From: Lachnospiraceae bacterium
GTDB lineage: Bacteria > Bacillota > Clostridia > Lachnospirales > Lachnospiraceae
DNA: 64,000 bases
Reading direction: 5' to 3'
Assembly (NCBI GenBank): GCA_023663945.1
Contig: JAMPGL010000003.1
Coordinates: 78,315-142,314 of the forward strand
Shown piece by piece: positions 1-64,000 of the stretch. The notes below the pieces were generated by a model. It saw nothing but the letters and a program-made list of their open reading frames with translations. It had not been told where the DNA came from and ran no database searches. Position numbers and translations under genes: made by a program. How positions within the stretch are numbered: the stretch's first letter is position 1; each line of letters opens with the position of its first letter.

Positions 1-924
1 AATCTTCAAATCTTTTTGAATGGAAGAAAGGTTCAAATGAATCTGTGACTTTTTCCCATCGTCTTCCTCCTGCTTCTCCTCTTCCTCTTCCTGCTCTAAT
101 TCCTCCTCCATGGCTGCTGCCATCAGTTTTGCCGCCTGCGCGTCAGCAATTGCCACAAGCCCCTGCTCTCCAATCATGTTAATGTCTTCCATGCCGACTC
201 CGATTTCTGCAAAAGCTTCCACCTGCTTCTTCATATTCCGATTATTTAAAAATAAACCTCCCGTCACGATTGCCAGAACAAGCACAGCCACGCCGGTAAA
301 TGCAATCGCATAGTCCGCCGCCGGAAGATGGGTTAATTTATAGACGAACGCCGCAAACCCGCTTCTCTCATCATCATCTTCATAGTACTCGTCATCCTCT
401 TCGTCCTCGTCATCTTCGTAATACTCATCATCCTCATCGTCTTCATCATCTTCGTAGTACTCCTCGTCCTCTTCGTCTATCTCTTCCTCATCCTCATAGT
501 ACTCCTCGTCCTCTTCGTCTATCTCTTCCTCATCCTCATAGTACTCCTCATCATCCGCATCTATCTCTTCCTCATCTTCATAGTACTCCTCGTCTTCTTC
601 ATTTATCTCTTCCTCATCCTCATAATACTCCTCGTCTTCTTCATCTATCTCTTCCTCATCCTCATAATACTCCTCGTCCTCTTCGTCTATCTCTTCCTCA
701 TCCTCATAATATTCCTCGTCCCCTTCGTCTATCTCTTCTTCATCCGCATAGTACTCCTCATCCTCGTCATCTACCTCTTCTTCTTCCGCATAGTACTCCT
801 CGTCTTCTTCATCTATCTCTTCCTCATCATATTCTTCTTCCTCATCAAAATCCATCCATTCCAGCTCATAAAGCTCGTCCGCTTTTCTCTTTTTTCCATG
901 ATGTTTTTTGAACAATTTCCCCAT
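1..924 (-). CDS. Acidic-repeat single-pass membrane protein, 3' end outside window
   Basis: The gene runs off the left edge; 308 codons are visible from ATG 924-922, with GGAGG nine bases upstream. Residues 1-20 are basic (MGKLFKKHHGKKRK). Residues about 25-190 are almost only Glu, Asp and Tyr, built on a 14-residue unit of the type EEYYEDEEEIDEED (42 bp period). One hydrophobic helix follows at about 205-227 (AIAFTGVAVLVLAIVTGGLF), then a helical, Glu-rich segment that continues past the edge. There is no signal peptide, so the acidic arm is probably cytoplasmic and the C-terminus external. I do not recognise a family. The acidic tract could bind cations or basic partners, but that is inference. 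Confidence 0.8.
   Translation of the reverse strand, partial: MGKLFKKHHGKKRKADELYELEWMDFDEEEEYDEEEIDEEDEEYYAEEEEVDDEDEEYYADEEEIDEGDEEYYEDEEEIDEEDEEYYEDEEEIDEEDEEYYEDEEEINEEDEEYYEDEEEIDADDEEYYEDEEEIDEEDEEYYEDEEEIDEEDEEYYEDDEDDEDDEYYEDDEDEEDDEYYEDDDERSGFAAFVYKLTHLPAADYAIAFTGVAVLVLAIVTGGLFLNNRNMKKQVEAFAEIGVGMEDINMIGEQGLVAIADAQAAKLMAAAMEEELEQEEEEEKQEEDDGKKSQIHLNLSSIQKDLKI
365..845 (-). repeat. 42-bp tandem coding repeat (14-residue acidic unit)
   Basis: Within the acidic membrane protein, YY-containing units recur every 42 bp (for example tagtac at 455, 497 and 539). About nine units are regular; the units nearest the membrane helix (about 365-455) are shorter and richer in Asp. Such repeats often vary in copy number between strains. 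Confidence 0.85.
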
Positions 925-997
925 TTATGTAAACCTCCAGATTTAATAATTCTGTAACATTTTAATCCTACTCATCTTACACAGACATCTTCATGTC

Positions 998-1026
998 ATT
1001 ATAACATCTAACTTATGCTAACACAA
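998..1026 (-). promoter_or_regulatory. Sigma-A type promoter for the acidic-repeat gene
   Basis: On the minus strand, TTGTGT (1026-1021) and a perfect TATAAT (1003-998) are separated by 17 bp, about 75 bp upstream of the GGAGG and ATG of the acidic-repeat gene. The rest of the 300-bp gap between 924 and 1224 is AT-rich; besides this promoter I see only the divergent one at 1137-1164. Confidence 0.6.
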
Positions 1027-1136
1027 TTAACTTTTTTATCTCTTAAAAATTACTTAATATTTCCTTTTTTGATAGTTTAAATAACCATTCGATATTTTTC
1101 GGCATTATTGCGCCTCTTTTGTTACCATATAAGTTA

Positions 1137-1164
1137 TTGACTTTTTCCGAAGAAACGTTAAACT
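1137..1164 (+). promoter_or_regulatory. Sigma-A type promoter for the zinc-ribbon gene
   Basis: TTGACT (1137-1142) and TAAACT (1159-1164) with a 16-bp spacer lie 60 bp before the start at 1224. Confidence 0.5.
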
Positions 1165-1223
1165 AAACATGTCAGCAAGAACTCCTTTCACCACGCAGAT
1201 ACTGGAAAGGAAGTGATTATCGT

Positions 1224-1574
1224 ATGATGTACATACACTACTGTAAGCAGTGCAGACGCATTTTCATGTTGAACGGACACAAGATGATATGCCCCAAATG
1301 TACCGATCCATTAACAGAACTGCAAATATCCTACTTGGATTATGTTGAACTGGATATGGAACAGCGGCAGGCTTTTAAAGAAACCTGCGCTGACGATGAA
1401 AAGCTGAAACAGCTAACAACTACCTATCGAATGTATAAATACAGCAAATGGTACAAAAGGCTCCAGTCTCAAAATACCGCTAACCTGCCGATTACCTCTC
1501 TGCTGTCCCAGATTGCCCGGCAGAACATGAATAATGATGATCGCATGAATTGTGCAGAAAAAACTGGCTCGTAG
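1224..1574 (+). CDS. Small zinc-ribbon protein of unknown function
   Basis: A 116-residue cytoplasmic protein. The N-terminus carries two Cys pairs, YCKQC (residues 7-11) and CPKC (23-26), spaced as in a zinc ribbon. The rest is helical and charged, with no membrane segment. The start at ATG 1224 follows GGAAAGGAAG; the next codon is also ATG, so the start could be one codon later. It stands alone between two divergent or convergent neighbours and its stop codon lies inside a terminator hairpin. A role in nucleic-acid or protein binding would fit a zinc ribbon, but no function can be assigned. Confidence 0.75.
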   Translation: MMYIHYCKQCRRIFMLNGHKMICPKCTDPLTELQISYLDYVELDMEQRQAFKETCADDEKLKQLTTTYRMYKYSKWYKRLQSQNTANLPITSLLSQIARQNMNNDDRMNCAEKTGS

Positions 1575-1603
1575 CTTCCATGCGAGGCAGTTTTTTCTTT
1601 TTT
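1558..1603. terminator. Rho-independent terminator, works in both directions
   Basis: Stem 1558-1571 (AAAAAACTGGCTCG) pairs with 1583-1596 (CGAGGCAGTTTTTT) with one internal mismatch and an 11-base loop. A T-rich run follows. The A-run at the 5' side makes it usable for the convergent transporter genes too. It overlaps the stop codon of the zinc-ribbon gene. Confidence 0.8.
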
Positions 1604-1622
1604 TACGCCGTTTATTGTGCGC

Positions 1623-1958
1623 CTACATGTAATAGACAAAGATTCCTCCCATGATCACCGCCATGCCGAGCAATTTCCTTTTCGTTATCTTTTCCTTAAA
1701 AAAGAAGTAACCCAAAAACATAACCACCACATATCCCAGCGATTCAATCACCGGCACATTGGTAAAGTCCAAACCGCTGTATGCCATAATCGTTACAAAC
1801 ATGGACAAAAACATCAAGCCGTAACCGCATATCACATAAGCATTCAAATATTCCCTGATAGGAGAGGAATAAGTCTTCGATGCGCTCTTTTTCAGCAAAA
1901 TCTGGGCAAAAGACGCCATCACAACGGAACCGATTAAAATCATCAAATAAACATTCAT
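1623..1958 (-). CDS. Four-helix SMR/EamA-like membrane transporter subunit (second of pair)
   Basis: A 111-residue protein of four hydrophobic helices (about 4-22, 40-58, 66-86, 93-110). It shows the EamA/SMR features ILLKKSA after helix 1 and FFFKEKIT before helix 4, the usual half-transporter pattern. SMR-type proteins of this size act as dimers that export small cations or flip lipid-linked sugars (EbrAB, ArnEF). It follows a second such gene with nine bases between, in the same frame, so the two probably form a heterodimer. Given the polysaccharide genes in the window, flipping a lipid-linked substrate is possible, but drug efflux or metabolite export cannot be excluded. Confidence 0.75.
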   Translation of the reverse strand: MNVYLMILIGSVVMASFAQILLKKSASKTYSSPIREYLNAYVICGYGLMFLSMFVTIMAYSGLDFTNVPVIESLGYVVVMFLGYFFFKEKITKRKLLGMAVIMGGIFVYYM

Positions 1959-1967
1959 AGCAGTCTC

Positions 1968-2372
1968 TTACTCCTTTCCCTCATTTTCGCGTGCCTCGGG
2001 CTCCTCTTCACCCTCTCCGCTGTTTAAGATAAATATTCCCGCCATCACCAGCACAATCCCCATAACTTTGCCCGGCGTAATCTGTTCACGAAAAATAACG
2101 ATTCCCCATACCAGCGCCCAGAGCAGCGTGATTGCCTTATTTGCATAGGCAATGGACAGTTCAAATTTTTTGATCACCTGCTGCCAGAGGAGCGCATAAA
2201 TTCCAAGTATTAACACATCCAGCCCATAAAACAGCAGAAATTCAAAGCTTAAAAACTCTTTTCCAGATGCTATTTTGGATACCACGCTGGAAATGCTGTA
2301 TATCAGAAACACTGCCTGCAGCATCAGCAGATTCTTCCACGGGATTTTTCTTTTCATCATGCAATTTACCAT
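1968..2372 (-). CDS. Four-helix SMR/EamA-like membrane transporter subunit (first of pair)
   Basis: 134 residues with four helices and a charged C-terminal tail (EGEEEPEARENEGKE). The sequence IFREQITPGKVMGIVLVMAG matches the end of an EamA half-repeat, as in its partner downstream. The start is uncertain: ATG 2372 has an AAGGAAG far upstream (about 16 bases), and internal ATGs at codons 5 and 6 have no clear site. Together the two proteins have eight helices, fewer than the ten of one full EamA protein, which favours a true SMR-like pair over one broken gene. A Glu in helix 1 typical of drug-exporting SMRs is not evident. Confidence 0.7.
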   Translation of the reverse strand: MVNCMMKRKIPWKNLLMLQAVFLIYSISSVVSKIASGKEFLSFEFLLFYGLDVLILGIYALLWQQVIKKFELSIAYANKAITLLWALVWGIVIFREQITPGKVMGIVLVMAGIFILNSGEGEEEPEARENEGKE

Positions 2373-2558
2373 TTATGCCGTCAAACGGCTTCCTTTCTTT
2401 CGATTAACGGTATTAATTGATTTCGTTTCCTATAAAACTTACATTATTCTAACACAGGAACTTCTTTTCGTATATTAAATTTTTATGAATATGTAGATTT
2501 TTCGGATAAATGATAGTAGAATAAGCACAGACTATACAAAGAAAGGCATGGTTATTTC

Positions 2559-3722
2559 ATGAAAGAAGATAAAAACGAAACAATAGATACCGCCAATGAC
2601 GAGCAGAAGCTTTCCGCTCCGGAAGATATTTCTCAGGCAGAAAACTCAGCAGAAGATGCTTCTCAGACAGAAGGCTCCGCGGAAGATACTTCACAGGCAG
2701 AAGGCTCCGCGGAAGATACTTCTCAGGCAGAAGACGCTTCCTCAAACGGTAAGTCACATTTACACATAAGCCTTCATCTTGTGCTTATTGCCGCCATCCT
2801 GATAATCGCCTGTGTTTCCACATATCGGCTTATCCGCTGGAATCAAGGCACAAAGCTGAGCGATGATGCCGAAGAGATAGACACCTCTCAATTTGATATT
2901 GAAGTGCTTGATATGATTCTTCCCATGGACGCCTCCAAATTGGAGGGGCATGAGGATGACGGCGTGACCACCATCTTGTGCGTGGGGAACAATCCCTTTT
3001 CCGATGACCGGGATTCCACCGGTCTTGCCGCGCAGATTGCCTCAAAGACGGGCGCCGTAGTTTATGACTGCGCTTTTCCGGATTCTTCCGCCGCATGCAA
3101 ATATCCGGTGTACAATCCGGAGTACACCAAAGACCATTTTAATTTCTATTATGTGATGGAATGCTTCCGGAACAATGAATTTACTGCCATCGGCTCCATT
3201 GCAAACGATGAGCCGGATCCCCGCTACGCGGAGACGGTGGAGGTGATGAAAACCGTGGATATGAACGCCGTGGACGTACTGCTCATTATGTACGACAGCA
3301 CGGATTATAACATGGGAACTCCTTCGGACAACCCCGATAATCCCCATGACGTAACCGCTTTTACCGGCGGTCTTAAGACCACCATTGAAAACGTCAAAAG
3401 CACCTGGCCCTATATCCGCATTTTCCTTCTGTCTCCCACCTACGCGCAGGCGATTGACGAGGATGGAAATTATTTAAACGGCACCATCACCGATATGGGA
3501 AACGGCACCTTGAATCATTACATGATCAAAGAGTCTGACGTGGCAATGGACTGCAGCATCTCCTTTGTCGATAATTATTACGGAACCATCAACGAAGATA
3601 ACTATAGCGAGTATATGACCGATTATATGCGCTATAATGAAAAGGGCCGGGAAAAGCTGGCAGACCGGATTGCCGACATCATCAACAATCAGATGACTAC
3701 CGTTGTTCCCGCAGGTAACTAA
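2559..3722 (+). CDS. Membrane-anchored SGNH-fold protein without catalytic residues
   Basis: A 387-residue protein: a cytoplasmic N-terminal tail with a ten-residue repeat (SAEDTSQAEG, about residues 29-58), one TM helix (about 69-88) and an external SGNH-type domain (about 115-375). It aligns with the intact SGNH lipoprotein encoded at 43798-44874: GNNPF (143-147) replaces GDSIF, YDSTD (245-249) replaces YGTND, SPTYAQ matches SPMYAQ, and DYMR (355-358) replaces DGVH. So the nucleophile Ser, the oxyanion Gly and Asn and the catalytic His are all changed; only the Asp remains. It probably binds rather than hydrolyses or transfers. It is a single-gene unit with an ATG after GAAAGG. Confidence 0.75.
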   Translation: MKEDKNETIDTANDEQKLSAPEDISQAENSAEDASQTEGSAEDTSQAEGSAEDTSQAEDASSNGKSHLHISLHLVLIAAILIIACVSTYRLIRWNQGTKLSDDAEEIDTSQFDIEVLDMILPMDASKLEGHEDDGVTTILCVGNNPFSDDRDSTGLAAQIASKTGAVVYDCAFPDSSAACKYPVYNPEYTKDHFNFYYVMECFRNNEFTAIGSIANDEPDPRYAETVEVMKTVDMNAVDVLLIMYDSTDYNMGTPSDNPDNPHDVTAFTGGLKTTIENVKSTWPYIRIFLLSPTYAQAIDEDGNYLNGTITDMGNGTLNHYMIKESDVAMDCSISFVDNYYGTINEDNYSEYMTDYMRYNEKGREKLADRIADIINNQMTTVVPAGN

Positions 3723-3762
3723 ACCGCAAAATTGCTTCGCGATTTTCTTTCTTCAAAGAAAA

Positions 3763-3798
3763 TTTCTAAGGAAGTTTCTAAGGAAATTTCTAAGGAAA
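3763..3798. repeat. Three 12-bp tandem repeats downstream of the SGNH-like gene
   Basis: TTTCTAAGGAAG, TTTCTAAGGAAA and TTTCTAAGGAAA lie end to end, each nearly self-complementary (TTTC..GAAA). They sit between the stop codon and the terminator; function unknown. Confidence 0.7.
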
Positions 3799-3818
3799 TT
3801 CCTTCTTATAAAATGAAT

Positions 3819-3859
3819 CCCCGGAGCAGAGCCTTATCGCGGCTCTCCGGGGTTCTTTT
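3819..3859. terminator. GC-rich terminator between convergent genes
   Basis: CCCCGG...AGAGCC (3819-3833) pairs with GGCTCTCCGGGG (3841-3852) with a three-base bulge; TTCTTTT follows. It separates the plus-strand SGNH-like gene from the minus-strand sugar operon. Confidence 0.8.
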
Positions 3860-3895
3860 ATAGCAAAACGATATGATTTTCCAATGCCGTTAACT

Positions 3896-4975
3896 CTATT
3901 TTCTGGATAATAATTCTTCATAATCAAACTCTGTTGCAATTTCACGCATATGCGCTAAATACTCGTCAATGGTCTTCCCGCTCTGCCCTTCCTTTGCCAC
4001 AAGGCAGGTTCCATCGGCAAAGCATTCCGCCATAAACCGGTTGTACCGTGGGTGATAATGGCTGTAATCCGCATAATGGTTTAAATCGCAGATAATTTCC
4101 TCCCTGTCCGGAAAAAAATATACCGTCACATTCTCGTACTCGTTCAGCCGGTTTGCGATATACCGGTATGTCTCTATGGTAGCGTCCAAATGATTTTCCT
4201 TTTGCACATCATTCCAAAACAAAATGCTGTAAGGAGGGAAGAAGACTACAAACTCCGTATCCGGATTGTCTTCCACATAAGGACAGATATTTTGCGCAAG
4301 ATTCTTTTCCGCCGCCTGCACAAAAACCTCAGGCTCCAAAACCTCCTCCGCCTGCTCGGGCGGTTCATAATTGTGCAGAACCCATTCCTCACTGTAATAC
4401 TCTTCCGTCCACCAGCTTGCGTAGACATTGGAAAAGTCGGTAGGATCCGGATCCGCCGCGGGGCGCAGGATATAGTTTAAAAGCACATCCTTGTTGAGCA
4501 CGTACTGAATATCATTCAACAGGTTTTGGTCATACAAATATTCCGGTATGGGATACTTCACCTCATCCACGCCGCCCGTATAAGTAATCACATCCACGCC
4601 CAAAAAGACCTTTTTGACCTCCCTCTCTCCGTCCGGACGGTCAAAGATAATCTTCATAATATTAGACTGATCCTTGGGAAACGCGCCGCTGTAGCTCAGT
4701 TTAATCGTGTTTAACCCCATCAGCTCCTGAAACCATGTAGTCTGAAAATTAACCGTCATGGAAGAGCCCAGTATCACGCTGTCATACTCCATATGCTTTG
4801 CCATTCCCGGATTCTGGGAAAGCTGATTATCCACCAGATAGGGAAAACCCTTAAGGGGCTTATGATAGTGAAAAAAGGGGTCTACAATAACCACCAGCGC
4901 CGTCACTGCAAGAAAGGCAAAGGCGGTTATTGCACCCCCAAAAATCACTATTTTTTTAAAAGGATTCTTTTTCAT
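3896..4975 (-). CDS. SGNH-fold envelope protein at the end of a sugar ABC operon
   Basis: 359 residues with a single N-terminal membrane anchor (about 8-31) and an external domain. Block I is ILGSSMT (G70-S71-S72) and the C-terminal catalytic pair is DYSH (D303, H306), so an SGNH active site looks intact. The region between is acidic (residues 203-225). SGNH proteins of this layout transfer or remove acyl groups on surface polysaccharides. It is the last gene of the binding-protein/permease operon, 46 bases after the MalG-like permease, which is an unusual partner; it might process a glycan before or after uptake. No MBOAT lies next to it. Start ATG 4975. Confidence 0.7.
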   Translation of the reverse strand: MKKNPFKKIVIFGGAITAFAFLAVTALVVIVDPFFHYHKPLKGFPYLVDNQLSQNPGMAKHMEYDSVILGSSMTVNFQTTWFQELMGLNTIKLSYSGAFPKDQSNIMKIIFDRPDGEREVKKVFLGVDVITYTGGVDEVKYPIPEYLYDQNLLNDIQYVLNKDVLLNYILRPAADPDPTDFSNVYASWWTEEYYSEEWVLHNYEPPEQAEEVLEPEVFVQAAEKNLAQNICPYVEDNPDTEFVVFFPPYSILFWNDVQKENHLDATIETYRYIANRLNEYENVTVYFFPDREEIICDLNHYADYSHYHPRYNRFMAECFADGTCLVAKEGQSGKTIDEYLAHMREIATEFDYEELLSRK

Positions 4976-5021
4976 TTCCGTTTATTCCTTCAATCAGAAT
5001 ATCAATTGCATCAACAGCATC

Positions 5022-5855
5022 TTACCCTTTCACTGCACCTGCTGTCAAGCCGTCTACAATCTGATTACTGAATATACAGTACACCACAATCGTGGGAATA
5101 ATCGCAATTACAATAGCTGCAAACATCTGCGAATAGTTGGTATTGTAAGGACCTACAAATTTTGACAAGGACACCGGCAGCGTCTTCTTCGTGTCGTCCG
5201 AAATAAATACCATGGCAAGAAGCAGCTCATTCCAGTTTGCCACAAATGTCATCAGCCCGGTCACAAAAAGCCCCGTTCTGGCAAGCGGAAGCGCAATGCG
5301 GGTAAAAGACCGGTAAATGGAACAGCCGTCAATGCACGCCGACTCAAACAGCTCATTGGGAAGCCCCTCAAAGAAGCCTGTCATAATAAAAATGGTAATC
5401 GGCAGGGACAGCGTCAGATACGGCAGTATCAATCCTACCTGACTGTTCGTCAAGTGCATCTTGGAAAACCTGGTAAATACCGGAATCAAGATACAATGCA
5501 CCGGAATCATCATGCCTGTAAGGAAATAAGTCATCATTGCTCCCGACAGCTTCCATCTCATTCTGCCAATGGCAAAAGCCGCCATAGAACCCACTATCAG
5601 GCAGAGGATCAAGGTGGCGCCGCAGACGATAACAGAATTTAACGTGGCAGTGCCCAATTTGCCGGCAGTCCATGCAAAGCCGTAATTTTCAATCATGAGA
5701 TGCTCCGGCATTGCCCAGGGCGAAACAAACAGCGTTTTGTCGTCCTTCAGCGAAACATATACCACCCACAAAAGAGGAAGCAGGTAAATGACCGCCAGAA
5801 TCGACAGGAATATGTATATGAACGTGTAAATTACTTTATTTCTTTTTGATCTCAT
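5022..5855 (-). CDS. Carbohydrate ABC transporter permease, MalG-like
   Basis: 277 residues, six membrane helices, a typical inner permease of the CUT1 sugar uptake family. The EAA loop that contacts the ATPase is clear (ACIDGCSIYRSFTRIALPLA, about 188-207). The C-terminus KG after IVDGLTAGAV is standard for this family. It lies ten bases after the MalF-like gene and is co-transcribed with the binding protein. No ATPase gene is in the operon; in Bacillota such systems commonly share one MsmK-type ATPase encoded elsewhere. Substrate cannot be read from the sequence. Confidence 0.92.
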   Translation of the reverse strand: MRSKRNKVIYTFIYIFLSILAVIYLLPLLWVVYVSLKDDKTLFVSPWAMPEHLMIENYGFAWTAGKLGTATLNSVIVCGATLILCLIVGSMAAFAIGRMRWKLSGAMMTYFLTGMMIPVHCILIPVFTRFSKMHLTNSQVGLILPYLTLSLPITIFIMTGFFEGLPNELFESACIDGCSIYRSFTRIALPLARTGLFVTGLMTFVANWNELLLAMVFISDDTKKTLPVSLSKFVGPYNTNYSQMFAAIVIAIIPTIVVYCIFSNQIVDGLTAGAVKG

Positions 5856-5865
5856 TTCTGCCTCC

Positions 5866-6753
5866 TTACATCTCGTAGTTGTCTATTTTTACAAATTTAT
5901 TAATGATAAATGTCACAATCAGGCAAAGAACAAGAAGCACGGTGCCGATAGCGCTTGCATAGCCGTACTTGAAGTATTTAAATCCCTGTTGATACAGGTG
6001 GGTCGCAAGCACATCCGTCATATGGTTCGGACCGCCCTCCGTCATGTTAAAGATCAGGTCAAAAAATTTCAGCGAACCAATGGCATTTAAGGACATCGCC
6101 GTCGCCACCATAGGGCGGATCAGCGGAAGGGTGATATAGCGGAAGGACTGCGCTCTGGTACATCCGTCAATATAGGACGCCTCATACAAAGTCGAGCTGA
6201 TTCCCGAAATCTGCGCCATATAAAGCATCATGGACTGCCCCACATACTGCCAGAGAGAAACGGTGGCGATTACCCACATGGGAAGAATGATAAAGCCCTT
6301 GGTATCCATCAGCCAGAGGGGACCTTCAATGCCAAACTGCGCTAAGATCTGATTGATTCCAAGCTTCGGCGTGAAGATAAACATCCACAAAAGCCCTAAA
6401 GCCGCCGAAGACAGCACGCAGGGCAGATAGTACACGTTTTTAAAGAAGTTCCTTCCCTTCTGGATATTGGTCAAAAGCGCCGCTAAGATTAAACCGGCTA
6501 TCAACTGTGTCACCACTGAAAAAATCAAAAAGAAAAGGGAGTTTTTCAAGGCAATCTTCATGGTTCTGTCTATGGTAAACAATTGTTTGTAATTTTCAAT
6601 TCCAATAAACACCGGCTTGGTCAACGCATCATAATTGCAGAACGAATAATAGATGGATTGACAGATCGGAATAAACAAAACAAAGGTAAATAACAAAAAT
6701 GCCGGTGCAACAAAGATAACTATCGCCTTTTTATCACGTAATAATTTGTCCAT
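5866..6753 (-). CDS. Carbohydrate ABC transporter permease, MalF-like
   Basis: 295 residues from the ATG at 6753, six helices. The EAA motif (EASYIDGCTRAQSFRYITLP) is intact, as is the GGP-N-TDV segment before the last helices. The start is set by GGAGGTGTGT directly before ATG 6753; a TTG four codons upstream lies inside this ribosome site and is unlikely to be used. It forms the translocation pore with the next permease. Confidence 0.92.
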   Translation of the reverse strand: MDKLLRDKKAIVIFVAPAFLLFTFVLFIPICQSIYYSFCNYDALTKPVFIGIENYKQLFTIDRTMKIALKNSLFFLIFSVVTQLIAGLILAALLTNIQKGRNFFKNVYYLPCVLSSAALGLLWMFIFTPKLGINQILAQFGIEGPLWLMDTKGFIILPMWVIATVSLWQYVGQSMMLYMAQISGISSTLYEASYIDGCTRAQSFRYITLPLIRPMVATAMSLNAIGSLKFFDLIFNMTEGGPNHMTDVLATHLYQQGFKYFKYGYASAIGTVLLVLCLIVTFIINKFVKIDNYEM

Positions 6754-6779
6754 ACACACCTCCAAAATCTTAGAAAAAT

Positions 6780-6805
6780 GCAGGATTGGATTTCTCCAAT
6801 CCTGC
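6780..6805 (-). promoter_or_regulatory. Intercistronic stem-loop between binding protein and permease genes
   Basis: A perfect 11-bp stem, GCAGGATTGGA / TCCAATCCTGC, with a GAAA tetraloop on the minus strand, followed by ATTTTTC. It lies 20 bases after the binding-protein stop. Such elements partly terminate transcription or shield the upstream mRNA from 3' decay, giving more binding protein than permease. Confidence 0.7.
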
Positions 6806-6825
6806 GTAATGCCGCTTTATGTCAT

Positions 6826-8118
6826 TTATTTATTCCAGACATTATTTTTGTAAAAATCTTCCAGTGATGCAAGCCCCTCTTCCACGGGAGTTCCAAGATA
6901 AATGGAAACCATGGTGTCGTCAAATGCCGCGCCTGCCTCAGTGGTTGCTAAAGACTCATTATAGAAACCAAATGTTGACTTAGCGTTTCCGAATACGTCC
7001 ATTACATAAGCAAGCTGTGCCGGTGCCTTGGAAGCATCGTATTCTACCTTTGTTACAGGAATCTTACCGCCGACTTCTGCCGTATACTTCTGAGCAGTGT
7101 CGTCTGTAAAGTACTTCATGAATGCGATAACAGCTTCCGGATGCTCTGTCTTAGCGCTCATTGCAAGACTGTCGGACTTTGCAATAACTCTTCCGTCTGT
7201 TCCGGGGAATGCGAACACGCCGCACTTCTCTTCAAATGCAGGGTTGGAACCGTTGATCTGTGCAATTGCCCAAGAACCCTGAATCAGCATTGCCGCTTCT
7301 TCGTTATAGAAGTTTGCTGTAGCTACATCGTTGGTATCTCCTGCCGCTGTAGGCTGGAAATACTGAGAAATCTCAACCAGCTTGTTGGTTGCATTAACTA
7401 CGTTAGCGTCAAGCCAGGAAGCGGTGCCTGCATCGAGCGCTGCCGTGTCCACGCCTTCACTGTCGCAGAGATAACCAGCCAGCATGGATAAGCACCATGC
7501 AGTACCTGCAGAAATCGTGAGCGGTGTGTAGCCCGCGTCTTTCAGCTTCGCGCAAGCGTCCAACATACCCTGCCAGTCTGTCGGCATTGTGGTGATGCCT
7601 GCTGACGCAAACATTTCGGTGTTATAGAATACGCATGCCGCCGCAATGTTTAAGGGCACTGCATAAATCTTGCCGTCATAAGTCTGCTGTGAAAAAGCGC
7701 CCTCTCCGCCGTTAAAGGTGTCAATCCAGCCGTCCGCCTTCACGTAGCTGGTCAGGTCAGCAGCCACGCCGGGGTCAACATATACATCCAAGTTCGGTCC
7801 CGGGCTTACGATAAAGCAGTCCGGTGTCTCGTTAGCCGCTACCAGAGCGTTCAGCTTCGGATAATACTCTTCCAAGTTGGTGGTCACTACATTAACGTGA
7901 TACTTGCCTTCATAATCCTTGTTAAATCTTTCTACCGTCTCACGGTATCCGATGGAGATCAAATCTTCCGTGGCATTTAAATCATCCCAGAACATCCAAG
8001 TGATCTCTTCCACGCCTCCGCTTGAAGATGAACCGCCGGAAGATGAGCCGCCGCATCCGACTAACAGAGATGCGATCATCGTAATGCTAAGTAATACTGA
8101 TAGTACTTTCTTTTTCAT
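6826..8118 (-). CDS. Sugar-binding lipoprotein of a CUT1 ABC transporter
   Basis: 430 residues. The signal peptide ends in the lipobox LLVGC (Cys22), followed by a Gly/Ser linker (about 23-35) and a family 1 solute-binding fold: WMFWDDLNATEDLI, TPDCFIVSPGPNLDVYVDPG, AAMLIQGSWAIAQI and GVFAFPGTDGRV are all typical. GGGAGG lies just before the ATG. It captures an oligosaccharide outside the cell and delivers it to the two permeases downstream. A divergent AraC regulator makes substrate-controlled expression likely. The ligand cannot be inferred. Confidence 0.92.
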   Translation of the reverse strand: MKKKVLSVLLSITMIASLLVGCGGSSSGGSSSSGGVEEITWMFWDDLNATEDLISIGYRETVERFNKDYEGKYHVNVVTTNLEEYYPKLNALVAANETPDCFIVSPGPNLDVYVDPGVAADLTSYVKADGWIDTFNGGEGAFSQQTYDGKIYAVPLNIAAACVFYNTEMFASAGITTMPTDWQGMLDACAKLKDAGYTPLTISAGTAWCLSMLAGYLCDSEGVDTAALDAGTASWLDANVVNATNKLVEISQYFQPTAAGDTNDVATANFYNEEAAMLIQGSWAIAQINGSNPAFEEKCGVFAFPGTDGRVIAKSDSLAMSAKTEHPEAVIAFMKYFTDDTAQKYTAEVGGKIPVTKVEYDASKAPAQLAYVMDVFGNAKSTFGFYNESLATTEAGAAFDDTMVSIYLGTPVEEGLASLEDFYKNNVWNK

Positions 8119-8502
8119 TCTTGTACCTCCCTCAAGTAATTGATTGATTTCATAGCTCCGGAAGTATTCGGAACTACAGACTTGATTATACCAATAAGTA
8201 TAACAAATCGTTTTGCATTACTCTTTTTAATAATTGCTATAAATGTTTCAAAAATTGCTATCATTTCATTTTTTGCCATGAACATTTTGCCTTATTTTTC
8301 TATCATTTTCAAAAATTTTATGGTAATTCTGCCATGAACCTCCCTTTTTTCTTGTTCTCTCCTTGGAATTTCTGCATGTTTTTTGTTTAATTTCCGCTGT
8401 TTTTATGCTAATATAAAAATAGAAAAAAGCAATTTTTATAACCTTGGCGGCGCATGACAACTTATCCGCGCAATTTTTGACAGTCACGGAAAGGATTCTT
8501 TT
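8119..8502. promoter_or_regulatory. Divergent intergenic region between sugar operon and AraC regulator
   Basis: 384 bp, AT-rich, containing the promoters for both directions. On the minus strand TATAAT-like sequence sits at 8190-8185 but without a convincing -35. It is the natural place for AraC binding sites, although I could not identify a clear direct repeat. No further gene is visible. Confidence 0.5.
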
Positions 8503-9360
8503 ATGATTGAAATATTAAACGGCATCAAAGAGACGGTAGTCTACAAAGACATGGAAGGCTTTAAGGTTCATGACAACACGGACTACGAGGTCTATCCGGA
8601 TCACTGGCATACCCCCATTGAAATTATTATGCCCATTCAAAACTACTATCACATTTCCTGTAAAAAGGAACTTTTCACGGTACAGGAATGGGAACTTTTG
8701 TTCATCAACTCCGGCGTCATCCACGGTATGCCATCCACCATTCACGGGGAACGGCTGATTTTTCAGACGGATTTTTCCCTTCTGCACAACGTAGCCGGCT
8801 TAGAAGCCACCCTGTCAACCATCCCGCAGGTTCTCCTGCTCACGCCCTCCACCGCCCCGGCAATCCACGGGAGGCTGAAAGAGCTGATGCTGGAAATCTA
8901 CAGGGAATATTACAGCGATTCTATTCTGGTCAGTGCCTCCATCTACTCCAAATTTATCGAAATGATGGTCTTGATCGAGCGGGAATATACCGGCAAGCGG
9001 AACGCTCTCGACACTGCTTCTTCCAGAAAAAAAGAACACACCGAAAAGTTTATGGCTGTCTGCAGCTATATCCACGAGCATTGCACGGAGGATCTGTGCT
9101 TAGATGACGCGGCACGGATTGCCGGATTCAGCAAATATCACTTCACCAGACTTTTTAAAGATTTTACGGGAGTTACCTTTTATAAATATCTGAATAAAAA
9201 AAGAATTGAATACGCCGAAAAGCTGTTGGCAGATCCGGATCTGTCCATTACCGAAGTGTCCTTGCAGTCAGGATTTTCAAGCCTTTCCGCGTTTATCCGG
9301 ATGTTCCGGCTGTTCAAAAACTGCACCCCCACGGAGTTCCGCAGCCTCTATGAGGATTAA
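8503..9360 (+). CDS. AraC-family transcriptional regulator
   Basis: 285 residues. The N-terminal half is a cupin-like sugar-sensing domain (DHWHTPIEIIMPI around residues 28-40). The C-terminal half (about 183-283) has the two AraC helix-turn-helix units: LCLDDAARIAGFSKYHFTRLFK and LSITEVSLQSGFSSLSAFIRMF, then the family ending CTPTEFR. It starts at ATG 8503 after GGAAAGGA. It is divergent from the sugar ABC operon and is the likely activator of it in response to the transported sugar. Confidence 0.9.
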   Translation: MIEILNGIKETVVYKDMEGFKVHDNTDYEVYPDHWHTPIEIIMPIQNYYHISCKKELFTVQEWELLFINSGVIHGMPSTIHGERLIFQTDFSLLHNVAGLEATLSTIPQVLLLTPSTAPAIHGRLKELMLEIYREYYSDSILVSASIYSKFIEMMVLIEREYTGKRNALDTASSRKKEHTEKFMAVCSYIHEHCTEDLCLDDAARIAGFSKYHFTRLFKDFTGVTFYKYLNKKRIEYAEKLLADPDLSITEVSLQSGFSSLSAFIRMFRLFKNCTPTEFRSLYED

Positions 9361-9388
9361 GGGCGGCAGTTTTCCGCAGATGTCCGGC

Positions 9389-9421
9389 TCCGAATGCGTT
9401 CGGACTCTGAATGCATTCAGA
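9389..9421. repeat. Two tandem near-identical 16-bp palindromes between convergent genes
   Basis: TCCGAATGCGTTCGGA (9389-9404) and TCTGAATGCATTCAGA (9406-9421) lie 17 bp apart at the junction of the AraC gene and the MBOAT gene. Each can form a hairpin. There is no T-run, so they may be weak bidirectional stops or protein sites. Confidence 0.6.
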
Positions 9422-9436
9422 CTCCGTACGCTTTCC

Positions 9437-11035
9437 CTAAAAATTCACATACAGGAAGGAGCTGACGCCGCTTAAGGATAAAACGCTCCACACAAACAAT
9501 ACCGCCATAATCAGCCCGTGAATCAGCTTAGGCTTTGCGGATCTTACAAAGCTCACCGCCGTCCTTCCAAAAAATACCAAAATCAGCGCCCCAGCCAGAA
9601 TCAGCGCCATGCAGATATAATGGGCGTACTGCCAGATATCCAGATGAAGCACCTTGATCACATACCAGAACTCGTCCAGATTGAAACAGCCCGCCAGCTC
9701 CCAGTTCCATCTCCCGCCCTTTCCGGCTGTTATGGTCTTTAACAGCGTGACCGCCTCCTGCACGGAAGGCGCCCGAAAGAACACCCACGCCACATTTACA
9801 TACAAAAAGGTCGCCAGCACGCAGACGCCGTGTGCAATCCGCTTTCCCAGCGCAGGCACCTTTTCACAGCTTTTGACAATTCTTTTCCAAAATCCGCTTT
9901 CCATCACCCCGCGGGTAACCACGTACAACACGCCGTGCAGCATTCCCCAAATAAGGAACTGCACCCCTGTCCCATGCCAGATTCCGCTCAAAAAGAATAC
10001 CAATAGCACGTTTAAATAGGTTCTGGCTCTTCCCCTGCGGTTCCCCCCAAGGGGGATATACACATATCGGGTAAAAAAGCCCGTCAAGGTCATGTGCCAC
10101 CGCTTCCAAAATTCCAAGATATTCGCCGCCTGATACGGCGCGTTGAAATTCAGGGGCAGTTCTATCCCGAACAGACCGGAAATCCCCATCGCCATATCGC
10201 AGTATCCGCTGAAATCAAAATAAAGCTGTAAGGTGTAGGACAGCATGACAACCACGCCATCCCAGGAATTTAATCCCCCAAGAGCCCCATAGCCAAGATT
10301 TACTGCACTGCCGAAGGTATCCGCAATCAACACCTTTTTAAACAGCCCCAGCACGAACAGATAAAGGCACCGGAAAATCCGCTCCCAGTCCGCCTGACCC
10401 GAAGTGCCTGCCCATGCCGTACTGCCTGTTTCGTCTGTTTTGCCTGTTTTATCTGTTTTGTCCGCTTTGCCTGTTTTATCTGTTTTGTCCGCTTTGCCCG
10501 TTTTATCTGTTTTGCCTGCTATTCCCGATATTTCCTGTATCTTGGGCAAAAGCTCACCGGGAAGCGCAATCGGTCCCTGCATCATTTTGGGAAAATAAGT
10601 CACATACAGTCCGTAAGAAAGCGCATGGATGTCCCGAACATTCCCGCGGTAACACTCCGCCAAAAAGGCAATCTGAGTAAAGGTATAAAAGCTGAGCGCC
10701 GGCGGAAGATATCTGCCCCCGGCAAGATACTTAAAACCGCACAAAACCCCCAGATGAAATACCAGTCCCGTCACCAGAATCCGCTTCGGTCTCGCATCCC
10801 TTTTCATCCATATGCAGAGCCCATAGTTCACTGCCATGCTGATAAGAAGCAGCGGCAGATGCTCGATTCCTCCAAATCCATAAAATGCCAGAGAGGCTAG
10901 GAGCAAAAAGAAGCCGGGAAGATTCTTTATTCTGTTGTCACGCTCCCCTTTGACCGCAATGCGCCGGGAAATTCCATAGCCCAAAAGCACCAGCGGAAAA
11001 AAGACAAATAAAAACTCATACGAATGAAATAACAT
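9437..11035 (-). CDS. MBOAT O-acyltransferase with a Lys/Thr/Asp repeat insert
   Basis: 532 residues, about 11 helices, MBOAT family (AlgI/DltB/PatA type) that carries acyl groups across the membrane for O-acylation of surface polymers. The signature FWKRWH (309-314) and the invariant His of SGIWHG (H354) are present. Unlike its six paralogues here, it has a low-complexity insert at residues 175-204 (units KTDKTGKAD), in the loop between GELLPKI and the next helix. It starts at ATG 11035, overlapping the stop of the upstream gene (TAATG), and ends an operon of GT-C type proteins. No SGNH partner is adjacent. Confidence 0.9.
   Translation of the reverse strand: MLFHSYEFLFVFFPLVLLGYGISRRIAVKGERDNRIKNLPGFFLLLASLAFYGFGGIEHLPLLLISMAVNYGLCIWMKRDARPKRILVTGLVFHLGVLCGFKYLAGGRYLPPALSFYTFTQIAFLAECYRGNVRDIHALSYGLYVTYFPKMMQGPIALPGELLPKIQEISGIAGKTDKTGKADKTDKTGKADKTDKTGKTDETGSTAWAGTSGQADWERIFRCLYLFVLGLFKKVLIADTFGSAVNLGYGALGGLNSWDGVVVMLSYTLQLYFDFSGYCDMAMGISGLFGIELPLNFNAPYQAANILEFWKRWHMTLTGFFTRYVYIPLGGNRRGRARTYLNVLLVFFLSGIWHGTGVQFLIWGMLHGVLYVVTRGVMESGFWKRIVKSCEKVPALGKRIAHGVCVLATFLYVNVAWVFFRAPSVQEAVTLLKTITAGKGGRWNWELAGCFNLDEFWYVIKVLHLDIWQYAHYICMALILAGALILVFFGRTAVSFVRSAKPKLIHGLIMAVLFVWSVLSLSGVSSFLYVNF
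10435..10520 (-). repeat. 27-bp tandem coding repeat inside an MBOAT gene
   Basis: Units encoding KTDKTGKAD repeat about three times with a 27-bp period and a finer 9-bp sub-pattern. The frame is kept. Confidence 0.75.
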
Positions 11036-11838
11036 TACTCCTCGTCCTCATAATACTTCTGCCAGCTGTCTACAATTTCTTTGCTGACCGGGTCAAGATA
11101 AATCCGGTAACCATCCACCTCGCCCACAAGCTCCAATCCGCAGAGAAGCGGATCCTTATCACTCTGCCGTCCCGGTGCCATCACAATATACTGGCAGTAT
11201 TCCTCCCGAACCGCCTTAAGAAGCTTATCCATGTCCACCACTTCACTGCCCTCCATCGCCTCGTAGACCGCATTATAATAGTCCCACTGGCCTACCAGCA
11301 TTTCTCTCCCGTAGGGCATATTGATCCGGGCGCTGTACTGCCTGACAAAATGAATCAAATCCGGAGGCATCACTGCGGATACCCTTGCATCAGGGTTTTC
11401 CGGCTCAATCAAATCGCAGATCTCTATCACCGTGTCCGGTATATGATAGGGATTTTCCGCCTTGGAAATGTAATCACTCTGGTAGACGAAGCTTCCGCAC
11501 AGGGCAATCAAAACCGCCGTAAGCGCCGTGCCTATCCTCCTGTGATTTTCAAACAGACGGCAGAAGCCGTAAATCGTGATGATTCCCATGGGGATTGTCC
11601 ACAAAATCCTATAATAAGTCTCCGGGTCAAGCCCTGCCGCCACAAAAAACTTACGGCTTAGCGGAAATAAAAACAGCAGTACGATTATCAGCGGAGCATA
11701 TACGAACAAAAGCCGGTTTCTCCGCTCCTTTTCCCGAAAAAGAAGATAAACCCACATAAGGAGCGTAAGCAAAAGCAGCAGTTTCAGCCCCGTATAGAGC
11801 TTAAATATAACGAAGCTTTCCATAAAAATTCCAAACAT
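11035..11838 (-). CDS. C-terminal part of a GT-C-like membrane protein (split gene)
   Basis: 267 residues with four or five helices in the first half and a soluble external domain (about 135-267). TYYRILWTIPMG and the final domain, which ends in YIVMAPGR...DGYRIYLD, resemble the C-terminal half of large GT-C type proteins. The upstream gene resembles the N-terminal half. The two are in the same frame, separated only by a TAG and four codons, with GGAGGTGA before this ATG. Either a nonsense change split one gene of about 640 residues, or the two parts are made separately from the good ribosome site. It overlaps the MBOAT start. Confidence 0.65.
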   Translation of the reverse strand: MFGIFMESFVIFKLYTGLKLLLLLTLLMWVYLLFREKERRNRLLFVYAPLIIVLLFLFPLSRKFFVAAGLDPETYYRILWTIPMGIITIYGFCRLFENHRRIGTALTAVLIALCGSFVYQSDYISKAENPYHIPDTVIEICDLIEPENPDARVSAVMPPDLIHFVRQYSARINMPYGREMLVGQWDYYNAVYEAMEGSEVVDMDKLLKAVREEYCQYIVMAPGRQSDKDPLLCGLELVGEVDGYRIYLDPVSKEIVDSWQKYYEDEE

Positions 11839-11850
11839 GCCCTCACCTCC

Positions 11851-12945
11851 CTACACGCCCAGCATGCCGTGCGTCAGCATCAGATACAACAGCACATAAA
11901 TCCCCCCGCTGACACATGCAAGCCCTGACCGTACCAAAATTCCAAAGCTTCTCTTGCCGGCTGCATACAAAAAGCCAAATCCAGCCGTCATCAGACAGCT
12001 TAACAGCACTGCAAGAGAACTGCTGGCTCCTCCCGCTAAATTAAGCGCCCCAAGCAGAAGCCACAGCCCAGCCTCCTTACTGTCCTCATACAGCAGCAGA
12101 AAAATCCAGATTACCGCCGGAATGACCACATTCCCTGCAAAGGACTTTCCCTGCCAGGTCCGGGTAAGGAAAAAGGTCTCCGTCGTGTATATGGAAATAT
12201 TTCCAAATACCTGCCACAAGGCAATCAGCACCAGAAACATGGGGAGCAGTTCCCTTTTCTTCCGAAAAAGCGCCCGCCCAATCTGATAATAAATCAAATA
12301 CGTCAGAGGAATCAGCACAAGCGGAAGTATGCTGTGGCAGACCACCGTTGCATGAATCCCGCTGACACTGCCGATGCACGCCTCCCAGATGGGAAAAAGC
12401 GCCAGCGCATGACGCACGTCAAGCGGCGCGCTTCTCCCCGTATAAGGATTCACCCGGTAAAGCGTGTCCACCTGCTGGGCAATCACCGCCTGTACACCGT
12501 AATACGCATCGTCTCCGTCAAAGGAGGCTCTGGTGAACGCCATATACATTTGAAAGAGTACCAGCAGCAAAAACAAAGCCAGCAATACCTTTTCTTCCAT
12601 GCCAAGCGTCCAAAAACGCTTAAATCCCTCCCCCGGCGAATCTGGAAAATCCCATTCCATGCCTCTTTTCCTTCCGCGGAATGCTAAAAGCGCCCCTAAT
12701 ACCGCCAGAAGAACCGTCAGGGGCAGAAAGCATTTTAAAAAGGTGCTGTAGCCATTGTATACCGCATAAATCACTACCGGGATGCCCACAATCTCCACCA
12801 GTGCAAACTGCAGAATATATCCGGCGATAAGCACCACACCCGGCGTCCGCTGTTCCCTCTTTAAAAGCGGCATCACAAGAAGCCCCATGCAAAAAGGGAT
12901 CAGCAGAAGCCATAATAGTAAACTGAATGTTTTTAAAATGATCAT
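11851..12945 (-). CDS. N-terminal part of a GT-C-like (DUF6077-type) membrane protein
   Basis: About 364 residues, roughly nine helices. An acidic loop motif SFDGDDAYY after the fourth helix resembles the Asp pair that binds substrate in GT-C enzymes, which use polyprenyl-phosphate sugars. I recall this layout as the DUF6077 group, with moderate certainty. A TTG six codons further up overlaps the stop of the previous gene, but ATG 12945 with AAGGA nine bases upstream is the better start. The protein ends at a TAG just before the in-frame continuation described for the next gene, so it may be one half of a split enzyme. Confidence 0.65.
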   Translation of the reverse strand: MIILKTFSLLLWLLLIPFCMGLLVMPLLKREQRTPGVVLIAGYILQFALVEIVGIPVVIYAVYNGYSTFLKCFLPLTVLLAVLGALLAFRGRKRGMEWDFPDSPGEGFKRFWTLGMEEKVLLALFLLLVLFQMYMAFTRASFDGDDAYYGVQAVIAQQVDTLYRVNPYTGRSAPLDVRHALALFPIWEACIGSVSGIHATVVCHSILPLVLIPLTYLIYYQIGRALFRKKRELLPMFLVLIALWQVFGNISIYTTETFFLTRTWQGKSFAGNVVIPAVIWIFLLLYEDSKEAGLWLLLGALNLAGGASSSLAVLLSCLMTAGFGFLYAAGKRSFGILVRSGLACVSGGIYVLLYLMLTHGMLGV

Positions 12946-12959
12946 TTCCGGGTTTCCTT

Positions 12960-14537
12960 TCAACTGTTTTTAAGACGGAACAAATAAAAAGTGAACTCCA
13001 AATCCCCCTGATGCCAAGGCGCCTGCGCCGCCAGTTCATACTTGTCCCATATCACATCCGGATATTCATTCCTTGCAATGATATAGTCCGTTCTGCCCTC
13101 CCTGATATACTGCTCCTGATCTTTCAGCACATCATCAAGGTGAATCGTCTGCGTCTGGAACCACCTGCAGGTGGGAACAATATCACACACCGTATAGAGC
13201 CCCGCATCCAGACAGCTAATATTTAATAATGTGGGATTTTCCGTCTCCTCTACAATTTCTTTAAATTGGTATAAAAACAAATCCTCCCTCTTCTCGCTCA
13301 TAAAAGGGATATTCATGGACAAGCTCCAAACCATGCCAGCGCAGACTGCAAGCGAAAACAGCATTCCAAGAACGATTCCCGCTCCGCCGGACATAAGCCT
13401 GCCAAACACGCCTTGGCGCCTTTGCAGCCTGCCCGCTGTCCATTCTAAAATTTTCCCACAAAAGCCAACTCCAAGCGCTGTAAAAATAGAAAGAGGAAGA
13501 GAATAATAGGGAAGCTCAGAACCTCCCACGTAGATCCCCAGAAACAGGAAAAAGCAAAGCGTCAGCAGATTAAATCTTTCCAAGAGCTTTCTCTTCCTGC
13601 CGCAAATAATCCATAAACAGCCTGCAATCACAAATACAAAATAAACAAAATTATCCCGAATCAGCCAGTATAACAGTTTTGCCAGCGTATACACGCGCTC
13701 ATACAGCCCCGGTCCTTCCGTATTTAAATTGCTGTAAGCAAACACATTAACATAAACATACCCAAAATACCATTCATACAATCCATTTTGAACGCCAAAA
13801 TAAATCAGCCATGGAACAAACGGAACCGCCATTCCAAATAAGAAAATCAGACATGCCTTTACCGCTCCCCAGAAATCCTTTCTCACAAGAAAAGCAAAAG
13901 CCGCGCACATCATCCACGCAAAAAATAGTCCAAGCACCGTAAATTTAATATTAGCGGCAATTCCTGCAAGAATACCGCCGATAAAAAGAGTTTTCCGGCT
14001 CATCTCCCTTTGCGGATAATCATTTTTAAAATAAGCTAACGAAAGATACAGCCCCCAGACCAAAAAGGGATAACAAATCTCCTCCGCGCTCCCTCCCCAA
14101 TAAAAGCTCTTAGAACAAAACGCAGCCGCCAGCGTGACCGGCGTCAGCAAAAGTGCCGTTCCCCTCTTAACATAAAGCTGTAAAATCCTAAAAATCCCCA
14201 AAAGATCGGCTGCCGCTAAAATAATTTCCAGAAAGAAAACTCCCAAAAAGGTGGTGTGAGACACCAGATAAGCCAGCCCGTACAAAAAATAGAGATACAT
14301 ACCCTTTTGATCGAACACATCCCGATAAGGCATTTTCCCGTTAAATAACGCTTTCCCCACAGAGAAATAACTGTTTGCATCGTCCCAGTTATTGCAAGGG
14401 TACAAAAACGAAGAACGGGACGCAAGCATCAAAATCACAAACGCCGAAAGAATCAAAAAGAAAACCTCTCCCGCCTTTTTATTTTTGAGTAAATTCGTAT
14501 TTTCCTGAAAGTAATTCATACTGCACTGTTTCTCCAT
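12960..14537 (-). CDS. GT-C family membrane glycosyltransferase (PMT/ArnT-like)
   Basis: 525 residues, about 11-12 helices and a short external C-terminal domain (about 430-525). The first loop has NNWDDANSYFSVGKALFNGK and PYRDVFDQKGMYLYF, which matches GT-C glycosyltransferases that take a sugar from a polyprenyl-phosphate donor and add it outside the membrane. It begins an operon with the split GT-C-like pair and an MBOAT. Two starts are possible, ATG 14537 (no clear ribosome site) and ATG 14519 (GGAG 12 bases upstream). The sugar is unknown. Confidence 0.8.
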   Translation of the reverse strand: MEKQCSMNYFQENTNLLKNKKAGEVFFLILSAFVILMLASRSSFLYPCNNWDDANSYFSVGKALFNGKMPYRDVFDQKGMYLYFLYGLAYLVSHTTFLGVFFLEIILAAADLLGIFRILQLYVKRGTALLLTPVTLAAAFCSKSFYWGGSAEEICYPFLVWGLYLSLAYFKNDYPQREMSRKTLFIGGILAGIAANIKFTVLGLFFAWMMCAAFAFLVRKDFWGAVKACLIFLFGMAVPFVPWLIYFGVQNGLYEWYFGYVYVNVFAYSNLNTEGPGLYERVYTLAKLLYWLIRDNFVYFVFVIAGCLWIICGRKRKLLERFNLLTLCFFLFLGIYVGGSELPYYSLPLSIFTALGVGFCGKILEWTAGRLQRRQGVFGRLMSGGAGIVLGMLFSLAVCAGMVWSLSMNIPFMSEKREDLFLYQFKEIVEETENPTLLNISCLDAGLYTVCDIVPTCRWFQTQTIHLDDVLKDQEQYIREGRTDYIIARNEYPDVIWDKYELAAQAPWHQGDLEFTFYLFRLKNS

Positions 14538-14646
14538 TATTCTGAAGCAGAGTTACCCCGCCATCTAATCTGCCCCCGTTTTGCACTGATTCCATCAGAA
14601 GTGCCAGAAGCACCTCCTAATATGATACCATAAATCAGTTATTCAG

Positions 14647-14675
14647 TAGACACTTTTTTTAAACTGTGCTACAAT
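14647..14675 (+). promoter_or_regulatory. Sigma-A type promoter for the FAD oxidoreductase gene
   Basis: TAGACA (14647-14652), 17-bp spacer, TACAAT (14670-14675), about 45 bases before the start at 14722. Confidence 0.55.
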
Positions 14676-14721
14676 TTTAAGAAATGTATTAAATTTCAAA
14701 CAGGCAGAACGGAGGATTACT

Positions 14722-16296
14722 ATGAAAAAAGCATTGGTCATTGGTGCCGGTCCCGCGGGACTGACAGCCGCCTACGAGCTTCTCACGAAGTCAAAGGATA
14801 TTGAAGTCACCGTCTTTGAAGAAAGTGACTGCTTCGGCGGCATATCCAAAACCGTTAACTATAAAGGGAACCGTATGGATATGGGAGGCCATCGCTTCTT
14901 TTCCAAAATTCCTGAAGTCAATAAATGGTGGGATCAGATGCTTCCCATGCAGGGAGCTCCTACCTACGATGATATCCTCCTTGACCGTCCTATGCCTCTT
15001 GCGGAAGGCGGTCCCGATCCGCAGAAGGAAGACCGGGTAATGTTGACCCGCCATCGCGTATCCCGTATTTATTTTGATTCCAAATTTTATGATTATCCGA
15101 TTTCCCTTAAGCCGGAAACCTTTGCTAATTTTGGCCTGTTAACCACGCTGAAAGTAGGCTTTAGTTACCTTGCCGCCCTGATTCATAAGCTTCCAGAGGA
15201 TAATCTGGAAAACTTTTATATCAACCGCTACGGCAGAAAGCTTTATTCCATGTTTTTTGAAGCTTATACCGAAAATTTATGGGGACGGCATCCCAGAGAA
15301 ATCGATGCCTCCTGGGGCGCGCAGCGCACCAAGGGCATGTCCATTACGGCAATTATCAAGGACATGCTGGGCAAGGTGTTTAAAGTTAAGAACCGCAAGG
15401 TCGAGACATCCCTGATTGAGCAATTTAAATATCCCAAACTGGGACCCGGTCAGCTTTGGGATGTGACTGCGGAAGAGATTCAAAAGCTCGGCGGAACCAT
15501 CCTCAAAAATGCCAGAGTTACCAAATTTCACAAGAATAAAAATAATGTGATTACCTCTCTGACTTACGTTAAAGACGGGGAAGAGCACACCATGGAAGGG
15601 GATTACTTTATTTCTTCCATGCCTGTAAAGGATCTGGTCGCCGGCATGAACGATGTTCCCGCCGACCCTGCCAGAATCGCGGCAGGACTTCCTTATCGCG
15701 ATTATATGACTTTGGGCGTTCTTGTTCCCAAGATTAATCTGGAAAACAAAACAGATTTGAAGACCGTAAGCAACATTGTCCCTGACTGCTGGGTCTACGT
15801 TCAGGACAGAACCGTTAAACTTGGACGTTTCCAGATTTATAACAACTGGTCTCCTTACATGATCAAAGATTTAGAGCATACCATCTGGATTGGATTGGAA
15901 TACTTTGTAAATGAGGGCGATGAATTCTGGAACATGACCGAAGAGGAATTTTCCAAATTCGGCGTTAAAGAAATGATTAAGATGGGACTGATCGACAGCG
16001 CCGATGTGGTTTTGGACACCCACATGGAAAAGGTTAAAAAAGCGTATCCCGCTTACTTTGATACCTACGACGAGATTGATACTCTGGTGGATTACCTCAA
16101 GACCATTGATAATCTCTACTGTGTAGGCCGCAATGGACAGCACCGCTATAACAATATCGATCATTCCATGGTCACTTCCTTTGAGACCGTCAAAAATATC
16201 CTTTCCGAAACAAAGGACAAGTCCAACATCTGGAATGTCAATACGGAACAGGAATATCACGAGGAAGCCAAAACAAACGAAGCGGAAGTAGATTAA
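14722..16296 (+). CDS. FAD-dependent oxidoreductase, UDP-galactopyranose-mutase-like
   Basis: 524 residues. The N-terminal dinucleotide fold is clear: [16 protein letters not shown] (6-21), Glu at the end of the second strand (VTVFEES) and [18 protein letters not shown] is typical of the group of mutase or desaturase-like flavoproteins often found in polysaccharide loci. The C-terminus [20 protein letters not shown] closes the FAD site and resembles UDP-galactopyranose mutase relatives. It may interconvert or oxidise a nucleotide sugar or a lipid-linked sugar; the exact reaction is unknown. ATG follows ACGGAGGATTACT. It is transcribed alone. Confidence 0.82.
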
Positions 16297-16306
16297 TTTT
16301 AAAAAA

Positions 16307-16357
16307 GGCTGTCGCATTAATTGTATGTGCTTTGCTTATTGCGACAGCCCTTTTTTA
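16307..16357. terminator. Bidirectional terminator after the FAD oxidoreductase gene
   Basis: GGCTGTCGCA (16307-16316) pairs perfectly with TGCGACAGCC (16340-16349). A-runs precede and T-runs follow, so it serves the convergent radical SAM gene as well. Confidence 0.85.
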
Positions 16358-16374
16358 TTTTATTGCAATAATTT

Positions 16375-17355
16375 TTACTTGCGGAAGAGCGACTGTCTCG
16401 CCCCATGATGAGCATCGCGGTTCTTCAAGGTATCATCCACTGCATCCATCCGAAGACCTGCGTCAATAAAGTCGCAATATTTACAGAACGGAAAATCTCC
16501 CCGGCTTTTGCGGATTGCCTGACGCAGTTTCTGATACTCTGCGCTGTTCCAAGCCTCCTTTAAGGGCGTCACATTTAAATCGGCAAGGTTCGTTGCTTCA
16601 AAATTATCACAGCAGCAGATTCCCATTCTTCCATCTGGAAAGATAAACATATCCGTATAAGGCATCAGACAGGTTTCCTTGATGATTTTCTGGTTATTCT
16701 GCTTATTGGGCGCACTGCCGGCACGATTGGTCAGCACCGCATCCATATAACGCATTTGAATCAAAAGCTCGACATCCTGAAACTCATCCGGATGCGCCTT
16801 GGCATATTCATAAATCTCATTCACATTATCATGAAGCTTCATATCCCTGCAATAATTATTGATAATCAATTGATCTACATAAGGGATGATTTCTTTTACC
16901 TTATCCACCGTGAGCAGCAGTCCGTTGGTCGAAAGAAAAATAAAGCAATCCGGCAGCTGCTCCCTGCAATATTTGTGGAACTCCACAATCCGCGTATCTA
17001 GGAAGGGCTCATTATTTCCATAAAGGGTCAAATGCCCCTTATATCCCCAATCCCTGAGCTGATCGATGATGCTGTAAAACAGCTTGTCCTCCATCCTTTT
17101 GTAAGGCCGCTTTTCGGCGTTCTTATTTGCAGTACAGAATGAACAAGTGCTGTTGCAGCGATTGATGGTCTCTAAGTTGACCACAAGCGGCATGGGAGGC
17201 TCTTCTCCCTTAAAAAAGTATTCGATATATTTTCCTTGTAGTTTGTTTCTGGTAAGAAATTGAAGCTTTAAATAGCTTTCCGAAGATAATTTGGGAAATC
17301 TTTTCTGAAGATTCCACCCCAATACTCCTCCAAAATTATGAAATTTAACTGACAC
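16375..17355 (-). CDS. Radical SAM/SPASM protein
   Basis: 326 residues. The cluster-binding motif CNSTCSFC (Cys67, Cys71, Cys74) is followed by YGNNEPFLD, a variant of the GGEP motif, and STNGLLLT. The C-terminal part has the SPASM pattern: CLMPYTDMFIFPDGRMGICC and CKYCDF, for extra Fe-S clusters. The start is a GTG at 17355 behind GGAGGAAAATACA. Such proteins in surface glycan regions are poorly understood; they may epimerise or oxidise sugars or modify a peptide. No precursor peptide gene is visible nearby. Confidence 0.85.
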   Translation of the reverse strand: MSVKFHNFGGVLGWNLQKRFPKLSSESYLKLQFLTRNKLQGKYIEYFFKGEEPPMPLVVNLETINRCNSTCSFCTANKNAEKRPYKRMEDKLFYSIIDQLRDWGYKGHLTLYGNNEPFLDTRIVEFHKYCREQLPDCFIFLSTNGLLLTVDKVKEIIPYVDQLIINNYCRDMKLHDNVNEIYEYAKAHPDEFQDVELLIQMRYMDAVLTNRAGSAPNKQNNQKIIKETCLMPYTDMFIFPDGRMGICCCDNFEATNLADLNVTPLKEAWNSAEYQKLRQAIRKSRGDFPFCKYCDFIDAGLRMDAVDDTLKNRDAHHGARQSLFRK

Positions 17356-17497
17356 TGTATTTTCCTCCGTCTTCTTTCATTAAAATGTCATTTTCAAAAT
17401 CTATATCATGATCTGTCTGCATCTTTTAAAAGCACCTTCTCATTATAGCTTATGCAATTTAAAAACACAACACAAACACTTCTCCATTACTCGAAGG

Positions 17498-18529
17498 TTA
17501 TTCGAATGCTTTTCCATAGTTATTTAATTCCTCTTGAATCATTTTCACATTATCCTCCCATGACTCATATCCTTCTTCTCCCCTTCTATCCTTGATATTA
17601 TCAAAGGAACTCAAAAATTCTCCTAGGCAATTCGTGAATTTACAGCTCCCCCAATAGTTTAAGTGCGACTCATCATTAAAATCCTGCCCGAAATCAAGCC
17701 CCATCTCCTTGTAATATTCATTATAATTAATAAATGTAATTTCCTCTTCTCTAGCTATTTCCGCTATCTGATTATAAACCTTCTGATCTTCTTCCGTTAT
17801 GATATAAGGAGCCACTATCAAAATCAGCTCGCCTTCCTTTTTCTCCATAAAATCAATAATCTTGCGCAAGTATTTTTCAGACTTTTCACTTAGACCGCCT
17901 GCTTCGCTTTCGGAGATGCTCGGCATGGTCTGAGGATTCTTCTCCCAATAAGGCGTATATCCTTTAAACGCCTGCTTTTCCTCTCCATCCCACCAAAAAT
18001 GATTAAAATCTTCTTCCTTCAAGTCATCATATCGATCGTGGTATACCATAAAAGATGGAAAATATTGAAATAAATGTGCAGGCTCCACACTTACAGCCAG
18101 CATCTCCAGCTTATTCCATGAAAGCCTCATCCCATATATATTTTCTGATATCCAATCATATTGATAATCTTCCTTAAACCGCGCTGGTGCGTACAGATCC
18201 AGCACCACTATCTTTGGATTCTGGTGCTTATATAATTCTCTCAGATAATGATATGTCATCCACAAAGGTTGTTCCGCCCCGCTATAATCATAAGAAGCTA
18301 TCCCATATTTTTCCCACAGCAAAGCAGTATTCACGTTGCAGTGAACATGACTGCTTCCCATCATCACCGCATCAATAGAGTTTTCCGGCTGCCAATATAA
18401 GCCTTCAATTTGATTAATTCCATGATAAGATTTTACACGAAGTATATTAGAAATAAAATAAATCGTAACAACCAGAAGCAATAAAAATCCTATTCTTATC
18501 AAATTTTTCTTTGTCAAAATCTTCTTCAT
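17498..18529 (-). CDS. SGNH-fold envelope protein, partner of adjacent MBOAT
   Basis: 343 residues, one N-terminal membrane anchor (about 12-28). Block I is MGSSH (57-61) and the C-terminal pair is DESH (D286, H289). FFN/NYWG after it is usual for this group. It follows the MBOAT gene by 40 bases, the usual pairing in which MBOAT passes an acyl group through the membrane and the SGNH protein puts it on the polymer. It is homologous to the SGNH protein at 61058-62533 (same KIVVLD and GSSH context). ATG follows GGAGTACCGGA. Confidence 0.8.
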   Translation of the reverse strand: MKKILTKKNLIRIGFLLLLVVTIYFISNILRVKSYHGINQIEGLYWQPENSIDAVMMGSSHVHCNVNTALLWEKYGIASYDYSGAEQPLWMTYHYLRELYKHQNPKIVVLDLYAPARFKEDYQYDWISENIYGMRLSWNKLEMLAVSVEPAHLFQYFPSFMVYHDRYDDLKEEDFNHFWWDGEEKQAFKGYTPYWEKNPQTMPSISESEAGGLSEKSEKYLRKIIDFMEKKEGELILIVAPYIITEEDQKVYNQIAEIAREEEITFINYNEYYKEMGLDFGQDFNDESHLNYWGSCKFTNCLGEFLSSFDNIKDRRGEEGYESWEDNVKMIQEELNNYGKAFE

Positions 18530-18569
18530 TCCGGTACTCCGTCAATTAAACCAAACATTCATCTGTCTC

Positions 18570-20003
18570 TTAAAACTGCATATAAATAAACTGTTCTGCA
18601 TGGTAGCCCGGTCCATACATTCCAAATAAGAAAATAGAAATAATCAGCAGATAAAAGATAATATACCTGACAGCATTTTTTCTCTGTTGAATCAAAAATG
18701 GAAAATGCATCTTCTTTCTACTGCACAATTCATCTACCAGCCAGACCAGTATAATTCCTAAAACAATAATCACTATTTCTGATGTCTCAAACCCCAATAA
18801 ATCCAGCGACCTTCCCATCTGTTCCCATTGGAATCCCGCCGTCAGCATCCGATAACTATATTGAAACGCCTGCGAAAGACTCTCTGCCCGAAAAAAGATC
18901 CACGCAAACGCCACTGCCAAAAAGGTTATCACCTTTCCCCCCGGAAGCTTTCTGTTTCCTTTAAAAAGCAGGCTGTCTAAAATGGAATAAATTCCGTGAA
19001 GAAGCCCCCATACGATAAAATGAAATCCAGCTCCATGCCACATACCGCACACCAGAAAAATAATCATTGTATTAACACATTTACGCCCGATTCCTTTTCT
19101 GTTTCCCCCGAGCGGAATATAAAGATAATCCCGCAGCCAGCTGCTGAGAGAAATATGCCATCTGCGCCAGAATTCCGTAATGTTTTCTGCCTGATAAGGC
19201 GCCTTAAAATTCTGCACCAAATCTATGCCAAATATCTTTGCACACCCTACTGCTATATAAGAATAGCCTGCAAAATCGCAATAAATCTGTACTGTGTAAA
19301 AAAACATCCCCATAAGCAGCCAAAAACTGTCAAATTCCCGCATACTTCCAAACAAGATGTTCACCGGAATAGCAAGCCTGTCCGCCACTACCATCTTCAT
19401 AAAGTATCCCCAAAGCATATAGGTAAATGCAGCGGACAATCGCCCTCTATCCCAAAATTTCACATACTTTAAACTTTTTATCTGCGGTAAAAGATCTCCG
19501 CCTCTCTCAATAGGACCGCTGACCAGCTTGGGAAAAAAAGCAAAATAACAGCCTAAATGACAAAAGTTTCTCTCTGCATGAATTTTCCCCCGCATAATAT
19601 CCAGCAAATACCCAATTGCCTGAAAAATATAAAAGGAAAAGCCCACCGGCATAACTAAATTCCTTAATATTCTATCTGATATTGCTCCCGTCCAATTCAA
19701 CCGCTGAATCACATATCCGGCATATTTATATCCTGCCAGTAACAATACACAAACACCGACCGCAAAAACAGTCCAAAATTTACTGCCTTCTCCTGTCTTC
19801 ACTTTGCCTTTCTCGATTATCAGCCCCATTCCCCAGACCCAGCCGGACACCAGCAATAAGAGCAGGCAGGCACGAATATCTACATACGCACAAAATGAAT
19901 AGCTTGCCACAAGCAGAACCGCCGGTCGAAATTTACCGGGCACAAAAAAGTAAATTAAAACAACTGCTCCCAAAAAAGCAGGGAACAAGATTGAACCAAA
20001 CAC
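18570..20003 (-). CDS. MBOAT O-acyltransferase
   Basis: 477 residues, about 11 helices. FWRRWH (278-283) and the catalytic His of CGMWHG (H323) are intact; GPIERGGDLLPQI marks the AlgI-like branch. The start is a GTG at 20003 with GAGGTGATTTT before it. It is the first gene of an MBOAT-SGNH pair and is probably responsible for one O-acylation (often acetyl) of the surface polysaccharide. The acyl group cannot be told from the sequence. Confidence 0.92.
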   Translation of the reverse strand: MFGSILFPAFLGAVVLIYFFVPGKFRPAVLLVASYSFCAYVDIRACLLLLLVSGWVWGMGLIIEKGKVKTGEGSKFWTVFAVGVCVLLLAGYKYAGYVIQRLNWTGAISDRILRNLVMPVGFSFYIFQAIGYLLDIMRGKIHAERNFCHLGCYFAFFPKLVSGPIERGGDLLPQIKSLKYVKFWDRGRLSAAFTYMLWGYFMKMVVADRLAIPVNILFGSMREFDSFWLLMGMFFYTVQIYCDFAGYSYIAVGCAKIFGIDLVQNFKAPYQAENITEFWRRWHISLSSWLRDYLYIPLGGNRKGIGRKCVNTMIIFLVCGMWHGAGFHFIVWGLLHGIYSILDSLLFKGNRKLPGGKVITFLAVAFAWIFFRAESLSQAFQYSYRMLTAGFQWEQMGRSLDLLGFETSEIVIIVLGIILVWLVDELCSRKKMHFPFLIQQRKNAVRYIIFYLLIISIFLFGMYGPGYHAEQFIYMQF

Positions 20004-20181
20004 AAAATCACCTCTATTTCATTTGTCACGCTCATTTATCGATGCCTGTCTTCTCACCGGAATAGAATTCATATAAGGCTTTAGCCCTGCTATGCAAAAG
20101 CAATTCCTATAAAAGCTTGGCTTTATCTCGAATCGGTTTCTCTCAAACCGAAGTTCCGCTATAATCTATTTAAAGTATAAC

Positions 20182-20210
20182 AAAAAAGAGACTTCTTTAA
20201 AAGCCTCTTT
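20182..20210 (-). terminator. Terminator of the UDP-glucose dehydrogenase gene
   Basis: On the minus strand AAAGAGGCTT and AAGTCTCTTT pair with one mismatch around a six-base loop, followed by six T. It lies 47 bases after the stop codon. Confidence 0.7.
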
Positions 20211-20256
20211 CCCAAAATTAAGAAAATCATAAACTTCTTACAGATAAAACTAAAAT

Positions 20257-21567
20257 TTACCGCCCAATACTGTAATATTCCACTCCCGCATCCTTCATCT
20301 TTTTCGGATCGTAGAGATTACGGCCGTCGTAAACAAGAGGGGTATGCATCTTTTCCTTAAATTCCTCCGGCATCAATGCTTTAATCTCTCCCCACTCCGT
20401 AAACACAAAGCAGATATTGGCGTCCTCTAACGCTTCCTCAATAGTCGGCACATAATGCATAGTCCCCTGCCCCGACTCTCCTTCCGGGAAAAGCTGTTTT
20501 GCCCGCTCCGTTCCCTTTGGGTCATAAGCATATACATCCGCGCCTGCGCCAAGCAGGAGCTTCAAATTATCAACCGCAGGCGCCTCCCGCAGATCGTCGG
20601 TTCCCGCCTTGAAGGTAAGCCCTAAAACAGCCGTCTTTAAACCGGCAAACGTAATCATGCGCTCCTTTGCCTTGTCAAATAAGCGCACCTTCTGGGCGCT
20701 GTTTACTTCCACGCATGCCTCCACCGTCTTAAGCTGATACCCGTGCTCTCTTGCAAGAAACTTAAGCGCTTTCGTGTCCTTGGGGAAGCAGCTGCCTCCA
20801 AACCCGATTCCCGCATTTAAAAACCGTGCCCCAATCCGCTCATCGTAACTCATTCCCTTCGCCACATCGGTAATATCCGCGCCCACCAGTTCACACAGAT
20901 TGGCAATATCGTTCATGTAGGAGATTTTCAAGGCAAGGAAATCATTGCAGGCATATTTAATCATTTCCGCAGACCTGCGTTTGACAGAAACAATCGGCAG
21001 ACCAAAAGGCTCGTAAATCTTTTGCAGCACCTCTTCCGCCTCTTTGCTCTCCGTTCCGATAATAATCCTTGCCGCATGAAGGGTATCGTGGACTGCCGTT
21101 CCCTGCGCCAAAAATTCCGGATTGGAAGCTACCTCTACCTTCACATCATGCACTAAAAAGTCCTTGATAAACTGCTCCACTTTGTCATTGGTTCCCACCG
21201 GAACGGTAGACTTGACCACCACCAGGCAGTCCTTTTCAACTGTCTCTGCAATCTGTCTGGAAACCGTGGCAATATAAGAAAGATTGGCGCTTCCATCCGG
21301 CATCTCCGGGGTTCCAACGCCAATAAAAATGGCGTCTGCATCCCGATAAGCCTCCCGGTAATCCGCCGTAAAATGCAGCGTGCCCTTTGCATTATTCTTT
21401 TGCATCAGCTCCTCTAGGCCTTCCTCATAGATAGGCGAAATTCCCTGACGCATGATCTCTACCTTTTTTTCGTCCACATCCACGCAGGTCACATAATGTC
21501 CCATTTCTGCAAAACATACGCCTGCCACCAATCCAACATAACCGGTTCCTGCTACTGCAATCTTCAT
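20257..21567 (-). CDS. ugd: UDP-glucose 6-dehydrogenase
   Basis: 436 residues, the usual length. It oxidises UDP-glucose to UDP-glucuronate with two NAD+. Seen: N-terminal NAD fold MKIAVAGTGYVGLVAG, GVGTPEMPDG, STVPVGT, NPEFLAQG, and the catalytic Cys260 in GIGFGGSCFPKDTKAL; the C-terminal FKAGTDDLREAP binds substrate. ATG follows AAGGAGTACAGGAAT. It lies just after the epimerase gene, which would use its product. Cytosolic supply of uronic acid donors for the polysaccharides encoded around it. Confidence 0.96.
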   Translation of the reverse strand: MKIAVAGTGYVGLVAGVCFAEMGHYVTCVDVDEKKVEIMRQGISPIYEEGLEELMQKNNAKGTLHFTADYREAYRDADAIFIGVGTPEMPDGSANLSYIATVSRQIAETVEKDCLVVVKSTVPVGTNDKVEQFIKDFLVHDVKVEVASNPEFLAQGTAVHDTLHAARIIIGTESKEAEEVLQKIYEPFGLPIVSVKRRSAEMIKYACNDFLALKISYMNDIANLCELVGADITDVAKGMSYDERIGARFLNAGIGFGGSCFPKDTKALKFLAREHGYQLKTVEACVEVNSAQKVRLFDKAKERMITFAGLKTAVLGLTFKAGTDDLREAPAVDNLKLLLGAGADVYAYDPKGTERAKQLFPEGESGQGTMHYVPTIEEALEDANICFVFTEWGEIKALMPEEFKEKMHTPLVYDGRNLYDPKKMKDAGVEYYSIGR

Positions 21568-21588
21568 ATTCCTGTACTCCTTTTCTCT

Positions 21589-22593
21589 TTATGATTCTTT
21601 ATCACCATAATATTCCAAAAACCACTTTGCAAACTGCCCAAGCCCCTCCTCAATGGTCGTAGAAGGCTTAAATCCAAAGTCATCAATAAGATCCTGCACA
21701 TCCGCGTAGGTCTCGTACACATCTCCGGGCTGCATCGGCAGATATTCCTTCTCTGCCTCCCTGCCGAGGCATTTCTCCAAAACCGCAATGTAATCCATCA
21801 GCTTCTCCGGCTTGTTATTCCCAATGTTGTAAATCTTATAAGCGGCGCCGTTTTCATCCTGCTTCGGCGGATTGCAGAGAATATTTTGGACTCCGGTCAC
21901 AATATCGTCAATATAAGTAAAGTCGCGCATCATATCGCCGTGATTATAAATCGGAATCGGCTCCCCCGCCATAATCTTACGGGCAAATTTAAAATACGCC
22001 ATGTCGGGTCTTCCCATGGGACCATACACCGTAAAAAACCGAAGTCCCGTAAGAGGGATTCCATAAAGCCTGCTGTAAGAATACGCCATCAATTCATTTG
22101 ACTTCTTAGTCGCCGCATATAAGCTGACCGGCTTGTCCACCTGATCCTTTGTGGAAAAAGGCACTTTCTTATTTCCGCCATAAACAGAACTGGACGAGGC
22201 AAAAACCAAATGCTCCGCCGGATAGTTCCGGCATGCCTCCAGCACATGAAAGAACCCCACAATATTGGATTGAATATAGGCATCCGGATTGTCGATGCTG
22301 TAGCGTACCCCCGCCTGGGCGGCAAGATTCACCACAATCTGCGGACGATGCTCTTCAAATAATTGAAATACCGCTTCTTTGTCCGCCAGATCTGCCTTCA
22401 CAAACCGATAATTAGGATACTCTTTCAAAATCGAAAGCCGCTTCTCTTTCAGGGAAACCTCATAATAATCATTTAAGTTATCCAGCCCGACAACCTGCGC
22501 TCCCGCGTCCAAAAGAGCCTTTGACAGGTAAAAGCCGATAAACCCTGCCCCTCCGGTGACTAAATACCTTTTGGATATATCCAGTGCATTCAT
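21589..22593 (-). CDS. UDP-glucuronate 4-epimerase-like enzyme
   Basis: 334 residues from ATG 22593. An extended short-chain dehydrogenase: GGAGFIG (14-20) for NAD, SSSSVYG (133-139), and the catalytic Tyr159-x3-Lys163 in YAATKKS. LDNLNDYYEVSLKEKRL and AAQAGVRYSIDNP are typical of enzymes turning UDP-GlcA into UDP-GalA. A TTG nine codons upstream is open but ATG 22593 is preferred; the GAGGAG site is close (three bases). The gene directly precedes ugd, giving a two-step UDP-glucose to UDP-GalA route. Confidence 0.92.
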   Translation of the reverse strand: MNALDISKRYLVTGGAGFIGFYLSKALLDAGAQVVGLDNLNDYYEVSLKEKRLSILKEYPNYRFVKADLADKEAVFQLFEEHRPQIVVNLAAQAGVRYSIDNPDAYIQSNIVGFFHVLEACRNYPAEHLVFASSSSVYGGNKKVPFSTKDQVDKPVSLYAATKKSNELMAYSYSRLYGIPLTGLRFFTVYGPMGRPDMAYFKFARKIMAGEPIPIYNHGDMMRDFTYIDDIVTGVQNILCNPPKQDENGAAYKIYNIGNNKPEKLMDYIAVLEKCLGREAEKEYLPMQPGDVYETYADVQDLIDDFGFKPSTTIEEGLGQFAKWFLEYYGDKES

Positions 22594-22760
22594 AAACTCC
22601 TCATTCCATCGGCATCGCAAAGCTCTGCCGTATCACCTTTCCATTTCATTTCTTTCATAGCCGGAAGTCGGCGCGTCCTAACCTATATCCGCCAGTCTCC
22701 GGCTTCCAGCATCATTAATTACATTTTATCCGTTTCTCCTCTATCCGTCAATTTTTTCTC

Positions 22761-22840
22761 CGAATATCTGTTTCCGAGTATCTATTCCAGAGTATCTGCT
22801 CCAATATCTATTCCAATATTTGTTCCAAATATCTGGAACA
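22761..22840 (-). repeat. Degenerate 12-bp tandem repeats spanning the end of a gene
   Basis: Units like TGGAATAGATAT recur about six times on the minus strand, with one or two phase shifts. They encode the last residues of the hypothetical secreted protein and continue past its stop at 22782. Expansion here could have shifted the frame of the natural C-terminus. Confidence 0.65.
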
Positions 22841-23759
22841 GGTAACGGAATCCGCAAAACCCATTTTCGTCTCCGAGGCTGATAACGTCTGTCCCCGCCG
22901 GAAGCAAAATTTGACGTTCCTCTCCTTGGTCGCGATACTGCAGCAAAATAGAAAGGTCTGCTCTCTCTCCTATTGCCTCCAGCACTCTCCGGTCAAAGCT
23001 GAGCCATCTGTCTGTAGTAACCACTATCTGCTCATCCGGCTGTGCGTTCCTGATCCGTTCTGTAGTTTCCTCCAAAAACGATACATACGCCGTATTGGGA
23101 ATCTCACCATACGCAAGCACCTGCCCGCATAACTCGCAGCTTTCATAAAATACTGCATCGCTTTGGGGCGTTGCCTCCGCATAAATTTCCCTTACTGGTC
23201 TGTGCCCGCAGATACCATATTCATCATCTGCTTGATGCTCTTCCTCTTTTATCCCTTCCTCTTGGGAAGCTTCCGCTTCTCCGCTGTCGGGCACGTAAGG
23301 TCTTACCTCGTAATGGTCTCCCCTATCCACGGCTTCATACCAGCCGGAATCCTGAAAACTCACTACAATTGTATCCCCCTGAGCGCGGGTCAGGAGCACG
23401 GCACGGTAAATTCCCGTTCCTCCGCGGCAGATTTCTGTCTGCACCCGCTGCTCTTCTTCCGACGCACTTGACAGATTTTGATAAACCACCGGGATTGTTT
23501 CGTCACCGTTTTGCTTTTCTAAATACAGCTGAACCATATAAATGCTGCTGTCAAAATTTCGATAGGTACAGCCTGCGCAAATCCCGTCCTCCCGGGCAGA
23601 TACGGAAATATCGGAAAGCTGTATCAACTCCTCTGCTGCCGTCACTCCTATCCCCGGCATCAGCCATCCCAAACCGCCTGACACCGCGCCAAGCAGTAAC
23701 AGCAGGCTTAATTTCCTTCCCGTTTTCCTCTTCTTTTGGGCTCGTTTCTCTTTCATCAT
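22782..23759 (-). CDS. Secreted or membrane-anchored hypothetical protein
   Basis: About 325 residues. The start is ATG 23759 or the next ATG, placed by AGGAGGATTC; upstream in-frame codons are not needed. A basic N-terminus and hydrophobic segment (KLSLLLLLGAVSGGLGWL), then VTAAEE, suggest a signal peptide. An acidic linker lies near residues 165-180. The C-terminal domain (VVTTDRWLSFDRRVLEAI ... LPAGTDVISLGDENGFCGF) resembles a domain I recall at the ends of Lachnospiraceae secreted proteins, with no known function. Two CxxC-like spots (ICAGC, CELC) are present. The final residues come from a tandem repeat. Confidence 0.65.
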   Translation of the reverse strand: MMKEKRAQKKRKTGRKLSLLLLLGAVSGGLGWLMPGIGVTAAEELIQLSDISVSAREDGICAGCTYRNFDSSIYMVQLYLEKQNGDETIPVVYQNLSSASEEEQRVQTEICRGGTGIYRAVLLTRAQGDTIVVSFQDSGWYEAVDRGDHYEVRPYVPDSGEAEASQEEGIKEEEHQADDEYGICGHRPVREIYAEATPQSDAVFYESCELCGQVLAYGEIPNTAYVSFLEETTERIRNAQPDEQIVVTTDRWLSFDRRVLEAIGERADLSILLQYRDQGEERQILLPAGTDVISLGDENGFCGFRYLFQIFGTNIGIDIGADTLE

Positions 23760-23870
23760 GAATCCTCCTGTGAATGAATTATTTTCTCTCATCAGCGCTG
23801 ATAATTCATTATCCATGATAAAAGGAACGCTGGGCGTGCCCCGTCATAAATGACATATTTTATGTGCTAA

Positions 23871-23899
23871 TTGACAGATATTGCTTTAACCGTTAAACT
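23871..23899 (+). promoter_or_regulatory. Sigma-A type promoter for the MBOAT/AlgX pair
   Basis: TTGACA (23871-23876), 17-bp spacer, TAAACT (23894-23899), 41 bases before ATG 23941. Confidence 0.7.
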
Positions 23900-23940
23900 A
23901 GTTATGTATTTTAAAATTGCTTACTATCAAAGAGGAAAAC

Positions 23941-25362
23941 ATGGTATTTAGTTCAACGGTTTTTATTTTTTTCTTTTTACCAATTACATTAGCCGGATAT
24001 TTTCTATTTCGTCCTATCAAATGGAAAAACATATGGCTGTTAATGGCAAGCCTATTTTTTTATTTCTGGGGAGGATATGCATTTTTCCCAATTATTCTTT
24101 ATTCCATTTTATTAAATTATGTCGGCGGACGCATGCTGGAAGCCCCCCGTTTATCTGAGCAAAAGCGTTTTCGAAAGGGAATTTTTATCTTGATTCTTAT
24201 ACTAAATTTACTAAGCTTAGGCTATTGGAAATATGCAAAATTTATTATGCAGACTTTTCGCAGTCTAACCGGACTGCGCTTCTCCATCCCAGATATAATC
24301 CTTCCAATCGGTATATCCTTTTTTACCTTTCAAGGCATGAGCTATATCATTGACGTCTATAGAAAAGAGGTTCCGGTACAGAAAAATCTCTTAAATTTAG
24401 GACTGTATATTGCACTTTTTCCACAATTAATTGCCGGTCCTATTGTGCGCTACTCTGATATTGAAAAGCAATTAAGCCAAAGAGTTCACAGTGTTGATAA
24501 TTTTTCTCTGGGAATCCGCATATTTACAATAGGGCTTGCCAAAAAGGCAATTATTGCCAATTCGGCTGCCATTACAGCAGATGCCATTTTTGATATACCC
24601 CCTTTTCAAAACGAACCCTCTGTTGCATGGCTTGGTATTGTTTTTTATTCATTACAGCTTTATTTTGACTTTTCAGGCTATAGTGACATGGCAATAGGAA
24701 TCGGCAAAATGTTTGGGTTTCAATTTCCCCGGAATTTTAATTATCCATACATTTCCTGCTCCGCATCCGATCTATGGAGAAGATGGCACATTTCTCTTTC
24801 TGTATGGTTCCGCGATTATGTATACATTCCTTTGGGCGGAAGCCGAAAGGGGAATGTTTACCTGCACCTTCTATGCGTTTTTATTTTGACGGGTGTTTGG
24901 CATGGTGCCACGTGGAACACTGTTTTATGGGGATTATATTGGGGAATCATTGTCGTAGCAGAAAAGCTGATACTAAAAAATATAAAATGCCCAATTAAAA
25001 TACCCAAAATCATTTCATGGATGTTAACAATATTTTTATGGTTATTGAGCATGCCTATATTTCGAACTGACACATTACTTGAATGCCTGCAATATTTTCA
25101 GTCAATGTTTGGCTTCACCCCACACGAAAATATAGGATTTTCTCTTTCCTATTACATTCATAGTTATGAATTGTTTATTATAATAACCGGAATAATTGCT
25201 ATGACTCCGTTAGGAAAATATTGCTATTTATGGTTAAAAGAGAAAATATCCGAAAATGTGTTTCTTGTCATAGAAAATACTGTTGCTATATTATTATTAG
25301 GAATTTCCATCCTTTATGTGGTTACAGGGACATATAATCCTTTTATTTACTTTCAATTTTAA
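23941..25362 (+). CDS. MBOAT O-acyltransferase, AlgI-like
   Basis: 473 residues. MVFSSTVFIFFFLPITL is a classic AlgI-like N-terminus; the ribosome site AGAGGAAAAC fixes the ATG at 23941 (a TTG eight codons earlier is open). The signature is LWRRWH (278-283, Leu instead of the usual Phe) and the catalytic His is H321 in TGVWHG. The C-terminus YNPFIYFQF is also standard. It is followed after 11 bases by an AlgX/AlgJ-like gene, so the two form an O-acetylation pair. The DNA is clearly more AT-rich than the genes to the left. Confidence 0.93.
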   Translation: MVFSSTVFIFFFLPITLAGYFLFRPIKWKNIWLLMASLFFYFWGGYAFFPIILYSILLNYVGGRMLEAPRLSEQKRFRKGIFILILILNLLSLGYWKYAKFIMQTFRSLTGLRFSIPDIILPIGISFFTFQGMSYIIDVYRKEVPVQKNLLNLGLYIALFPQLIAGPIVRYSDIEKQLSQRVHSVDNFSLGIRIFTIGLAKKAIIANSAAITADAIFDIPPFQNEPSVAWLGIVFYSLQLYFDFSGYSDMAIGIGKMFGFQFPRNFNYPYISCSASDLWRRWHISLSVWFRDYVYIPLGGSRKGNVYLHLLCVFILTGVWHGATWNTVLWGLYWGIIVVAEKLILKNIKCPIKIPKIISWMLTIFLWLLSMPIFRTDTLLECLQYFQSMFGFTPHENIGFSLSYYIHSYELFIIITGIIAMTPLGKYCYLWLKEKISENVFLVIENTVAILLLGISILYVVTGTYNPFIYFQF

Positions 25363-25373
25363 GGAGCTTTGCA

Positions 25374-26522
25374 ATGAAACGAACTATAAACCTGGTATTT
25401 ATCACAATTTTCCTGTTATGCATTTCACTGCCTTACGTATTTGCACATCGAATGCCGGAAGGCAGAGTTTCCACCATGGAAAACAGAATGCTGGCGGAAT
25501 ATCCCTCATTATTTTTGCCTGATGGAAAATTAAACGAAGAATATATTACGCAATATGAAACATGGCTGAATGATAATCTGCGCGGAAGAGGGGTATTAGT
25601 AAAAGTCAATTCCACATTACAATATCGTCTATTTCATAGAATTGTAAAATCAGATACTATAGAAGGGCAGGAACATTGGCTTTTTGCAAATGACCCTGAA
25701 CAAATTATGGAATATCAGCACTTAAATCTGCTTTCAGAAGATAATCTGAACTTATATGCCTCCAAGATGCAGGGAATTTCCGATTATCTAAAAGAGCGCG
25801 GAGTTTCCTTTTACTATTTTCAATGCTATGACAAGGAAACAATTTATCCGGAAAAATATGTAGCTGGAATTAATCAGATTGGGACTGTTTCACGCACAGA
25901 TCAGATTTTAAATGCTTTGCAGGAACAAACAGATGTAAAGCAGATTTCAGTAAAAGAAATGTTATTGGAACATGCGGATGAAAAAATTTATTTTCATTCT
26001 ACTGATCTTATGCATTGGAATATGAAAGGCGCTTATCTGGGATATCAAGCCATAATACAAGAATTGCAAAAAGACTATGACCAGATACCTTTGTTAGGCG
26101 AATCTGATTTTCTAATAACTGAGAGGAATGAAACAGCAGAAATTTATGGTTTTCCGTATCCCTGCTCAGAATCGAATCCTATATACTCATTAAAAGAACC
26201 GCGCGCTGCAGAAACAACAAACCAGACTACAGAGCGATGGGATTTTTTGCATTATAAAGAGCACACCCATTCATATATCAATGAATCCTGTGAAAATAAA
26301 CTGCGGATTCTTATATTAGGAGACAGCTTTGTCCGAATGTATATAAAAGATAAAATTGCTGAAAGCTTTTATGAAACTTTAAGCATTGATTGGCTCAATA
26401 TCCCAATCCTCGATAAAGTCGTGGATGAGTATCAGCCGGATATTGTCATAATAGAAAGTGATCAAAGTGCACTGGATAATACGATAGAATTAATCACCCA
26501 AGTAGAATTTATAGGAACATAG
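25374..26522 (+). CDS. AlgX/AlgJ-like SGNH O-acetyltransferase subunit
   Basis: 382 residues with an N-terminal anchor or signal (about 7-24). MENRMLAEYPS and the following PDGKLNEEYITQYETWLNDNLRGR match the AlgJ/X start. The catalytic pair is TDLMHW (D211, H214), in the place of the family's D-x-H-W, and the nucleophile is in LGDSFVR (S318). It would transfer the acetyl group delivered by the MBOAT protein upstream onto an exported polymer. It converges with the next minus-strand gene with five bases between and no visible terminator. Confidence 0.88.
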   Translation: MKRTINLVFITIFLLCISLPYVFAHRMPEGRVSTMENRMLAEYPSLFLPDGKLNEEYITQYETWLNDNLRGRGVLVKVNSTLQYRLFHRIVKSDTIEGQEHWLFANDPEQIMEYQHLNLLSEDNLNLYASKMQGISDYLKERGVSFYYFQCYDKETIYPEKYVAGINQIGTVSRTDQILNALQEQTDVKQISVKEMLLEHADEKIYFHSTDLMHWNMKGAYLGYQAIIQELQKDYDQIPLLGESDFLITERNETAEIYGFPYPCSESNPIYSLKEPRAAETTNQTTERWDFLHYKEHTHSYINESCENKLRILILGDSFVRMYIKDKIAESFYETLSIDWLNIPILDKVVDEYQPDIVIIESDQSALDNTIELITQVEFIGT

Positions 26523-26527
26523 ACATC

Positions 26528-28231
26528 TTACTTAGGTTTAAATCCGCCTTTAATATCATCTCCCATAAGCGTGGTCCGCTCTATCATAAATGCATAACAT
26601 GTTCCCGGAAATGCATGGTACGAATTTATTTCCCCTTGTTTCGGATAGTAAAAAACATTTCCGTTTATTTCGCAGCTTTCCGTTTCAGCCTGATCGTAGT
26701 CTTTTTGGCAAATATAATAAGGCTGTGTCAGATTTTGTTTGATAAATACGCCTGCATCCGTAATATAATGATCCCAATACGGACTCATGGATACCACAAT
26801 GCAAAATATCAAACTCCCCGTCAATATACTGTAAAATCCGCTCTTTTTTTCGCTTAAATACCTGCCTGCCGCCAGCAGAGGAACTGCAAACAAAAAGGCA
26901 ATTCCGTATCGGATAAATGGTGCCATCAAAAACCACACTGCAAGGCATCCTAAAATCGCGAGCACTAATGTCAGATAATCCCATTGAAGTTTTTTATGCC
27001 GGATTCTCCCGGCTGTAAATTGAACAGCCATAAGCAGCAAACCAATTACCACAGAACCAATCAGCATCTGCTCATAACGCTCCTGTCCTTCCCACCAGAT
27101 AGGAAGCCATTCAGATACCGGCAGATTTACTTTACTTACATCATAAAGGCATCTCCCCCATACTTTAATCTGGTCAGCGTCCACTGTCAAATACTCTTCC
27201 GGAATTTTCCACTCTACTTGGAAAATGTCAATTTCCTTAAACGGATACAATAGCCACCCAGAAATTAAAAAATTTCTGATTAAAAACGGAATAATTATAA
27301 TAAGGCCGCATCCTAAATATACCCCTGTTTCTTTCCATCGTTTTTCCTTCACAAGATAAACTGCCGGATATGCTGCAAGCAATACTAACAAACAGGCAGA
27401 AAATTTCAATGTCACCACAAACACGGCAGCCACGCTCAGCCACCCATATACTGATATGCTCCCTTCCCTTTCCATATTTTCACACCATGCCGTCAGCACA
27501 AACAGCGTGAAAAATACTGTCGCATAATCTGTCGCCGGCGACATGCTTCCCGTCAGCATCACCAAAGCATAAAAGATAGTTCCAATCCGCATCATATCAG
27601 CGGAATGTCTCTCATGCGTTTTAAAGTCCTTCAACCCATGAAACGCATAAATACACATCATCACTTCGATAAAGCCTGTTGCAGTGTGCAGCGACTGACC
27701 AATCAGCCAATGAAAACTAAAAAAGGAGGCAAATGCCAGATATGCGCTATTATAGGCATAATGTAGCTGTAAATTTCCCATCCCTTTGATCAATCCATAT
27801 TCTTCGTAAAAATGAATTGCCTGCGCATGATAAATATTAGTGTCCGTATGAAAAGTTCCTCTTGAAGTAAAAAAAGCAATCAACAAAGTAAAACAAATAT
27901 AGAAAAATCCTTCCCAAGAACACAAGGTTCTTTTCTGTTGTTTCCACATCTCCAGAATGCTTTCCCTGCATATAACTCCTGCCGCTAAAACTGCCGCCAA
28001 AAACAGCATATGAGCCAGAAAACCTATTTTTCCAAAAATGCTATAAATTTCTGTGTAGACAGTAATAATGATCGTTCCCGTCACCAAACAATATGCTGGC
28101 GAAAACTGTGTCTGCCCTAAGCTTTTTGCTTGGGGAATGGGAAGTGCTTTTCGAATGACTCCGAAAGCCCCTGATCCCGCCAACATACATATAATTTCCA
28201 TATAGATCCAACTCACTAATACCGCTATCAT
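26528..28231 (-). CDS. Large polytopic membrane protein (LIC_10190-like), possible glycosyltransferase or polymerase
   Basis: 567 residues from ATG 28231, about 13 helices. The first large loop reads TSRGTFHTDTNIYHAQAIHF then GLIKGMGNLQ, a conserved segment I recall from LIC_10190 family membrane proteins, and compatible with a GT-C type active site. It could be a membrane glycosyltransferase or act as a Wzy-like polymerase; no other Wzy candidate is obvious. AAAGGCGGGATTAAA supports ATG 28231; an earlier ATG at 28264 has its AAGGTGG directly adjoining and is less likely. It follows a GT2 gene. Confidence 0.7.
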   Translation of the reverse strand: MIAVLVSWIYMEIICMLAGSGAFGVIRKALPIPQAKSLGQTQFSPAYCLVTGTIIITVYTEIYSIFGKIGFLAHMLFLAAVLAAGVICRESILEMWKQQKRTLCSWEGFFYICFTLLIAFFTSRGTFHTDTNIYHAQAIHFYEEYGLIKGMGNLQLHYAYNSAYLAFASFFSFHWLIGQSLHTATGFIEVMMCIYAFHGLKDFKTHERHSADMMRIGTIFYALVMLTGSMSPATDYATVFFTLFVLTAWCENMEREGSISVYGWLSVAAVFVVTLKFSACLLVLLAAYPAVYLVKEKRWKETGVYLGCGLIIIIPFLIRNFLISGWLLYPFKEIDIFQVEWKIPEEYLTVDADQIKVWGRCLYDVSKVNLPVSEWLPIWWEGQERYEQMLIGSVVIGLLLMAVQFTAGRIRHKKLQWDYLTLVLAILGCLAVWFLMAPFIRYGIAFLFAVPLLAAGRYLSEKKSGFYSILTGSLIFCIVVSMSPYWDHYITDAGVFIKQNLTQPYYICQKDYDQAETESCEINGNVFYYPKQGEINSYHAFPGTCYAFMIERTTLMGDDIKGGFKPK

Positions 28232-28276
28232 TTTAATCCCGCCTTTGATTCTGTAATAATGCATCCACCTTGAGCT

Positions 28277-29029
28277 TTATTTGTCCGTTTCCGGTTTCAG
28301 CCAAAACTGTGGAAACGTCCTCAGAGTCCGCAAAAATATGATCCACCATGCAAATCGAACCCGATTATCCACAAGTGCCCTGTGCGCTTCCTTAATGGAT
28401 ACTCCGTAAGCTCCTGCGCTCTGCGTACTGGTTCCGCCATAATACATTTCCACCAAAACTTCCGGAATATAAGAGAGTTTTACCTTTCGGTCTTTTAAAA
28501 TCCTTACCATAAATTCAAAATCGGCGGAACATTTGTATGTGCTGTCATAATTTCCATATTGCTCATAAATCTCCCTCCGTAAAAAGAGCGTGGGATGTCC
28601 GGGCATCCAGCCGCTTCCAATGCGCCCTTGTCCCATCTTCCAGTACCGTTTCACCACTCCATCCTCAGCGTACACCAGATCCCCATGAACTCCGTCAGTG
28701 CTCTCCTGCTCCATCTTTTGAACGCATCTGGATACCACATCGCTTCCAGTAAACCGATCGTTGAAAAAGAGTATCACTGCACCCGTAGACAGCGAAAGCC
28801 CCTGATTCATAGCGTCATAAAGACCTTCATCCGACATGGAAGCCCATTTGACCGGAAAGCGGCTTCTCTTTTCATATTCCTTTATGATTCCTACCGTTCC
28901 ATCGGTAGAAGCTCCATCCTTGATCACCACTTCCAAGTCAGGATAATCCTGACTTTCAATGCTTTCCAATGTCTTTTGCAGATTGTCTTTACAATTAAAA
29001 GTAGTTAAAATCAATGATACTAATTCCAT
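28277..29029 (-). CDS. Family 2 glycosyltransferase (WcaE-like)
   Basis: 250 residues, GT-A fold, cytoplasmic. ILTTFNCKDNLQKTLESIESQ, VVIKDGASTDGT and SDEGLYDAMNQGLSLSTGAVILFFNDRF give the nucleotide-binding and metal (ND in place of DxD) positions; GWMPGHPTLFLRREIYEQYG contains the acceptor region. It ends near a Pro-rich tail without a membrane anchor. The ATG has AGGAG seven bases upstream. Expression starts from the divergent region with tandem TTGTTAAA palindromes. Confidence 0.88.
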   Translation of the reverse strand: MELVSLILTTFNCKDNLQKTLESIESQDYPDLEVVIKDGASTDGTVGIIKEYEKRSRFPVKWASMSDEGLYDAMNQGLSLSTGAVILFFNDRFTGSDVVSRCVQKMEQESTDGVHGDLVYAEDGVVKRYWKMGQGRIGSGWMPGHPTLFLRREIYEQYGNYDSTYKCSADFEFMVRILKDRKVKLSYIPEVLVEMYYGGTSTQSAGAYGVSIKEAHRALVDNRVRFAWWIIFLRTLRTFPQFWLKPETDK

Positions 29030-29065
29030 AGCACTCCTGTTTGATGCAAAATCTTTTATAATAAA

Positions 29066-29123
29066 TTGTTAAAAGAATTTAACAAACCAGTTGTTAAAAG
29101 AATTTAACAAACCAGTTGTTAAA
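29066..29123. promoter_or_regulatory. Tandem palindromic operator-like repeats in a divergent promoter
   Basis: Two complete 25-bp units (29066-29090, 29091-29115), each holding the perfect palindrome TTGTTAAA-AGAA-TTTAACAA plus ACCAG, and a third half-site at 29116-29123. On the plus strand TTGTTA (29116-29121) is spaced 17 bp from TAACAT (29139-29144). On the minus strand a TTGTTA inside the first unit stands 16 bp from TATTAT. So the palindromes overlap the -35 regions of both divergent genes and look like binding sites for a repressor or other dimeric regulator. Confidence 0.7.
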
Positions 29124-29197
29124 TTCGGAATAATACGCTAACATAGAAAATGATACTATATTTTAAGCATAAAGAAAATAATAAATTGAGGTTTTCC

Positions 29198-30343
29198 ATG
29201 AAAAAATTAAACGGAACCGTCATTGTCACCTACCGGTGCAATGCCAGATGCAATATGTGTAACCGCTACAAAAAACCTTCCCTTCCCGAAGAAGAGCTGT
29301 CTCTTGAAACAATCCAAAAGCTTCCGCCCATGTATTTCACTAATATCACCGGCGGCGAGCCCTTTATCCGTACCGATCTGAAAGAAATTGTCCGGGAACT
29401 TTACAAAAAGAGCGACCGTATCGTAATTTCCACCAACGGTTTTTTTACCGACCGCATTATTGATCTTTGTAAGGAATTTCCCCAGATTGGCATCCGTATT
29501 TCCATTGAGGGATTGGAAGAGACTAACAATCGCATCCGCGGACTGGAAGATGGTTTTAACCGCGGATATGCCACTCTCAAAAAACTAGTGGAAATGGGTA
29601 TGAAAGATGTGGGATTCGGTATGACTGTCCAAGATGCCAATGCCAAGGATCTAGTCGCATTATACAACCTCTCTGATGAAATGGATATGGAGTTTGCTAC
29701 TGCCTCCCTTCACAATTCCTTTTACTTTGTGGAAGCCAAAAATATTATTCATGACCGCCCTATGGTGGCAAAAGAATTTGAAAATCTGATCAACGAGCTG
29801 TTGAAATCCAAAAGCCCCAAAAAATGGTTCCGGGCTTACTTTAACCACGGATTAATCAACTATATCTATGGGCAGAAGCGTCTCCTTCCCTGTGATATGG
29901 CATTTGACACCTTTTTCATTGACCCTTACGGAGATGTGATGCCCTGCAACGGCACCAAGGACAAGGAGGTTATGGGAAATCTGAACGATTCTTCCACTTG
30001 GGAGGAACTATGGAACAGTCCCCAGGCCGAAACCGTCCGCAGTAAAGTATGCTGCTGTGACAGGAATTGTTGGATGATCGGTTCTGTCTCGCCCGCTATG
30101 CACAAATATATCTTGATCCCTGCCTTTTGGGTTTTAAGACACAAATTAAAATTCTGGACAAGCAAGAAATACAGTATGTATGAAAATAAAATCGTGAGGG
30201 ATTACCGGGATGGAATCGTCTCCAAAGAATCGCTGGATATGTGTTCTACCTGCGATTTAAATGCTCAAATCAATGATGGCTTATCAGAAAAATCCAGAGA
30301 AAACCTGTCTGATATAGACAATGCAAAAGACACTCACGATTGA
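29198..30343 (+). CDS. Radical SAM/SPASM protein
   Basis: 381 residues from ATG 29198, chosen because TTGAGGTTTTCC lies just upstream; a further 16 codons are open but unsupported. CNARCNMC (Cys14, Cys18, Cys21) binds the 4Fe-4S cluster, NITGGEPFIRTD and STNGFF follow. The C-terminal half has CDMAFDTFFIDPYGDVMPCNG and a Cys-rich stretch CCCDRNC, then CSTCDLN, as in SPASM proteins. It is not similar enough to the other radical SAM protein here to be a recent copy. It is expressed divergently from a GT2 gene, so a sugar-linked role is likely but unproven. Confidence 0.85.
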   Translation: MKKLNGTVIVTYRCNARCNMCNRYKKPSLPEEELSLETIQKLPPMYFTNITGGEPFIRTDLKEIVRELYKKSDRIVISTNGFFTDRIIDLCKEFPQIGIRISIEGLEETNNRIRGLEDGFNRGYATLKKLVEMGMKDVGFGMTVQDANAKDLVALYNLSDEMDMEFATASLHNSFYFVEAKNIIHDRPMVAKEFENLINELLKSKSPKKWFRAYFNHGLINYIYGQKRLLPCDMAFDTFFIDPYGDVMPCNGTKDKEVMGNLNDSSTWEELWNSPQAETVRSKVCCCDRNCWMIGSVSPAMHKYILIPAFWVLRHKLKFWTSKKYSMYENKIVRDYRDGIVSKESLDMCSTCDLNAQINDGLSEKSRENLSDIDNAKDTHD

Positions 30344-30356
30344 GTGTCTTTCCTTC
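30326..30356. terminator. Terminator overlapping the stop of the radical SAM gene
   Basis: AAAGACACTCA (30326-30336) and TGAGTGTCTTT (30341-30351) form a perfect 11-bp stem with loop CGAT. The TGA stop is in the 3' arm. It can also stop the convergent aminotransferase transcript. Confidence 0.85.
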
Positions 30357-30405
30357 CTTTGCAGCAAATGCTTCCCATCTCCGCAAACAACGCATATATT
30401 CCTTT

Positions 30406-31500
30406 TTAACTATACGCATTACATGCCTGAATAACCATCTCTACCTCCTCATCAGTCATCTCCGGAAAAAGAGGCAGAGTCACACAATGTTTTGCCAAAT
30501 ATTCTGCATTAGGGCAATCCCCTTCTTTGTATCCCAAGCCCGCATATGCCCTTTGCAAATGGCATGGAACAGGATAATGCTTGTTGCACTCCATTCCCCT
30601 CTCTTCCATATAAGCTATAAAATCATCCGGATCCTCTGTTGTGATAACAAATAAATGGAACACCGGATTGGTATTTGCCGGATGCCTCTGCATAGTAAGA
30701 CAAGGATTCGTGATTTCTGCCAAATATCTTCTTCCTATTTCCCTGCGCCTTGCTGTCCATTCTGGCAGAAATTTCAGGCTGACACTTAATACTGCCCCCT
30801 GCATCCCCTCCATCCGATAGTTATATCCAATCACATCATGGTAATACCGTGTCTGGCACCCCTGATTCTTAATGGTAGTTATGGCATCATAATAGTCTTT
30901 TCTTTGACAAGTTACACTTCCGCCTTCCCCAAAGGCATAGAGATTCTTTCCCGGATAAAAACTGAAGCACCCCAGCTCTCCAAGACCGCCCACTATCTTT
31001 CCCTCATACTCAGCGCCATGTGCCTGTGCACAGTCCTCCACAACATGCAGACCATACCTGTCTGCAATGGCTTTCACCTGATTAAATTCAAACGGCTGTC
31101 CATAAAGATGAACACCAATAATTGCCTTTGTCCTCTTGGTAATCTTCTCCTCAATCTTATCGGGAGCAATCTCCCAAGTATCCGCCGTACAGTCCACAAA
31201 CACTGGAGCCGCTCCCGTATAAGTAACTCCCCACGCTGTGGCAATGTAAGTATTTGCCGGAACAATCACCTCATCTTCAGGACCGATTCCCAGTGCCATC
31301 ATAGCACAATGAAGAGCCGAAGTTCCATTATTTACCCCTGCCGCATAAGGCACTCTACAAAACTCCGCAAATTCACGGTCAAACTTGTCTGCAAATTTTC
31401 CTCCAGAATACGCCGTCTCTTCGCACACCTCCTGCATTGCCTTTAAATATTCTTCCTTATGCCGCTTATAATCTCTTGATAAATCAATTCTTTTTATCAT
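30406..31500 (-). CDS. DegT/DnrJ/EryC1/StrS family PLP-dependent sugar aminotransferase
   Basis: 364 residues, the usual length. GVNNGTSALHCAMMALGI binds PLP phosphate, VVEDCAQAHGAEY contains the PLP-ring Asp, and the Schiff-base Lys is K185 in SFYPGKNLYAFGEGG. It transfers an amino group from glutamate to a nucleotide keto-sugar, making an amino sugar such as a 3- or 4-amino-deoxyhexose. The 4,6-dehydratase that would feed it is not in the window. ATG follows GGAAGAGAGAGAAA and overlaps the end of the GT2 gene upstream. Confidence 0.93.
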   Translation of the reverse strand: MIKRIDLSRDYKRHKEEYLKAMQEVCEETAYSGGKFADKFDREFAEFCRVPYAAGVNNGTSALHCAMMALGIGPEDEVIVPANTYIATAWGVTYTGAAPVFVDCTADTWEIAPDKIEEKITKRTKAIIGVHLYGQPFEFNQVKAIADRYGLHVVEDCAQAHGAEYEGKIVGGLGELGCFSFYPGKNLYAFGEGGSVTCQRKDYYDAITTIKNQGCQTRYYHDVIGYNYRMEGMQGAVLSVSLKFLPEWTARRREIGRRYLAEITNPCLTMQRHPANTNPVFHLFVITTEDPDDFIAYMEERGMECNKHYPVPCHLQRAYAGLGYKEGDCPNAEYLAKHCVTLPLFPEMTDEEVEMVIQACNAYS

Positions 31501-32239
31501 TTTCTCTCTCTTCCTGCTTAAACTCCCTGCGAAGCCTTTTAATATGTATCAAATAATCCTTGATGGTCTTCCACACCTTTACGGTCGTATTATAGTCCTC
31601 CTGCCACTCTACCGGCATATCATAAATCACCACGCCCATTCGCTCCGCCCGCAATAAAAATTCAATGGTATAAAACCAGCCATTGTCTTTTCCGCAGACT
31701 GCCGCCAGCCTTTTTGCAGTTTCCTTCCGAAGAAAAGTAAATCCGCACACTGCATCCGTGGCTTTCATATGGAAAACTGTCTTTAATAAAATTACCAATC
31801 CCTTAGAAGTGATTTTACGATACCACTTTCTTCCTCGGGTATCAGATTCCTTACTAAACCTGCTTCCATTCACATATTCCAGTTCCGGTCTGTTCTGAAA
31901 CATCTGAATCGTTTTTCCCAGATATTTAATATCCGTGGAAAGGTCAATATCCATATAGCCCACAAGGGCACTTTCATTTAGCTCAATTCCCTTCCGAAAG
32001 GCTGCGCCTACCCCTTTCTCTCCCACACGCACATAAGAAACTTCCGGGTACTTCTCCGAAAGAGCTTTCCCAATTTCCGGTGTCTCATCTTCCGAACCGT
32101 TATCCAATATAGTAAGACTATAAGGAATCTCCACGTTTTCCTGCAAATATGCCATTGTCCTGTCTATACCGCTTTGAAGCCTGAGCCGTTCATTTAACAC
32201 CGGAAAGAGAATATTGATTGTCATTTGCTCTGATTTCAA
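31484..32239 (-). CDS. Family 2 glycosyltransferase (polyprenyl-phosphate or dolichol-type)
   Basis: 251 residues. FPVLNERLRLQSGIDRTM, LTILDNGSEDETPEI and GYMDIDLSTDIKYL (the DxD-like metal site) are standard GT2 motifs; GVGAAFRKGIELN also matches polyprenyl-phosphate sugar synthases. It has no membrane helices, so it may work with a separate anchor. The first possible start is TTG 32239, seven bases after GGTGG and overlapping the previous stop; ATG 32224 is an alternative. It overlaps the aminotransferase gene downstream by 17 bases. Confidence 0.85.
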   Translation of the reverse strand: MKSEQMTINILFPVLNERLRLQSGIDRTMAYLQENVEIPYSLTILDNGSEDETPEIGKALSEKYPEVSYVRVGEKGVGAAFRKGIELNESALVGYMDIDLSTDIKYLGKTIQMFQNRPELEYVNGSRFSKESDTRGRKWYRKITSKGLVILLKTVFHMKATDAVCGFTFLRKETAKRLAAVCGKDNGWFYTIEFLLRAERMGVVIYDMPVEWQEDYNTTVKVWKTIKDYLIHIKRLRREFKQEERENDKKN

Positions 32240-33180
32240 TTTTTAACCACCTTTTCTATATCAGCTACTAAATACTTCTGCTGCTTAAAGATTAAATTTA
32301 ACACCACTGATAAGTATTTCAGTATGATTGTCAGAAGTGCAAACACTCCAAAAAAACCTAACGCCAAAAATCCCATGGTAGAAAGCCAGCCTTCCACTGG
32401 CCTATTCTTATTGAACATATCTAAAATAATATAAATTCCTGTTCCTACAGTAAACAGTAAAAACAGCCCGCACAAAATGGTTGATAACCGCTCTAAGACA
32501 TTTGTGAAATAAATAAAAGAGTCAAATGCCAATGTTGTTCTCTCCGACGAGACTATTTTATTTTTTAATCTTACTTTTACATCTTTACTTTCATAAAGCA
32601 CTGTCGCTGTGCTTAATCCGCAATTTGCATACACAGCTTTTCTGTAAGGAATATATTGTCCTATCGCCTTAATGCGGTTAATTGCTCTTCTGGATATTAT
32701 CCGAAAGGTCTCCGGACCAATTCTGCCATTTCCACGATTCGTCCTATTATAAAGAGAATAAAACAGCTTAGAGGTAAAACGAAGCTTCCCCTTACTTCTG
32801 GCAGCCACAATGTCATTTCCTTCAATCAGCTTATCATAGACTTTCCGAATCACCTGCGGCTCATAGTCAACAAAAATATCATCGAACTCGTAAACAAAAT
32901 CACCAATAGCCAGATCCCTGCCCGCATTCATGGAACTTTCTAATCCCTGAAAGAAACCCATATGTACAACACTAATCATAGCCTTCAGCTCATGATCAGC
33001 CACATATTTGCGCAAAATATCCATCGTGTTATCCTGACAGGCATCATCCACGCAGACAATTTCAAACTGCTCAAAGACATCGTTACAGACTGGCACTACT
33101 GTATCCAGAAAAAACTTTAGATATGTTCCCGTGTCATGTAAATAAATCACTAACGATATAAATTTCTTTTCTTTTTTCAT
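32236..33180 (-). CDS. Diverged GtrB-like family 2 glycosyltransferase with two TM helices
   Basis: 314 residues from ATG 33180 (GGAGG eight bases upstream; longer open starts exist up to 33243). The arrangement is that of GtrB/DPM1-like enzymes: GT-A domain (about 1-215) and two C-terminal helices (about 225-250, 265-290). The motifs are altered, though: VIYLHDTGTYLKFF replaces the usual VVPVYNE, VCVDDACQDNT replaces DDGS, and FDDIFVDYEP stands for the DADLQHP site. It may use an unusual donor or have reduced activity. It follows an FAD oxidoreductase gene and precedes another GT2. Confidence 0.8.
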   Translation of the reverse strand: MKKEKKFISLVIYLHDTGTYLKFFLDTVVPVCNDVFEQFEIVCVDDACQDNTMDILRKYVADHELKAMISVVHMGFFQGLESSMNAGRDLAIGDFVYEFDDIFVDYEPQVIRKVYDKLIEGNDIVAARSKGKLRFTSKLFYSLYNRTNRGNGRIGPETFRIISRRAINRIKAIGQYIPYRKAVYANCGLSTATVLYESKDVKVRLKNKIVSSERTTLAFDSFIYFTNVLERLSTILCGLFLLFTVGTGIYIILDMFNKNRPVEGWLSTMGFLALGFFGVFALLTIILKYLSVVLNLIFKQQKYLVADIEKVVKN

Positions 33181-33232
33181 ACATCCAGCCTCCATCTCCC
33201 CTCCTACTCTCATAAAAATAAGTTCGGTATAC

Positions 33233-34402
33233 TCAGACCTCATCTTTCAAAAATTCATCCAAATCGTACACAGTATTAATTTTCCCAGACAAGACACTCA
33301 CAAATGCAGGCGAACTGCACATCACCGAGATCGCCGTGGGCCTAGAGTCATCTACCTCCGAACTTTTTAATATTGGTTTCATAGAGTATAAGGATTGCTC
33401 AAAGGTATATCCGTATTCGGATTTTATATATTTATCTGCCAGCCGGGACATATACGGCCATGCAGAATCCGGTTTGCGAGGGCACTCATTGCAATTGCCA
33501 AGCTGCTGCGGACAACACGCTTTTTCTTCACTTTCCGATTCCTTCTGACAGCCAAAAACAGGAATTCTCTCATAACTGGTCATATGAGGAGTAAACGTAA
33601 CTGATGTAAGCGAATGCAATCCTGTCTTTCCAAAAGGCATAATAGAAAAAAATGGGCCATCCATCACTGTAATTCCTACCTTTTTTAACTGTTCCGACGG
33701 CCTGCAGAGAATAATTTCACATAACTCATATTTAATTGGAAAAACGCTCCTTTCCGTGCCTTCCACCTTATCAATTATTTGATTCACCGAGGCGTAAGAA
33801 GCATTCAGAACAAAGGAGCTCTCATATACTTGTCCGTTTTCAAGCTCTACCGCAAACTGCTGATTTTGTTTCACAATCCTGTTGATACGCGCTCCAAAAA
33901 CAAAATCCACCTGATTACAGGAATTTAGCTTATCCATCAAATAGTCTCGCAGCAACATTGCATCATAAGTGTACTCCTCGGTTACAAAAGCACCGTCACA
34001 CATCCCTCTCTTAAAATACTTGGAAACTGCTGTTTCTTCGCATTTAATGTCAGCCGCTCTGCAAAACTCTTGAAACTGCTTTGCATTTGTCCAAGAAAAC
34101 TTATCCGAAGTGGCATAGATCTGTTCAAACTGATCGTGGATACAAAAGCCAAAATCCTCCACAAATCGTCTGAAATACCCTGCTGATTTTATGGCAGTAG
34201 TAAGACTTCTGGGATAGTGATAGCCCATATGAACTCTGGCTTGATTAATATATGTGGCTCGTTTGAATGGGGCATCCTCATATTCTAATACAAGCACATG
34301 CTGTCCTCTTTCCATACAAAACGCCGCCGCGTATAGACCATAAAGACCTGCCCCAATAATGATTTTGTCATATTTCTTCTTCATCTTTATTTCTACTTTC
34401 AT
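33233..34402 (-). CDS. FAD-dependent oxidoreductase of the DAO/amino-acid-oxidase type
   Basis: 389 residues. DKIIIGAGLYGLYAAAFCMERG binds the FAD ADP moiety, VLVLEYE provides the second-strand Glu, and INQARVHMGYHYPRS resembles DAO-type enzymes. A Cys cluster near residues 294-307 (CCPQQLGNCNEC) is unusual and might bind a metal. In polysaccharide loci similar proteins are assumed to oxidise sugars or lipid-linked intermediates; no exact reaction can be given. It abuts the CotH gene (stop then ATG), so the start at 34402 may be translated by coupling; ATG 34384 is an alternative. Confidence 0.78.
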   Translation of the reverse strand: MKVEIKMKKKYDKIIIGAGLYGLYAAAFCMERGQHVLVLEYEDAPFKRATYINQARVHMGYHYPRSLTTAIKSAGYFRRFVEDFGFCIHDQFEQIYATSDKFSWTNAKQFQEFCRAADIKCEETAVSKYFKRGMCDGAFVTEEYTYDAMLLRDYLMDKLNSCNQVDFVFGARINRIVKQNQQFAVELENGQVYESSFVLNASYASVNQIIDKVEGTERSVFPIKYELCEIILCRPSEQLKKVGITVMDGPFFSIMPFGKTGLHSLTSVTFTPHMTSYERIPVFGCQKESESEEKACCPQQLGNCNECPRKPDSAWPYMSRLADKYIKSEYGYTFEQSLYSMKPILKSSEVDDSRPTAISVMCSSPAFVSVLSGKINTVYDLDEFLKDEV

Positions 34403-36091
34403 CTATTCGGGAACTTCTGATACATCTAAGTCATTCTTTAAATATTCCATCATGTAAGGCTTACGATTTTCCATAAAAGACTGTATATTCGCTACCGCAT
34501 CCAAAAACTGACTGCTGTCTTCTGCTCCCAAAAACCTTTTCAGGTGATTGCTCATCGGAATCTCCAAAAAAGTACGATGCTCTGAAATCGCAGCCTCTAC
34601 TTTCTTATCATCAAAAGAAGTATTCATAATATCCACAAATGTACTCGCAAACTGCCTCTTAAAATCATCATTTTGGCATAAATTGTCAAACATTTTACTG
34701 CTATCCCTAGTAATTTGTATCGTGTCCCAATCTACGATATCTGGGTCGAATGCTCCCGAATTGACATCAAACATAAGCCAACGCCATTTACCATCTTCAT
34801 ATTGCCCTTCTCCTTTTTCACGTGTTCTCCATAACGCAAAATTAGCCGCAGGCCAATCACCATATCGCCCAAAATAAATTTCACAAGCAAAATAATCAAT
34901 GAGACTCTGCATATCAAGAAGATCACAGGCATGTGCATAATTTTCATCAATAGAAAAATCGGTATTTTCCATATATGACACCATATCCAAATACAATGTG
35001 TAATCCTCTGCCTCTCCTTCTGCCAGCTCCCCACTTTTAATCATTACCACATCATCCTTATCTACGTTGTAATAATGTGCCACAAATACATCATCATACT
35101 TTTCTGTCAGCCAATACACACCCCAATACTCACCATTCAAAAACAACGCATAAGGTTCAAAATTCATCGTGCCAAAGCTTCTTTCTTTGGTAAGCTCAGC
35201 CGCCAGTCTGTCCCGAAGTTTAGAAATGCCATCACCTCCACCGACAAATAGCGTGACTGTATCTGCCATATAATTTGTTTCGAATAGATCTGCATAAAAC
35301 CTGCCTTCACCATCATACTGTTTTCTTGCATAAATATTTAGGCTCTTCGGCAAAAATCCCCGGCTTGCACCGCCTTGAATCCTAATCCCACATTCCTTAT
35401 CAAGAAACTCTTCTTTCTCTGCGTTAAAGAATTGCACATTTGCACTTCGTTCCCATTCAAGCCCGCGCTGATGATAATTTGCTCCCCACCAAGCCCATGG
35501 TTCTGTTGATTTATCCGCTTCGTTTTCGTACTCCTCGTATGTGTGCCCAAGAACATAAATCCCCTCTTCAAAGCCGAATAAACTTTCAGGATCTGTCACA
35601 ATCGAAATAATGCCCAGTCCATCATAACCTATTCGGTTTTCATAATTAATAAAATAATTTTTCGTTTTTGTTTCGCTAAAGTTTCCATCATTATCAAGAT
35701 ATGCTGCCCTTACAACTGTACATTTATCAACAAGATAGTCTGGCCGTACATACGCTGAAGGCTCCATTCCGCATGCTAAAATCTCTTCCGTCATAAATCC
35801 CGCTGTCACATCAGTCCTTGCAGAATGCAGATTATCATTTTCTGTGGCATCATTTATCAAAATCGGTTCTGTATATTGTATTGAATTTTCATCCGGCACA
35901 GATCCATCTAATGTATAATAAATCTTCGTTCCTCTTGGCGCATAAATCGACAAATGAAAAGCACTCTCATAAAATCCCGACTCCCTTGAAAATGTCAGGT
36001 CTGTATATTCATCATCACCTGCAAAGACAAGCAGACATAACAGTCCACATATTGCTATCAAACATCCCAAAACAAATCTTCTATTCATCAT
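34403..36091 (-). CDS. CotH-kinase family envelope protein
   Basis: 562 residues. A signal peptide or anchor (about 7-24) is followed by a chitobiase-C-terminal-like fold (APRGTKIYYTLDGSVPDENS, 51-70) and a CotH domain (about 230-550). CGIRIQGGASRGFLPKSLNIYAR, FLNGEYWGVYWLTEKYD and the active-site region with GDWPAANFALWR and WRWLMFDVNSGAFD are typical. CotH proteins are atypical protein kinases, first known on spore coats. Here the protein is exported and encoded with VTC and DUF4956 proteins, an arrangement that recurs in other bacteria as I recall. Its target is unknown. Confidence 0.88.
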   Translation of the reverse strand: MMNRRFVLGCLIAICGLLCLLVFAGDDEYTDLTFSRESGFYESAFHLSIYAPRGTKIYYTLDGSVPDENSIQYTEPILINDATENDNLHSARTDVTAGFMTEEILACGMEPSAYVRPDYLVDKCTVVRAAYLDNDGNFSETKTKNYFINYENRIGYDGLGIISIVTDPESLFGFEEGIYVLGHTYEEYENEADKSTEPWAWWGANYHQRGLEWERSANVQFFNAEKEEFLDKECGIRIQGGASRGFLPKSLNIYARKQYDGEGRFYADLFETNYMADTVTLFVGGGDGISKLRDRLAAELTKERSFGTMNFEPYALFLNGEYWGVYWLTEKYDDVFVAHYYNVDKDDVVMIKSGELAEGEAEDYTLYLDMVSYMENTDFSIDENYAHACDLLDMQSLIDYFACEIYFGRYGDWPAANFALWRTREKGEGQYEDGKWRWLMFDVNSGAFDPDIVDWDTIQITRDSSKMFDNLCQNDDFKRQFASTFVDIMNTSFDDKKVEAAISEHRTFLEIPMSNHLKRFLGAEDSSQFLDAVANIQSFMENRKPYMMEYLKNDLDVSEVPE

Positions 36092-36100
36092 TCAGCCTTA

Positions 36101-36772
36101 TCATCCTACCGTTTCTCCCGATTCGACAACCCAATTAACATGATCAATGCCGGGCACAGATGTCAGTTCATCTAAAACATTCAAATCTAATTCGCCTTTA
36201 GTCTTAATTTCCAATATCAGCTCTTCATGATCAACATCTTTGCTTGCTGTCCGAATCTTCCATTTTACAACATAAGACTCAAGCGTGTTTTGGAACAGCT
36301 CCCTGTCAATTTCTCCTTTTCCAACTACAATCAGCAAATATTTATTCCATATACCCGGTATTTTACTGGAAATAATGAGTACGGCTGCAATAAACAATAC
36401 AGAGGTAAACGTCAATTTATAGTTTTGCGAGCTTGTACAAAGTCCCTCCGCAATTGCCCAAAAAATAAATATGGTATCCCTGCTGTCTTTCACCGCTGTT
36501 CTGAAGCGAACAATGGACAATGCACCTACCATACCCAGAGAAACAGCTATATTACTACTTATCATCATCATAACAATCGCAGTAATTAATAAAACGGCAA
36601 CTAAAGAGCAGTTAAATTTTCTATTATATACTACTTTATCTGATGTAATAAAATAAGTCAGATAAATAATCAAGCCTGCTGCCAGCCCGCACAGCAAAAT
36701 AAAAAAGGTTCTTTTCACACCATAATTTGTACTATTTGTGTAAAAGTAACTAATCACTTCTTCTTTGGACAT
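36101..36772 (-). CDS. DUF4956 membrane protein
   Basis: 223 residues with four helices in the first 140 residues and a cytoplasmic C-terminal domain (about 145-223) of ferredoxin-like appearance (EELILEIKTKGELDLNVLDEL). The DUF4956 hallmark LGMVGALSIVRFRTAVKDSRD (80-99) is exact. The family is encoded next to VTC domain proteins and CotH proteins; function unknown. It lies 12 bases after the VTC gene and nine before CotH, so the three are surely one operon. Confidence 0.9.
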   Translation of the reverse strand: MSKEEVISYFYTNSTNYGVKRTFFILLCGLAAGLIIYLTYFITSDKVVYNRKFNCSLVAVLLITAIVMMMISSNIAVSLGMVGALSIVRFRTAVKDSRDTIFIFWAIAEGLCTSSQNYKLTFTSVLFIAAVLIISSKIPGIWNKYLLIVVGKGEIDRELFQNTLESYVVKWKIRTASKDVDHEELILEIKTKGELDLNVLDELTSVPGIDHVNWVVESGETVG

Positions 36773-36784
36773 AACGCCCCTCCT

Positions 36785-37492
36785 TTAATAATTAAAATCG
36801 TAATAATTCATGCGTCCAGAACAATATTTACTGTAGCTGCTTTGAGTCAAATCAAACCGGCTTAACGCATCCCGCAAAAATCCCATGCACTTACCGCTGT
36901 ACTTTATTTCTAATACAGCCTCCTCATACATAATAGGTGTATAATTAATTCTTGGAGAAAAAATGTCAAGATTTGCTTCCGATGATCTAACATTCATATC
37001 TAATGTTACCCTTATATCATACAGCGGATATTGATAAGCCAGCCTGTCATATTCAATCATTACAACCGGTCTATAGCCTCCTGATTTCAAAATATTATAT
37101 GCACTGACCCCGGTTTCACTATCTTGAAAGTATTTTGTAAGAACCTCATAGCTGCCAACAGAAAGTGCCTCTGCATCTTCTCTGGAAAGAATAAGGCTTT
37201 GCTTATGCTGCCAATCACCCATTTTTTTCTTCAGTTCCAGCTTACACAAAGATGCATCACCATTATAAGTCCTCATTCTAACCTTTTTTCTAACATCAAT
37301 TCCCGCTAATTTTTGTGCAAAATCAATATTATTCACAGATTCAAAATATAAACTCCGCACCGAATAAGAATCCCCTTTGCAGTAATTGTCCCTTTGCAAA
37401 AGGCTTTCCAAACATCGCTTGATATCTGGCACTTGTGCAACAGGAATAACATATTTTATCTCTTTTCTAAAAGATGAAAATTCCCCCTTCAC
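36785..37492 (-). CDS. VTC-domain protein (polyphosphate-polymerase-like)
   Basis: 235 residues, a complete tunnel-shaped VTC/TTM fold. RKEIKYVIP (9-17), VRSLYFES, KKVRMRTYN (69-77), LCKLELKKK, VMIEYDRLAY and VLEIKYSG supply the basic and acidic residues that line the tunnel and bind triphosphate and metal. In yeast Vtc4 this domain makes polyphosphate from ATP. Whether this bacterial member does so is not known. It leads the VTC-DUF4956-CotH operon inside a glycan locus. Start ATG 37492. Confidence 0.9.
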   Translation of the reverse strand: MKGEFSSFRKEIKYVIPVAQVPDIKRCLESLLQRDNYCKGDSYSVRSLYFESVNNIDFAQKLAGIDVRKKVRMRTYNGDASLCKLELKKKMGDWQHKQSLILSREDAEALSVGSYEVLTKYFQDSETGVSAYNILKSGGYRPVVMIEYDRLAYQYPLYDIRVTLDMNVRSSEANLDIFSPRINYTPIMYEEAVLEIKYSGKCMGFLRDALSRFDLTQSSYSKYCSGRMNYYDFNY

Positions 37493-37639
37493 CTTATCCC
37501 TCCAAAATATACTGTCAAATGATTCGTATTGCCAAAGCAGAAAAACTGTAGATTGTTTTTCATTATATCACCTTGCCAATATCCTTTCAAGGAAAATATA
37601 CTCCTCTTAAAATCTATCCCAAATTCACTCTATTACACA

Positions 37640-37668
37640 TTGTCAAAACCAACATTTTCTTATATACT
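37640..37668 (+). promoter_or_regulatory. Sigma-A type promoter for the GtrB-like gene
   Basis: TTGTCA (37640-37645), 17-bp spacer, TATACT (37663-37668), only 23 bases before ATG 37692; the ribosome site AAAGGAGATATATC lies between. Confidence 0.75.
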
Positions 37669-37691
37669 AAGCTATGTAAAGGAGATATATC

Positions 37692-38621
37692 ATGCCTGAG
37701 AATAATTTACTTTCCATTATCCTGCCCTCTTTTAATGAACAGGACAACATTCATCGGACTTTTCATATAATCCAAAAAATATTGCAAGCTTCAACCATCC
37801 CATATGAGATTATTTTTGTGGATGACGGCTCTAACGATCAGACTTATCAGCGTATTGCAGAGCTTGCTCAGCAATATGCCGAAGTGAAAGGAATTGCATT
37901 CTCCCGAAATTTCGGCAAGGAAGCTGCAATTTTTGCAGGAATGGAAGTTTCAAACGGTGATTGCTGCTTGATTATGGACTGTGACTTGCAGCATCCGGCA
38001 GAATTGATTCCCGAAATGTACCGCCTCTGGCAAGAAGGTTATGAAGTCGTAGAGGGAGTTAAATCCTCCCGAGGCAATGAAAGCTTTATTCACGCTTTCT
38101 GCGCAAATAGTTTTTATCGTATTATCAGCAAGGTTTCCGGCATTGACATGGCAAATGCCTCTGATTTTAAGCTTTTAGATCGAAAAGCAATTGATTCCTT
38201 ACTTGCTATGCCGGAACGTGCTCCTTTTTTCCGCGCCCTTTCATCCTGGATTGGTTTTCGAACCATAACCATTCCTTTCGAGGTACAGGAGCGTGAAATT
38301 GGAACTTCCAAGTGGTCGGCATGGAAACTAATTAAATACGCTCTCCACAATATTACTTCTTTTTCAGGGATGCCTCTCCAGATTGTGACCTTTCTTGGAT
38401 GGGTTATGTTTTTTTGCTCTATAGTTCTTGGCATTGAATGTCTGTACCGCTATTTCACGGGCACCGCGTTAGGAGGTTTTACAACCGTTATTCTTTTGCA
38501 GCTTCTTACCGGAAGCATACTGATGATCAGCTTAGGAATCATAGGGCATTACATTTCCAAAATTTACGATGAAATCAAAGCACGCCCACGGTATTTGATT
38601 TCCCAAAAGTGCGGATTTTGA
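37692..38621 (+). CDS. GtrB-like polyprenyl-phosphate glycosyltransferase
   Basis: 309 residues. A full set of GT2 motifs: IILPSFNEQDNI, IIFVDDGSNDQTYQ, FSRNFGKEAAIFAGME and MDCDLQHPAELIPEM (the metal site), then two C-terminal helices (about 230-255, 262-290) and SKIYDEIKARPRYLI. These enzymes load a sugar, usually glucose, on undecaprenyl phosphate in the cytosolic leaflet for use by GT-C type enzymes outside. It is transcribed alone from its own promoter and its stop directly touches the stop of the convergent GT10 gene. Confidence 0.93.
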   Translation: MPENNLLSIILPSFNEQDNIHRTFHIIQKILQASTIPYEIIFVDDGSNDQTYQRIAELAQQYAEVKGIAFSRNFGKEAAIFAGMEVSNGDCCLIMDCDLQHPAELIPEMYRLWQEGYEVVEGVKSSRGNESFIHAFCANSFYRIISKVSGIDMANASDFKLLDRKAIDSLLAMPERAPFFRALSSWIGFRTITIPFEVQEREIGTSKWSAWKLIKYALHNITSFSGMPLQIVTFLGWVMFFCSIVLGIECLYRYFTGTALGGFTTVILLQLLTGSILMISLGIIGHYISKIYDEIKARPRYLISQKCGF

Positions 38622-39599
38622 CTACAATAACCGTTCATACAAATAGTCCTGCATATTGCGATAACACTGCACTCTTTCATAGTTCTCTAAGACTGCCGGA
38701 AGCCTTATTTCATATTCGGCTTCCGTGCACTGGGCTAATACCTTGTCCAGACAGTCTAAATCCTTTTTGGTAATCTTAATGATTCCATCCGGATTAAAAA
38801 ATTCATCAATCTTCCGGGCACCCATATAAATAGGTATCGTCTGGGCTGCAAAGCAGCTGGTAAGCCGCTCTGTAAAATAATAGTCCGTAATTTCATTTTC
38901 AATGGCAAAGGAATATCGGTACGCCTGAAGGCTTTCCTCTGTAGTGACATAGCTCCCACCGTCAAACTTTCCCATTACATCCGCTTTGTGATTATCCTTA
39001 CAATAACGGGCAATGCTCATACGGACTCTATGCTGCTCACACATCTGCTTGTCGGAGCAGACAATAGACACATTTTTGCTTTTGTTCTGATAAGCCGTAT
39101 CTACCACCACTTCCGGGCAGTCTTTTCCATACCATACCTCTGCAGATAAGGGATAAAACTTGGCATTTGGCAGAGCATTCAATAACTGTTCGTCAAAAGT
39201 AAAGACTGCATTAAATTCACGCTCCAGACCTTTGTGTTTTTGAAAAATCTCGTAATCCTTGGGCACAATAACTCTGGATTCCCCAAACATTCCATACTTT
39301 CTCGCAGGATGTCCCATAGTTTCCAGCATGGCTTTATGTGTATAAAAATGAGTCTCTAATCCCCAATTGTACCGATCCCACAAAAAATGTTTTCCCACAT
39401 TTCCATATGGATTGTGTGCCGTATGCATATCGCGGATAAAAAAGAGCTCCATCGGCTCACCTTCTTTATTGTAAATGGGCGGTATCTGAGAATTAATCCC
39501 ATAAACCGTATTATAATAAGGCTTATAAATTTTAGCATTCGCTCGAATTGAAGCAGCCTTTCGTTTAATCCGCCTATACAGCTCTCTGCCTGTGCTCAT
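38622..39599 (-). CDS. GT10-family alpha-fucosyltransferase-like enzyme
   Basis: 325 residues, cytoplasmic, no membrane helix. The GT10 core is clear: YRYSFAIENEITDYYFTERL (227-246) and CFAAQTIPIYMGA, then FFNP. This is the donor-binding motif of alpha-1,3/1,4-fucosyltransferases. It would add fucose or a related sugar from GDP to a repeat unit; no GDP-fucose synthesis genes lie in the window. It is the last gene of the long minus-strand run and overlaps the flippase gene start by four bases. Confidence 0.9.
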   Translation of the reverse strand: MSTGRELYRRIKRKAASIRANAKIYKPYYNTVYGINSQIPPIYNKEGEPMELFFIRDMHTAHNPYGNVGKHFLWDRYNWGLETHFYTHKAMLETMGHPARKYGMFGESRVIVPKDYEIFQKHKGLEREFNAVFTFDEQLLNALPNAKFYPLSAEVWYGKDCPEVVVDTAYQNKSKNVSIVCSDKQMCEQHRVRMSIARYCKDNHKADVMGKFDGGSYVTTEESLQAYRYSFAIENEITDYYFTERLTSCFAAQTIPIYMGARKIDEFFNPDGIIKITKKDLDCLDKVLAQCTEAEYEIRLPAVLENYERVQCYRNMQDYLYERLL

Positions 39600-41131
39600 T
39601 TTTCTTTTCCTCTTTTCTTAACTATCATTGATACCACCGTCCTCACATATGACAGCAGCACACTAAATTCCTCTCTTTTAAAGCTGTATAATAAAAATAC
39701 TCCCGTGGAGACCAGCACACTGATTAACGCTTTAATCAGCACTCCGCCAATCCCGCCTGGAATCAATTTGACAACTCCTACCGTACCTGCCGCTGCCAGA
39801 ATGAACAGTAAAACCCGTACCAGAAAGCGCATATAATATTCCATCGGAGGTCTCTTAGCATAATGTTTATAAACTACCACAGTTCTCCCCATAAAAATTA
39901 GAAGATGACCGGCTACTGTCCCCACCATAACTCCTGCTACACCCATGGGAAACGCAAGCAGCAATGTCAGTATCACGTTCACTGCCGCCGCCGCAATCAT
40001 GTAATTCCGGTCACTTTCAAAATGCCCCAATGTATTTCTAAAATAATTCATCGGATTGTTACAAATAGCAATAAAAACATTAAACGAAAGCAAAACTAAA
40101 AATAAAAAAGGAAGTTGGAATTCTTGTTTTTTTAACCATACCAAAATAAAATCCTGACCTACTGCCACCATCCCCATTGCCGCCGTCAATCCCAAGTAAA
40201 ACCCAATCAAATCCAGCGCATGAAAAAAGCCGACTCCCTTCTCTGTATCTTTATCATATACCAAATTCCCAATACTTGCCTGCAGTGCCTGAAAAATCGA
40301 TAGAATAAACTCCTGTATTTTGGAAGAGATCATTAAGTAATTATTGACTAACCCTACTGTTCCTACTCCTAATATCGCCGTGATAATAATACTGTCAGAA
40401 CTGCCATATATCGTTCCTGCTATTTTCGTTGCCATCATATTTTTCACGTCATGCCACAAATTCAGCTTCTGAAAATCCTCTTTTGTCACTTTCGTTTTTG
40501 TGATCTCTGGAAAACTTACTCTGGAACGCCATGCTATAACCAAATTAGCAATAACATGGTTCAAAATACCTACTACCAGATATGCTATATAGCTTTTCCA
40601 TATTACCAGCACTGCCATCTTGCAGCAAGTAGACAGAATGGTCACAATCGTATCTACCATGGTACAAAAATATATTTTTTGATGCGTTACAAAAAGAATC
40701 CTGCGATATGCCAAAAAATAAGTACACAAGGTTGCCGTGAGCTGTAAATAGTAAATCACATAAATAAACTGCCAGCTTTCTGCATGATTCCTCAATAGGA
40801 GCGGAAGTAAAAATCCAGCCGCAATTCCTGCCGCGAGAACAAACAAGCCTACCACCTTATAAATCAGCTTGTACATATAAAGAAGCTTTTGAATCTGTTC
40901 TTTATTATCGGATGCAATCTCACTATACATATGATAAGTGATGATGCTTGCAATTCCCATTTCCGATAATGTCAAAAAGGAAAAGATTGAGGTAAACAGC
41001 CCGTCATACCCTAAATAATCCACTTCCAGAGAATCTAAAAAAAGCCGTCTGGTCACCAGACTCAGCACCGCAATCAACAATGCTGACCCCCATATATAAA
41101 TCAAATTGACAATTGAATTTTTAATTCTCAT
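39596..41131 (-). CDS. Wzx-like polysaccharide flippase (MOP superfamily)
   Basis: 511 residues with about 12-14 helices. The N-terminus (NLIYIWGSALLIAVLSLVTRRLFLDSL, then EVDYLGYDGLFTSIFSFLTLSE) and the internal GSSDSIIITAILGV are typical of Wzx/lipopolysaccharide exporter proteins of Bacillota. It would flip lipid-linked repeat units to the outer face. It is the only recognisable flippase of this type in the window, so it may serve the whole right-hand cluster. It lies nine bases after the DHHW gene. Confidence 0.9.
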   Translation of the reverse strand: MRIKNSIVNLIYIWGSALLIAVLSLVTRRLFLDSLEVDYLGYDGLFTSIFSFLTLSEMGIASIITYHMYSEIASDNKEQIQKLLYMYKLIYKVVGLFVLAAGIAAGFLLPLLLRNHAESWQFIYVIYYLQLTATLCTYFLAYRRILFVTHQKIYFCTMVDTIVTILSTCCKMAVLVIWKSYIAYLVVGILNHVIANLVIAWRSRVSFPEITKTKVTKEDFQKLNLWHDVKNMMATKIAGTIYGSSDSIIITAILGVGTVGLVNNYLMISSKIQEFILSIFQALQASIGNLVYDKDTEKGVGFFHALDLIGFYLGLTAAMGMVAVGQDFILVWLKKQEFQLPFLFLVLLSFNVFIAICNNPMNYFRNTLGHFESDRNYMIAAAAVNVILTLLLAFPMGVAGVMVGTVAGHLLIFMGRTVVVYKHYAKRPPMEYYMRFLVRVLLFILAAAGTVGVVKLIPGGIGGVLIKALISVLVSTGVFLLYSFKREEFSVLLSYVRTVVSMIVKKRGKEK

Positions 41132-41140
41132 TTTTCTTTC

Positions 41141-42316
41141 TTACCTTATTCCAAAACTGAATGCCTTATTATCTCCCTCCAGATAATCCAAATAATACAT
41201 TACTATGACTGCGTCTGGATGATAATCATCAATATACTCTTTTGTAAGCAAATACGAGGTTTCTCCCGATAAATGCCGTACTTCTTTATATCCCAAAATT
41301 AGGTAGCCGTTCATTGCCTCAGCAAAAGAGTCTGAAACAATTAATATTTTTTTATCATTTAAAGCATTATAATTTATATGAGTACCTCGAGAATTTCCTA
41401 AAACATAATCATAAGTATACCTTGACGTATACTGCTTATTTTTTAGAGGTTCATAATCAATTAAAAGTTCCTCAAAGGTTCCTTCCCTCTCTCCATCCGA
41501 GATATTTGTCTCAAAAGCCGGTGTTATGAGGACAAAATCATCAATACCTCCAAAATATATGCCTGTCCTCTGTCCCCGGCTTCCCAAATGCCATTTTTCA
41601 TAGACAGATAGTTTATAATTTGAAATATCATACACTCTGGTATCAACTTCTGCCTTTGTTTTCTCTTGAATCCATGCCGATATCTTCCCAGCAGCATAAA
41701 ATCCCCCTTCAGTTGTCCAATGATGATCCGTCTTATACATCAAGTCATATTGATTTACATTATCATCATGCATCTCCTTCCGGAAATCCAATGTCTCAAT
41801 ACCATATGCATTTACTATTTCTAGGAATCGGTCAATATTAACATTCCCATAATCTATAACTCCGGTTGGAAGTTGTGGATCATATTTGCATGATGTATAA
41901 GGCGTTGCCGCAAATAGCATTGGAATATCCGATTGATCAAGATAGCATTTCAGGTCGCGAAGAGCGTCTGCTTTACTGTTCAAAGCCTCATCTGCCTCAT
42001 AAGCGTGGAGTGTTGACAAATAACCATTATTCAATTTTATAACCCCGTTCATTTCATGCTGTCCAAGAACATTTCTCATAAGACCATTAAAATTAATAAA
42101 CTGTGTCTTTCCCCAAAAGTTAGAAATATAATCGGTTTCACCTTTGTTTCCCAAATCAACTGTCCACTCATTATAATCTATTTCATCATACACCCAAAAA
42201 TTAAAAACTTTTTTAGCATTTACTACAGCAAATAGTGCAACTAACACTAAAAACAGTACTCCATACATACTAGTCCGTCGAATAAAAACTTGGCTTCTCT
42301 TAAATAATTGTCTCAT
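41141..42316 (-). CDS. DHHW/AlgX-like SGNH protein, MBOAT partner
   Basis: 391 residues with an N-terminal anchor (about 17-33). YKTDHHWTTEGGFYAA (D197, H198, H199) gives the DHHW motif, and IVSDSFAEA (S328-D329-S330) the nucleophile. These are the signatures of O-acetyltransferases related to AlgX and AlgJ. It follows an MBOAT gene by nine bases, so the two are an O-acylation unit for the polymer flipped by the next gene's product. The DNA is AT-rich. Confidence 0.88.
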   Translation of the reverse strand: MRQLFKRSQVFIRRTSMYGVLFLVLVALFAVVNAKKVFNFWVYDEIDYNEWTVDLGNKGETDYISNFWGKTQFINFNGLMRNVLGQHEMNGVIKLNNGYLSTLHAYEADEALNSKADALRDLKCYLDQSDIPMLFAATPYTSCKYDPQLPTGVIDYGNVNIDRFLEIVNAYGIETLDFRKEMHDDNVNQYDLMYKTDHHWTTEGGFYAAGKISAWIQEKTKAEVDTRVYDISNYKLSVYEKWHLGSRGQRTGIYFGGIDDFVLITPAFETNISDGEREGTFEELLIDYEPLKNKQYTSRYTYDYVLGNSRGTHINYNALNDKKILIVSDSFAEAMNGYLILGYKEVRHLSGETSYLLTKEYIDDYHPDAVIVMYYLDYLEGDNKAFSFGIR

Positions 42317-42325
42317 AATACTCCT

Positions 42326-43729
42326 CTAAAAGTTAAAATAAATAAACGGATTATGCGCTCCTAATACCAAAAAAGATATTGCCCACAAAAATCCAACTAT
42401 GTATATGCACGGAAGAATCATTTTATCTAAAAATTTATAATTCATGCCTATTCTTTTTGATAATACAGGCGCAACCGGCGTTGAGAACAGCAATGCAGCT
42501 AAAATAAAAAAACCATATTCTCGAAGAATAGATACATCCTGCATATTCCAGACAGCGGTTTCACATCCGATGCCGATCATGGCTAGACAATAGTCAATAC
42601 CCTTCCTTAAACTGTCGGCATTAAAAATTACCCACCCAAAATTAATGTATATCAGAACGATAATACGATACAGAAAATGAAAACAGCGCTTTTTCCTTTT
42701 CTCTGGTTGTATAATATATTTTTCAAAAATTAATGCTGCAAAATACCAAATTCCCCATACAATAAAAGAATAGCTTGCGCCATGCCATATTCCTGTAAGA
42801 ATCCATACAATTGCCATATTCAATATATGTCTTGGAACAGAAACCCTCGATCCCCCCAATGGAATATATACATAGTCACGAAACCATCGCCCAAGTGAAA
42901 TATGCCAGCGTCTCCAAAACTCCGTTATAGATTTTGAAATATACGGATAATTGAAGTTTTCTTCAAATATAAATCCAAACATTTTTCCTAATCCAATTGC
43001 CATATCTGAATAGCCTGAAAAATCGTAAAAGATTTGCAAAGAATAGCAAATTGCCCCAATCCATACCCCAGCTATAGAGTTTTCCCTGCCAGAACTTTCA
43101 AAATAATGCTGTGCAGCTAACGCAAGATTATTTGCGAGCAATACCTTTTTGCAAAATCCCAGTATAAACCGCTTGACGCCTGCACCAAACAATTCCGGAC
43201 TTAAAACCCGAGAGTTAATCTGTTCCGCCACTGAATTGTATCTTACTATCGGTCCCGCAATCAGCTGCGGAAATAAAGCAATGTATAATCCTAAATCCAA
43301 TAAATTACGCTGTGCCTTCGATTTCTCATTATATACATCTATAATATAGGAAATTGACTGAAAAGTATAGAATGAAATTCCAATAGGCAGAGCAATATCA
43401 AAAAAAGAAAGTTTTATATGAAATAGTTGTCCTAAAACGCTAATAGTAAAACCCATGTATTTAAAAAGAAAAAGGACACCTAAATTATAAAAAACTCCTA
43501 TAATCAACAATAATCTTTTTATAGGATATTGTTCTATCCCAAGAGCTAAGAAATAATTAAACACAACAGACAGCATCATCAGAAAAACCAGTCTTGGTTC
43601 TCCATATGCATAAAAAATCAAGCTTGCCGCTAATAAAACATAATTTTTATACTGTTCCTTGCTAATATAATAAAAGAGTAAAGTAATTGGTAAAAAAACA
43701 AACAAAAAAATCGTACTTGAAAAAACCAT
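42326..43729 (-). CDS. MBOAT O-acyltransferase, AlgI-like
   Basis: 467 residues from ATG 43729 (MVFSSTIFLFVFLPITL). GAGGAG lies 11 bases upstream; the 14 open codons before it are not typical. FWRRWH (271-276) and H316 in TGIWHG are intact. It resembles the MBOAT at 23941-25362 more than the others (same N-terminus, GPIVRY and C-terminal NPFIYFNF). It stands between an SGNH lipoprotein gene and a DHHW gene, giving a three-gene acylation module. Confidence 0.93.
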   Translation of the reverse strand: MVFSSTIFLFVFLPITLLFYYISKEQYKNYVLLAASLIFYAYGEPRLVFLMMLSVVFNYFLALGIEQYPIKRLLLIIGVFYNLGVLFLFKYMGFTISVLGQLFHIKLSFFDIALPIGISFYTFQSISYIIDVYNEKSKAQRNLLDLGLYIALFPQLIAGPIVRYNSVAEQINSRVLSPELFGAGVKRFILGFCKKVLLANNLALAAQHYFESSGRENSIAGVWIGAICYSLQIFYDFSGYSDMAIGLGKMFGFIFEENFNYPYISKSITEFWRRWHISLGRWFRDYVYIPLGGSRVSVPRHILNMAIVWILTGIWHGASYSFIVWGIWYFAALIFEKYIIQPEKRKKRCFHFLYRIIVLIYINFGWVIFNADSLRKGIDYCLAMIGIGCETAVWNMQDVSILREYGFFILAALLFSTPVAPVLSKRIGMNYKFLDKMILPCIYIVGFLWAISFLVLGAHNPFIYFNF

Positions 43730-43797
43730 TTTCAATTTTCTCCTCAAGGTATTCCGGCAAATGAAAAGCATCCGATGTTAATCAGCGTTTTTCTAAT

Positions 43798-44874
43798 TTA
43801 ATTATTTTTCGTTTCTTCATAATTCAAGATAATTCTGGAAAGGGTGTCTGAATAGAGCTGTCGTCCTGAATCCGTAAGATGAACTCCATCCTCCAAATAT
43901 TCTTCTGCCGTATAACCGGTAATGTTCAAATCCTGATAAGCATTGAAAAATAATGTCTGCTGCTCATTCGCAACATATTCGCACTTTCCCTTATAATCAA
44001 ATAATGTTCCATACCCATTGTTAGTTACATTTCCATCTCCAATCATCCAGCTGCCATCAAAAAACTGCGCATACATCGGTGAACAAAGAACTATCGTTGC
44101 ATCAGGTGAAAACCTTTTTAATGCAGATACCGCATCGCGCAGCGCACCTACATAAGTTCTTGCGTGATCATCTCTCGATTCACTATCCAATGGCACTCCA
44201 CTCAAAAAATCATTTGTTCCATATTCAATCACAAAATAATCTGTCTTTGAAAAATCCACATCAGGATTATCCAGAATTGCCTTGACATTATGCCCCTCAA
44301 AAATGTCCGTGGGAATATTACCTGTAACCGCATATACGATTCCCAGCAAACCGGTGGACTCCCACTCTTCCCAGCTGAATTGTTCATCTTTTAAAACTGC
44401 TGCCGTTCTCCCGGCAATTGCAAGGTTATAAAAATTAGCATCACATAATGCTGCAGTACGCTCTGGAATGCTGGTTCCATCTCCATTATTGGATGCAAAA
44501 ATACTATCTCCCATAAACACAATTTGCAGCCTGCCGTCATCATAAGGTTCCACCTGCTGGCCTGATTGCTCTGCCATATTATCAATCTGCTCAGGTTCCA
44601 CCAACTGTTCCGGATCTACCGTTATAATTTCCTGACTTACTTCAGGTCTTTGTTTTTCCTGCTGCAATGCCGTCTCCGGTAAAGGAGAAATCTCAATAAA
44701 AGAATCCTCCCTTTCAATCACTTCCCCTGTCTCTGTTATGATTATGTTATCTGCCGAGGCATTTTCTCCAATCTCATTCTCTCCCGCTTTCCGGCTGCAT
44801 CCACCTGTAGTAATCAGCAGCAACGCAGTAATTGTAAGCAGGCATATTCCCTTTTTCCAATATAAATTTTTCAT
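43798..44874 (-). CDS. SGNH/GDSL-type lipoprotein
   Basis: 358 residues. A hydrophobic N-terminus ending at TTGGC (Cys26) suggests a lipoprotein, though the lipobox is not perfect. A long, Glu/Gln-rich linker (27-115) precedes an SGNH domain with all blocks: MGDSIF (S124), EYGTND (N221) and DGVH (D329, H332). It is the intact paralogue of the inactive protein at 2559-3722. As an extracellular esterase or acyltransferase it may edit acyl groups placed by the MBOAT encoded next to it. It starts this sub-operon after a 335-bp gap. Confidence 0.85.
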   Translation of the reverse strand: MKNLYWKKGICLLTITALLLITTGGCSRKAGENEIGENASADNIIITETGEVIEREDSFIEISPLPETALQQEKQRPEVSQEIITVDPEQLVEPEQIDNMAEQSGQQVEPYDDGRLQIVFMGDSIFASNNGDGTSIPERTAALCDANFYNLAIAGRTAAVLKDEQFSWEEWESTGLLGIVYAVTGNIPTDIFEGHNVKAILDNPDVDFSKTDYFVIEYGTNDFLSGVPLDSESRDDHARTYVGALRDAVSALKRFSPDATIVLCSPMYAQFFDGSWMIGDGNVTNNGYGTLFDYKGKCEYVANEQQTLFFNAYQDLNITGYTAEEYLEDGVHLTDSGRQLYSDTLSRIILNYEETKNN

Positions 44875-45209
44875 ACTTCCACACTCCTCTTGTTTGCATG
44901 ACTACCTAACTTAAATATAGGATAACATAATTTTTTCAAATTGTTTTCTTTTTGGGAGTATTTTAATATTCATTTCGTGAACCTTAAACATTTCTTAATA
45001 ACTTAGTTATCTTAATAGCTTAGTTATCCTAATAATTGTTATCTGATAACTCTGCTATTTGATACCCAATAATATTTTATTCCATTTAAACTCTAATATT
45101 ACAAAGTTTATTAAAAAATACACTAATATGCCGTATAGTCAATAATCACCAGCTGCTCTGAGAGATTAAAATGGCCCCAGTTTTTTCCTTTCTCCTTTAA
45201 GTCCGCCTT
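44875..45209. other. 335-bp intergenic region without a gene
   Basis: AT-rich, no ORF of note. It must hold the promoter of the SGNH lipoprotein gene; TTGAAA and TATATT on the minus strand are only 14 bp apart and not convincing. It also contains the 17-bp tandem repeats at 44995-45043. Confidence 0.5.
44995..45043. repeat. 17-bp tandem repeats upstream of the SGNH lipoprotein gene
   Basis: TTAATAACTTAGTTATC (44995-45011), TTAATAGCTTAGTTATC (45012-45028) and a shortened third unit to 45043. Each contains an inverted GATAAC/GTTATC-like core; could be regulator sites or simple slippage repeats. Confidence 0.6.
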
Positions 45210-46619
45210 TTAAAACTGACCATATATAAACTGTGAAGCATCTAACCCAATCAGCTGAATGTATGCAATAACCACCCAAATGCACAATACCGCATAAATC
45301 AACCATCTAAATAGTAAATTTTGCCTTCCAAGCAGCGTTAATACATCAATCCTGCACTCAACTAATATATCTTTCATAATTATCACTGCTATCCCCAATA
45401 TCATAGTCGTAATGATAACAGAATTGACATTCAGCGCATAAATACTTGTACTTACAATTTGCGTTAGTGCAAAATTCTTACACATATGTCCTACATAGCT
45501 GATGCCTTGCCGCAAACCTTCCGCTCGAAAAAAAATCCACGCAAAATCAACCATCATAAATGTCAAAATATTCTGAAACAAAAAATAACTATAACACCTT
45601 GTATTAATTCGCAATCGTGTCTGCATTGCATTTCTGAATTTCAATGTCATCTTACTCATAACTTGATAAATTCCATGCAGTATTCCCCAAAATAAAAATT
45701 TTGCTCCCGTTCCGTGCCAGATTCCGCTAATCACAAATGTTATCAATAAATTAGCATATGTCCGCCTTTTCCCTTTTCTATTTCCACCCAAAGGAATGTA
45801 AATGTAATCACGCAGCCACGTAGACAAGCTAATATGCCAGCGTCTCCAAAACTCACCTATGCTTCTGGAAAAATAAGGTCTTTCAAAATTTCTTGTAATA
45901 TGATAACCCAAAAACTCTGCTGCTCCCAATGCAATATTGCTATATCCGTCAAAATCAGCATATAATTGAATTCCATACAGAACTGCTCCACAAATCAGGA
46001 TAAACCCGGTATGATCTGTATATTCTTCAAAAATTATGTTTACAATGATTGCCGCATGGTCTGCTACCACAATTTTTTCAAAATACCCCCAAAACATTCG
46101 CAATAATGCTCGTTTACAAATAGTATAATCAGGAATACTCTTTTGAAGTTGAATCTGGGCTATAAAATCATTGGGTTTCTCAATCGGTCCTGAAAGAAAT
46201 TTTGGAAAAAAGGAAATATACAATGCGTAATCCCATAGTTGCGGAGCAATAATAATCTTTCCGTTATATATCTCTATAAGATATGAAATTGCCTGCATCA
46301 TGTAAAATGAAATGCCTATCGGCGCAAGAAGTCCAACTTGATAAATACCTATTCTTCTCAGGAAAACCAGTAAAAAACAAAGTATGCATATACTAGTCCC
46401 AAAGATAAATTTGCTTCTTTTTCTCAATAACACATTGCCCAGCAAATAGGATAGTGCTGTAATGCCGGACAGCCATACTAATGCTTGCGGCATTGCTAAT
46501 AACACAAACAAATAACTGACCAAAAGCAGCCATATCCTCTTTAATTTATCCGGGATCACATAATAGACTAAAACTCCTGCCGGAAATCCCGCCAAAAAAT
46601 AAATTGATGTGAAACTCAT
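45210..46619 (-). CDS. MBOAT O-acyltransferase
   Basis: 469 residues. FWRRWH (257-262) and the catalytic His of SGIWHG (H302) are intact; SGPIEKPNDFIAQIQ shows the same branch as the 18570 protein. The C-terminus is YGQF. GGGGAGCAAATAA precedes ATG 46619. It lies 50 bases after an SGNH gene, again a pair, but here the SGNH gene comes first. It is the last gene before the 335-bp gap. Confidence 0.92.
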   Translation of the reverse strand: MSFTSIYFLAGFPAGVLVYYVIPDKLKRIWLLLVSYLFVLLAMPQALVWLSGITALSYLLGNVLLRKRSKFIFGTSICILCFLLVFLRRIGIYQVGLLAPIGISFYMMQAISYLIEIYNGKIIIAPQLWDYALYISFFPKFLSGPIEKPNDFIAQIQLQKSIPDYTICKRALLRMFWGYFEKIVVADHAAIIVNIIFEEYTDHTGFILICGAVLYGIQLYADFDGYSNIALGAAEFLGYHITRNFERPYFSRSIGEFWRRWHISLSTWLRDYIYIPLGGNRKGKRRTYANLLITFVISGIWHGTGAKFLFWGILHGIYQVMSKMTLKFRNAMQTRLRINTRCYSYFLFQNILTFMMVDFAWIFFRAEGLRQGISYVGHMCKNFALTQIVSTSIYALNVNSVIITTMILGIAVIIMKDILVECRIDVLTLLGRQNLLFRWLIYAVLCIWVVIAYIQLIGLDASQFIYGQF

Positions 46620-46669
46620 TTATTTGCTCCCCTGCATCCTTTATCAAATCACAAGCCGAAAATATCTTT

Positions 46670-47599
46670 TTAATCCACTTTAAAATCGGTCAAAGAACTA
46701 TCTTTATTCACCAGTCCATTAATATACGTTTTTAAATCCTCTTCATTATTATATTCTGTTCCAAAATGAATCCCATCACTGAAATATTCATCAGGGTAAT
46801 ATGTGACAGACTCATAAAATTGTTCCATATAAGGCAGCAGCCTTTTATCCGTACACTTCTCATATATGTTCGCAAATTGCTGCTCCACTGCTTCCCTGGC
46901 CGATTCCGGCATAGGCGCATGCAGCAAATGAAACTCTATATCATTTTGTTCGCATATATCAAGCATCAACACTAAATAATCAAAAGAAAATTGTTGTCCA
47001 TCGCAGTCATTTGTGGATAACGAGTTAAGATATATTTTCTTGACTATTGGTGAATAATCTATAAAAGAAACCACGGCCGGTTTCAGCCAAAAGCCTCCGT
47101 ATATCTCTTCCAAATCAGACAGAGTCTCCATTGTCATCTCTCCCAACATTCCAGCCTCTGTAAATGGAATGATTAAATACTGATAAGTATACCCCTCCAA
47201 GCCTATTCCACTATTAAGAGATCTTGCAACTAACGTTATGTTTGTAGTTCTAGGATGATTCTCAACAAATTCCTTCATGAGAAGATACTGTCCTGCCATT
47301 GTAATTGCTTGATTACTTCCCAACGTATTATACACATCATTATATTTTTGAAAGCTATTGAATATTTGATGGCATACGCTGTCCCCAATTATCAATTTCG
47401 TGTACTCCGAATCTTTAGCCCTTGCCTGATCTATATAAGGTAATATCTCCATAGCTGATCCCCTGTCATACTCTTCTGCATTCCCAGCTTTGGCTAATAT
47501 GCTTCGATATGGCTCACAATTTGATTTACAAAAGAAAAAAAGCAAAAAAATAGTTGTAAAAGTACACAACAGCATTGTTTTTTTAATAAATTTTCTCAT
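46670..47599 (-). CDS. SGNH-fold envelope protein, MBOAT partner
   Basis: 309 residues with an N-terminal anchor or signal (about 7-24). LIIGDSVCHQIF gives the nucleophile (S74) and FSDGIH the catalytic pair (D275, H278). There is no GTND block. It resembles the small DltD-like or AlgJ-like group of cell-surface SGNH proteins. Its start overlaps the end of the GT4 gene by 17 bases and the MBOAT gene follows, so acylation is coupled to glycan assembly. Confidence 0.8.
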   Translation of the reverse strand: MRKFIKKTMLLCTFTTIFLLFFFCKSNCEPYRSILAKAGNAEEYDRGSAMEILPYIDQARAKDSEYTKLIIGDSVCHQIFNSFQKYNDVYNTLGSNQAITMAGQYLLMKEFVENHPRTTNITLVARSLNSGIGLEGYTYQYLIIPFTEAGMLGEMTMETLSDLEEIYGGFWLKPAVVSFIDYSPIVKKIYLNSLSTNDCDGQQFSFDYLVLMLDICEQNDIEFHLLHAPMPESAREAVEQQFANIYEKCTDKRLLPYMEQFYESVTYYPDEYFSDGIHFGTEYNNEEDLKTYINGLVNKDSSLTDFKVD

Positions 47600-48791
47600 A
47601 CAAATTTAAAATCATCTCCATACTTTGTTTTAATTCATATCGCTGCGCCTGCCTTGCAACCAATGCTCTTGGCATTCCTTTCGCCTTAATTAATTCAATC
47701 GCTTTTAGATAACTTGTTATTCTGCTATCCGAAAGGACAATGCCGCAGTCCTCATTCACTAATTCTTTCACAGCGCTAGTGTCTAAAACAATCACAGGGG
47801 TTCCACACGCCATTGCTTCTACCGTTACCATAGAAAAAGTTTCCTCTGTTGATGGATTTATGAACACCATCGCAGATGAATACAAAGAAACCAGCTCTTC
47901 CTGCCTATCTGTGCGTTCTATCCCAATTACATTTTGGGGTAATTTTGATTTCTGGAATTTGTTTACACCAACCAAGACAATCTGATACTCCTCCCCGACC
48001 ACTTTAGAAAGTTCCAAAAATACATCAAGCCCTTTTCTGGATTCCCATACATTTGCAACGCCAAGGATAATCATCTTATCATTTTTAATTCCATATTTCT
48101 CTATTACCTGAGCATCTATTGTGTAATGAAATCTATCAAGATCAATTCCATTGGGAATAATTTCTATCGGATATTTATTCATATACGATTGTTCTACAAT
48201 GTCTGCCAGCCATTGCGATGGAACTATAATGACTAAATGCTTCAAATCTGTAAAAAAATTTTTTTTGTTGATATAATTCTGAGTAGATGCATCCATCAGC
48301 AAACTCACTGGATACTGATTTTTATTTGGGCATTCAAAGCAGCCGCTCTTCCACCTTTCGCATCCTGCCTCTGTAAAATATGCACAATGTCCTGTCATCG
48401 GCCAACAGTCATGAAAGGTCCAGAACAGTCGTCCTTTAAATTCATTCTTGAAATATTCAAACAATAAAGGAACACATAAATAATACCCATGTATATTGTG
48501 CAAATGAATAATATCCGGGTTTTCTTGCTTAATTATTTTTATTAACCTTTTCGTAACTAAAAAAGAACCGTATCCGTGTCGATCAAATAATGTCGTAATT
48601 GCAACATGAATCCAAAACGAAACTCCATTCCCTATTTTTTTACAATTAATGTTGTCAGGAACCTTCCGCCTCCCCACAAGAGAAAGCGCTTCATATCCCC
48701 TTTCCTCTGCAGCTTTTTGTATTTGTAACATAATGCGGCCTGTACTAGTATTACATACTGTATTAATTTGTATAAGTTTTTTCTTATTCAA
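47583..48791 (-). CDS. Family 4 glycosyltransferase starting at TTG
   Basis: 402 residues, GT-B fold. IQINTVCNTSTGRIM begins the N-terminal domain; DIIHLHNIHGYYL and the Cys-rich segment TFHDCWPMTGHCAYF...C...C..C (about 126-154) mark a GT4 subgroup of polysaccharide loci. NPSTEETFSMVTVEAMACGTPVI is the donor-binding E-x7-E motif. The start must be TTG 48791: GAGG is nine bases upstream, no ATG exists before codon 21, and that later start would remove conserved residues. It follows the BCCT transporter gene by 51 bases. Confidence 0.9.
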   Translation of the reverse strand: MNKKKLIQINTVCNTSTGRIMLQIQKAAEERGYEALSLVGRRKVPDNINCKKIGNGVSFWIHVAITTLFDRHGYGSFLVTKRLIKIIKQENPDIIHLHNIHGYYLCVPLLFEYFKNEFKGRLFWTFHDCWPMTGHCAYFTEAGCERWKSGCFECPNKNQYPVSLLMDASTQNYINKKNFFTDLKHLVIIVPSQWLADIVEQSYMNKYPIEIIPNGIDLDRFHYTIDAQVIEKYGIKNDKMIILGVANVWESRKGLDVFLELSKVVGEEYQIVLVGVNKFQKSKLPQNVIGIERTDRQEELVSLYSSAMVFINPSTEETFSMVTVEAMACGTPVIVLDTSAVKELVNEDCGIVLSDSRITSYLKAIELIKAKGMPRALVARQAQRYELKQSMEMILNLYEKIY

Positions 48792-48842
48792 ATCTTCTTA
48801 CCTCTGCCTAATCTCTTTACTCAGCAATTATATTTTAGTTTA

Positions 48843-50366
48843 TCATGCATCATTTTTTTTTACAACTTCCTTTGCATTTTTCAAAAAACTCACCACAATC
48901 AATATCATCACTATTCCTATTGGAAACGCCGCAATAATGCTCACCGATTGCAGATTGCTCATAGAACTATCCGAAAAAACAAGAGCAATCGGCAGCAAAA
49001 TCAAAAGCACGCACCACATTAATTGAATCCATCTATGGGGCTGCTCATCAGTATTTAATCTTTTATAACTATAGCAGGACGCAATCAACGCAATTGAATC
49101 AAACGATGTTGCGTAAAATGCTACCATTGCAGCCAAAAGTAATAACAATACCAATATTGGCAGCGGCATCGTCTGAATCACAGACACAATCAGTTCATAC
49201 AAATCCCCTGTCTTCTGATATGCCGCAAGGAAATCTGACTCCCCTGCAATCTGCTTCCCCATAGAATAATTTCCTAAAATAATAAAGCTTAAAATCGTGG
49301 AACCTACGCCAAACAAATATCCTCCGCAGATGGTCTGCCTTATTGTTCTCCCCCTTGAAATATTGCCAATAAAGAATGGAGCCGCCACACACCATACCAT
49401 CCAATACGCCCAATAATAGATTGTCCAGTTTTGCGGGAAAAAAGTTGTTCTTTGCGGATCTGTATAAGTAGACAGCTCTAAGAAATTCTGCATCATCTTC
49501 CCCAGATCGGCTATTCCTGCTTCAACAATATATTTCGTTTCTCCGCAAAATAAAAATACATAAGCAAGCAGCGAAAAAAAGAAAACCATGCACAATCTGG
49601 CTAATATACTAATCCCTTTAAAACCATGGAGCAGTGAATATGTATAAATAATGCAAGTAATAATCAGAATTAAGATTGTTACCGCTCTTGTATTTAAATT
49701 AATGGGAAATAAATGATTAATCACACTTGACATCAACGGAGTCGCAACACTAAATGTCGTAGCTGTTCCGGCAACCAACGCAAATACCGCCAATAAATCA
49801 ATCACTCTCCCCAGAATTCCGTCTGTATGTTTCCCCAAAACGGGGCGGCATGCCTCAGAGTATTTCTGTCTTTCCCTTTTACGCACATGCAGCATAAAGC
49901 CAAAAGCTGCCGCAAGTACTAAATAAAAACTCCATGGAATAAAGCTCCAGTGAAATAATGGGAATACTCCCGCCCACTCCTGCATACTTCCCAGCTCTGC
50001 AATATGTGGGTCAGACGCATACAAAATCCATTCTCCAAATGAATAAAATAAAATATCCGCCGCAAGCCCACAGGTAAACATCATTGCTCCCCATGTCAAA
50101 AAATTATACTTAGGTTTTTCATCCTGCTCTCCTAAAACAATTCTACCGTACTTTGAACCGGCAATGAAAATGGAAACCAAAAAGAATCCCAGTCCGATAA
50201 TCAAATAATAGACTCCCAAAGTATCGCCCAGAAAAAAACGTATCTGCCCTAAAACATTATTGGCTTGCTCCGGAAACATAACGAATAAAATGCACAATAT
50301 AAAAATACTCCCAAAGGGTACTGCTGTTATCAGCCAATCAATTTGCCTGTTCTTCTTTTTATCCAT
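48843..50366 (-). CDS. BCCT-family choline/betaine transporter
   Basis: 507 residues from ATG 50366 (site GAAGGAGCG), 12 helices. SKYGRIVLGEQDEKPKY, WGAMMFTCGLAADILFYSF and the signature YYWAYWMVWCVAAPFFIGNISRGRT are those of BetT/OpuD-type carriers; the Trp/Tyr box for the quaternary ammonium group is there. It would import choline. Its gene overlaps the LicC-like gene by eight bases, so it takes the place of LicB in a choline-incorporation operon. Betaine or carnitine uptake for osmoprotection is possible but does not fit the neighbours. Confidence 0.9.
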   Translation of the reverse strand: MDKKKNRQIDWLITAVPFGSIFILCILFVMFPEQANNVLGQIRFFLGDTLGVYYLIIGLGFFLVSIFIAGSKYGRIVLGEQDEKPKYNFLTWGAMMFTCGLAADILFYSFGEWILYASDPHIAELGSMQEWAGVFPLFHWSFIPWSFYLVLAAAFGFMLHVRKRERQKYSEACRPVLGKHTDGILGRVIDLLAVFALVAGTATTFSVATPLMSSVINHLFPINLNTRAVTILILIITCIIYTYSLLHGFKGISILARLCMVFFFSLLAYVFLFCGETKYIVEAGIADLGKMMQNFLELSTYTDPQRTTFFPQNWTIYYWAYWMVWCVAAPFFIGNISRGRTIRQTICGGYLFGVGSTILSFIILGNYSMGKQIAGESDFLAAYQKTGDLYELIVSVIQTMPLPILVLLLLLAAMVAFYATSFDSIALIASCYSYKRLNTDEQPHRWIQLMWCVLLILLPIALVFSDSSMSNLQSVSIIAAFPIGIVMILIVVSFLKNAKEVVKKNDA

Positions 50367-51090
50367 TTTTACGCTCCTTCTCAAAATAGTTAAGGTAACT
50401 GCCATCTAAAGCCGCTAATTCCTCCAAATTATCTATCTCTGCAATATCGCCCTTTCGCATTTCCATAATCCCAAGTTGAAATTGCTCCGGATAACAAAAA
50501 AGCGCCACATCATCCCAATAAATCTGTCTGTTCTTTTTCACTTCAAATTCATATTCCAAATATTTTTTTAGTTTATGACCATCTTCCTTTGTCCATCTTG
50601 ATATGCTGTATAATTGCCATCCCTTACTGCCCCCATTTCGGCTGCACCCGCATACTTTTCCATTCTGAACTGTTAAAATCCATTCTTTCGTAGGTTCCTC
50701 CGTCCATACACAGTTATATCCTGACCTTTCAAACTCCCGGCACAATATACCAGCGTTAAAGATCATCTGATCCCCATCCAAAATAACCGCTTCCTCTATA
50801 TAGTTCCGCGCCGCATACAGAGACGAAATGTTATTGCATTCCTTATAATAAGGGTTTTCTATTAATCTTATCTCTGGATATTCCTGTTTTAAGGCTTCAA
50901 ACTGCTCCTTTAAGTATCCAACCACAATATAAATTTCCTGTATGCCGTTTGTCCTTAGTGCCTCAATAACCGTATCGATCATTCTGATACCATTTACTCT
51001 GACCAAAGGCTTAGGCACTTCCAGCGTAACTGGATGCATACGCTTCCCTTCTCCTGCTGCCACAATGACAGCCCGCTGCACCATATTCAT
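50359..51090 (-). CDS. licC: LicC-like CTP:phosphocholine cytidylyltransferase
   Basis: 243 residues. AVIVAAGEGKRMHPVTLEVPKPLV holds the nucleotide-binding loop of sugar-1-phosphate/phosphocholine nucleotidyltransferases; ILDGDQMIF replaces the metal Asp region and NNISSLYAARNYI matches LicC proteins. It would make CDP-choline from phosphocholine. The neighbouring three-domain protein contains a second such domain. ATG 51090 follows AAGGAGAATTGATAA, right after the stop of that gene. The exact nucleotide and substrate are inferred from context. Confidence 0.85.
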   Translation of the reverse strand: MNMVQRAVIVAAGEGKRMHPVTLEVPKPLVRVNGIRMIDTVIEALRTNGIQEIYIVVGYLKEQFEALKQEYPEIRLIENPYYKECNNISSLYAARNYIEEAVILDGDQMIFNAGILCREFERSGYNCVWTEEPTKEWILTVQNGKVCGCSRNGGSKGWQLYSISRWTKEDGHKLKKYLEYEFEVKKNRQIYWDDVALFCYPEQFQLGIMEMRKGDIAEIDNLEELAALDGSYLNYFEKERKNG

Positions 51091-51093
51091 TTA

Positions 51094-52860
51094 TCAATTC
51101 TCCTTCAATTCTTCGCTTACTATCCGGTAAAATTCTTTTGCATACCTGTACTGCCGCAATGAGTACTCTCCAAATTCCACTCCCAGGCTTCTCTTATACT
51201 CACACCAATTACTCCAAAGCAGACCGCATACTGCAACATAACAATATATTTTTATCCGTATTGCAGACTCACATTGACCGTCAAAATATATATCAATCAA
51301 TTTATCTATCTGATCTTTTCCATAAAAAGAATAAATACCAAACATCGCTAAATCCACATGCGGATCCTGCATTCCTGCATATTCCCAATCAATAAGCAAA
51401 ATTCGCTCTTTCCCGTCCTGCTCTTTTATGAACAAGAAATTATCCGGCACTGCATCAATATGTGTCAGCCAGCTTTCTTCTCTGTTCCGTTCGATAAACG
51501 GCTTTAACGAAAACACTTTCTTTTTGGTTTCTTTATAGTCACGGTAAATAGACGGCTCCTCGTTCCATAAAGATTCATAAAACTCTATCTTTTGGAATAA
51601 ATCAAACTCATGCTCCACTTTTAACTTCATTTCATGCAGCGCTTTCAATTGATGCATACATCTTTCCACATCTTCCATGCAATACGGGTCACAGCACCTT
51701 GCCTCCTGAAAAAATTCTGTAATCTTATATCCATCGGCGGGATTTAGATAAATAATCTGTTCGCTTATTTCCTTTCCCTTCAGCATCTGATAAACACTAT
51801 ATTCCTGTTTTCGGTCAATCAAACGATCCGTTCCTTCCCCCGGAATTCGCATAATGTATTTTTTTCCTTTACATTCAAACAAAAATGATCTATTAGTTAT
51901 TCCTTTTTTTAATATTGAAATATGAATGATATTCTCTTTTGCCGCCTTCAATGTTCTGCATATAACATCCAGCGCCTCTGTCTTCAGCTGATTAGAATTA
52001 CTGTCAAGCTCCCTAAGCTGTTCATAAGTATTGATTTCTATGACTTCATCATCTTCAACCATCTTTGCCCATACCATCTCCTTATCATTTGACAAAAATG
52101 CCTCTTCCCAAAAAGCATTGGCATACTGCGTATCACCATCAAGAGCTCTGAGAATCCGTCTAAATTCCGCAGATTCCTCTCTGTCAATATAACCAATTCC
52201 TATCATTCGATTTCCAAACTCTTTATCAGCCGCTCTGACCAGCCGCATCCTTCTATTTGCTTTCACATTGCTTTCTTTTGTCTGCATTCTGCTGACCATG
52301 TACCACGTATACAGTTCCTGCCTGCAGAACGGGTTTCCTTTGCACCAAATATCACAGGGGATAATGTAGCTGCTTTCTATATAGGCTTCTGCCAAACATA
52401 GCGAATGTAAATTATTCTTAGAAGAATATTCACTATTTACAATCAGTTCTACTCCATATTGGTCAACCAAATATTCGTACTTTTCCTTTAAAAAGCCAAC
52501 CACAATATATATTTTCTGTACCTGTACTTCCTTAAGCTGACAGATTATCCTTTCTATCAGCGTTTCGCCTCTTACCTCTATTAATCCTTTAGGCGTTTCC
52601 ATGTTAATCGGCACCATACGCATCCCATAGCCTGCCGCAAGAATAATTGCATTACAAGGTTTTTTCTCCTGTACGAAACATTTCGCTTTCTCAGTTAATC
52701 CATATTCTGTATTGATATATTTTTGTCTTGCTAACTCTTTCAAGGTCCGATTAATTATCCCTAATGAATAACCAGTCTGTTCCGCTAAATCTCTCTGGTT
52801 AACATACTTTTCAGAATACAGTTTGTTAAGTATATCGCATTCTACTTTGTTCATGTACAT
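51094..52860 (-). CDS. Fusion of HTH domain, LicC-like cytidylyltransferase and LicA-like choline kinase
   Basis: 588 residues. Residues 3-62 form a winged helix-turn-helix (CDILNKLYSEKYVNQRDLAE, INRTLKEL). Residues 68-285 are a nucleotidyltransferase (AIILAAGYGMRMVPINMETP; PCDIW as metal site). Residues 300-588 are a choline-kinase-like phosphotransferase: MRIPGEGTDRLIDR for ATP, HIDAVPDN (467-474) with the catalytic Asp, and IDWEYAG with D491 for metal. The enzyme could phosphorylate choline and activate it to CDP-choline; the HTH suggests self-regulation. AAGGAG precedes the ATG. It sits between the YidC fusion and LicC genes. Confidence 0.9.
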   Translation of the reverse strand: MYMNKVECDILNKLYSEKYVNQRDLAEQTGYSLGIINRTLKELARQKYINTEYGLTEKAKCFVQEKKPCNAIILAAGYGMRMVPINMETPKGLIEVRGETLIERIICQLKEVQVQKIYIVVGFLKEKYEYLVDQYGVELIVNSEYSSKNNLHSLCLAEAYIESSYIIPCDIWCKGNPFCRQELYTWYMVSRMQTKESNVKANRRMRLVRAADKEFGNRMIGIGYIDREESAEFRRILRALDGDTQYANAFWEEAFLSNDKEMVWAKMVEDDEVIEINTYEQLRELDSNSNQLKTEALDVICRTLKAAKENIIHISILKKGITNRSFLFECKGKKYIMRIPGEGTDRLIDRKQEYSVYQMLKGKEISEQIIYLNPADGYKITEFFQEARCCDPYCMEDVERCMHQLKALHEMKLKVEHEFDLFQKIEFYESLWNEEPSIYRDYKETKKKVFSLKPFIERNREESWLTHIDAVPDNFLFIKEQDGKERILLIDWEYAGMQDPHVDLAMFGIYSFYGKDQIDKLIDIYFDGQCESAIRIKIYCYVAVCGLLWSNWCEYKRSLGVEFGEYSLRQYRYAKEFYRIVSEELKEN

Positions 52861-52895
52861 TTGTCTCCTTGTTTTAATGAACAGCCGGGGTGGCT

Positions 52896-52921
52896 ATAAG
52901 AGTGAGCTTCCCCACTCTTAT
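52896..52921 (-). promoter_or_regulatory. Stem-loop between the YidC-fusion and LicA-fusion genes
   Basis: ATAAGAGTG and CACTCTTAT pair perfectly (9 bp, 8-base loop), directly after the stop codon. A smaller AGCC/GGCT hairpin follows. There is no T-run, so an mRNA-processing or stabilising role, or partial attenuation, is more likely than full termination. Confidence 0.5.
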
Positions 52922-52925
52922 CATT

Positions 52926-54989
52926 CTATCGTTTTGAATATTCAATCAATTTACGGATAATATACTTTGCGCCTACTTCTCCGCTTGTTCCCACATTATA
53001 TAAGTATTCTTTGCGAATCTTCCGCATTTCATCCTTGGAAAATGTTCTGTCATTTAATAATTTTTCTATCGTTGTTCCAATTTCGTTCAGTTGGTTCATA
53101 TCTATTGAAATTCCTATTTTATTTCGAATCTCAATATCAAAAGGGCAGACCCCTATCTCCTCATAATCCGGATTCATGATCTTCATAGGTGTATTGACAA
53201 AAAGCGTCGGTTTTAAAGTTGTAAACGAATATTCATAAGCAATGCTTGACCAGTCTGTCACCAAAACATCCGCCCTAAACACTGTCTCATTAGACGAAAA
53301 ATCCATTTGTAACTCAAAATCCTTTTGATCCGCGTACTGCTCCGCCAGTGCAAGCAGTTTGTCCTCAAAATGCCTCACATATTGCGGATGAGGTCTCACT
53401 ACAATGTGGTATCCTTTCCCCAAAAGGTTCCCCAATATTTCATAGATTCCAGATTCTAATATATTTTTATCCTGCCAGGAAGGCGCAATTAAAATTGTTG
53501 GTCTTTCATTTATAAAATCACTATCTGCTTTATATGCCTCAATCATATTATCAATCAGACAAGAGCCAAACTCAACAATATTTTTGGGCTTCAACCCATA
53601 ACATTTTTCTTGTGCCCGTATTTCTGCCTTTCCAATTTCATTTGAAGCAAAAATCGTATCAAAATAATCAAGCGCATGTTTTCTTAAGGTCAGATTATCG
53701 CTCCCAATGCCATGATCTAAATAAACATACTCAATATCCTCTTTTATTATGGACCGCTTAATATGATATTTCTGCAAATCCGGCATCGTCATAACAACCA
53801 TATCTGCTTCCATCTTCATCATAAGAACAATTAGTTTATTTTCACCAATATAATAAACTCTGAATTGGTCACTGGCTAAAGCAAATACCTCATCTTTCGG
53901 ATCTCCGGTAATATAATGGATAATAATATCTGTTTTACTTAGGATTGTCTCAATGACATTTTGATAGTATTTATAAAATCCATTCTTCTCAGAATAAAAT
54001 ACCAATTGCTTTCCGCCATATTTTTGAAACCGTTTATAATCTTGTGCTTCCTGCCTGGAATACTCATCGTGTCTCTTTTTATTTCCAGAAGCACTGTATT
54101 TCTGCACTTTATCCAATTCTGACTTACTTGATGCTAAATCCTCATAATCAATATATTTCTTAGGATTGATACACGCATTAAGCATAAATAATGTTAAAAT
54201 AGCAATCAAATTACTAAGTATCCAGTAAGCGCCTACGCCTGCCGGCACAAAAAAGCCTAAATACAAGGATAAGCCGACTGACAGCAATAACGTTGTAATC
54301 TGATTAACCTTTCCCTGTTCTGACTGTAAAACATTCGCTTTATTCTGGACAAAGCACATCAGCCAGGAAGACATTGCCGCTAGAAGAGGAATCATAATTG
54401 TAATTCCCCAAACCTTGGACGGAACAGCTCCTAAATTAATTCCCCAAAAGTTCATATCAATTCCAGCAACAGCATTCAATATATCCTCAGACAGTACCTG
54501 TCGGTACGCCTCTATATAAGCAGAGTTCTTCATACTGTCCACAATCTGTATCTGAATAGAACTGATTTCCGGGCTTACTCCAGACAGGCCGCAGTATGTG
54601 TTGACTAACGTATTGACTGTCTCTTTAGAAATATGAAGTAAATGACTGATTGGTCTATATATGACGTCTACAACTCCCATAAGAATAATGAGCTGCAGGA
54701 TAACCGGCACCAAATCCAGCATCGGATGGTACTTTTCTTTTTGATAAAGCTTATACTGTTCTTCCGATATTAAATCCTTACTTCCAAAATATTTAGCCTT
54801 AATACGATTCATCTCAGGGTACATCTTGACCATTTTGATGGAATTCTTTTGCACCATAATAGAAATCGGCATTAATATAATCTTAGTAATAATTGTAAAA
54901 ATAATAATACTAATCCCGTAACTATGCAAAACCTTATAGCATACATACATAATCTGACCAAACAGATTCCCTATTGCCTGTGTGATCAT
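52926..54989 (-). CDS. Fusion of YidC/Oxa1-like insertase domain and TagF-like CDP-glycerol glycerophosphotransferase
   Basis: 687 residues in one frame. Residues 1-285 are a YidC/Oxa1-like domain: GISIIIFTIITKIILMP with a Lys (K36) where many YidC have the groove Arg, QKNSIKMVKMYPEMNRIKAK, EEQYKLYQKEKYHPM, and the last helices VPAGVGAYWILSNLIAI. A charged linker (285-325) leads to a GT-B domain (about 328-687) of the CDP-glycerol glycerophosphotransferase family: LDHG (H426), VRPHPQ (532-536) and LVTDWSSIAYEYS (576-588). TagF-type enzymes polymerise glycerol- or ribitol-phosphate on lipid-linked glycans; the insertase part may serve as membrane anchor or guide the polymer or lipid. AGAGGATAAGTAA precedes ATG 54989. 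Confidence 0.9.
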   Translation of the reverse strand: MITQAIGNLFGQIMYVCYKVLHSYGISIIIFTIITKIILMPISIMVQKNSIKMVKMYPEMNRIKAKYFGSKDLISEEQYKLYQKEKYHPMLDLVPVILQLIILMGVVDVIYRPISHLLHISKETVNTLVNTYCGLSGVSPEISSIQIQIVDSMKNSAYIEAYRQVLSEDILNAVAGIDMNFWGINLGAVPSKVWGITIMIPLLAAMSSWLMCFVQNKANVLQSEQGKVNQITTLLLSVGLSLYLGFFVPAGVGAYWILSNLIAILTLFMLNACINPKKYIDYEDLASSKSELDKVQKYSASGNKKRHDEYSRQEAQDYKRFQKYGGKQLVFYSEKNGFYKYYQNVIETILSKTDIIIHYITGDPKDEVFALASDQFRVYYIGENKLIVLMMKMEADMVVMTMPDLQKYHIKRSIIKEDIEYVYLDHGIGSDNLTLRKHALDYFDTIFASNEIGKAEIRAQEKCYGLKPKNIVEFGSCLIDNMIEAYKADSDFINERPTILIAPSWQDKNILESGIYEILGNLLGKGYHIVVRPHPQYVRHFEDKLLALAEQYADQKDFELQMDFSSNETVFRADVLVTDWSSIAYEYSFTTLKPTLFVNTPMKIMNPDYEEIGVCPFDIEIRNKIGISIDMNQLNEIGTTIEKLLNDRTFSKDEMRKIRKEYLYNVGTSGEVGAKYIIRKLIEYSKR

Positions 54990-55265
54990 TTACTTATCCT
55001 CTGCCTTCTCTTCATCAAGGACAATATCCTCATCTACATGAATTTCCCGCTTTTCTGTCTCTTTATTCTTCTTAAAAAACTGTGCAATCCGATGTCTGAA
55101 AACAGTAAGAACTGCTCCTAATGCAATAAATACTGCCGCCACAGCCTGAATCACATAAGTGACAGCTGATGGATCAATGTAGGCATGTGCATACATTGTA
55201 AAAAAAGAATAAAAACAAGTAAAAAAATACACGAACGAGAATAACTTCAATATTATCTTTTTCAT
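54990..55265 (-). CDS. Small two-helix membrane protein with AYIDP motif
   Basis: 91 residues from ATG 55265, chosen because GGAGGAGACATTGCT is upstream; twelve further codons are open. A signal-like helix (about 3-24) is followed by AYIDPSAVTYVIQAVAAVFIA (about 28-48) as second helix and a basic then acidic cytoplasmic tail. I recall the AYIDP helix in small proteins near sulfatase-like or phospho-polymer enzymes, but know no function. It is immediately followed by the YidC-fusion gene, and divergent from a sulfatase-like gene, so it may be a partner of either. Confidence 0.75.
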   Translation of the reverse strand: MKKIILKLFSFVYFFTCFYSFFTMYAHAYIDPSAVTYVIQAVAAVFIALGAVLTVFRHRIAQFFKKNKETEKREIHVDEDIVLDEEKAEDK

Positions 55266-55351
55266 AGCAATGTCTCCTCCCCTTAAATACATAGATTCCA
55301 TAATTTAACTAAATTTAAACCTTATTAAAGGTTATTATATCCAGACGTATT

Positions 55352-55395
55352 TGTCAATCACTAGTCTTGACAACCAAATAATATAAAGCTAATAT
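55352..55395. promoter_or_regulatory. Back-to-back divergent promoters with inverted -35 boxes
   Basis: Plus strand: TTGACA (55367-55372), 17-bp spacer, TAATAT (55390-55395), 41 bases before ATG 55437. Minus strand: TTGACA at 55357-55352, with a less certain -10. The two form the inverted repeat TTGTCAA-N9-TTGACAA, so one regulator could control the choline operon and the sulfatase/MBOAT operon together. Confidence 0.6.
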
Positions 55396-55436
55396 AAATA
55401 TTGTTGCAAGTTAATGATTATATGGAGATATATCTT

Positions 55437-57113
55437 ATGAACAATAAAAAAAGCAAATACTTTTTTTCTCTCCTTGTCCATCTTTTTTCAGCTTTCACGC
55501 TAGTTATTTTTGGTCCTTATGAAATTTTTATTTCGAACACCAATGACTTTAGTTTTACCTTTCGTGATTTTTGGTGGATTCCCTTAAGCGCGGCTGTTCT
55601 TTATATTATGACCGCAACAATAATATGCACATTATTACCATCAATATTCGGAAACATTTTAAATTGTTTTGCCTTTTCTTTTACATTGTGCTGCTATATT
55701 CAGGCCATGTTTCTCAACGGCAAAATGCAGGTTATGCTTAATCAGGAAATCCGCTGGAATACTTCTACCATTTTGGTAAACATAATTATTTGGATATGCA
55801 TATTTGTCATTATATTTTTATTGCCATTTTGGTTTAAGCAAAGCTGGAAAAAAATCATTGCATTTGCCTCATCTGCCCTTATAGCGATCCAATTATCTGC
55901 TTTAATTTTTTTGTTTATTACCACTAACGCCCTCACTGAGGAAAAAAACGGTTATCTCTCGCAGGATGGTATGTTAGAGTTATCTCCAAATGAAAATGTA
56001 ATTGTATTTGTACTGGATACCTTTGATATTAGAACTATGGATCGGATTCTTGGAGAAGATCCTGATTTTTTAAGCCCATTAACTGGATTTACTTATTTTC
56101 CCAATGCAACCAGCACACATAGCAGAACTTATCCTTCTGTTACTTATTTATTAACTGGAAATATGTGCTATTTTGATCAAACACCGGTAGATTATGTTAA
56201 TAATGCGTTTGCTGACAGTAATTTTCTTCCCACATTATACAATAATCAAATTGATATTGGTCTTTATACGTTTGACTATTATATTGGGAACAGCGTCAAA
56301 ACAAAAATACGTAATTACGTTCCCCTTAGCTTTTCTCTAAAATATAAAAGAACCATAAGATACTTGTTGCAAATTGCATTGTACCGTGATATGCCCTATG
56401 CTGTGAAACCTTATTTTTATTATGATGTAAATGATATTAATAACAATATAGTTGATGAGTCAAATTTCCAGTCAGCTGCAAATGAAGATTCTGCTATCCC
56501 TGCATACAAAAATTTTGACGATGAATGGTTTTATGATTCCTTAACTACGAATAAGCTAAGCCTGTCCAATCAAGAAAGCAGTTTTCGGTTTTACCACCTT
56601 GCTTCTTGTCATCTAAACCTATCCGACATGGCTCCATATGGAAAAAGAAGCATAGAGATTATATATGATTATCTCGATCAAATGAAAGCATTAAATATAT
56701 ACGAAAACTCTACCATAATCATTACTACTGATCACGGCTGGTCAGGAGGTCAAGGCGACCTTGACCTTCCTCAGGCAACAGCTGCTGCATTGACGATTGT
56801 TAAACCTTCCGGAACACTGAATGAAGAATTAACCATCTCAGAAGCCCCCGTAGCGCATACAGATTTCATTCCTACTGTTTTGAATGGTTTTTCATTGGAC
56901 TATAGCGATTATGGAAATACTGTTTTTGATATTCCAAATTCAGCGGAAAGGGATCGATATTACTATTATTCCGCATTATATTCTGATGAAGAGGGAGAAG
57001 TTGAATTACGTGAATACAAAGTCTCCGGAGATGCCAGAATTGATTCCAGTTACCACTTTACCGGCAACAAATGGGAAATTTTTTACTCATTAAATAAAGT
57101 AGCTCCTAAATAA
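55437..57113 (+). CDS. Membrane sulfatase/phosphoglycerol-transferase-like enzyme (alkaline phosphatase superfamily)
   Basis: 558 residues from ATG 55437 (GGAG nine bases upstream; a TTG and an ATG further up are less likely). Four or five helices (about 8-165) precede an external alkaline-phosphatase-fold domain. IVFVLDTFD (D194, D197), STHSRTYPSVTYLLTG with a Thr nucleophile candidate (T231), and IITTDHGWSG (D432, H433) bind metal and substrate as in LTA synthase and phosphoethanolamine transferases. It would move a phospho-alcohol from a lipid onto a glycan outside, or hydrolyse a sulfate. It heads the plus-strand operon. Confidence 0.82.
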   Translation: MNNKKSKYFFSLLVHLFSAFTLVIFGPYEIFISNTNDFSFTFRDFWWIPLSAAVLYIMTATIICTLLPSIFGNILNCFAFSFTLCCYIQAMFLNGKMQVMLNQEIRWNTSTILVNIIIWICIFVIIFLLPFWFKQSWKKIIAFASSALIAIQLSALIFLFITTNALTEEKNGYLSQDGMLELSPNENVIVFVLDTFDIRTMDRILGEDPDFLSPLTGFTYFPNATSTHSRTYPSVTYLLTGNMCYFDQTPVDYVNNAFADSNFLPTLYNNQIDIGLYTFDYYIGNSVKTKIRNYVPLSFSLKYKRTIRYLLQIALYRDMPYAVKPYFYYDVNDINNNIVDESNFQSAANEDSAIPAYKNFDDEWFYDSLTTNKLSLSNQESSFRFYHLASCHLNLSDMAPYGKRSIEIIYDYLDQMKALNIYENSTIIITTDHGWSGGQGDLDLPQATAAALTIVKPSGTLNEELTISEAPVAHTDFIPTVLNGFSLDYSDYGNTVFDIPNSAERDRYYYYSALYSDEEGEVELREYKVSGDARIDSSYHFTGNKWEIFYSLNKVAPK

Positions 57114-57136
57114 TTTTTACAGCTGAGGATAGCAAT

Positions 57137-58633
57137 ATGTTGTTTAATTCAATAAATTATTTGATTTTTTTTCCGATTGTTGTTTTCATTTATTACCTAA
57201 TTCCAAAAAGAATTAAGCATCTATGGTTATTGTGTGCAAGCTATTTTTTTTATATGTGCTGGAATGCAAAATATGCTCTGTTAATGCTATTTTCCACACT
57301 GGTAACCTATGGCTGCGGATACCTGTTAGATATTATAAAATCAAAATCACTGAATGAAAAAAAAGAACTATTACTAAAAAGATTTACTATTATTGTAAGT
57401 TTATTGCTGAATTTGGGCATTCTTTTCTATTTTAAATATATAAATTTTGCCCTTCAGACAATTATCAAATTATTTCAACTTGTAAATATTGAAATATCAA
57501 TTCCTTCATTTGATATTATACTGCCTGTTGGGATTTCTTTTTTTACTTTTCAGGCTATTGGTTATACGATTGATGTATACCGCGGTGAAATCAAAGCAGA
57601 ACGAAATTTATTTCGTTACGCGTTATTTGTATCCTTTTTTCCGCAATTAGTTGCGGGGCCTATTGAACGTTCTAAAAATTTATTGACCCAGCTGCATACT
57701 GCTCACAAATTTGACGTCAGCCAAGCAGAATCCGGATTATTGACTATGGTTTATGGGCTGTTTCTAAAAGTTGTAATAGCCGATAACATTTCAAATGTCA
57801 TCGACCCGGTATTTTCATCACCAGAACAATATATGGGAATGGAACTTCTCTTGGCGGTCATTTTATTTGCTTTTCAAATATATTGTGATTTTGAAGGTTA
57901 TAGTAAATTGGCAATCGGCAGCGCGCGGGTTTTGGGCATCCATTTAAACCAGAATTTCAATTCGCCATATTTAGCGTCCAGCGTTAAAGATTTCTGGCGC
58001 AGATGGCATATCTCACTGACTTCATGGTTTCGGGATTATTTATATATTTCTTTAGGCGGAAACCGAAAGGGAGTATTGCGCAAGCATTTCAATATGATGA
58101 TTATATTTCTTTGCTCCGGGTTGTGGCATGGTGCCGGTTGGAAATTTATTGTCTGGGGTGGACTAAATGGTCTTTTCTGCATTACCGAAGATTTATTCAA
58201 GCCAATAAATGAAAAATGGTTTTATAAATTGAAAATCAATAAATGCACATTTTCCTACAAATTATTTCAAAGGATAGCTGCTTTTTTACTGATTGATTTT
58301 ACATGGATTTTTTTCAGAGCAGAAACATTACGTTCTGCTATCTATATACTCTGTAAAATTGTTGAAGAATTTAAATTCGAATGGATTTTAGTCGCGGAAT
58401 ACTTAAATACATTTATTTCACCCCAACAATTCATAGTAATAACCTTGTCATTACTAGTTTTATTTGTAATTGACTATCTTCGATACAAAAAAATAAATTT
58501 ACAGGAATTGTTTTTCAGCCAGCAATTTCTGTTTCGATGGATTGTCTATTTTTTCCTTTTTTTGCTAATAATTTATTGGGGAGCCTATGGAACCGATTAT
58601 GAACAAACACAATTTATTTACTTTCAATTTTAA
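57137..58633 (+). CDS. MBOAT O-acyltransferase (first of tandem copies)
   Basis: 498 residues. MLFNSINYLIFFPIVVFIYYLIP and CWNAKYALLMLFST are standard; FWRRWH (286-291) and H331 in SGLWHG are intact. It is closely similar to the MBOAT at 59548-61047 all along (SFFPQLVAGPIERSKNLL and others), so the two pairs arose by duplication. A site GAGGATAGCAAT precedes ATG 57137. Its end overlaps the SGNH gene by 47 bases. Confidence 0.93.
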   Translation: MLFNSINYLIFFPIVVFIYYLIPKRIKHLWLLCASYFFYMCWNAKYALLMLFSTLVTYGCGYLLDIIKSKSLNEKKELLLKRFTIIVSLLLNLGILFYFKYINFALQTIIKLFQLVNIEISIPSFDIILPVGISFFTFQAIGYTIDVYRGEIKAERNLFRYALFVSFFPQLVAGPIERSKNLLTQLHTAHKFDVSQAESGLLTMVYGLFLKVVIADNISNVIDPVFSSPEQYMGMELLLAVILFAFQIYCDFEGYSKLAIGSARVLGIHLNQNFNSPYLASSVKDFWRRWHISLTSWFRDYLYISLGGNRKGVLRKHFNMMIIFLCSGLWHGAGWKFIVWGGLNGLFCITEDLFKPINEKWFYKLKINKCTFSYKLFQRIAAFLLIDFTWIFFRAETLRSAIYILCKIVEEFKFEWILVAEYLNTFISPQQFIVITLSLLVLFVIDYLRYKKINLQELFFSQQFLFRWIVYFFLFLLIIYWGAYGTDYEQTQFIYFQF

Positions 58634-59558
58634 AAGAAGTACATTTTTTATATGTAAACTCCTGCTGTTTACCATACTTGTCTGGGGCTACTTTAATTGC
58701 ATAATGCCTCAATATGATGGTGAATACACTTCTGCATTAGTTGACAAGGTAAGGCATCTGGAAGCAATTGAAGAACCCAAAATTGTCTTGCTGGGAAATT
58801 CCAATCTATCATTTGGAATGGACTCAGCTATGCTTGAAGAGAACATGGGAATGCCAGTTGTAAATATGGGCTTGCATGCAGGAGTGGGAAATGCCTTTCA
58901 TGAAGAAATGGCTAAACTTAATGTCCATGAGGGAGACATTTATATCTTATGCCATACTGATTTTGCTGATAACGACACGATAGAAGATCCTACTCTAACA
59001 TGGCTGGTTATCGAAAACCATTATTTTTTGTGGAAGCTTCTACGTCCAAAGGATATCCTCCCTATGATAAAGGCTTTTCCAAATTATTTGAAAAAAAGTT
59101 TAAGCTTGTATATTTCTAATACGGGAAATCAAGATTTTGGCGGCGAATATTCCAGAAGCGGATTTAATGATTATGGAGACGTTGGTGTCTTGCGCGAAGA
59201 AAATATCGTTGTTTTTGACACCCCCATTAATCCTCCGTCAATCAATGACACAACAATAAACCGAATAAATAAGCTGAATAAATGGTTAAATGAACGAGGC
59301 GCTACCCTGCTTATTGCCGCTTATCCTATCGCGGAAGGCAATATGACCGCTGATACCGCTGAATTTGTCAGTTTTCAAGAAGAATTATCATCCAAATTGG
59401 ATTGTGCTGTTATTTCAAATTACACTGACTATATGTTTGATTATTCCTATTTTTATGATACATACTATCACCTAAGCACAGCAGGCGCAGAACTTCGCAC
59501 CCGGAAGTTAATAACAGATTTACAGCATTGGAAGGAGGATGTTGAAAATGCTTTTTAA
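58587..59558 (+). CDS. SGNH-fold envelope protein, partner of tandem MBOAT
   Basis: 323 residues. After a short N-terminus an anchor helix (about 18-36) leads to an external domain. Block I is LLGNSNLSFG: Asn71 stands where GDS proteins have Asp, and S72 is the likely nucleophile. The C-terminal pair is DTYYHL (D291, H295), with one residue more than the usual DxxH. The 47-base overlap with the MBOAT gene, and an ATG inside it after GGGGAG, points to coupled translation. Function: acyl transfer to the surface polymer, inferred. Confidence 0.78.
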   Translation: MEPIMNKHNLFTFNFKRSTFFICKLLLFTILVWGYFNCIMPQYDGEYTSALVDKVRHLEAIEEPKIVLLGNSNLSFGMDSAMLEENMGMPVVNMGLHAGVGNAFHEEMAKLNVHEGDIYILCHTDFADNDTIEDPTLTWLVIENHYFLWKLLRPKDILPMIKAFPNYLKKSLSLYISNTGNQDFGGEYSRSGFNDYGDVGVLREENIVVFDTPINPPSINDTTINRINKLNKWLNERGATLLIAAYPIAEGNMTADTAEFVSFQEELSSKLDCAVISNYTDYMFDYSYFYDTYYHLSTAGAELRTRKLITDLQHWKEDVENAF

Positions 59559-61047
59559 TTCTGTCCAATTTCTAATTTTCTTGCCTATTGTACTAGTTAT
59601 TTATTATATTATTCCTAAAAAAATTAAATATATATGGCTGTTACTATGCAGCTATTACTTCTATATGTGTTGGAATGCATTATATGCCTTGTTAATTCTC
59701 TTTTCCACAATAGCTACTTATTTATGTGGATTGGGATTAGAGTATATTAAACAAATAGATTACTCTGATAATCAGAAAATTAAATTAAAAAAAATGTGTG
59801 TCACCATAAGTCTAGTTCCAAACTTGGGGATACTATTCTTTTTCAAATATTTTGATTTTTTTATAAATAATATTAATAATGTCCTTTCACACATTAATGT
59901 CCAACTTGTTCATCCTGCATTTGATATCCTGCTGCCAGTAGGAATATCATTTTATACATTTCAGGCTATCGGCTACACATTAGATGTTTACAGGGACGAA
60001 ATCTATGCAGAAAAAAATTTCCTAAAATATGCCTTATTTGTATCCTTTTTTCCACAATTAGTTGCAGGTCCCATTGAAAGATCTAAGAATCTGCTAAAGC
60101 AGCTTTCTGAACCTGCCAAATTACAATTTGACAATTTTAGAGAAGGATTACTGCTGATGCTTTGGGGATATTTTCTTAAAGTGGTATTAGCTGACCGCAT
60201 TGCAATTTTTGTTGATAGCATATATGCAGAACAGCAAAATGGACCTGATGGATATTTCTTTTTTGTTGCAACACTGCTATTTGCATTTCAAATATATTGC
60301 GATTTTGCAGGATATTCAACAATCGCAATGGGCTCCGCCAAATTACTCGGCATCGAATTAATGGTTAATTTTAATGCCCCCTATCTTTCAAAGTCAACTG
60401 CTGAGTTTTGGCGGAGATGGCATATTTCCCTTTCAAGCTGGTTTAAAGATTATTTATATATTCCACTGGGCGGAAATCGGAAAGGAAAAATAAGAAAATA
60501 TGTCAATTTATTAATTACATTTGCAATAAGCGGATTATGGCATGGTGCAGCATGGTCTTATATTGCTTGGGGATTACTTAATGGAATTTATCAGATAATC
60601 GGTGAAATACTTCGGCCAATTAAAAAAGTATTAATTCAAATGCTTGGACTTAATGAAAATAGTTTTGGACACAAGGTAGTAAAAGTTGTTATAACTTTCT
60701 TATGTATTGATTTCTCTTGGATATTTTTTAGAGCAAGCAGTTTCTCATCAGCTGTCAAAATAATAAAAAGTATGCTTTGCGTCCATAACCCGTGGATATT
60801 ATTCGATGGTTCTCTCTATCATTACGGTTTAGATAGAAAAAATTTCCAATTAATGCTGTTAGGCATTGGAATTCTATTGCTAGTAGACATTGCTGCTTAT
60901 AAAGGAATAAAATTGAGAAAATTTATAGCAGAACAGGATTACTGGTGTCAAGCAGTTATTATTACATTTTCCATCATTTCAATTTTATTATTTGGAATAT
61001 GGGGGAACACTTATGACGCTGCTAATTTCATATATTTTCAATTCTGA
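59548..61047 (+). CDS. MBOAT O-acyltransferase (second of tandem copies)
   Basis: 499 residues from ATG 59548, nine bases after AAGGAGG; an ATG at 59539 lies directly on that site and is less likely. FWRRWH (287-292) and H332 in SGLWHG are intact; N-terminus MLFNSVQFLIFLPIVL and C-terminus YDAANFIYFQF. It is the near-duplicate of the first MBOAT of this operon. The gene start overlaps the end of the SGNH gene upstream by 11 bases. Confidence 0.93.
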   Translation: MLFNSVQFLIFLPIVLVIYYIIPKKIKYIWLLLCSYYFYMCWNALYALLILFSTIATYLCGLGLEYIKQIDYSDNQKIKLKKMCVTISLVPNLGILFFFKYFDFFINNINNVLSHINVQLVHPAFDILLPVGISFYTFQAIGYTLDVYRDEIYAEKNFLKYALFVSFFPQLVAGPIERSKNLLKQLSEPAKLQFDNFREGLLLMLWGYFLKVVLADRIAIFVDSIYAEQQNGPDGYFFFVATLLFAFQIYCDFAGYSTIAMGSAKLLGIELMVNFNAPYLSKSTAEFWRRWHISLSSWFKDYLYIPLGGNRKGKIRKYVNLLITFAISGLWHGAAWSYIAWGLLNGIYQIIGEILRPIKKVLIQMLGLNENSFGHKVVKVVITFLCIDFSWIFFRASSFSSAVKIIKSMLCVHNPWILFDGSLYHYGLDRKNFQLMLLGIGILLLVDIAAYKGIKLRKFIAEQDYWCQAVIITFSIISILLFGIWGNTYDAANFIYFQF

Positions 61048-61057
61048 GAGGTCAATT

Positions 61058-62533
61058 ATGAAAAAAATATATGCCAAAAGAATAATAGGAAGTTTATTAG
61101 TCATAATTTTATCATGCTGCATACTAAACCATTTAAGCACTATTGTCAGGACTAAAGATCCTTGGTATAGAAAGTCAACATTCATAGATAATTCTGACGA
61201 TGTAGATGTGCTATTTTTTGGAACAAGCCATGCAGTTAACGCAATTTTTCCCATGGAACTATGGAATGAATATGGAATAACATCTTACAATATGGCAGGA
61301 CATGGAAATACAATTCCTAACTCCTATTGGATAATGATGAATTCTCTTGACTACGCTAATCCAAAGCTTATTGTTCTTGATTGCTGGGGCATGACCAGCC
61401 CTGAAAAAACATCGGAATCATATCTGCATTGGAGCATGGATAATTTTAAATTATCTAAAAATAAAGTTTATGCTATTAATGATCTATTTCCTGAAACGTC
61501 CAAGAGAATAGAATATTTATGGGATTTTTCATTATATCATAGCCGGTGGAGTGACTTGAGCAGAGAAGATTTCGATGCCCAACCATATATTCAATATGGC
61601 GGTGAGCCAAGAATAGCAGTATCAATTCCAAATGAATTGTTAGACATCACCACTATAGAGAAAAAGTCATTTGATACATGCGGAACCGAATACCTAAAGA
61701 AATTCATTGAAGAATGTCAGGCAAGAGGGATTCCCATTCTTTTGACGTATTTACCATTTCCCGCAACAAAAGTGCAGGTAAATGAATCTTTAGTGATTCA
61801 TGATATTGCCAATGAGTACGGAATAAATTATATTAATTTTCTTGAACTTGATGTCGTCAATTATGACACTGATTGTTATGATGAAGCTTCCCACCTAAAT
61901 TTTTCCGGAGCTGGAAAAATAACCAAATACATTGGAAGTTACATAAAATCAAATTACCAAATTGAGGACAAGCGAGGGAACAGCCGATTCCATGATTGGG
62001 ATGAGAACTATGAATTATACAAATCATACAAAGTTGATACAGCAAAAGAACAAACCGATCTGGCAACTTATCTTATGTTGCTCAGAAACAAAGATATATC
62101 CCTTTGCCTCTACATAAAGGGCAATTCAGATATCCTTAAAGACAAACAAATCTATAGCTTGATAGACAATATTTCCATCTATCAAAAACTGACTCATTTG
62201 AAACAAGCATGCGAAAACAAACAAGACTATTTTGCAATTATTGATAATGGCTGGGAAGAAATTTGGGAATGTGTTGGTGATGAATCCATCATTAATCTAA
62301 ATTCTACTTTTGGTAATATAAATTATTTCACTGAAAATGCTCAAAAAGTATTATATATACAAGACTCAGACAAAAATTATATTTCCGAATCAAATAACTC
62401 ATATATTAATGGCGAAATCGAAATAATACTAATTGACAAATGGACTGGAGAAATAATTGATGAAGTATTCTTTGTAAAAAATAATAATTCATCAATTACT
62501 AAAGTCCAATTATCAGACGAAGCTTCTAAATGA
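61058..62533 (+). CDS. SGNH-fold envelope protein with an extra C-terminal domain
   Basis: 491 residues from ATG 61058 (GAGAGGTCAATT upstream). Anchor helix about 8-28; the SGNH domain (about 48-300) has FFGTSHAV (S57, H58) and DEASHLNF (Glu276 aligning with the catalytic Asp, H279). A region of about 180 residues follows (310-491) that the other SGNH proteins here lack; its pattern (YFAIIDNGWEEIW, IEIILIDKWTGEIIDEVFF) resembles ILEI/FAM3-like carbohydrate-binding domains, a tentative match. It is related to the 17498-18529 protein. Partner of the MBOAT just upstream. Confidence 0.75.
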   Translation: MKKIYAKRIIGSLLVIILSCCILNHLSTIVRTKDPWYRKSTFIDNSDDVDVLFFGTSHAVNAIFPMELWNEYGITSYNMAGHGNTIPNSYWIMMNSLDYANPKLIVLDCWGMTSPEKTSESYLHWSMDNFKLSKNKVYAINDLFPETSKRIEYLWDFSLYHSRWSDLSREDFDAQPYIQYGGEPRIAVSIPNELLDITTIEKKSFDTCGTEYLKKFIEECQARGIPILLTYLPFPATKVQVNESLVIHDIANEYGINYINFLELDVVNYDTDCYDEASHLNFSGAGKITKYIGSYIKSNYQIEDKRGNSRFHDWDENYELYKSYKVDTAKEQTDLATYLMLLRNKDISLCLYIKGNSDILKDKQIYSLIDNISIYQKLTHLKQACENKQDYFAIIDNGWEEIWECVGDESIINLNSTFGNINYFTENAQKVLYIQDSDKNYISESNNSYINGEIEIILIDKWTGEIIDEVFFVKNNNSSITKVQLSDEASK

Positions 62534-62752
62534 GTTGTAAGCGCAGAATAAACTGCCCATTGTACTAATTGTTTATTATACTATAAATGAGCAAATTTGA
62601 AATTTTACGAAAATTACAAAAATAGGGCGAAAGACAAGACATCAGTACCTTTTTAGTGTATACTGTTTTTAGTCACAAGTATACTATATGCTTAAAGAAA
62701 CACCTGCAATTCTGATATGCAGAATTGCTTTGGAGTGTTGAGAGGATAGAGG
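62534..62752 (+). promoter_or_regulatory. Intergenic leader with a perfect hairpin
   Basis: 219 bp without an ORF. It contains two TATACT-like boxes (62659-62664, 62680-62685) and GCAATTCTG-ATATG-CAGAATTGC (62706-62728), a perfect 9-bp stem without a T-run. It probably carries the promoter and 5' leader of the genes that follow. Confidence 0.5.
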
Positions 62753-62845
62753 ATGATATCTGGCAGGTTGAGAATTGGTTTGATATGCGCATTAGTTTAT
62801 TACTTTGTTTTGATATTAATATTTCTTAAAAGAAGAGATACTTGA
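62753..62845 (+). pseudogene. Truncated DUF2304-like membrane gene remnant, or 30-residue membrane peptide
   Basis: ATG 62753 has GAGAGG seven bases upstream and encodes 30 residues: a single helix (LRIGLICALVYYFVLILIFL) then KRRDT and TGA. This is what the first quarter of a DUF2304 protein looks like (a family of about 110-120 residues with two or three helices, often encoded next to GT2/GtrA genes). The rest is missing and the GT2-GtrA gene starts 14 bases later. It is probably a remnant, though a functional short peptide cannot be excluded. Confidence 0.55.
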
Positions 62846-62859
62846 AGGGGAAAATGAAA

Positions 62860-63954
62860 ATGAAACATGATAATATTTATGTTATAATTCCAGCACTTGA
62901 TCCGGATGCTAAATTAATAAAACTTCTTGATGAGCTACATACAATAAACATAACGAAAATCGTATTAATTGATGATGGAACACGAAATGAGGGTAACAAA
63001 AATATTTTTGAAATGGCTTTAAATAAATATCCTGATTTGATCATTTTGCGAAATTATATTAACCTAGGGAAGGGAAGAGCTCTTAAATATGCTTTTAATT
63101 ATCTCTTGAACAATTCAGGTATGGTCAAGGGGGCTGTAACTGCAGATTCTGATGGGCAGCATAGTGCCTCCGATATTCAAAAATGTATCAATTTGTTGAG
63201 ACAAGAGCCAGATGATTCTAATGTATTATTTTTGGGATATAGAGATTTTGATTCAAAAAATGTACCTTTTAGAAGCAAATTTGGAAATAAGATAACCCGC
63301 ATTGTTTTGAGCGGCTTATGTGGTGTTAATGTGACGGATACTCAGACCGGATTGCGGGGTTTTACGCGCAAATCAATGGAAAGTTTTCTGGATACGGGTG
63401 GAGAACGCTTTGAATATGAGACAAATATGCTTATTGAAACTAAAAGCAAAAATGTCAAAATAAAAGAATACCCGATAGAAACAATCTATATTAAAGAAGA
63501 TGGTGGCGTAAATAAAACTTCACATTTTAATCCGCTTAAAGATTCATTGAAAATATATTCATTATTTATCAAATTTATTATTGCATCATTTGCATCATTT
63601 ATTATTGACATCACTCTTTTTGCAATATTATGTAAGGTATTTGCCGATATTATGCCTGTTTATGTTATTTTTGTCAGTACTTATTTGGCGCGTGCGGTAT
63701 CGGCTATATTTAATTTTATAATGAATCGTCATAAAGTCTTTCACAGTAATGTGCCCATTGTTGAAAGTGCAGTAAAGTATATAATTCTTTGCGTGGTGCA
63801 GGCTTTCCTGTCAGGTTGTTTAGTGACGCTGCTAGTTCATTATTTAACGTTCAACAATGTTGTCGCTAAAATCATAATAGATACTTTTTTGTTTTTTATT
63901 AATTTTGGTATTCAACGCGAGTATATATTTAAGAATCGAGGAGAAGTAGTGTGA
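62860..63954 (+). CDS. Fusion of family 2 glycosyltransferase and GtrA-like membrane domain
   Basis: 364 residues from ATG 62860. Residues 1-220 are GT2: VIIPALDPDAKLIKLLDEL, IVLIDDGTRNEG, NLGKGRALKYAFNYLL and TADSDGQHSASDI (metal site), DTQTGLRGF. Residues about 228-355 are four helices of the GtrA type, with NFIMNRHKVFH and NFGIQREYIF as typical ends. Such enzymes make a polyprenyl-phosphate sugar and flip it. ATG 62860 is nine bases after AAGGGG; ATG 62854 is an alternative. Beside the DUF2304-like remnant this is a familiar arrangement. Confidence 0.9.
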   Translation: MKHDNIYVIIPALDPDAKLIKLLDELHTINITKIVLIDDGTRNEGNKNIFEMALNKYPDLIILRNYINLGKGRALKYAFNYLLNNSGMVKGAVTADSDGQHSASDIQKCINLLRQEPDDSNVLFLGYRDFDSKNVPFRSKFGNKITRIVLSGLCGVNVTDTQTGLRGFTRKSMESFLDTGGERFEYETNMLIETKSKNVKIKEYPIETIYIKEDGGVNKTSHFNPLKDSLKIYSLFIKFIIASFASFIIDITLFAILCKVFADIMPVYVIFVSTYLARAVSAIFNFIMNRHKVFHSNVPIVESAVKYIILCVVQAFLSGCLVTLLVHYLTFNNVVAKIIIDTFLFFINFGIQREYIFKNRGEVV

Positions 63955-63978
63955 AAGAAAGTAGAGGACAGCCTAAAA

Positions 63979-64000
63979 ATGGCATACTTTAACAAGCCGT
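63979..64000 (+). CDS. Start of a further gene, cut by the window edge
   Basis: ATG 63979 follows AGAGGA ten bases upstream and opens the frame MAYFNKP to the window end. Only seven codons are visible, 24 bases after the GT2-GtrA stop; in similar loci a large GT-C or YfhO-like membrane protein stands here, but nothing can be read from this stretch. Confidence 0.4.

Follow-up and report, generated by a model that had tools for sequence, protein, structure and literature searches.

A YidC–TagF fusion of Lachnospiraceae as a candidate core of a four-module membrane system for phosphocholine-like surface decoration

Within a 64,000-nucleotide stretch of the genome of a Lachnospiraceae bacterium (referred to here, as a whole, as the window), an open frame on the minus strand at 52926–54989 runs uninterrupted from ATG to stop and encodes, in 687 codons, a single protein of 687 aa that joins a YidC/Oxa1-like domain to a TagF-like domain. 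The fusion belongs to a set of four modules, consisting of a YIDP membrane protein, the YidC-like and TagF-like domains themselves, and an LtaS-like AlkP enzyme. From its sequence and gene context, and with what we would put at slightly below an even chance, the fusion is the core of a membrane machine built of four modules, by which phosphocholine-like head groups are placed on the cell surface, the YidC part passing them across. The earlier note on this DNA took such a combination to be undescribed, and in the open-licence literature, searched for YidC together with TagF/CDP-glycerol transferase, phosphocholine/LicD, sulfatase and AEP, or LTA synthase, none of the titles and abstracts among the matches listed describes it.

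Domain organisation and conserved residues

The reading of the frame as a YidC-like domain followed by a TagF-like one, made in the earlier note, was confirmed by Pfam, NCBIfam and purpose-built profiles. Residues 24–271 match the Pfam family 60KD_IMP (PF02096) at 101.7 bits, against a cut-off of 35, and residues 457–597 match Glyphos_transf (PF04464) at 47.8 bits, against 22.1. With the NCBIfam model TIGR03592 (yidC_oxa1_cterm) the score is 88.6 (cut-off 84.3), whereas the full-length YidC equivalog models of NCBIfam all stay below their cut-offs on the fusion. The purpose-built profiles place the YidC-like domain at residues 3–277 (54159–54983, minus strand) and the TagF-like domain at residues 327–687 (52929–54011, minus strand); profile borders and alignment delimit a charged linker of residues 278–326 (54012–54158, minus strand) that joins the two. 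Hydropathy reveals five hydrophobic segments in the first domain, the same number that makes up the conserved core of YidC. A profile built from 41 relatives of the fusion matched the solved YidC structures 5mg3, 3wvf and 3wo7 (E-values 3e-21 to 7e-19), with no TagF structure among its PDB matches up to an E-value of 1; phmmer with the single fusion protein against structures also found no TagF structure, returning one weak, meaningless methyltransferase match. The PF02096, TIGR03592 and PDB matches are all to YidC, not to the different membrane family that the earlier note had named as a possible refutation. If the usual YidC topology holds, the C-terminus of the YidC part, and hence the TagF part, would be cytosolic, where CDP donors are.

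Relatives of these domains fall into two types: type A, in which YidC and TagF are fused as in the window, and a separate clade, type B, in which the partners differ (see below). Within the TagF-like domain, an alignment of 102 domains (56 type A, 23 type B and 23 ordinary TagF) shows H426, H534, D579 and S581 without exception, which upholds the earlier identification of the His and DWSS motifs; residue 582 is Ser in 23 and Gly in 25 of the 56 type A rows. We take H426 and H534 to be the catalytic histidines of the TagF/Glyphos_transf family. Arg506, at the end of a PT[WFY]R motif, is present in 23/23 ordinary TagF domains, but is replaced by Gln in 55/56 of type A and by Gly in 23/23 of type B. 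The retention of the four residues, together with the replacement of Arg506, fits a domain that has kept its CMP-type chemistry and changed its donor or its acceptor.

The YidC-like domain carries a groove Lys at residue 36, which is matched by alignment to the Arg of solved YidC, a position that presumably has a role in the groove. Column counts gave Lys or Arg here in 58/58 type A YidC domains, including the near-identical rows L013/L014 and L035/L042/L049, and a 41-row alignment of the fusions also holds invariant polar residues in the YidC part. Ordinary YidC from the window's family has Lys in 3 of the 15 rows with a letter at this position, and type B YidC domains have Asn or Gln in 15/15, so charge cannot be required in both types. 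The earlier note envisaged a groove that hands polymer or acceptor to the TagF part. A groove serving the TagF part is plausible, both from the conserved charge and from the available text of PMC10491306, according to which lipids are scrambled in vitro by YidC of E. coli and by further insertases; an ordinary teichoic-acid polymerase is not supported.

Distribution of the fusion and of ordinary YidC

Across all fetched loci, 86 frames contain both halves; when the last 110 residues are compared, 64 copies are distinct, a few of which are truncated by contig ends. This number rules out a chance joining of YidC and TagF, as well as the local misassembly that the earlier note had named as a possible refutation. 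A species-genome collection was scanned with six short peptide patterns, by which distant copies are missed, and 47 of the 58 pattern-matching stretches encode relatives of the fusion, mostly over the full query and with 35–81% identity. The records that carry the fusion are labelled as Lachnospiraceae, Oscillospiraceae, other Clostridia, Eggerthellaceae and Coriobacteria, and include MAGs labelled Saccharibacteria.

Sampling of the window's family at one genome per genus, except for the window's own genus with two, gave 299 genomes, of which at least 17 carry the fusion among the matches listed (G000, G199, G267, G281, G278, G241, G283, G274, G178, G177, G018, G080, G184, G128, G202, G298 and G046), with that of G202 split across contig ends. 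G248, the second genome of the window's genus in this sample, is without it. A 749-aa frame of G299 (L171), initially a candidate fusion, was dropped for want of any profile match, and in a search for unfused type A halves only L040 and L050, both cut by contig ends, scored below the thresholds.

An ordinary YidC gene is present besides in 28 of the 30 genomes with type A or type B, appearing in G103 as a frame with a stop and in G128 as two frames; none was found in G298 or G047, whose assemblies are 84% complete. A tree of 89 YidC domains places the fused ones in one group (96/92), separate from the ordinary YidC of the family (96/90), and the type B domains in another (100/100) on a long branch. 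The YidC part of the fusion resembles the YidC/Oxa1 insertases in its 60KD_IMP and PDB matches and in the Lys or Arg of its groove, but differs from them in forming its own clade, in being joined to enzymes and in standing beside a general YidC.

A four-module set with shuffled architectures

In the window, YIDP, YidC–TagF and AlkP are encoded as three neighbouring frames. The YIDP-motif protein, recognised by motif, hydropathy and gene context, is a small membrane protein of 91 aa at 54990–55265 on the minus strand (the frame may also start at 55301), and the stop of its gene directly adjoins the ATG of the fusion. Of 63 distinct type A loci, 51 have such a gene in the vicinity of the fusion, and in 45 it is at most 300 bp away. 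The AlkP-superfamily membrane enzyme is encoded divergently, on the plus strand at 55401–57113, and has five hydrophobic segments and an outer domain. This protein alone has no Pfam match, but a profile of 16 relatives (A2) matches the LtaS structure 2w5q at 3.9e-9, the nearest among solved structures. D206, T243, H399, H404, D444 and H445 are invariant in the 16 rows; we take T243 to be the nucleophile, and the others to resemble the metal ligands of the superfamily.

An AlkP-like membrane enzyme is near the fusion, or fused to it, in 36 of the 63 distinct type A loci. By genome, the AlkP family reaches at least 300 bits in 13/17 with the fusion against 0/17 of others (maximum 32 bits), a comparison in which the non-carriers were hand-picked and three of the 13 matches arise by construction, as A2 has rows from G000, G199 (L012) and G178 (L021). 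A strong match was not found in the remaining four fusion genomes (G281, G278, G298 and G046). Two loci unite three modules in one protein: L045 encodes AlkP–YidC–TagF in 1466 aa, its AlkP part being detected by the purpose-built profile (382 bits) and not by Pfam, and L048 encodes YidC–TagF–AlkP in 1224 aa, with a Pfam Sulfatase match of 30.2 bits.

Type B has the arrangement YIDP–TagF and YidC–AlkP. Its TagF has no YidC fusion and instead bears a YIDP segment at the start in 23/23 distinct proteins, and its YidC-like domain, usually encoded next door, lies in one frame with the AlkP enzyme in 28/28 distinct cases, a biased sample, since loci L172–L175 and L177–L183 were picked for their frames. 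Eight of these AlkP proteins were submitted to Pfam, where all matched 60KD_IMP at 69–93 bits and three passed the cut-off of the Sulfatase model; five proteins of this kind examined by hydropathy have four to six further hydrophobic segments each. In G003, neither of the two type B TagF genes (L095 and L103) has a YidC–AlkP gene beside it, but three YidC–AlkP genes lie elsewhere. The possibility raised earlier, that homologues have separate genes, thus holds for type B TagF with respect to YidC, but not for the type B YidC-like domain, whose fusion partner is the AlkP enzyme. The TagF profiles of types A and B cross-match at 150–200 bits, with ordinary TagF at 24–35 bits or no match, and a TagF tree puts type A, type B and ordinary TagF each on one side (SH-aLRT 99, 99 and 97, by a quick method that flagged long branches).

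The finding that the same four modules travel together, with the YidC-like module changing its partner, argues for a working role rather than an accidental join. As the YidC domains of types A and B are distant in the tree, their couplings may have been independent events. Since the YidC-like module is fused either to the inner transferase or to the outer AlkP, it would stand between the two sides, which favours the passage of a head-group carrier from one side of the membrane to the other.

The sister architecture also bears on three other explanations. One makes the TagF-like domain a phosphocholine or AEP transferase and the YidC part only its anchor or scaffold, which keeps it close to AlkP and to a polyprenyl-linked acceptor, with export left to a Wzx-type flippase. 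Soluble transferases often require membrane recruitment, and a Polysacc_synt (Wzx-like) gene at 39596–41131 is a nearby example of such a flippase. A whole five-segment fold, a groove with Lys or Arg throughout and invariant polar residues would nonetheless be superfluous for an anchor, and the AlkP enzymes of type B, with their further hydrophobic segments, would not need one; this weakens the notion of a mere anchor, also floated in the earlier note, and we consider it unlikely. According to another explanation, the YidC-like part is a protein insertase or chaperone for its own partners, inserting the AlkP enzyme or the YIDP protein and keeping them with TagF. Its membership of the YidC family by profile agrees with this, as does the adjoining YIDP gene, small single-span proteins being typical YidC clients. 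The general YidC that nearly all carrier genomes also possess speaks against it, as does type B, where the client AlkP would be part of the very polypeptide that inserts it, and such a role seems improbable. The third has the groove deliver the acceptor lipid from the membrane to the TagF active site with no translocation at all. TagF enzymes act on membrane-bound acceptors, and the conserved groove charge of the fusions would suit delivery of this kind, but the link of the type B YidC domain to an outward-facing AlkP enzyme is left unexplained, and we regard this explanation, too, as having little probability.

Supply genes and the likely donor

Downstream of the fusion, the window holds three supply genes, all on the minus strand. 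At 51094–52860, one protein combines a winged-helix domain, a LicC-like cytidylyltransferase and a LicA-like choline kinase (by Pfam, and by PDB matches to 1jyk LicC and the choline kinase 4r77); at 50359–51090 lies a second, LicC/PntC-like nucleotidyltransferase (by Pfam, and at 318 bits by the NTP profile, of which the protein is itself a member); and at 48843–50405 a BCCT-family transporter (Pfam 413.7 bits; NCBIfam bcct 407.5 against 407.55), probably serving choline or betaine uptake. In other loci, the equivalent place is taken by an AEP set, which, judged on representatives by Pfam and PDB, comprises PEP mutase, a phosphonopyruvate decarboxylase-like TPP enzyme, a class V transaminase and a cytidylyltransferase resembling LicC/PntC. 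Yet others have a fusion of a LicC-like domain with an aminotransferase-fold domain, for which the best PDB match of one representative is 6oux, ‘threonine phosphate decarboxylase-like’, with the threonine-phosphate decarboxylase 1lc5 in third place; the product of this CobD-like/LicC-like protein is probably CDP-ethanolamine or CDP-aminopropanol.

Among 63 distinct fusion loci, the AEP set was found beside 15, the choline set beside nine, the CobD-like/LicC-like fusion beside six, a nucleotidyltransferase only beside six, and none of these beside 27. This count includes several loci truncated by contig ends, scores L009 as having none though a transaminase gene starts at its edge, and leaves out L014 (a copy of L013), L071 and L080 (whose contigs are equal in length to those of L012 and L021) and L176, a fourth copy from G267 that has AEP genes. 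Where at least 5 kb is available on both sides, a supply gene is present in 26/41 loci, with none detected by profile in 15/41. Type B loci have supply sets beside 12/23 (9/15 in a first set and 3/8 in a second), the other 11 being without. As controls, at identical thresholds, supply, AlkP or YIDP profiles matched at 0/16 ordinary yidC loci and 0/20 ordinary TagF loci, five of the latter having weak nucleotidyltransferase (NTP) matches of 31–50 bits. PEP mutase passes its cut-off in 13/30 genomes with type A or B, as against 18/269 others (p 5e-7 by Fisher's test, which ignores shared ancestry), the type B genomes being those among the matches listed, such that the 269 may hide weaker type B genes. 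In G177, G018 and G047, PEP mutase is on a contig with LicD, away from the type A or B locus.

Within the window genome, which is 94% complete, no match to LicD or TagD was found, and the fusion is the only protein with Glyphos_transf. A LicD was therefore rejected as the user of CDP-choline, and the synthesis of phosphatidylcholine by a CDP-alcohol phosphotransferase is weakened as an outlet, there being one such gene, a 186-aa frame that is presumably PgsA. With neither LicD nor TagD detected, the fusion is the best candidate user of CDP-choline in this genome, the absences being strong hints rather than proof at this completeness.

These observations also bear on whether the fusion is simply a teichoic acid (polyol-phosphate) polymerase of the ordinary kind, anchored in an unusual way; the earlier note had called the domain a TagF-like polymerase. 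In its support, the Glyphos_transf match is over the Pfam cut-off, TagD passes its cut-off in two of 30 carrier genomes (G278 and G281, both with the fusion; 18/30 have a weaker match of some kind), and cytidylyltransferases of PF01467, the TagD superfamily, lie below the TagD cut-off beside L078 (with a GFO_IDH_MocA domain), L086 (with a radical-SAM domain) and L100 (alone). These three enzymes fit CDP-activated donors generally, and another donor, even a polyol, is possible at their loci. Against it, the window genome has no TagD match and 28/30 carriers have none over the cut-off, Arg506 of ordinary TagF is replaced in both types, the neighbours in the window are CDP-choline rather than CDP-glycerol genes, and the fusion's neighbours are missing from all 20 loci with an ordinary TagF. 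A plain teichoic-acid polymerase is thereby set aside as the main reading, and retains a very small probability overall.

A proposed pathway and its relation to known systems

The preferred reading, surface decoration with phosphocholine-like head groups, can be set out in four steps. First, the BCCT, LicA-like and LicC-like proteins, judging by their families, would import choline and produce CDP-choline. Second, the cytosolic TagF-like domain would use CDP-choline to load phosphocholine onto an acceptor bound to the membrane, with release of CMP; in other genomes, the donor would be CMP-aminoethylphosphonate or another CDP-amino-alcohol. Third, the YidC-like domain may act as a dedicated scramblase or flippase for the head group of the product, which is probably lipid-linked. 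Finally, the outer AlkP/LtaS-like enzyme, held with the YIDP protein, would pass the head group to a surface glycan. The scramblase role is suggested by analogy with E. coli YidC, and a review (PMC7618853) gives it as a current view that YidC has a lipid-scrambling role. Counting against the scheme are the well-flanked fusion loci that have no nearby supply gene, the presence of LicD in 12/17 fusion genomes, and the other cytidylyltransferases at a few loci.

The kind of pathway is known, and its end stage, with a function suggested by gene context, would be new. Its nearest counterpart is the Lic-1 system of S. pneumoniae (LicA-LicB-LicC-LicD) with TacF, in which a single locus likewise provides for choline import, a choline kinase and a CTP:phosphocholine cytidylyltransferase, and the head group is placed on a surface polymer. 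The window locus has LicA, LicC and a transporter, the last being a BCCT protein with a predicted choline role, but its genome has no detected LicD, in place of which stand the YidC–TagF fusion and the AlkP enzyme. In pneumococcus, according to the available text of PMC13385700, phosphocholine is added by LicD to the teichoic-acid unit, which the MOP flippase TacF then exports, to be polymerised outside. The parts available of a survey of phosphocholine pathways (PMC10434233) treat LicABCD, PptA and phosphatidylcholine enzymes, and mention neither YidC nor Lachnospiraceae.

The AEP/CMP-AEP-type genes beside 15 of the 63 fusions resemble phosphonyl tailoring by Ppm, Ppd, transaminase and PntC. 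In the available text of Rice et al. 2019 (PMC6697681), the steps after C–P bond formation are called enigmatic and LicD-like phosphotransferases or glycosyltransferases are mentioned; the terms ‘CDP-glycerol’ and ‘YidC’ do not occur in that text and no such fusion is named. CD0244, from the Type A flagellar glycan of C. difficile, is also TagF-like and is proposed to use a CDP donor other than CDP-glycerol, transferring phosphothreonine from CDP-threonine rather than glycerol phosphate, but its acceptor is a protein-bound sugar, and the term ‘YidC’ is absent from the available text (PMC10714395).

Glycan modification of the GT2–GtrA type has three components, for carrier loading, flipping and outer transfer. 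The logic of the proposed pathway is alike, but its head group would be a phospho-amino-alcohol and all protein families are different. We advance, tentatively and as a minority possibility, a more specific proposal, namely that one branch of the YidC/Oxa1 family now serves specifically to flip or scramble a lipid-linked phospho(no)-amino-alcohol. Together, TagF, YidC and AlkP would then form a synthase–flippase–transferase line, a phosphate counterpart of GT2–GtrA–GT-C sugar modification, in which the head group (choline, AEP or ethanolamine) is set by interchangeable supply genes. Separately, the window also carries a GT2–GtrA fusion, at 62842–63954.

Significance

Phosphocholine and AEP-type head groups are recognised by host immune proteins. 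The last steps of bacterial tailoring with AEP and phosphocholine are poorly known outside LicD, and the fusion set offers concrete candidate enzymes for them, present, among the matches listed, in at least 17 of 299 genomes sampled from a single family associated with the gut, and also beyond that family. If the proposed role is true, the YidC/Oxa1 family would gain a non-protein job, and an in vivo use of insertase lipid scrambling, known in vitro, would become testable.

Putative CDP-choline enzymes and surface-glycan genes in the window

Beside the YidC-TagF fusion, the reverse strand (51094-52860) encodes a single polypeptide in which a LicC-like and a LicA-like domain are preceded by a winged-helix DNA-binding domain; this may be an enzyme of CDP-choline synthesis that carries its own regulator. 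Relatives of this protein are full-length in two public loci (L015 and L026), and almost full-length in L037. The window protein is adjoined by a second LicC/PntC-like nucleotidyltransferase (50359-51090, reverse strand), whose substrate is hard to predict, since a search of the window genome yielded no PEP mutase.

The surface-polysaccharide region containing the fusion also holds a forward-strand gene (62842-63954) for a GT2 domain joined to a GtrA/DPMS membrane domain (Pfam), a domain content that predicts a sugar-type protein uniting synthase and flippase. Four MBOAT genes are present, two on each side (41141-47599, reverse strand; 57137-61047, forward strand), the left-hand pair being accompanied by GDSL and AlgX-like genes; such groups are probably glycan O-acylation sets.

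Fusion loci in other genomes

Four contigs labelled in their records as Candidatus Saccharibacteria carry fusion loci (L031, L032, L034 and L046), an unusual occurrence in genomes as reduced as those so labelled. The AlkP, fusion and YIDP genes overlap in three of the four, L034 having no AlkP match. In the sister architecture, type B, one YIDP-TagF protein (L088:7496-9700) has a C-terminal extension of ~300 additional residues, with a hydrophobic stretch within it.

Immediately ahead of the fusion gene at L086, a radical-SAM/SPASM domain is fused to a PF01467 cytidylyltransferase (6000-7961), perhaps the producer of an uncharacterised CDP-activated group. A single genome, G267, encodes four YidC-TagF fusions (L072, L077, L078 and L176) whose neighbours differ from copy to copy, and comprise MobA-like nucleotidyltransferases; the choline set; PF01467 alongside an oxidoreductase domain; and aminoethylphosphonate (AEP) genes. 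It is as if each of the four fusions loaded a separate head group.
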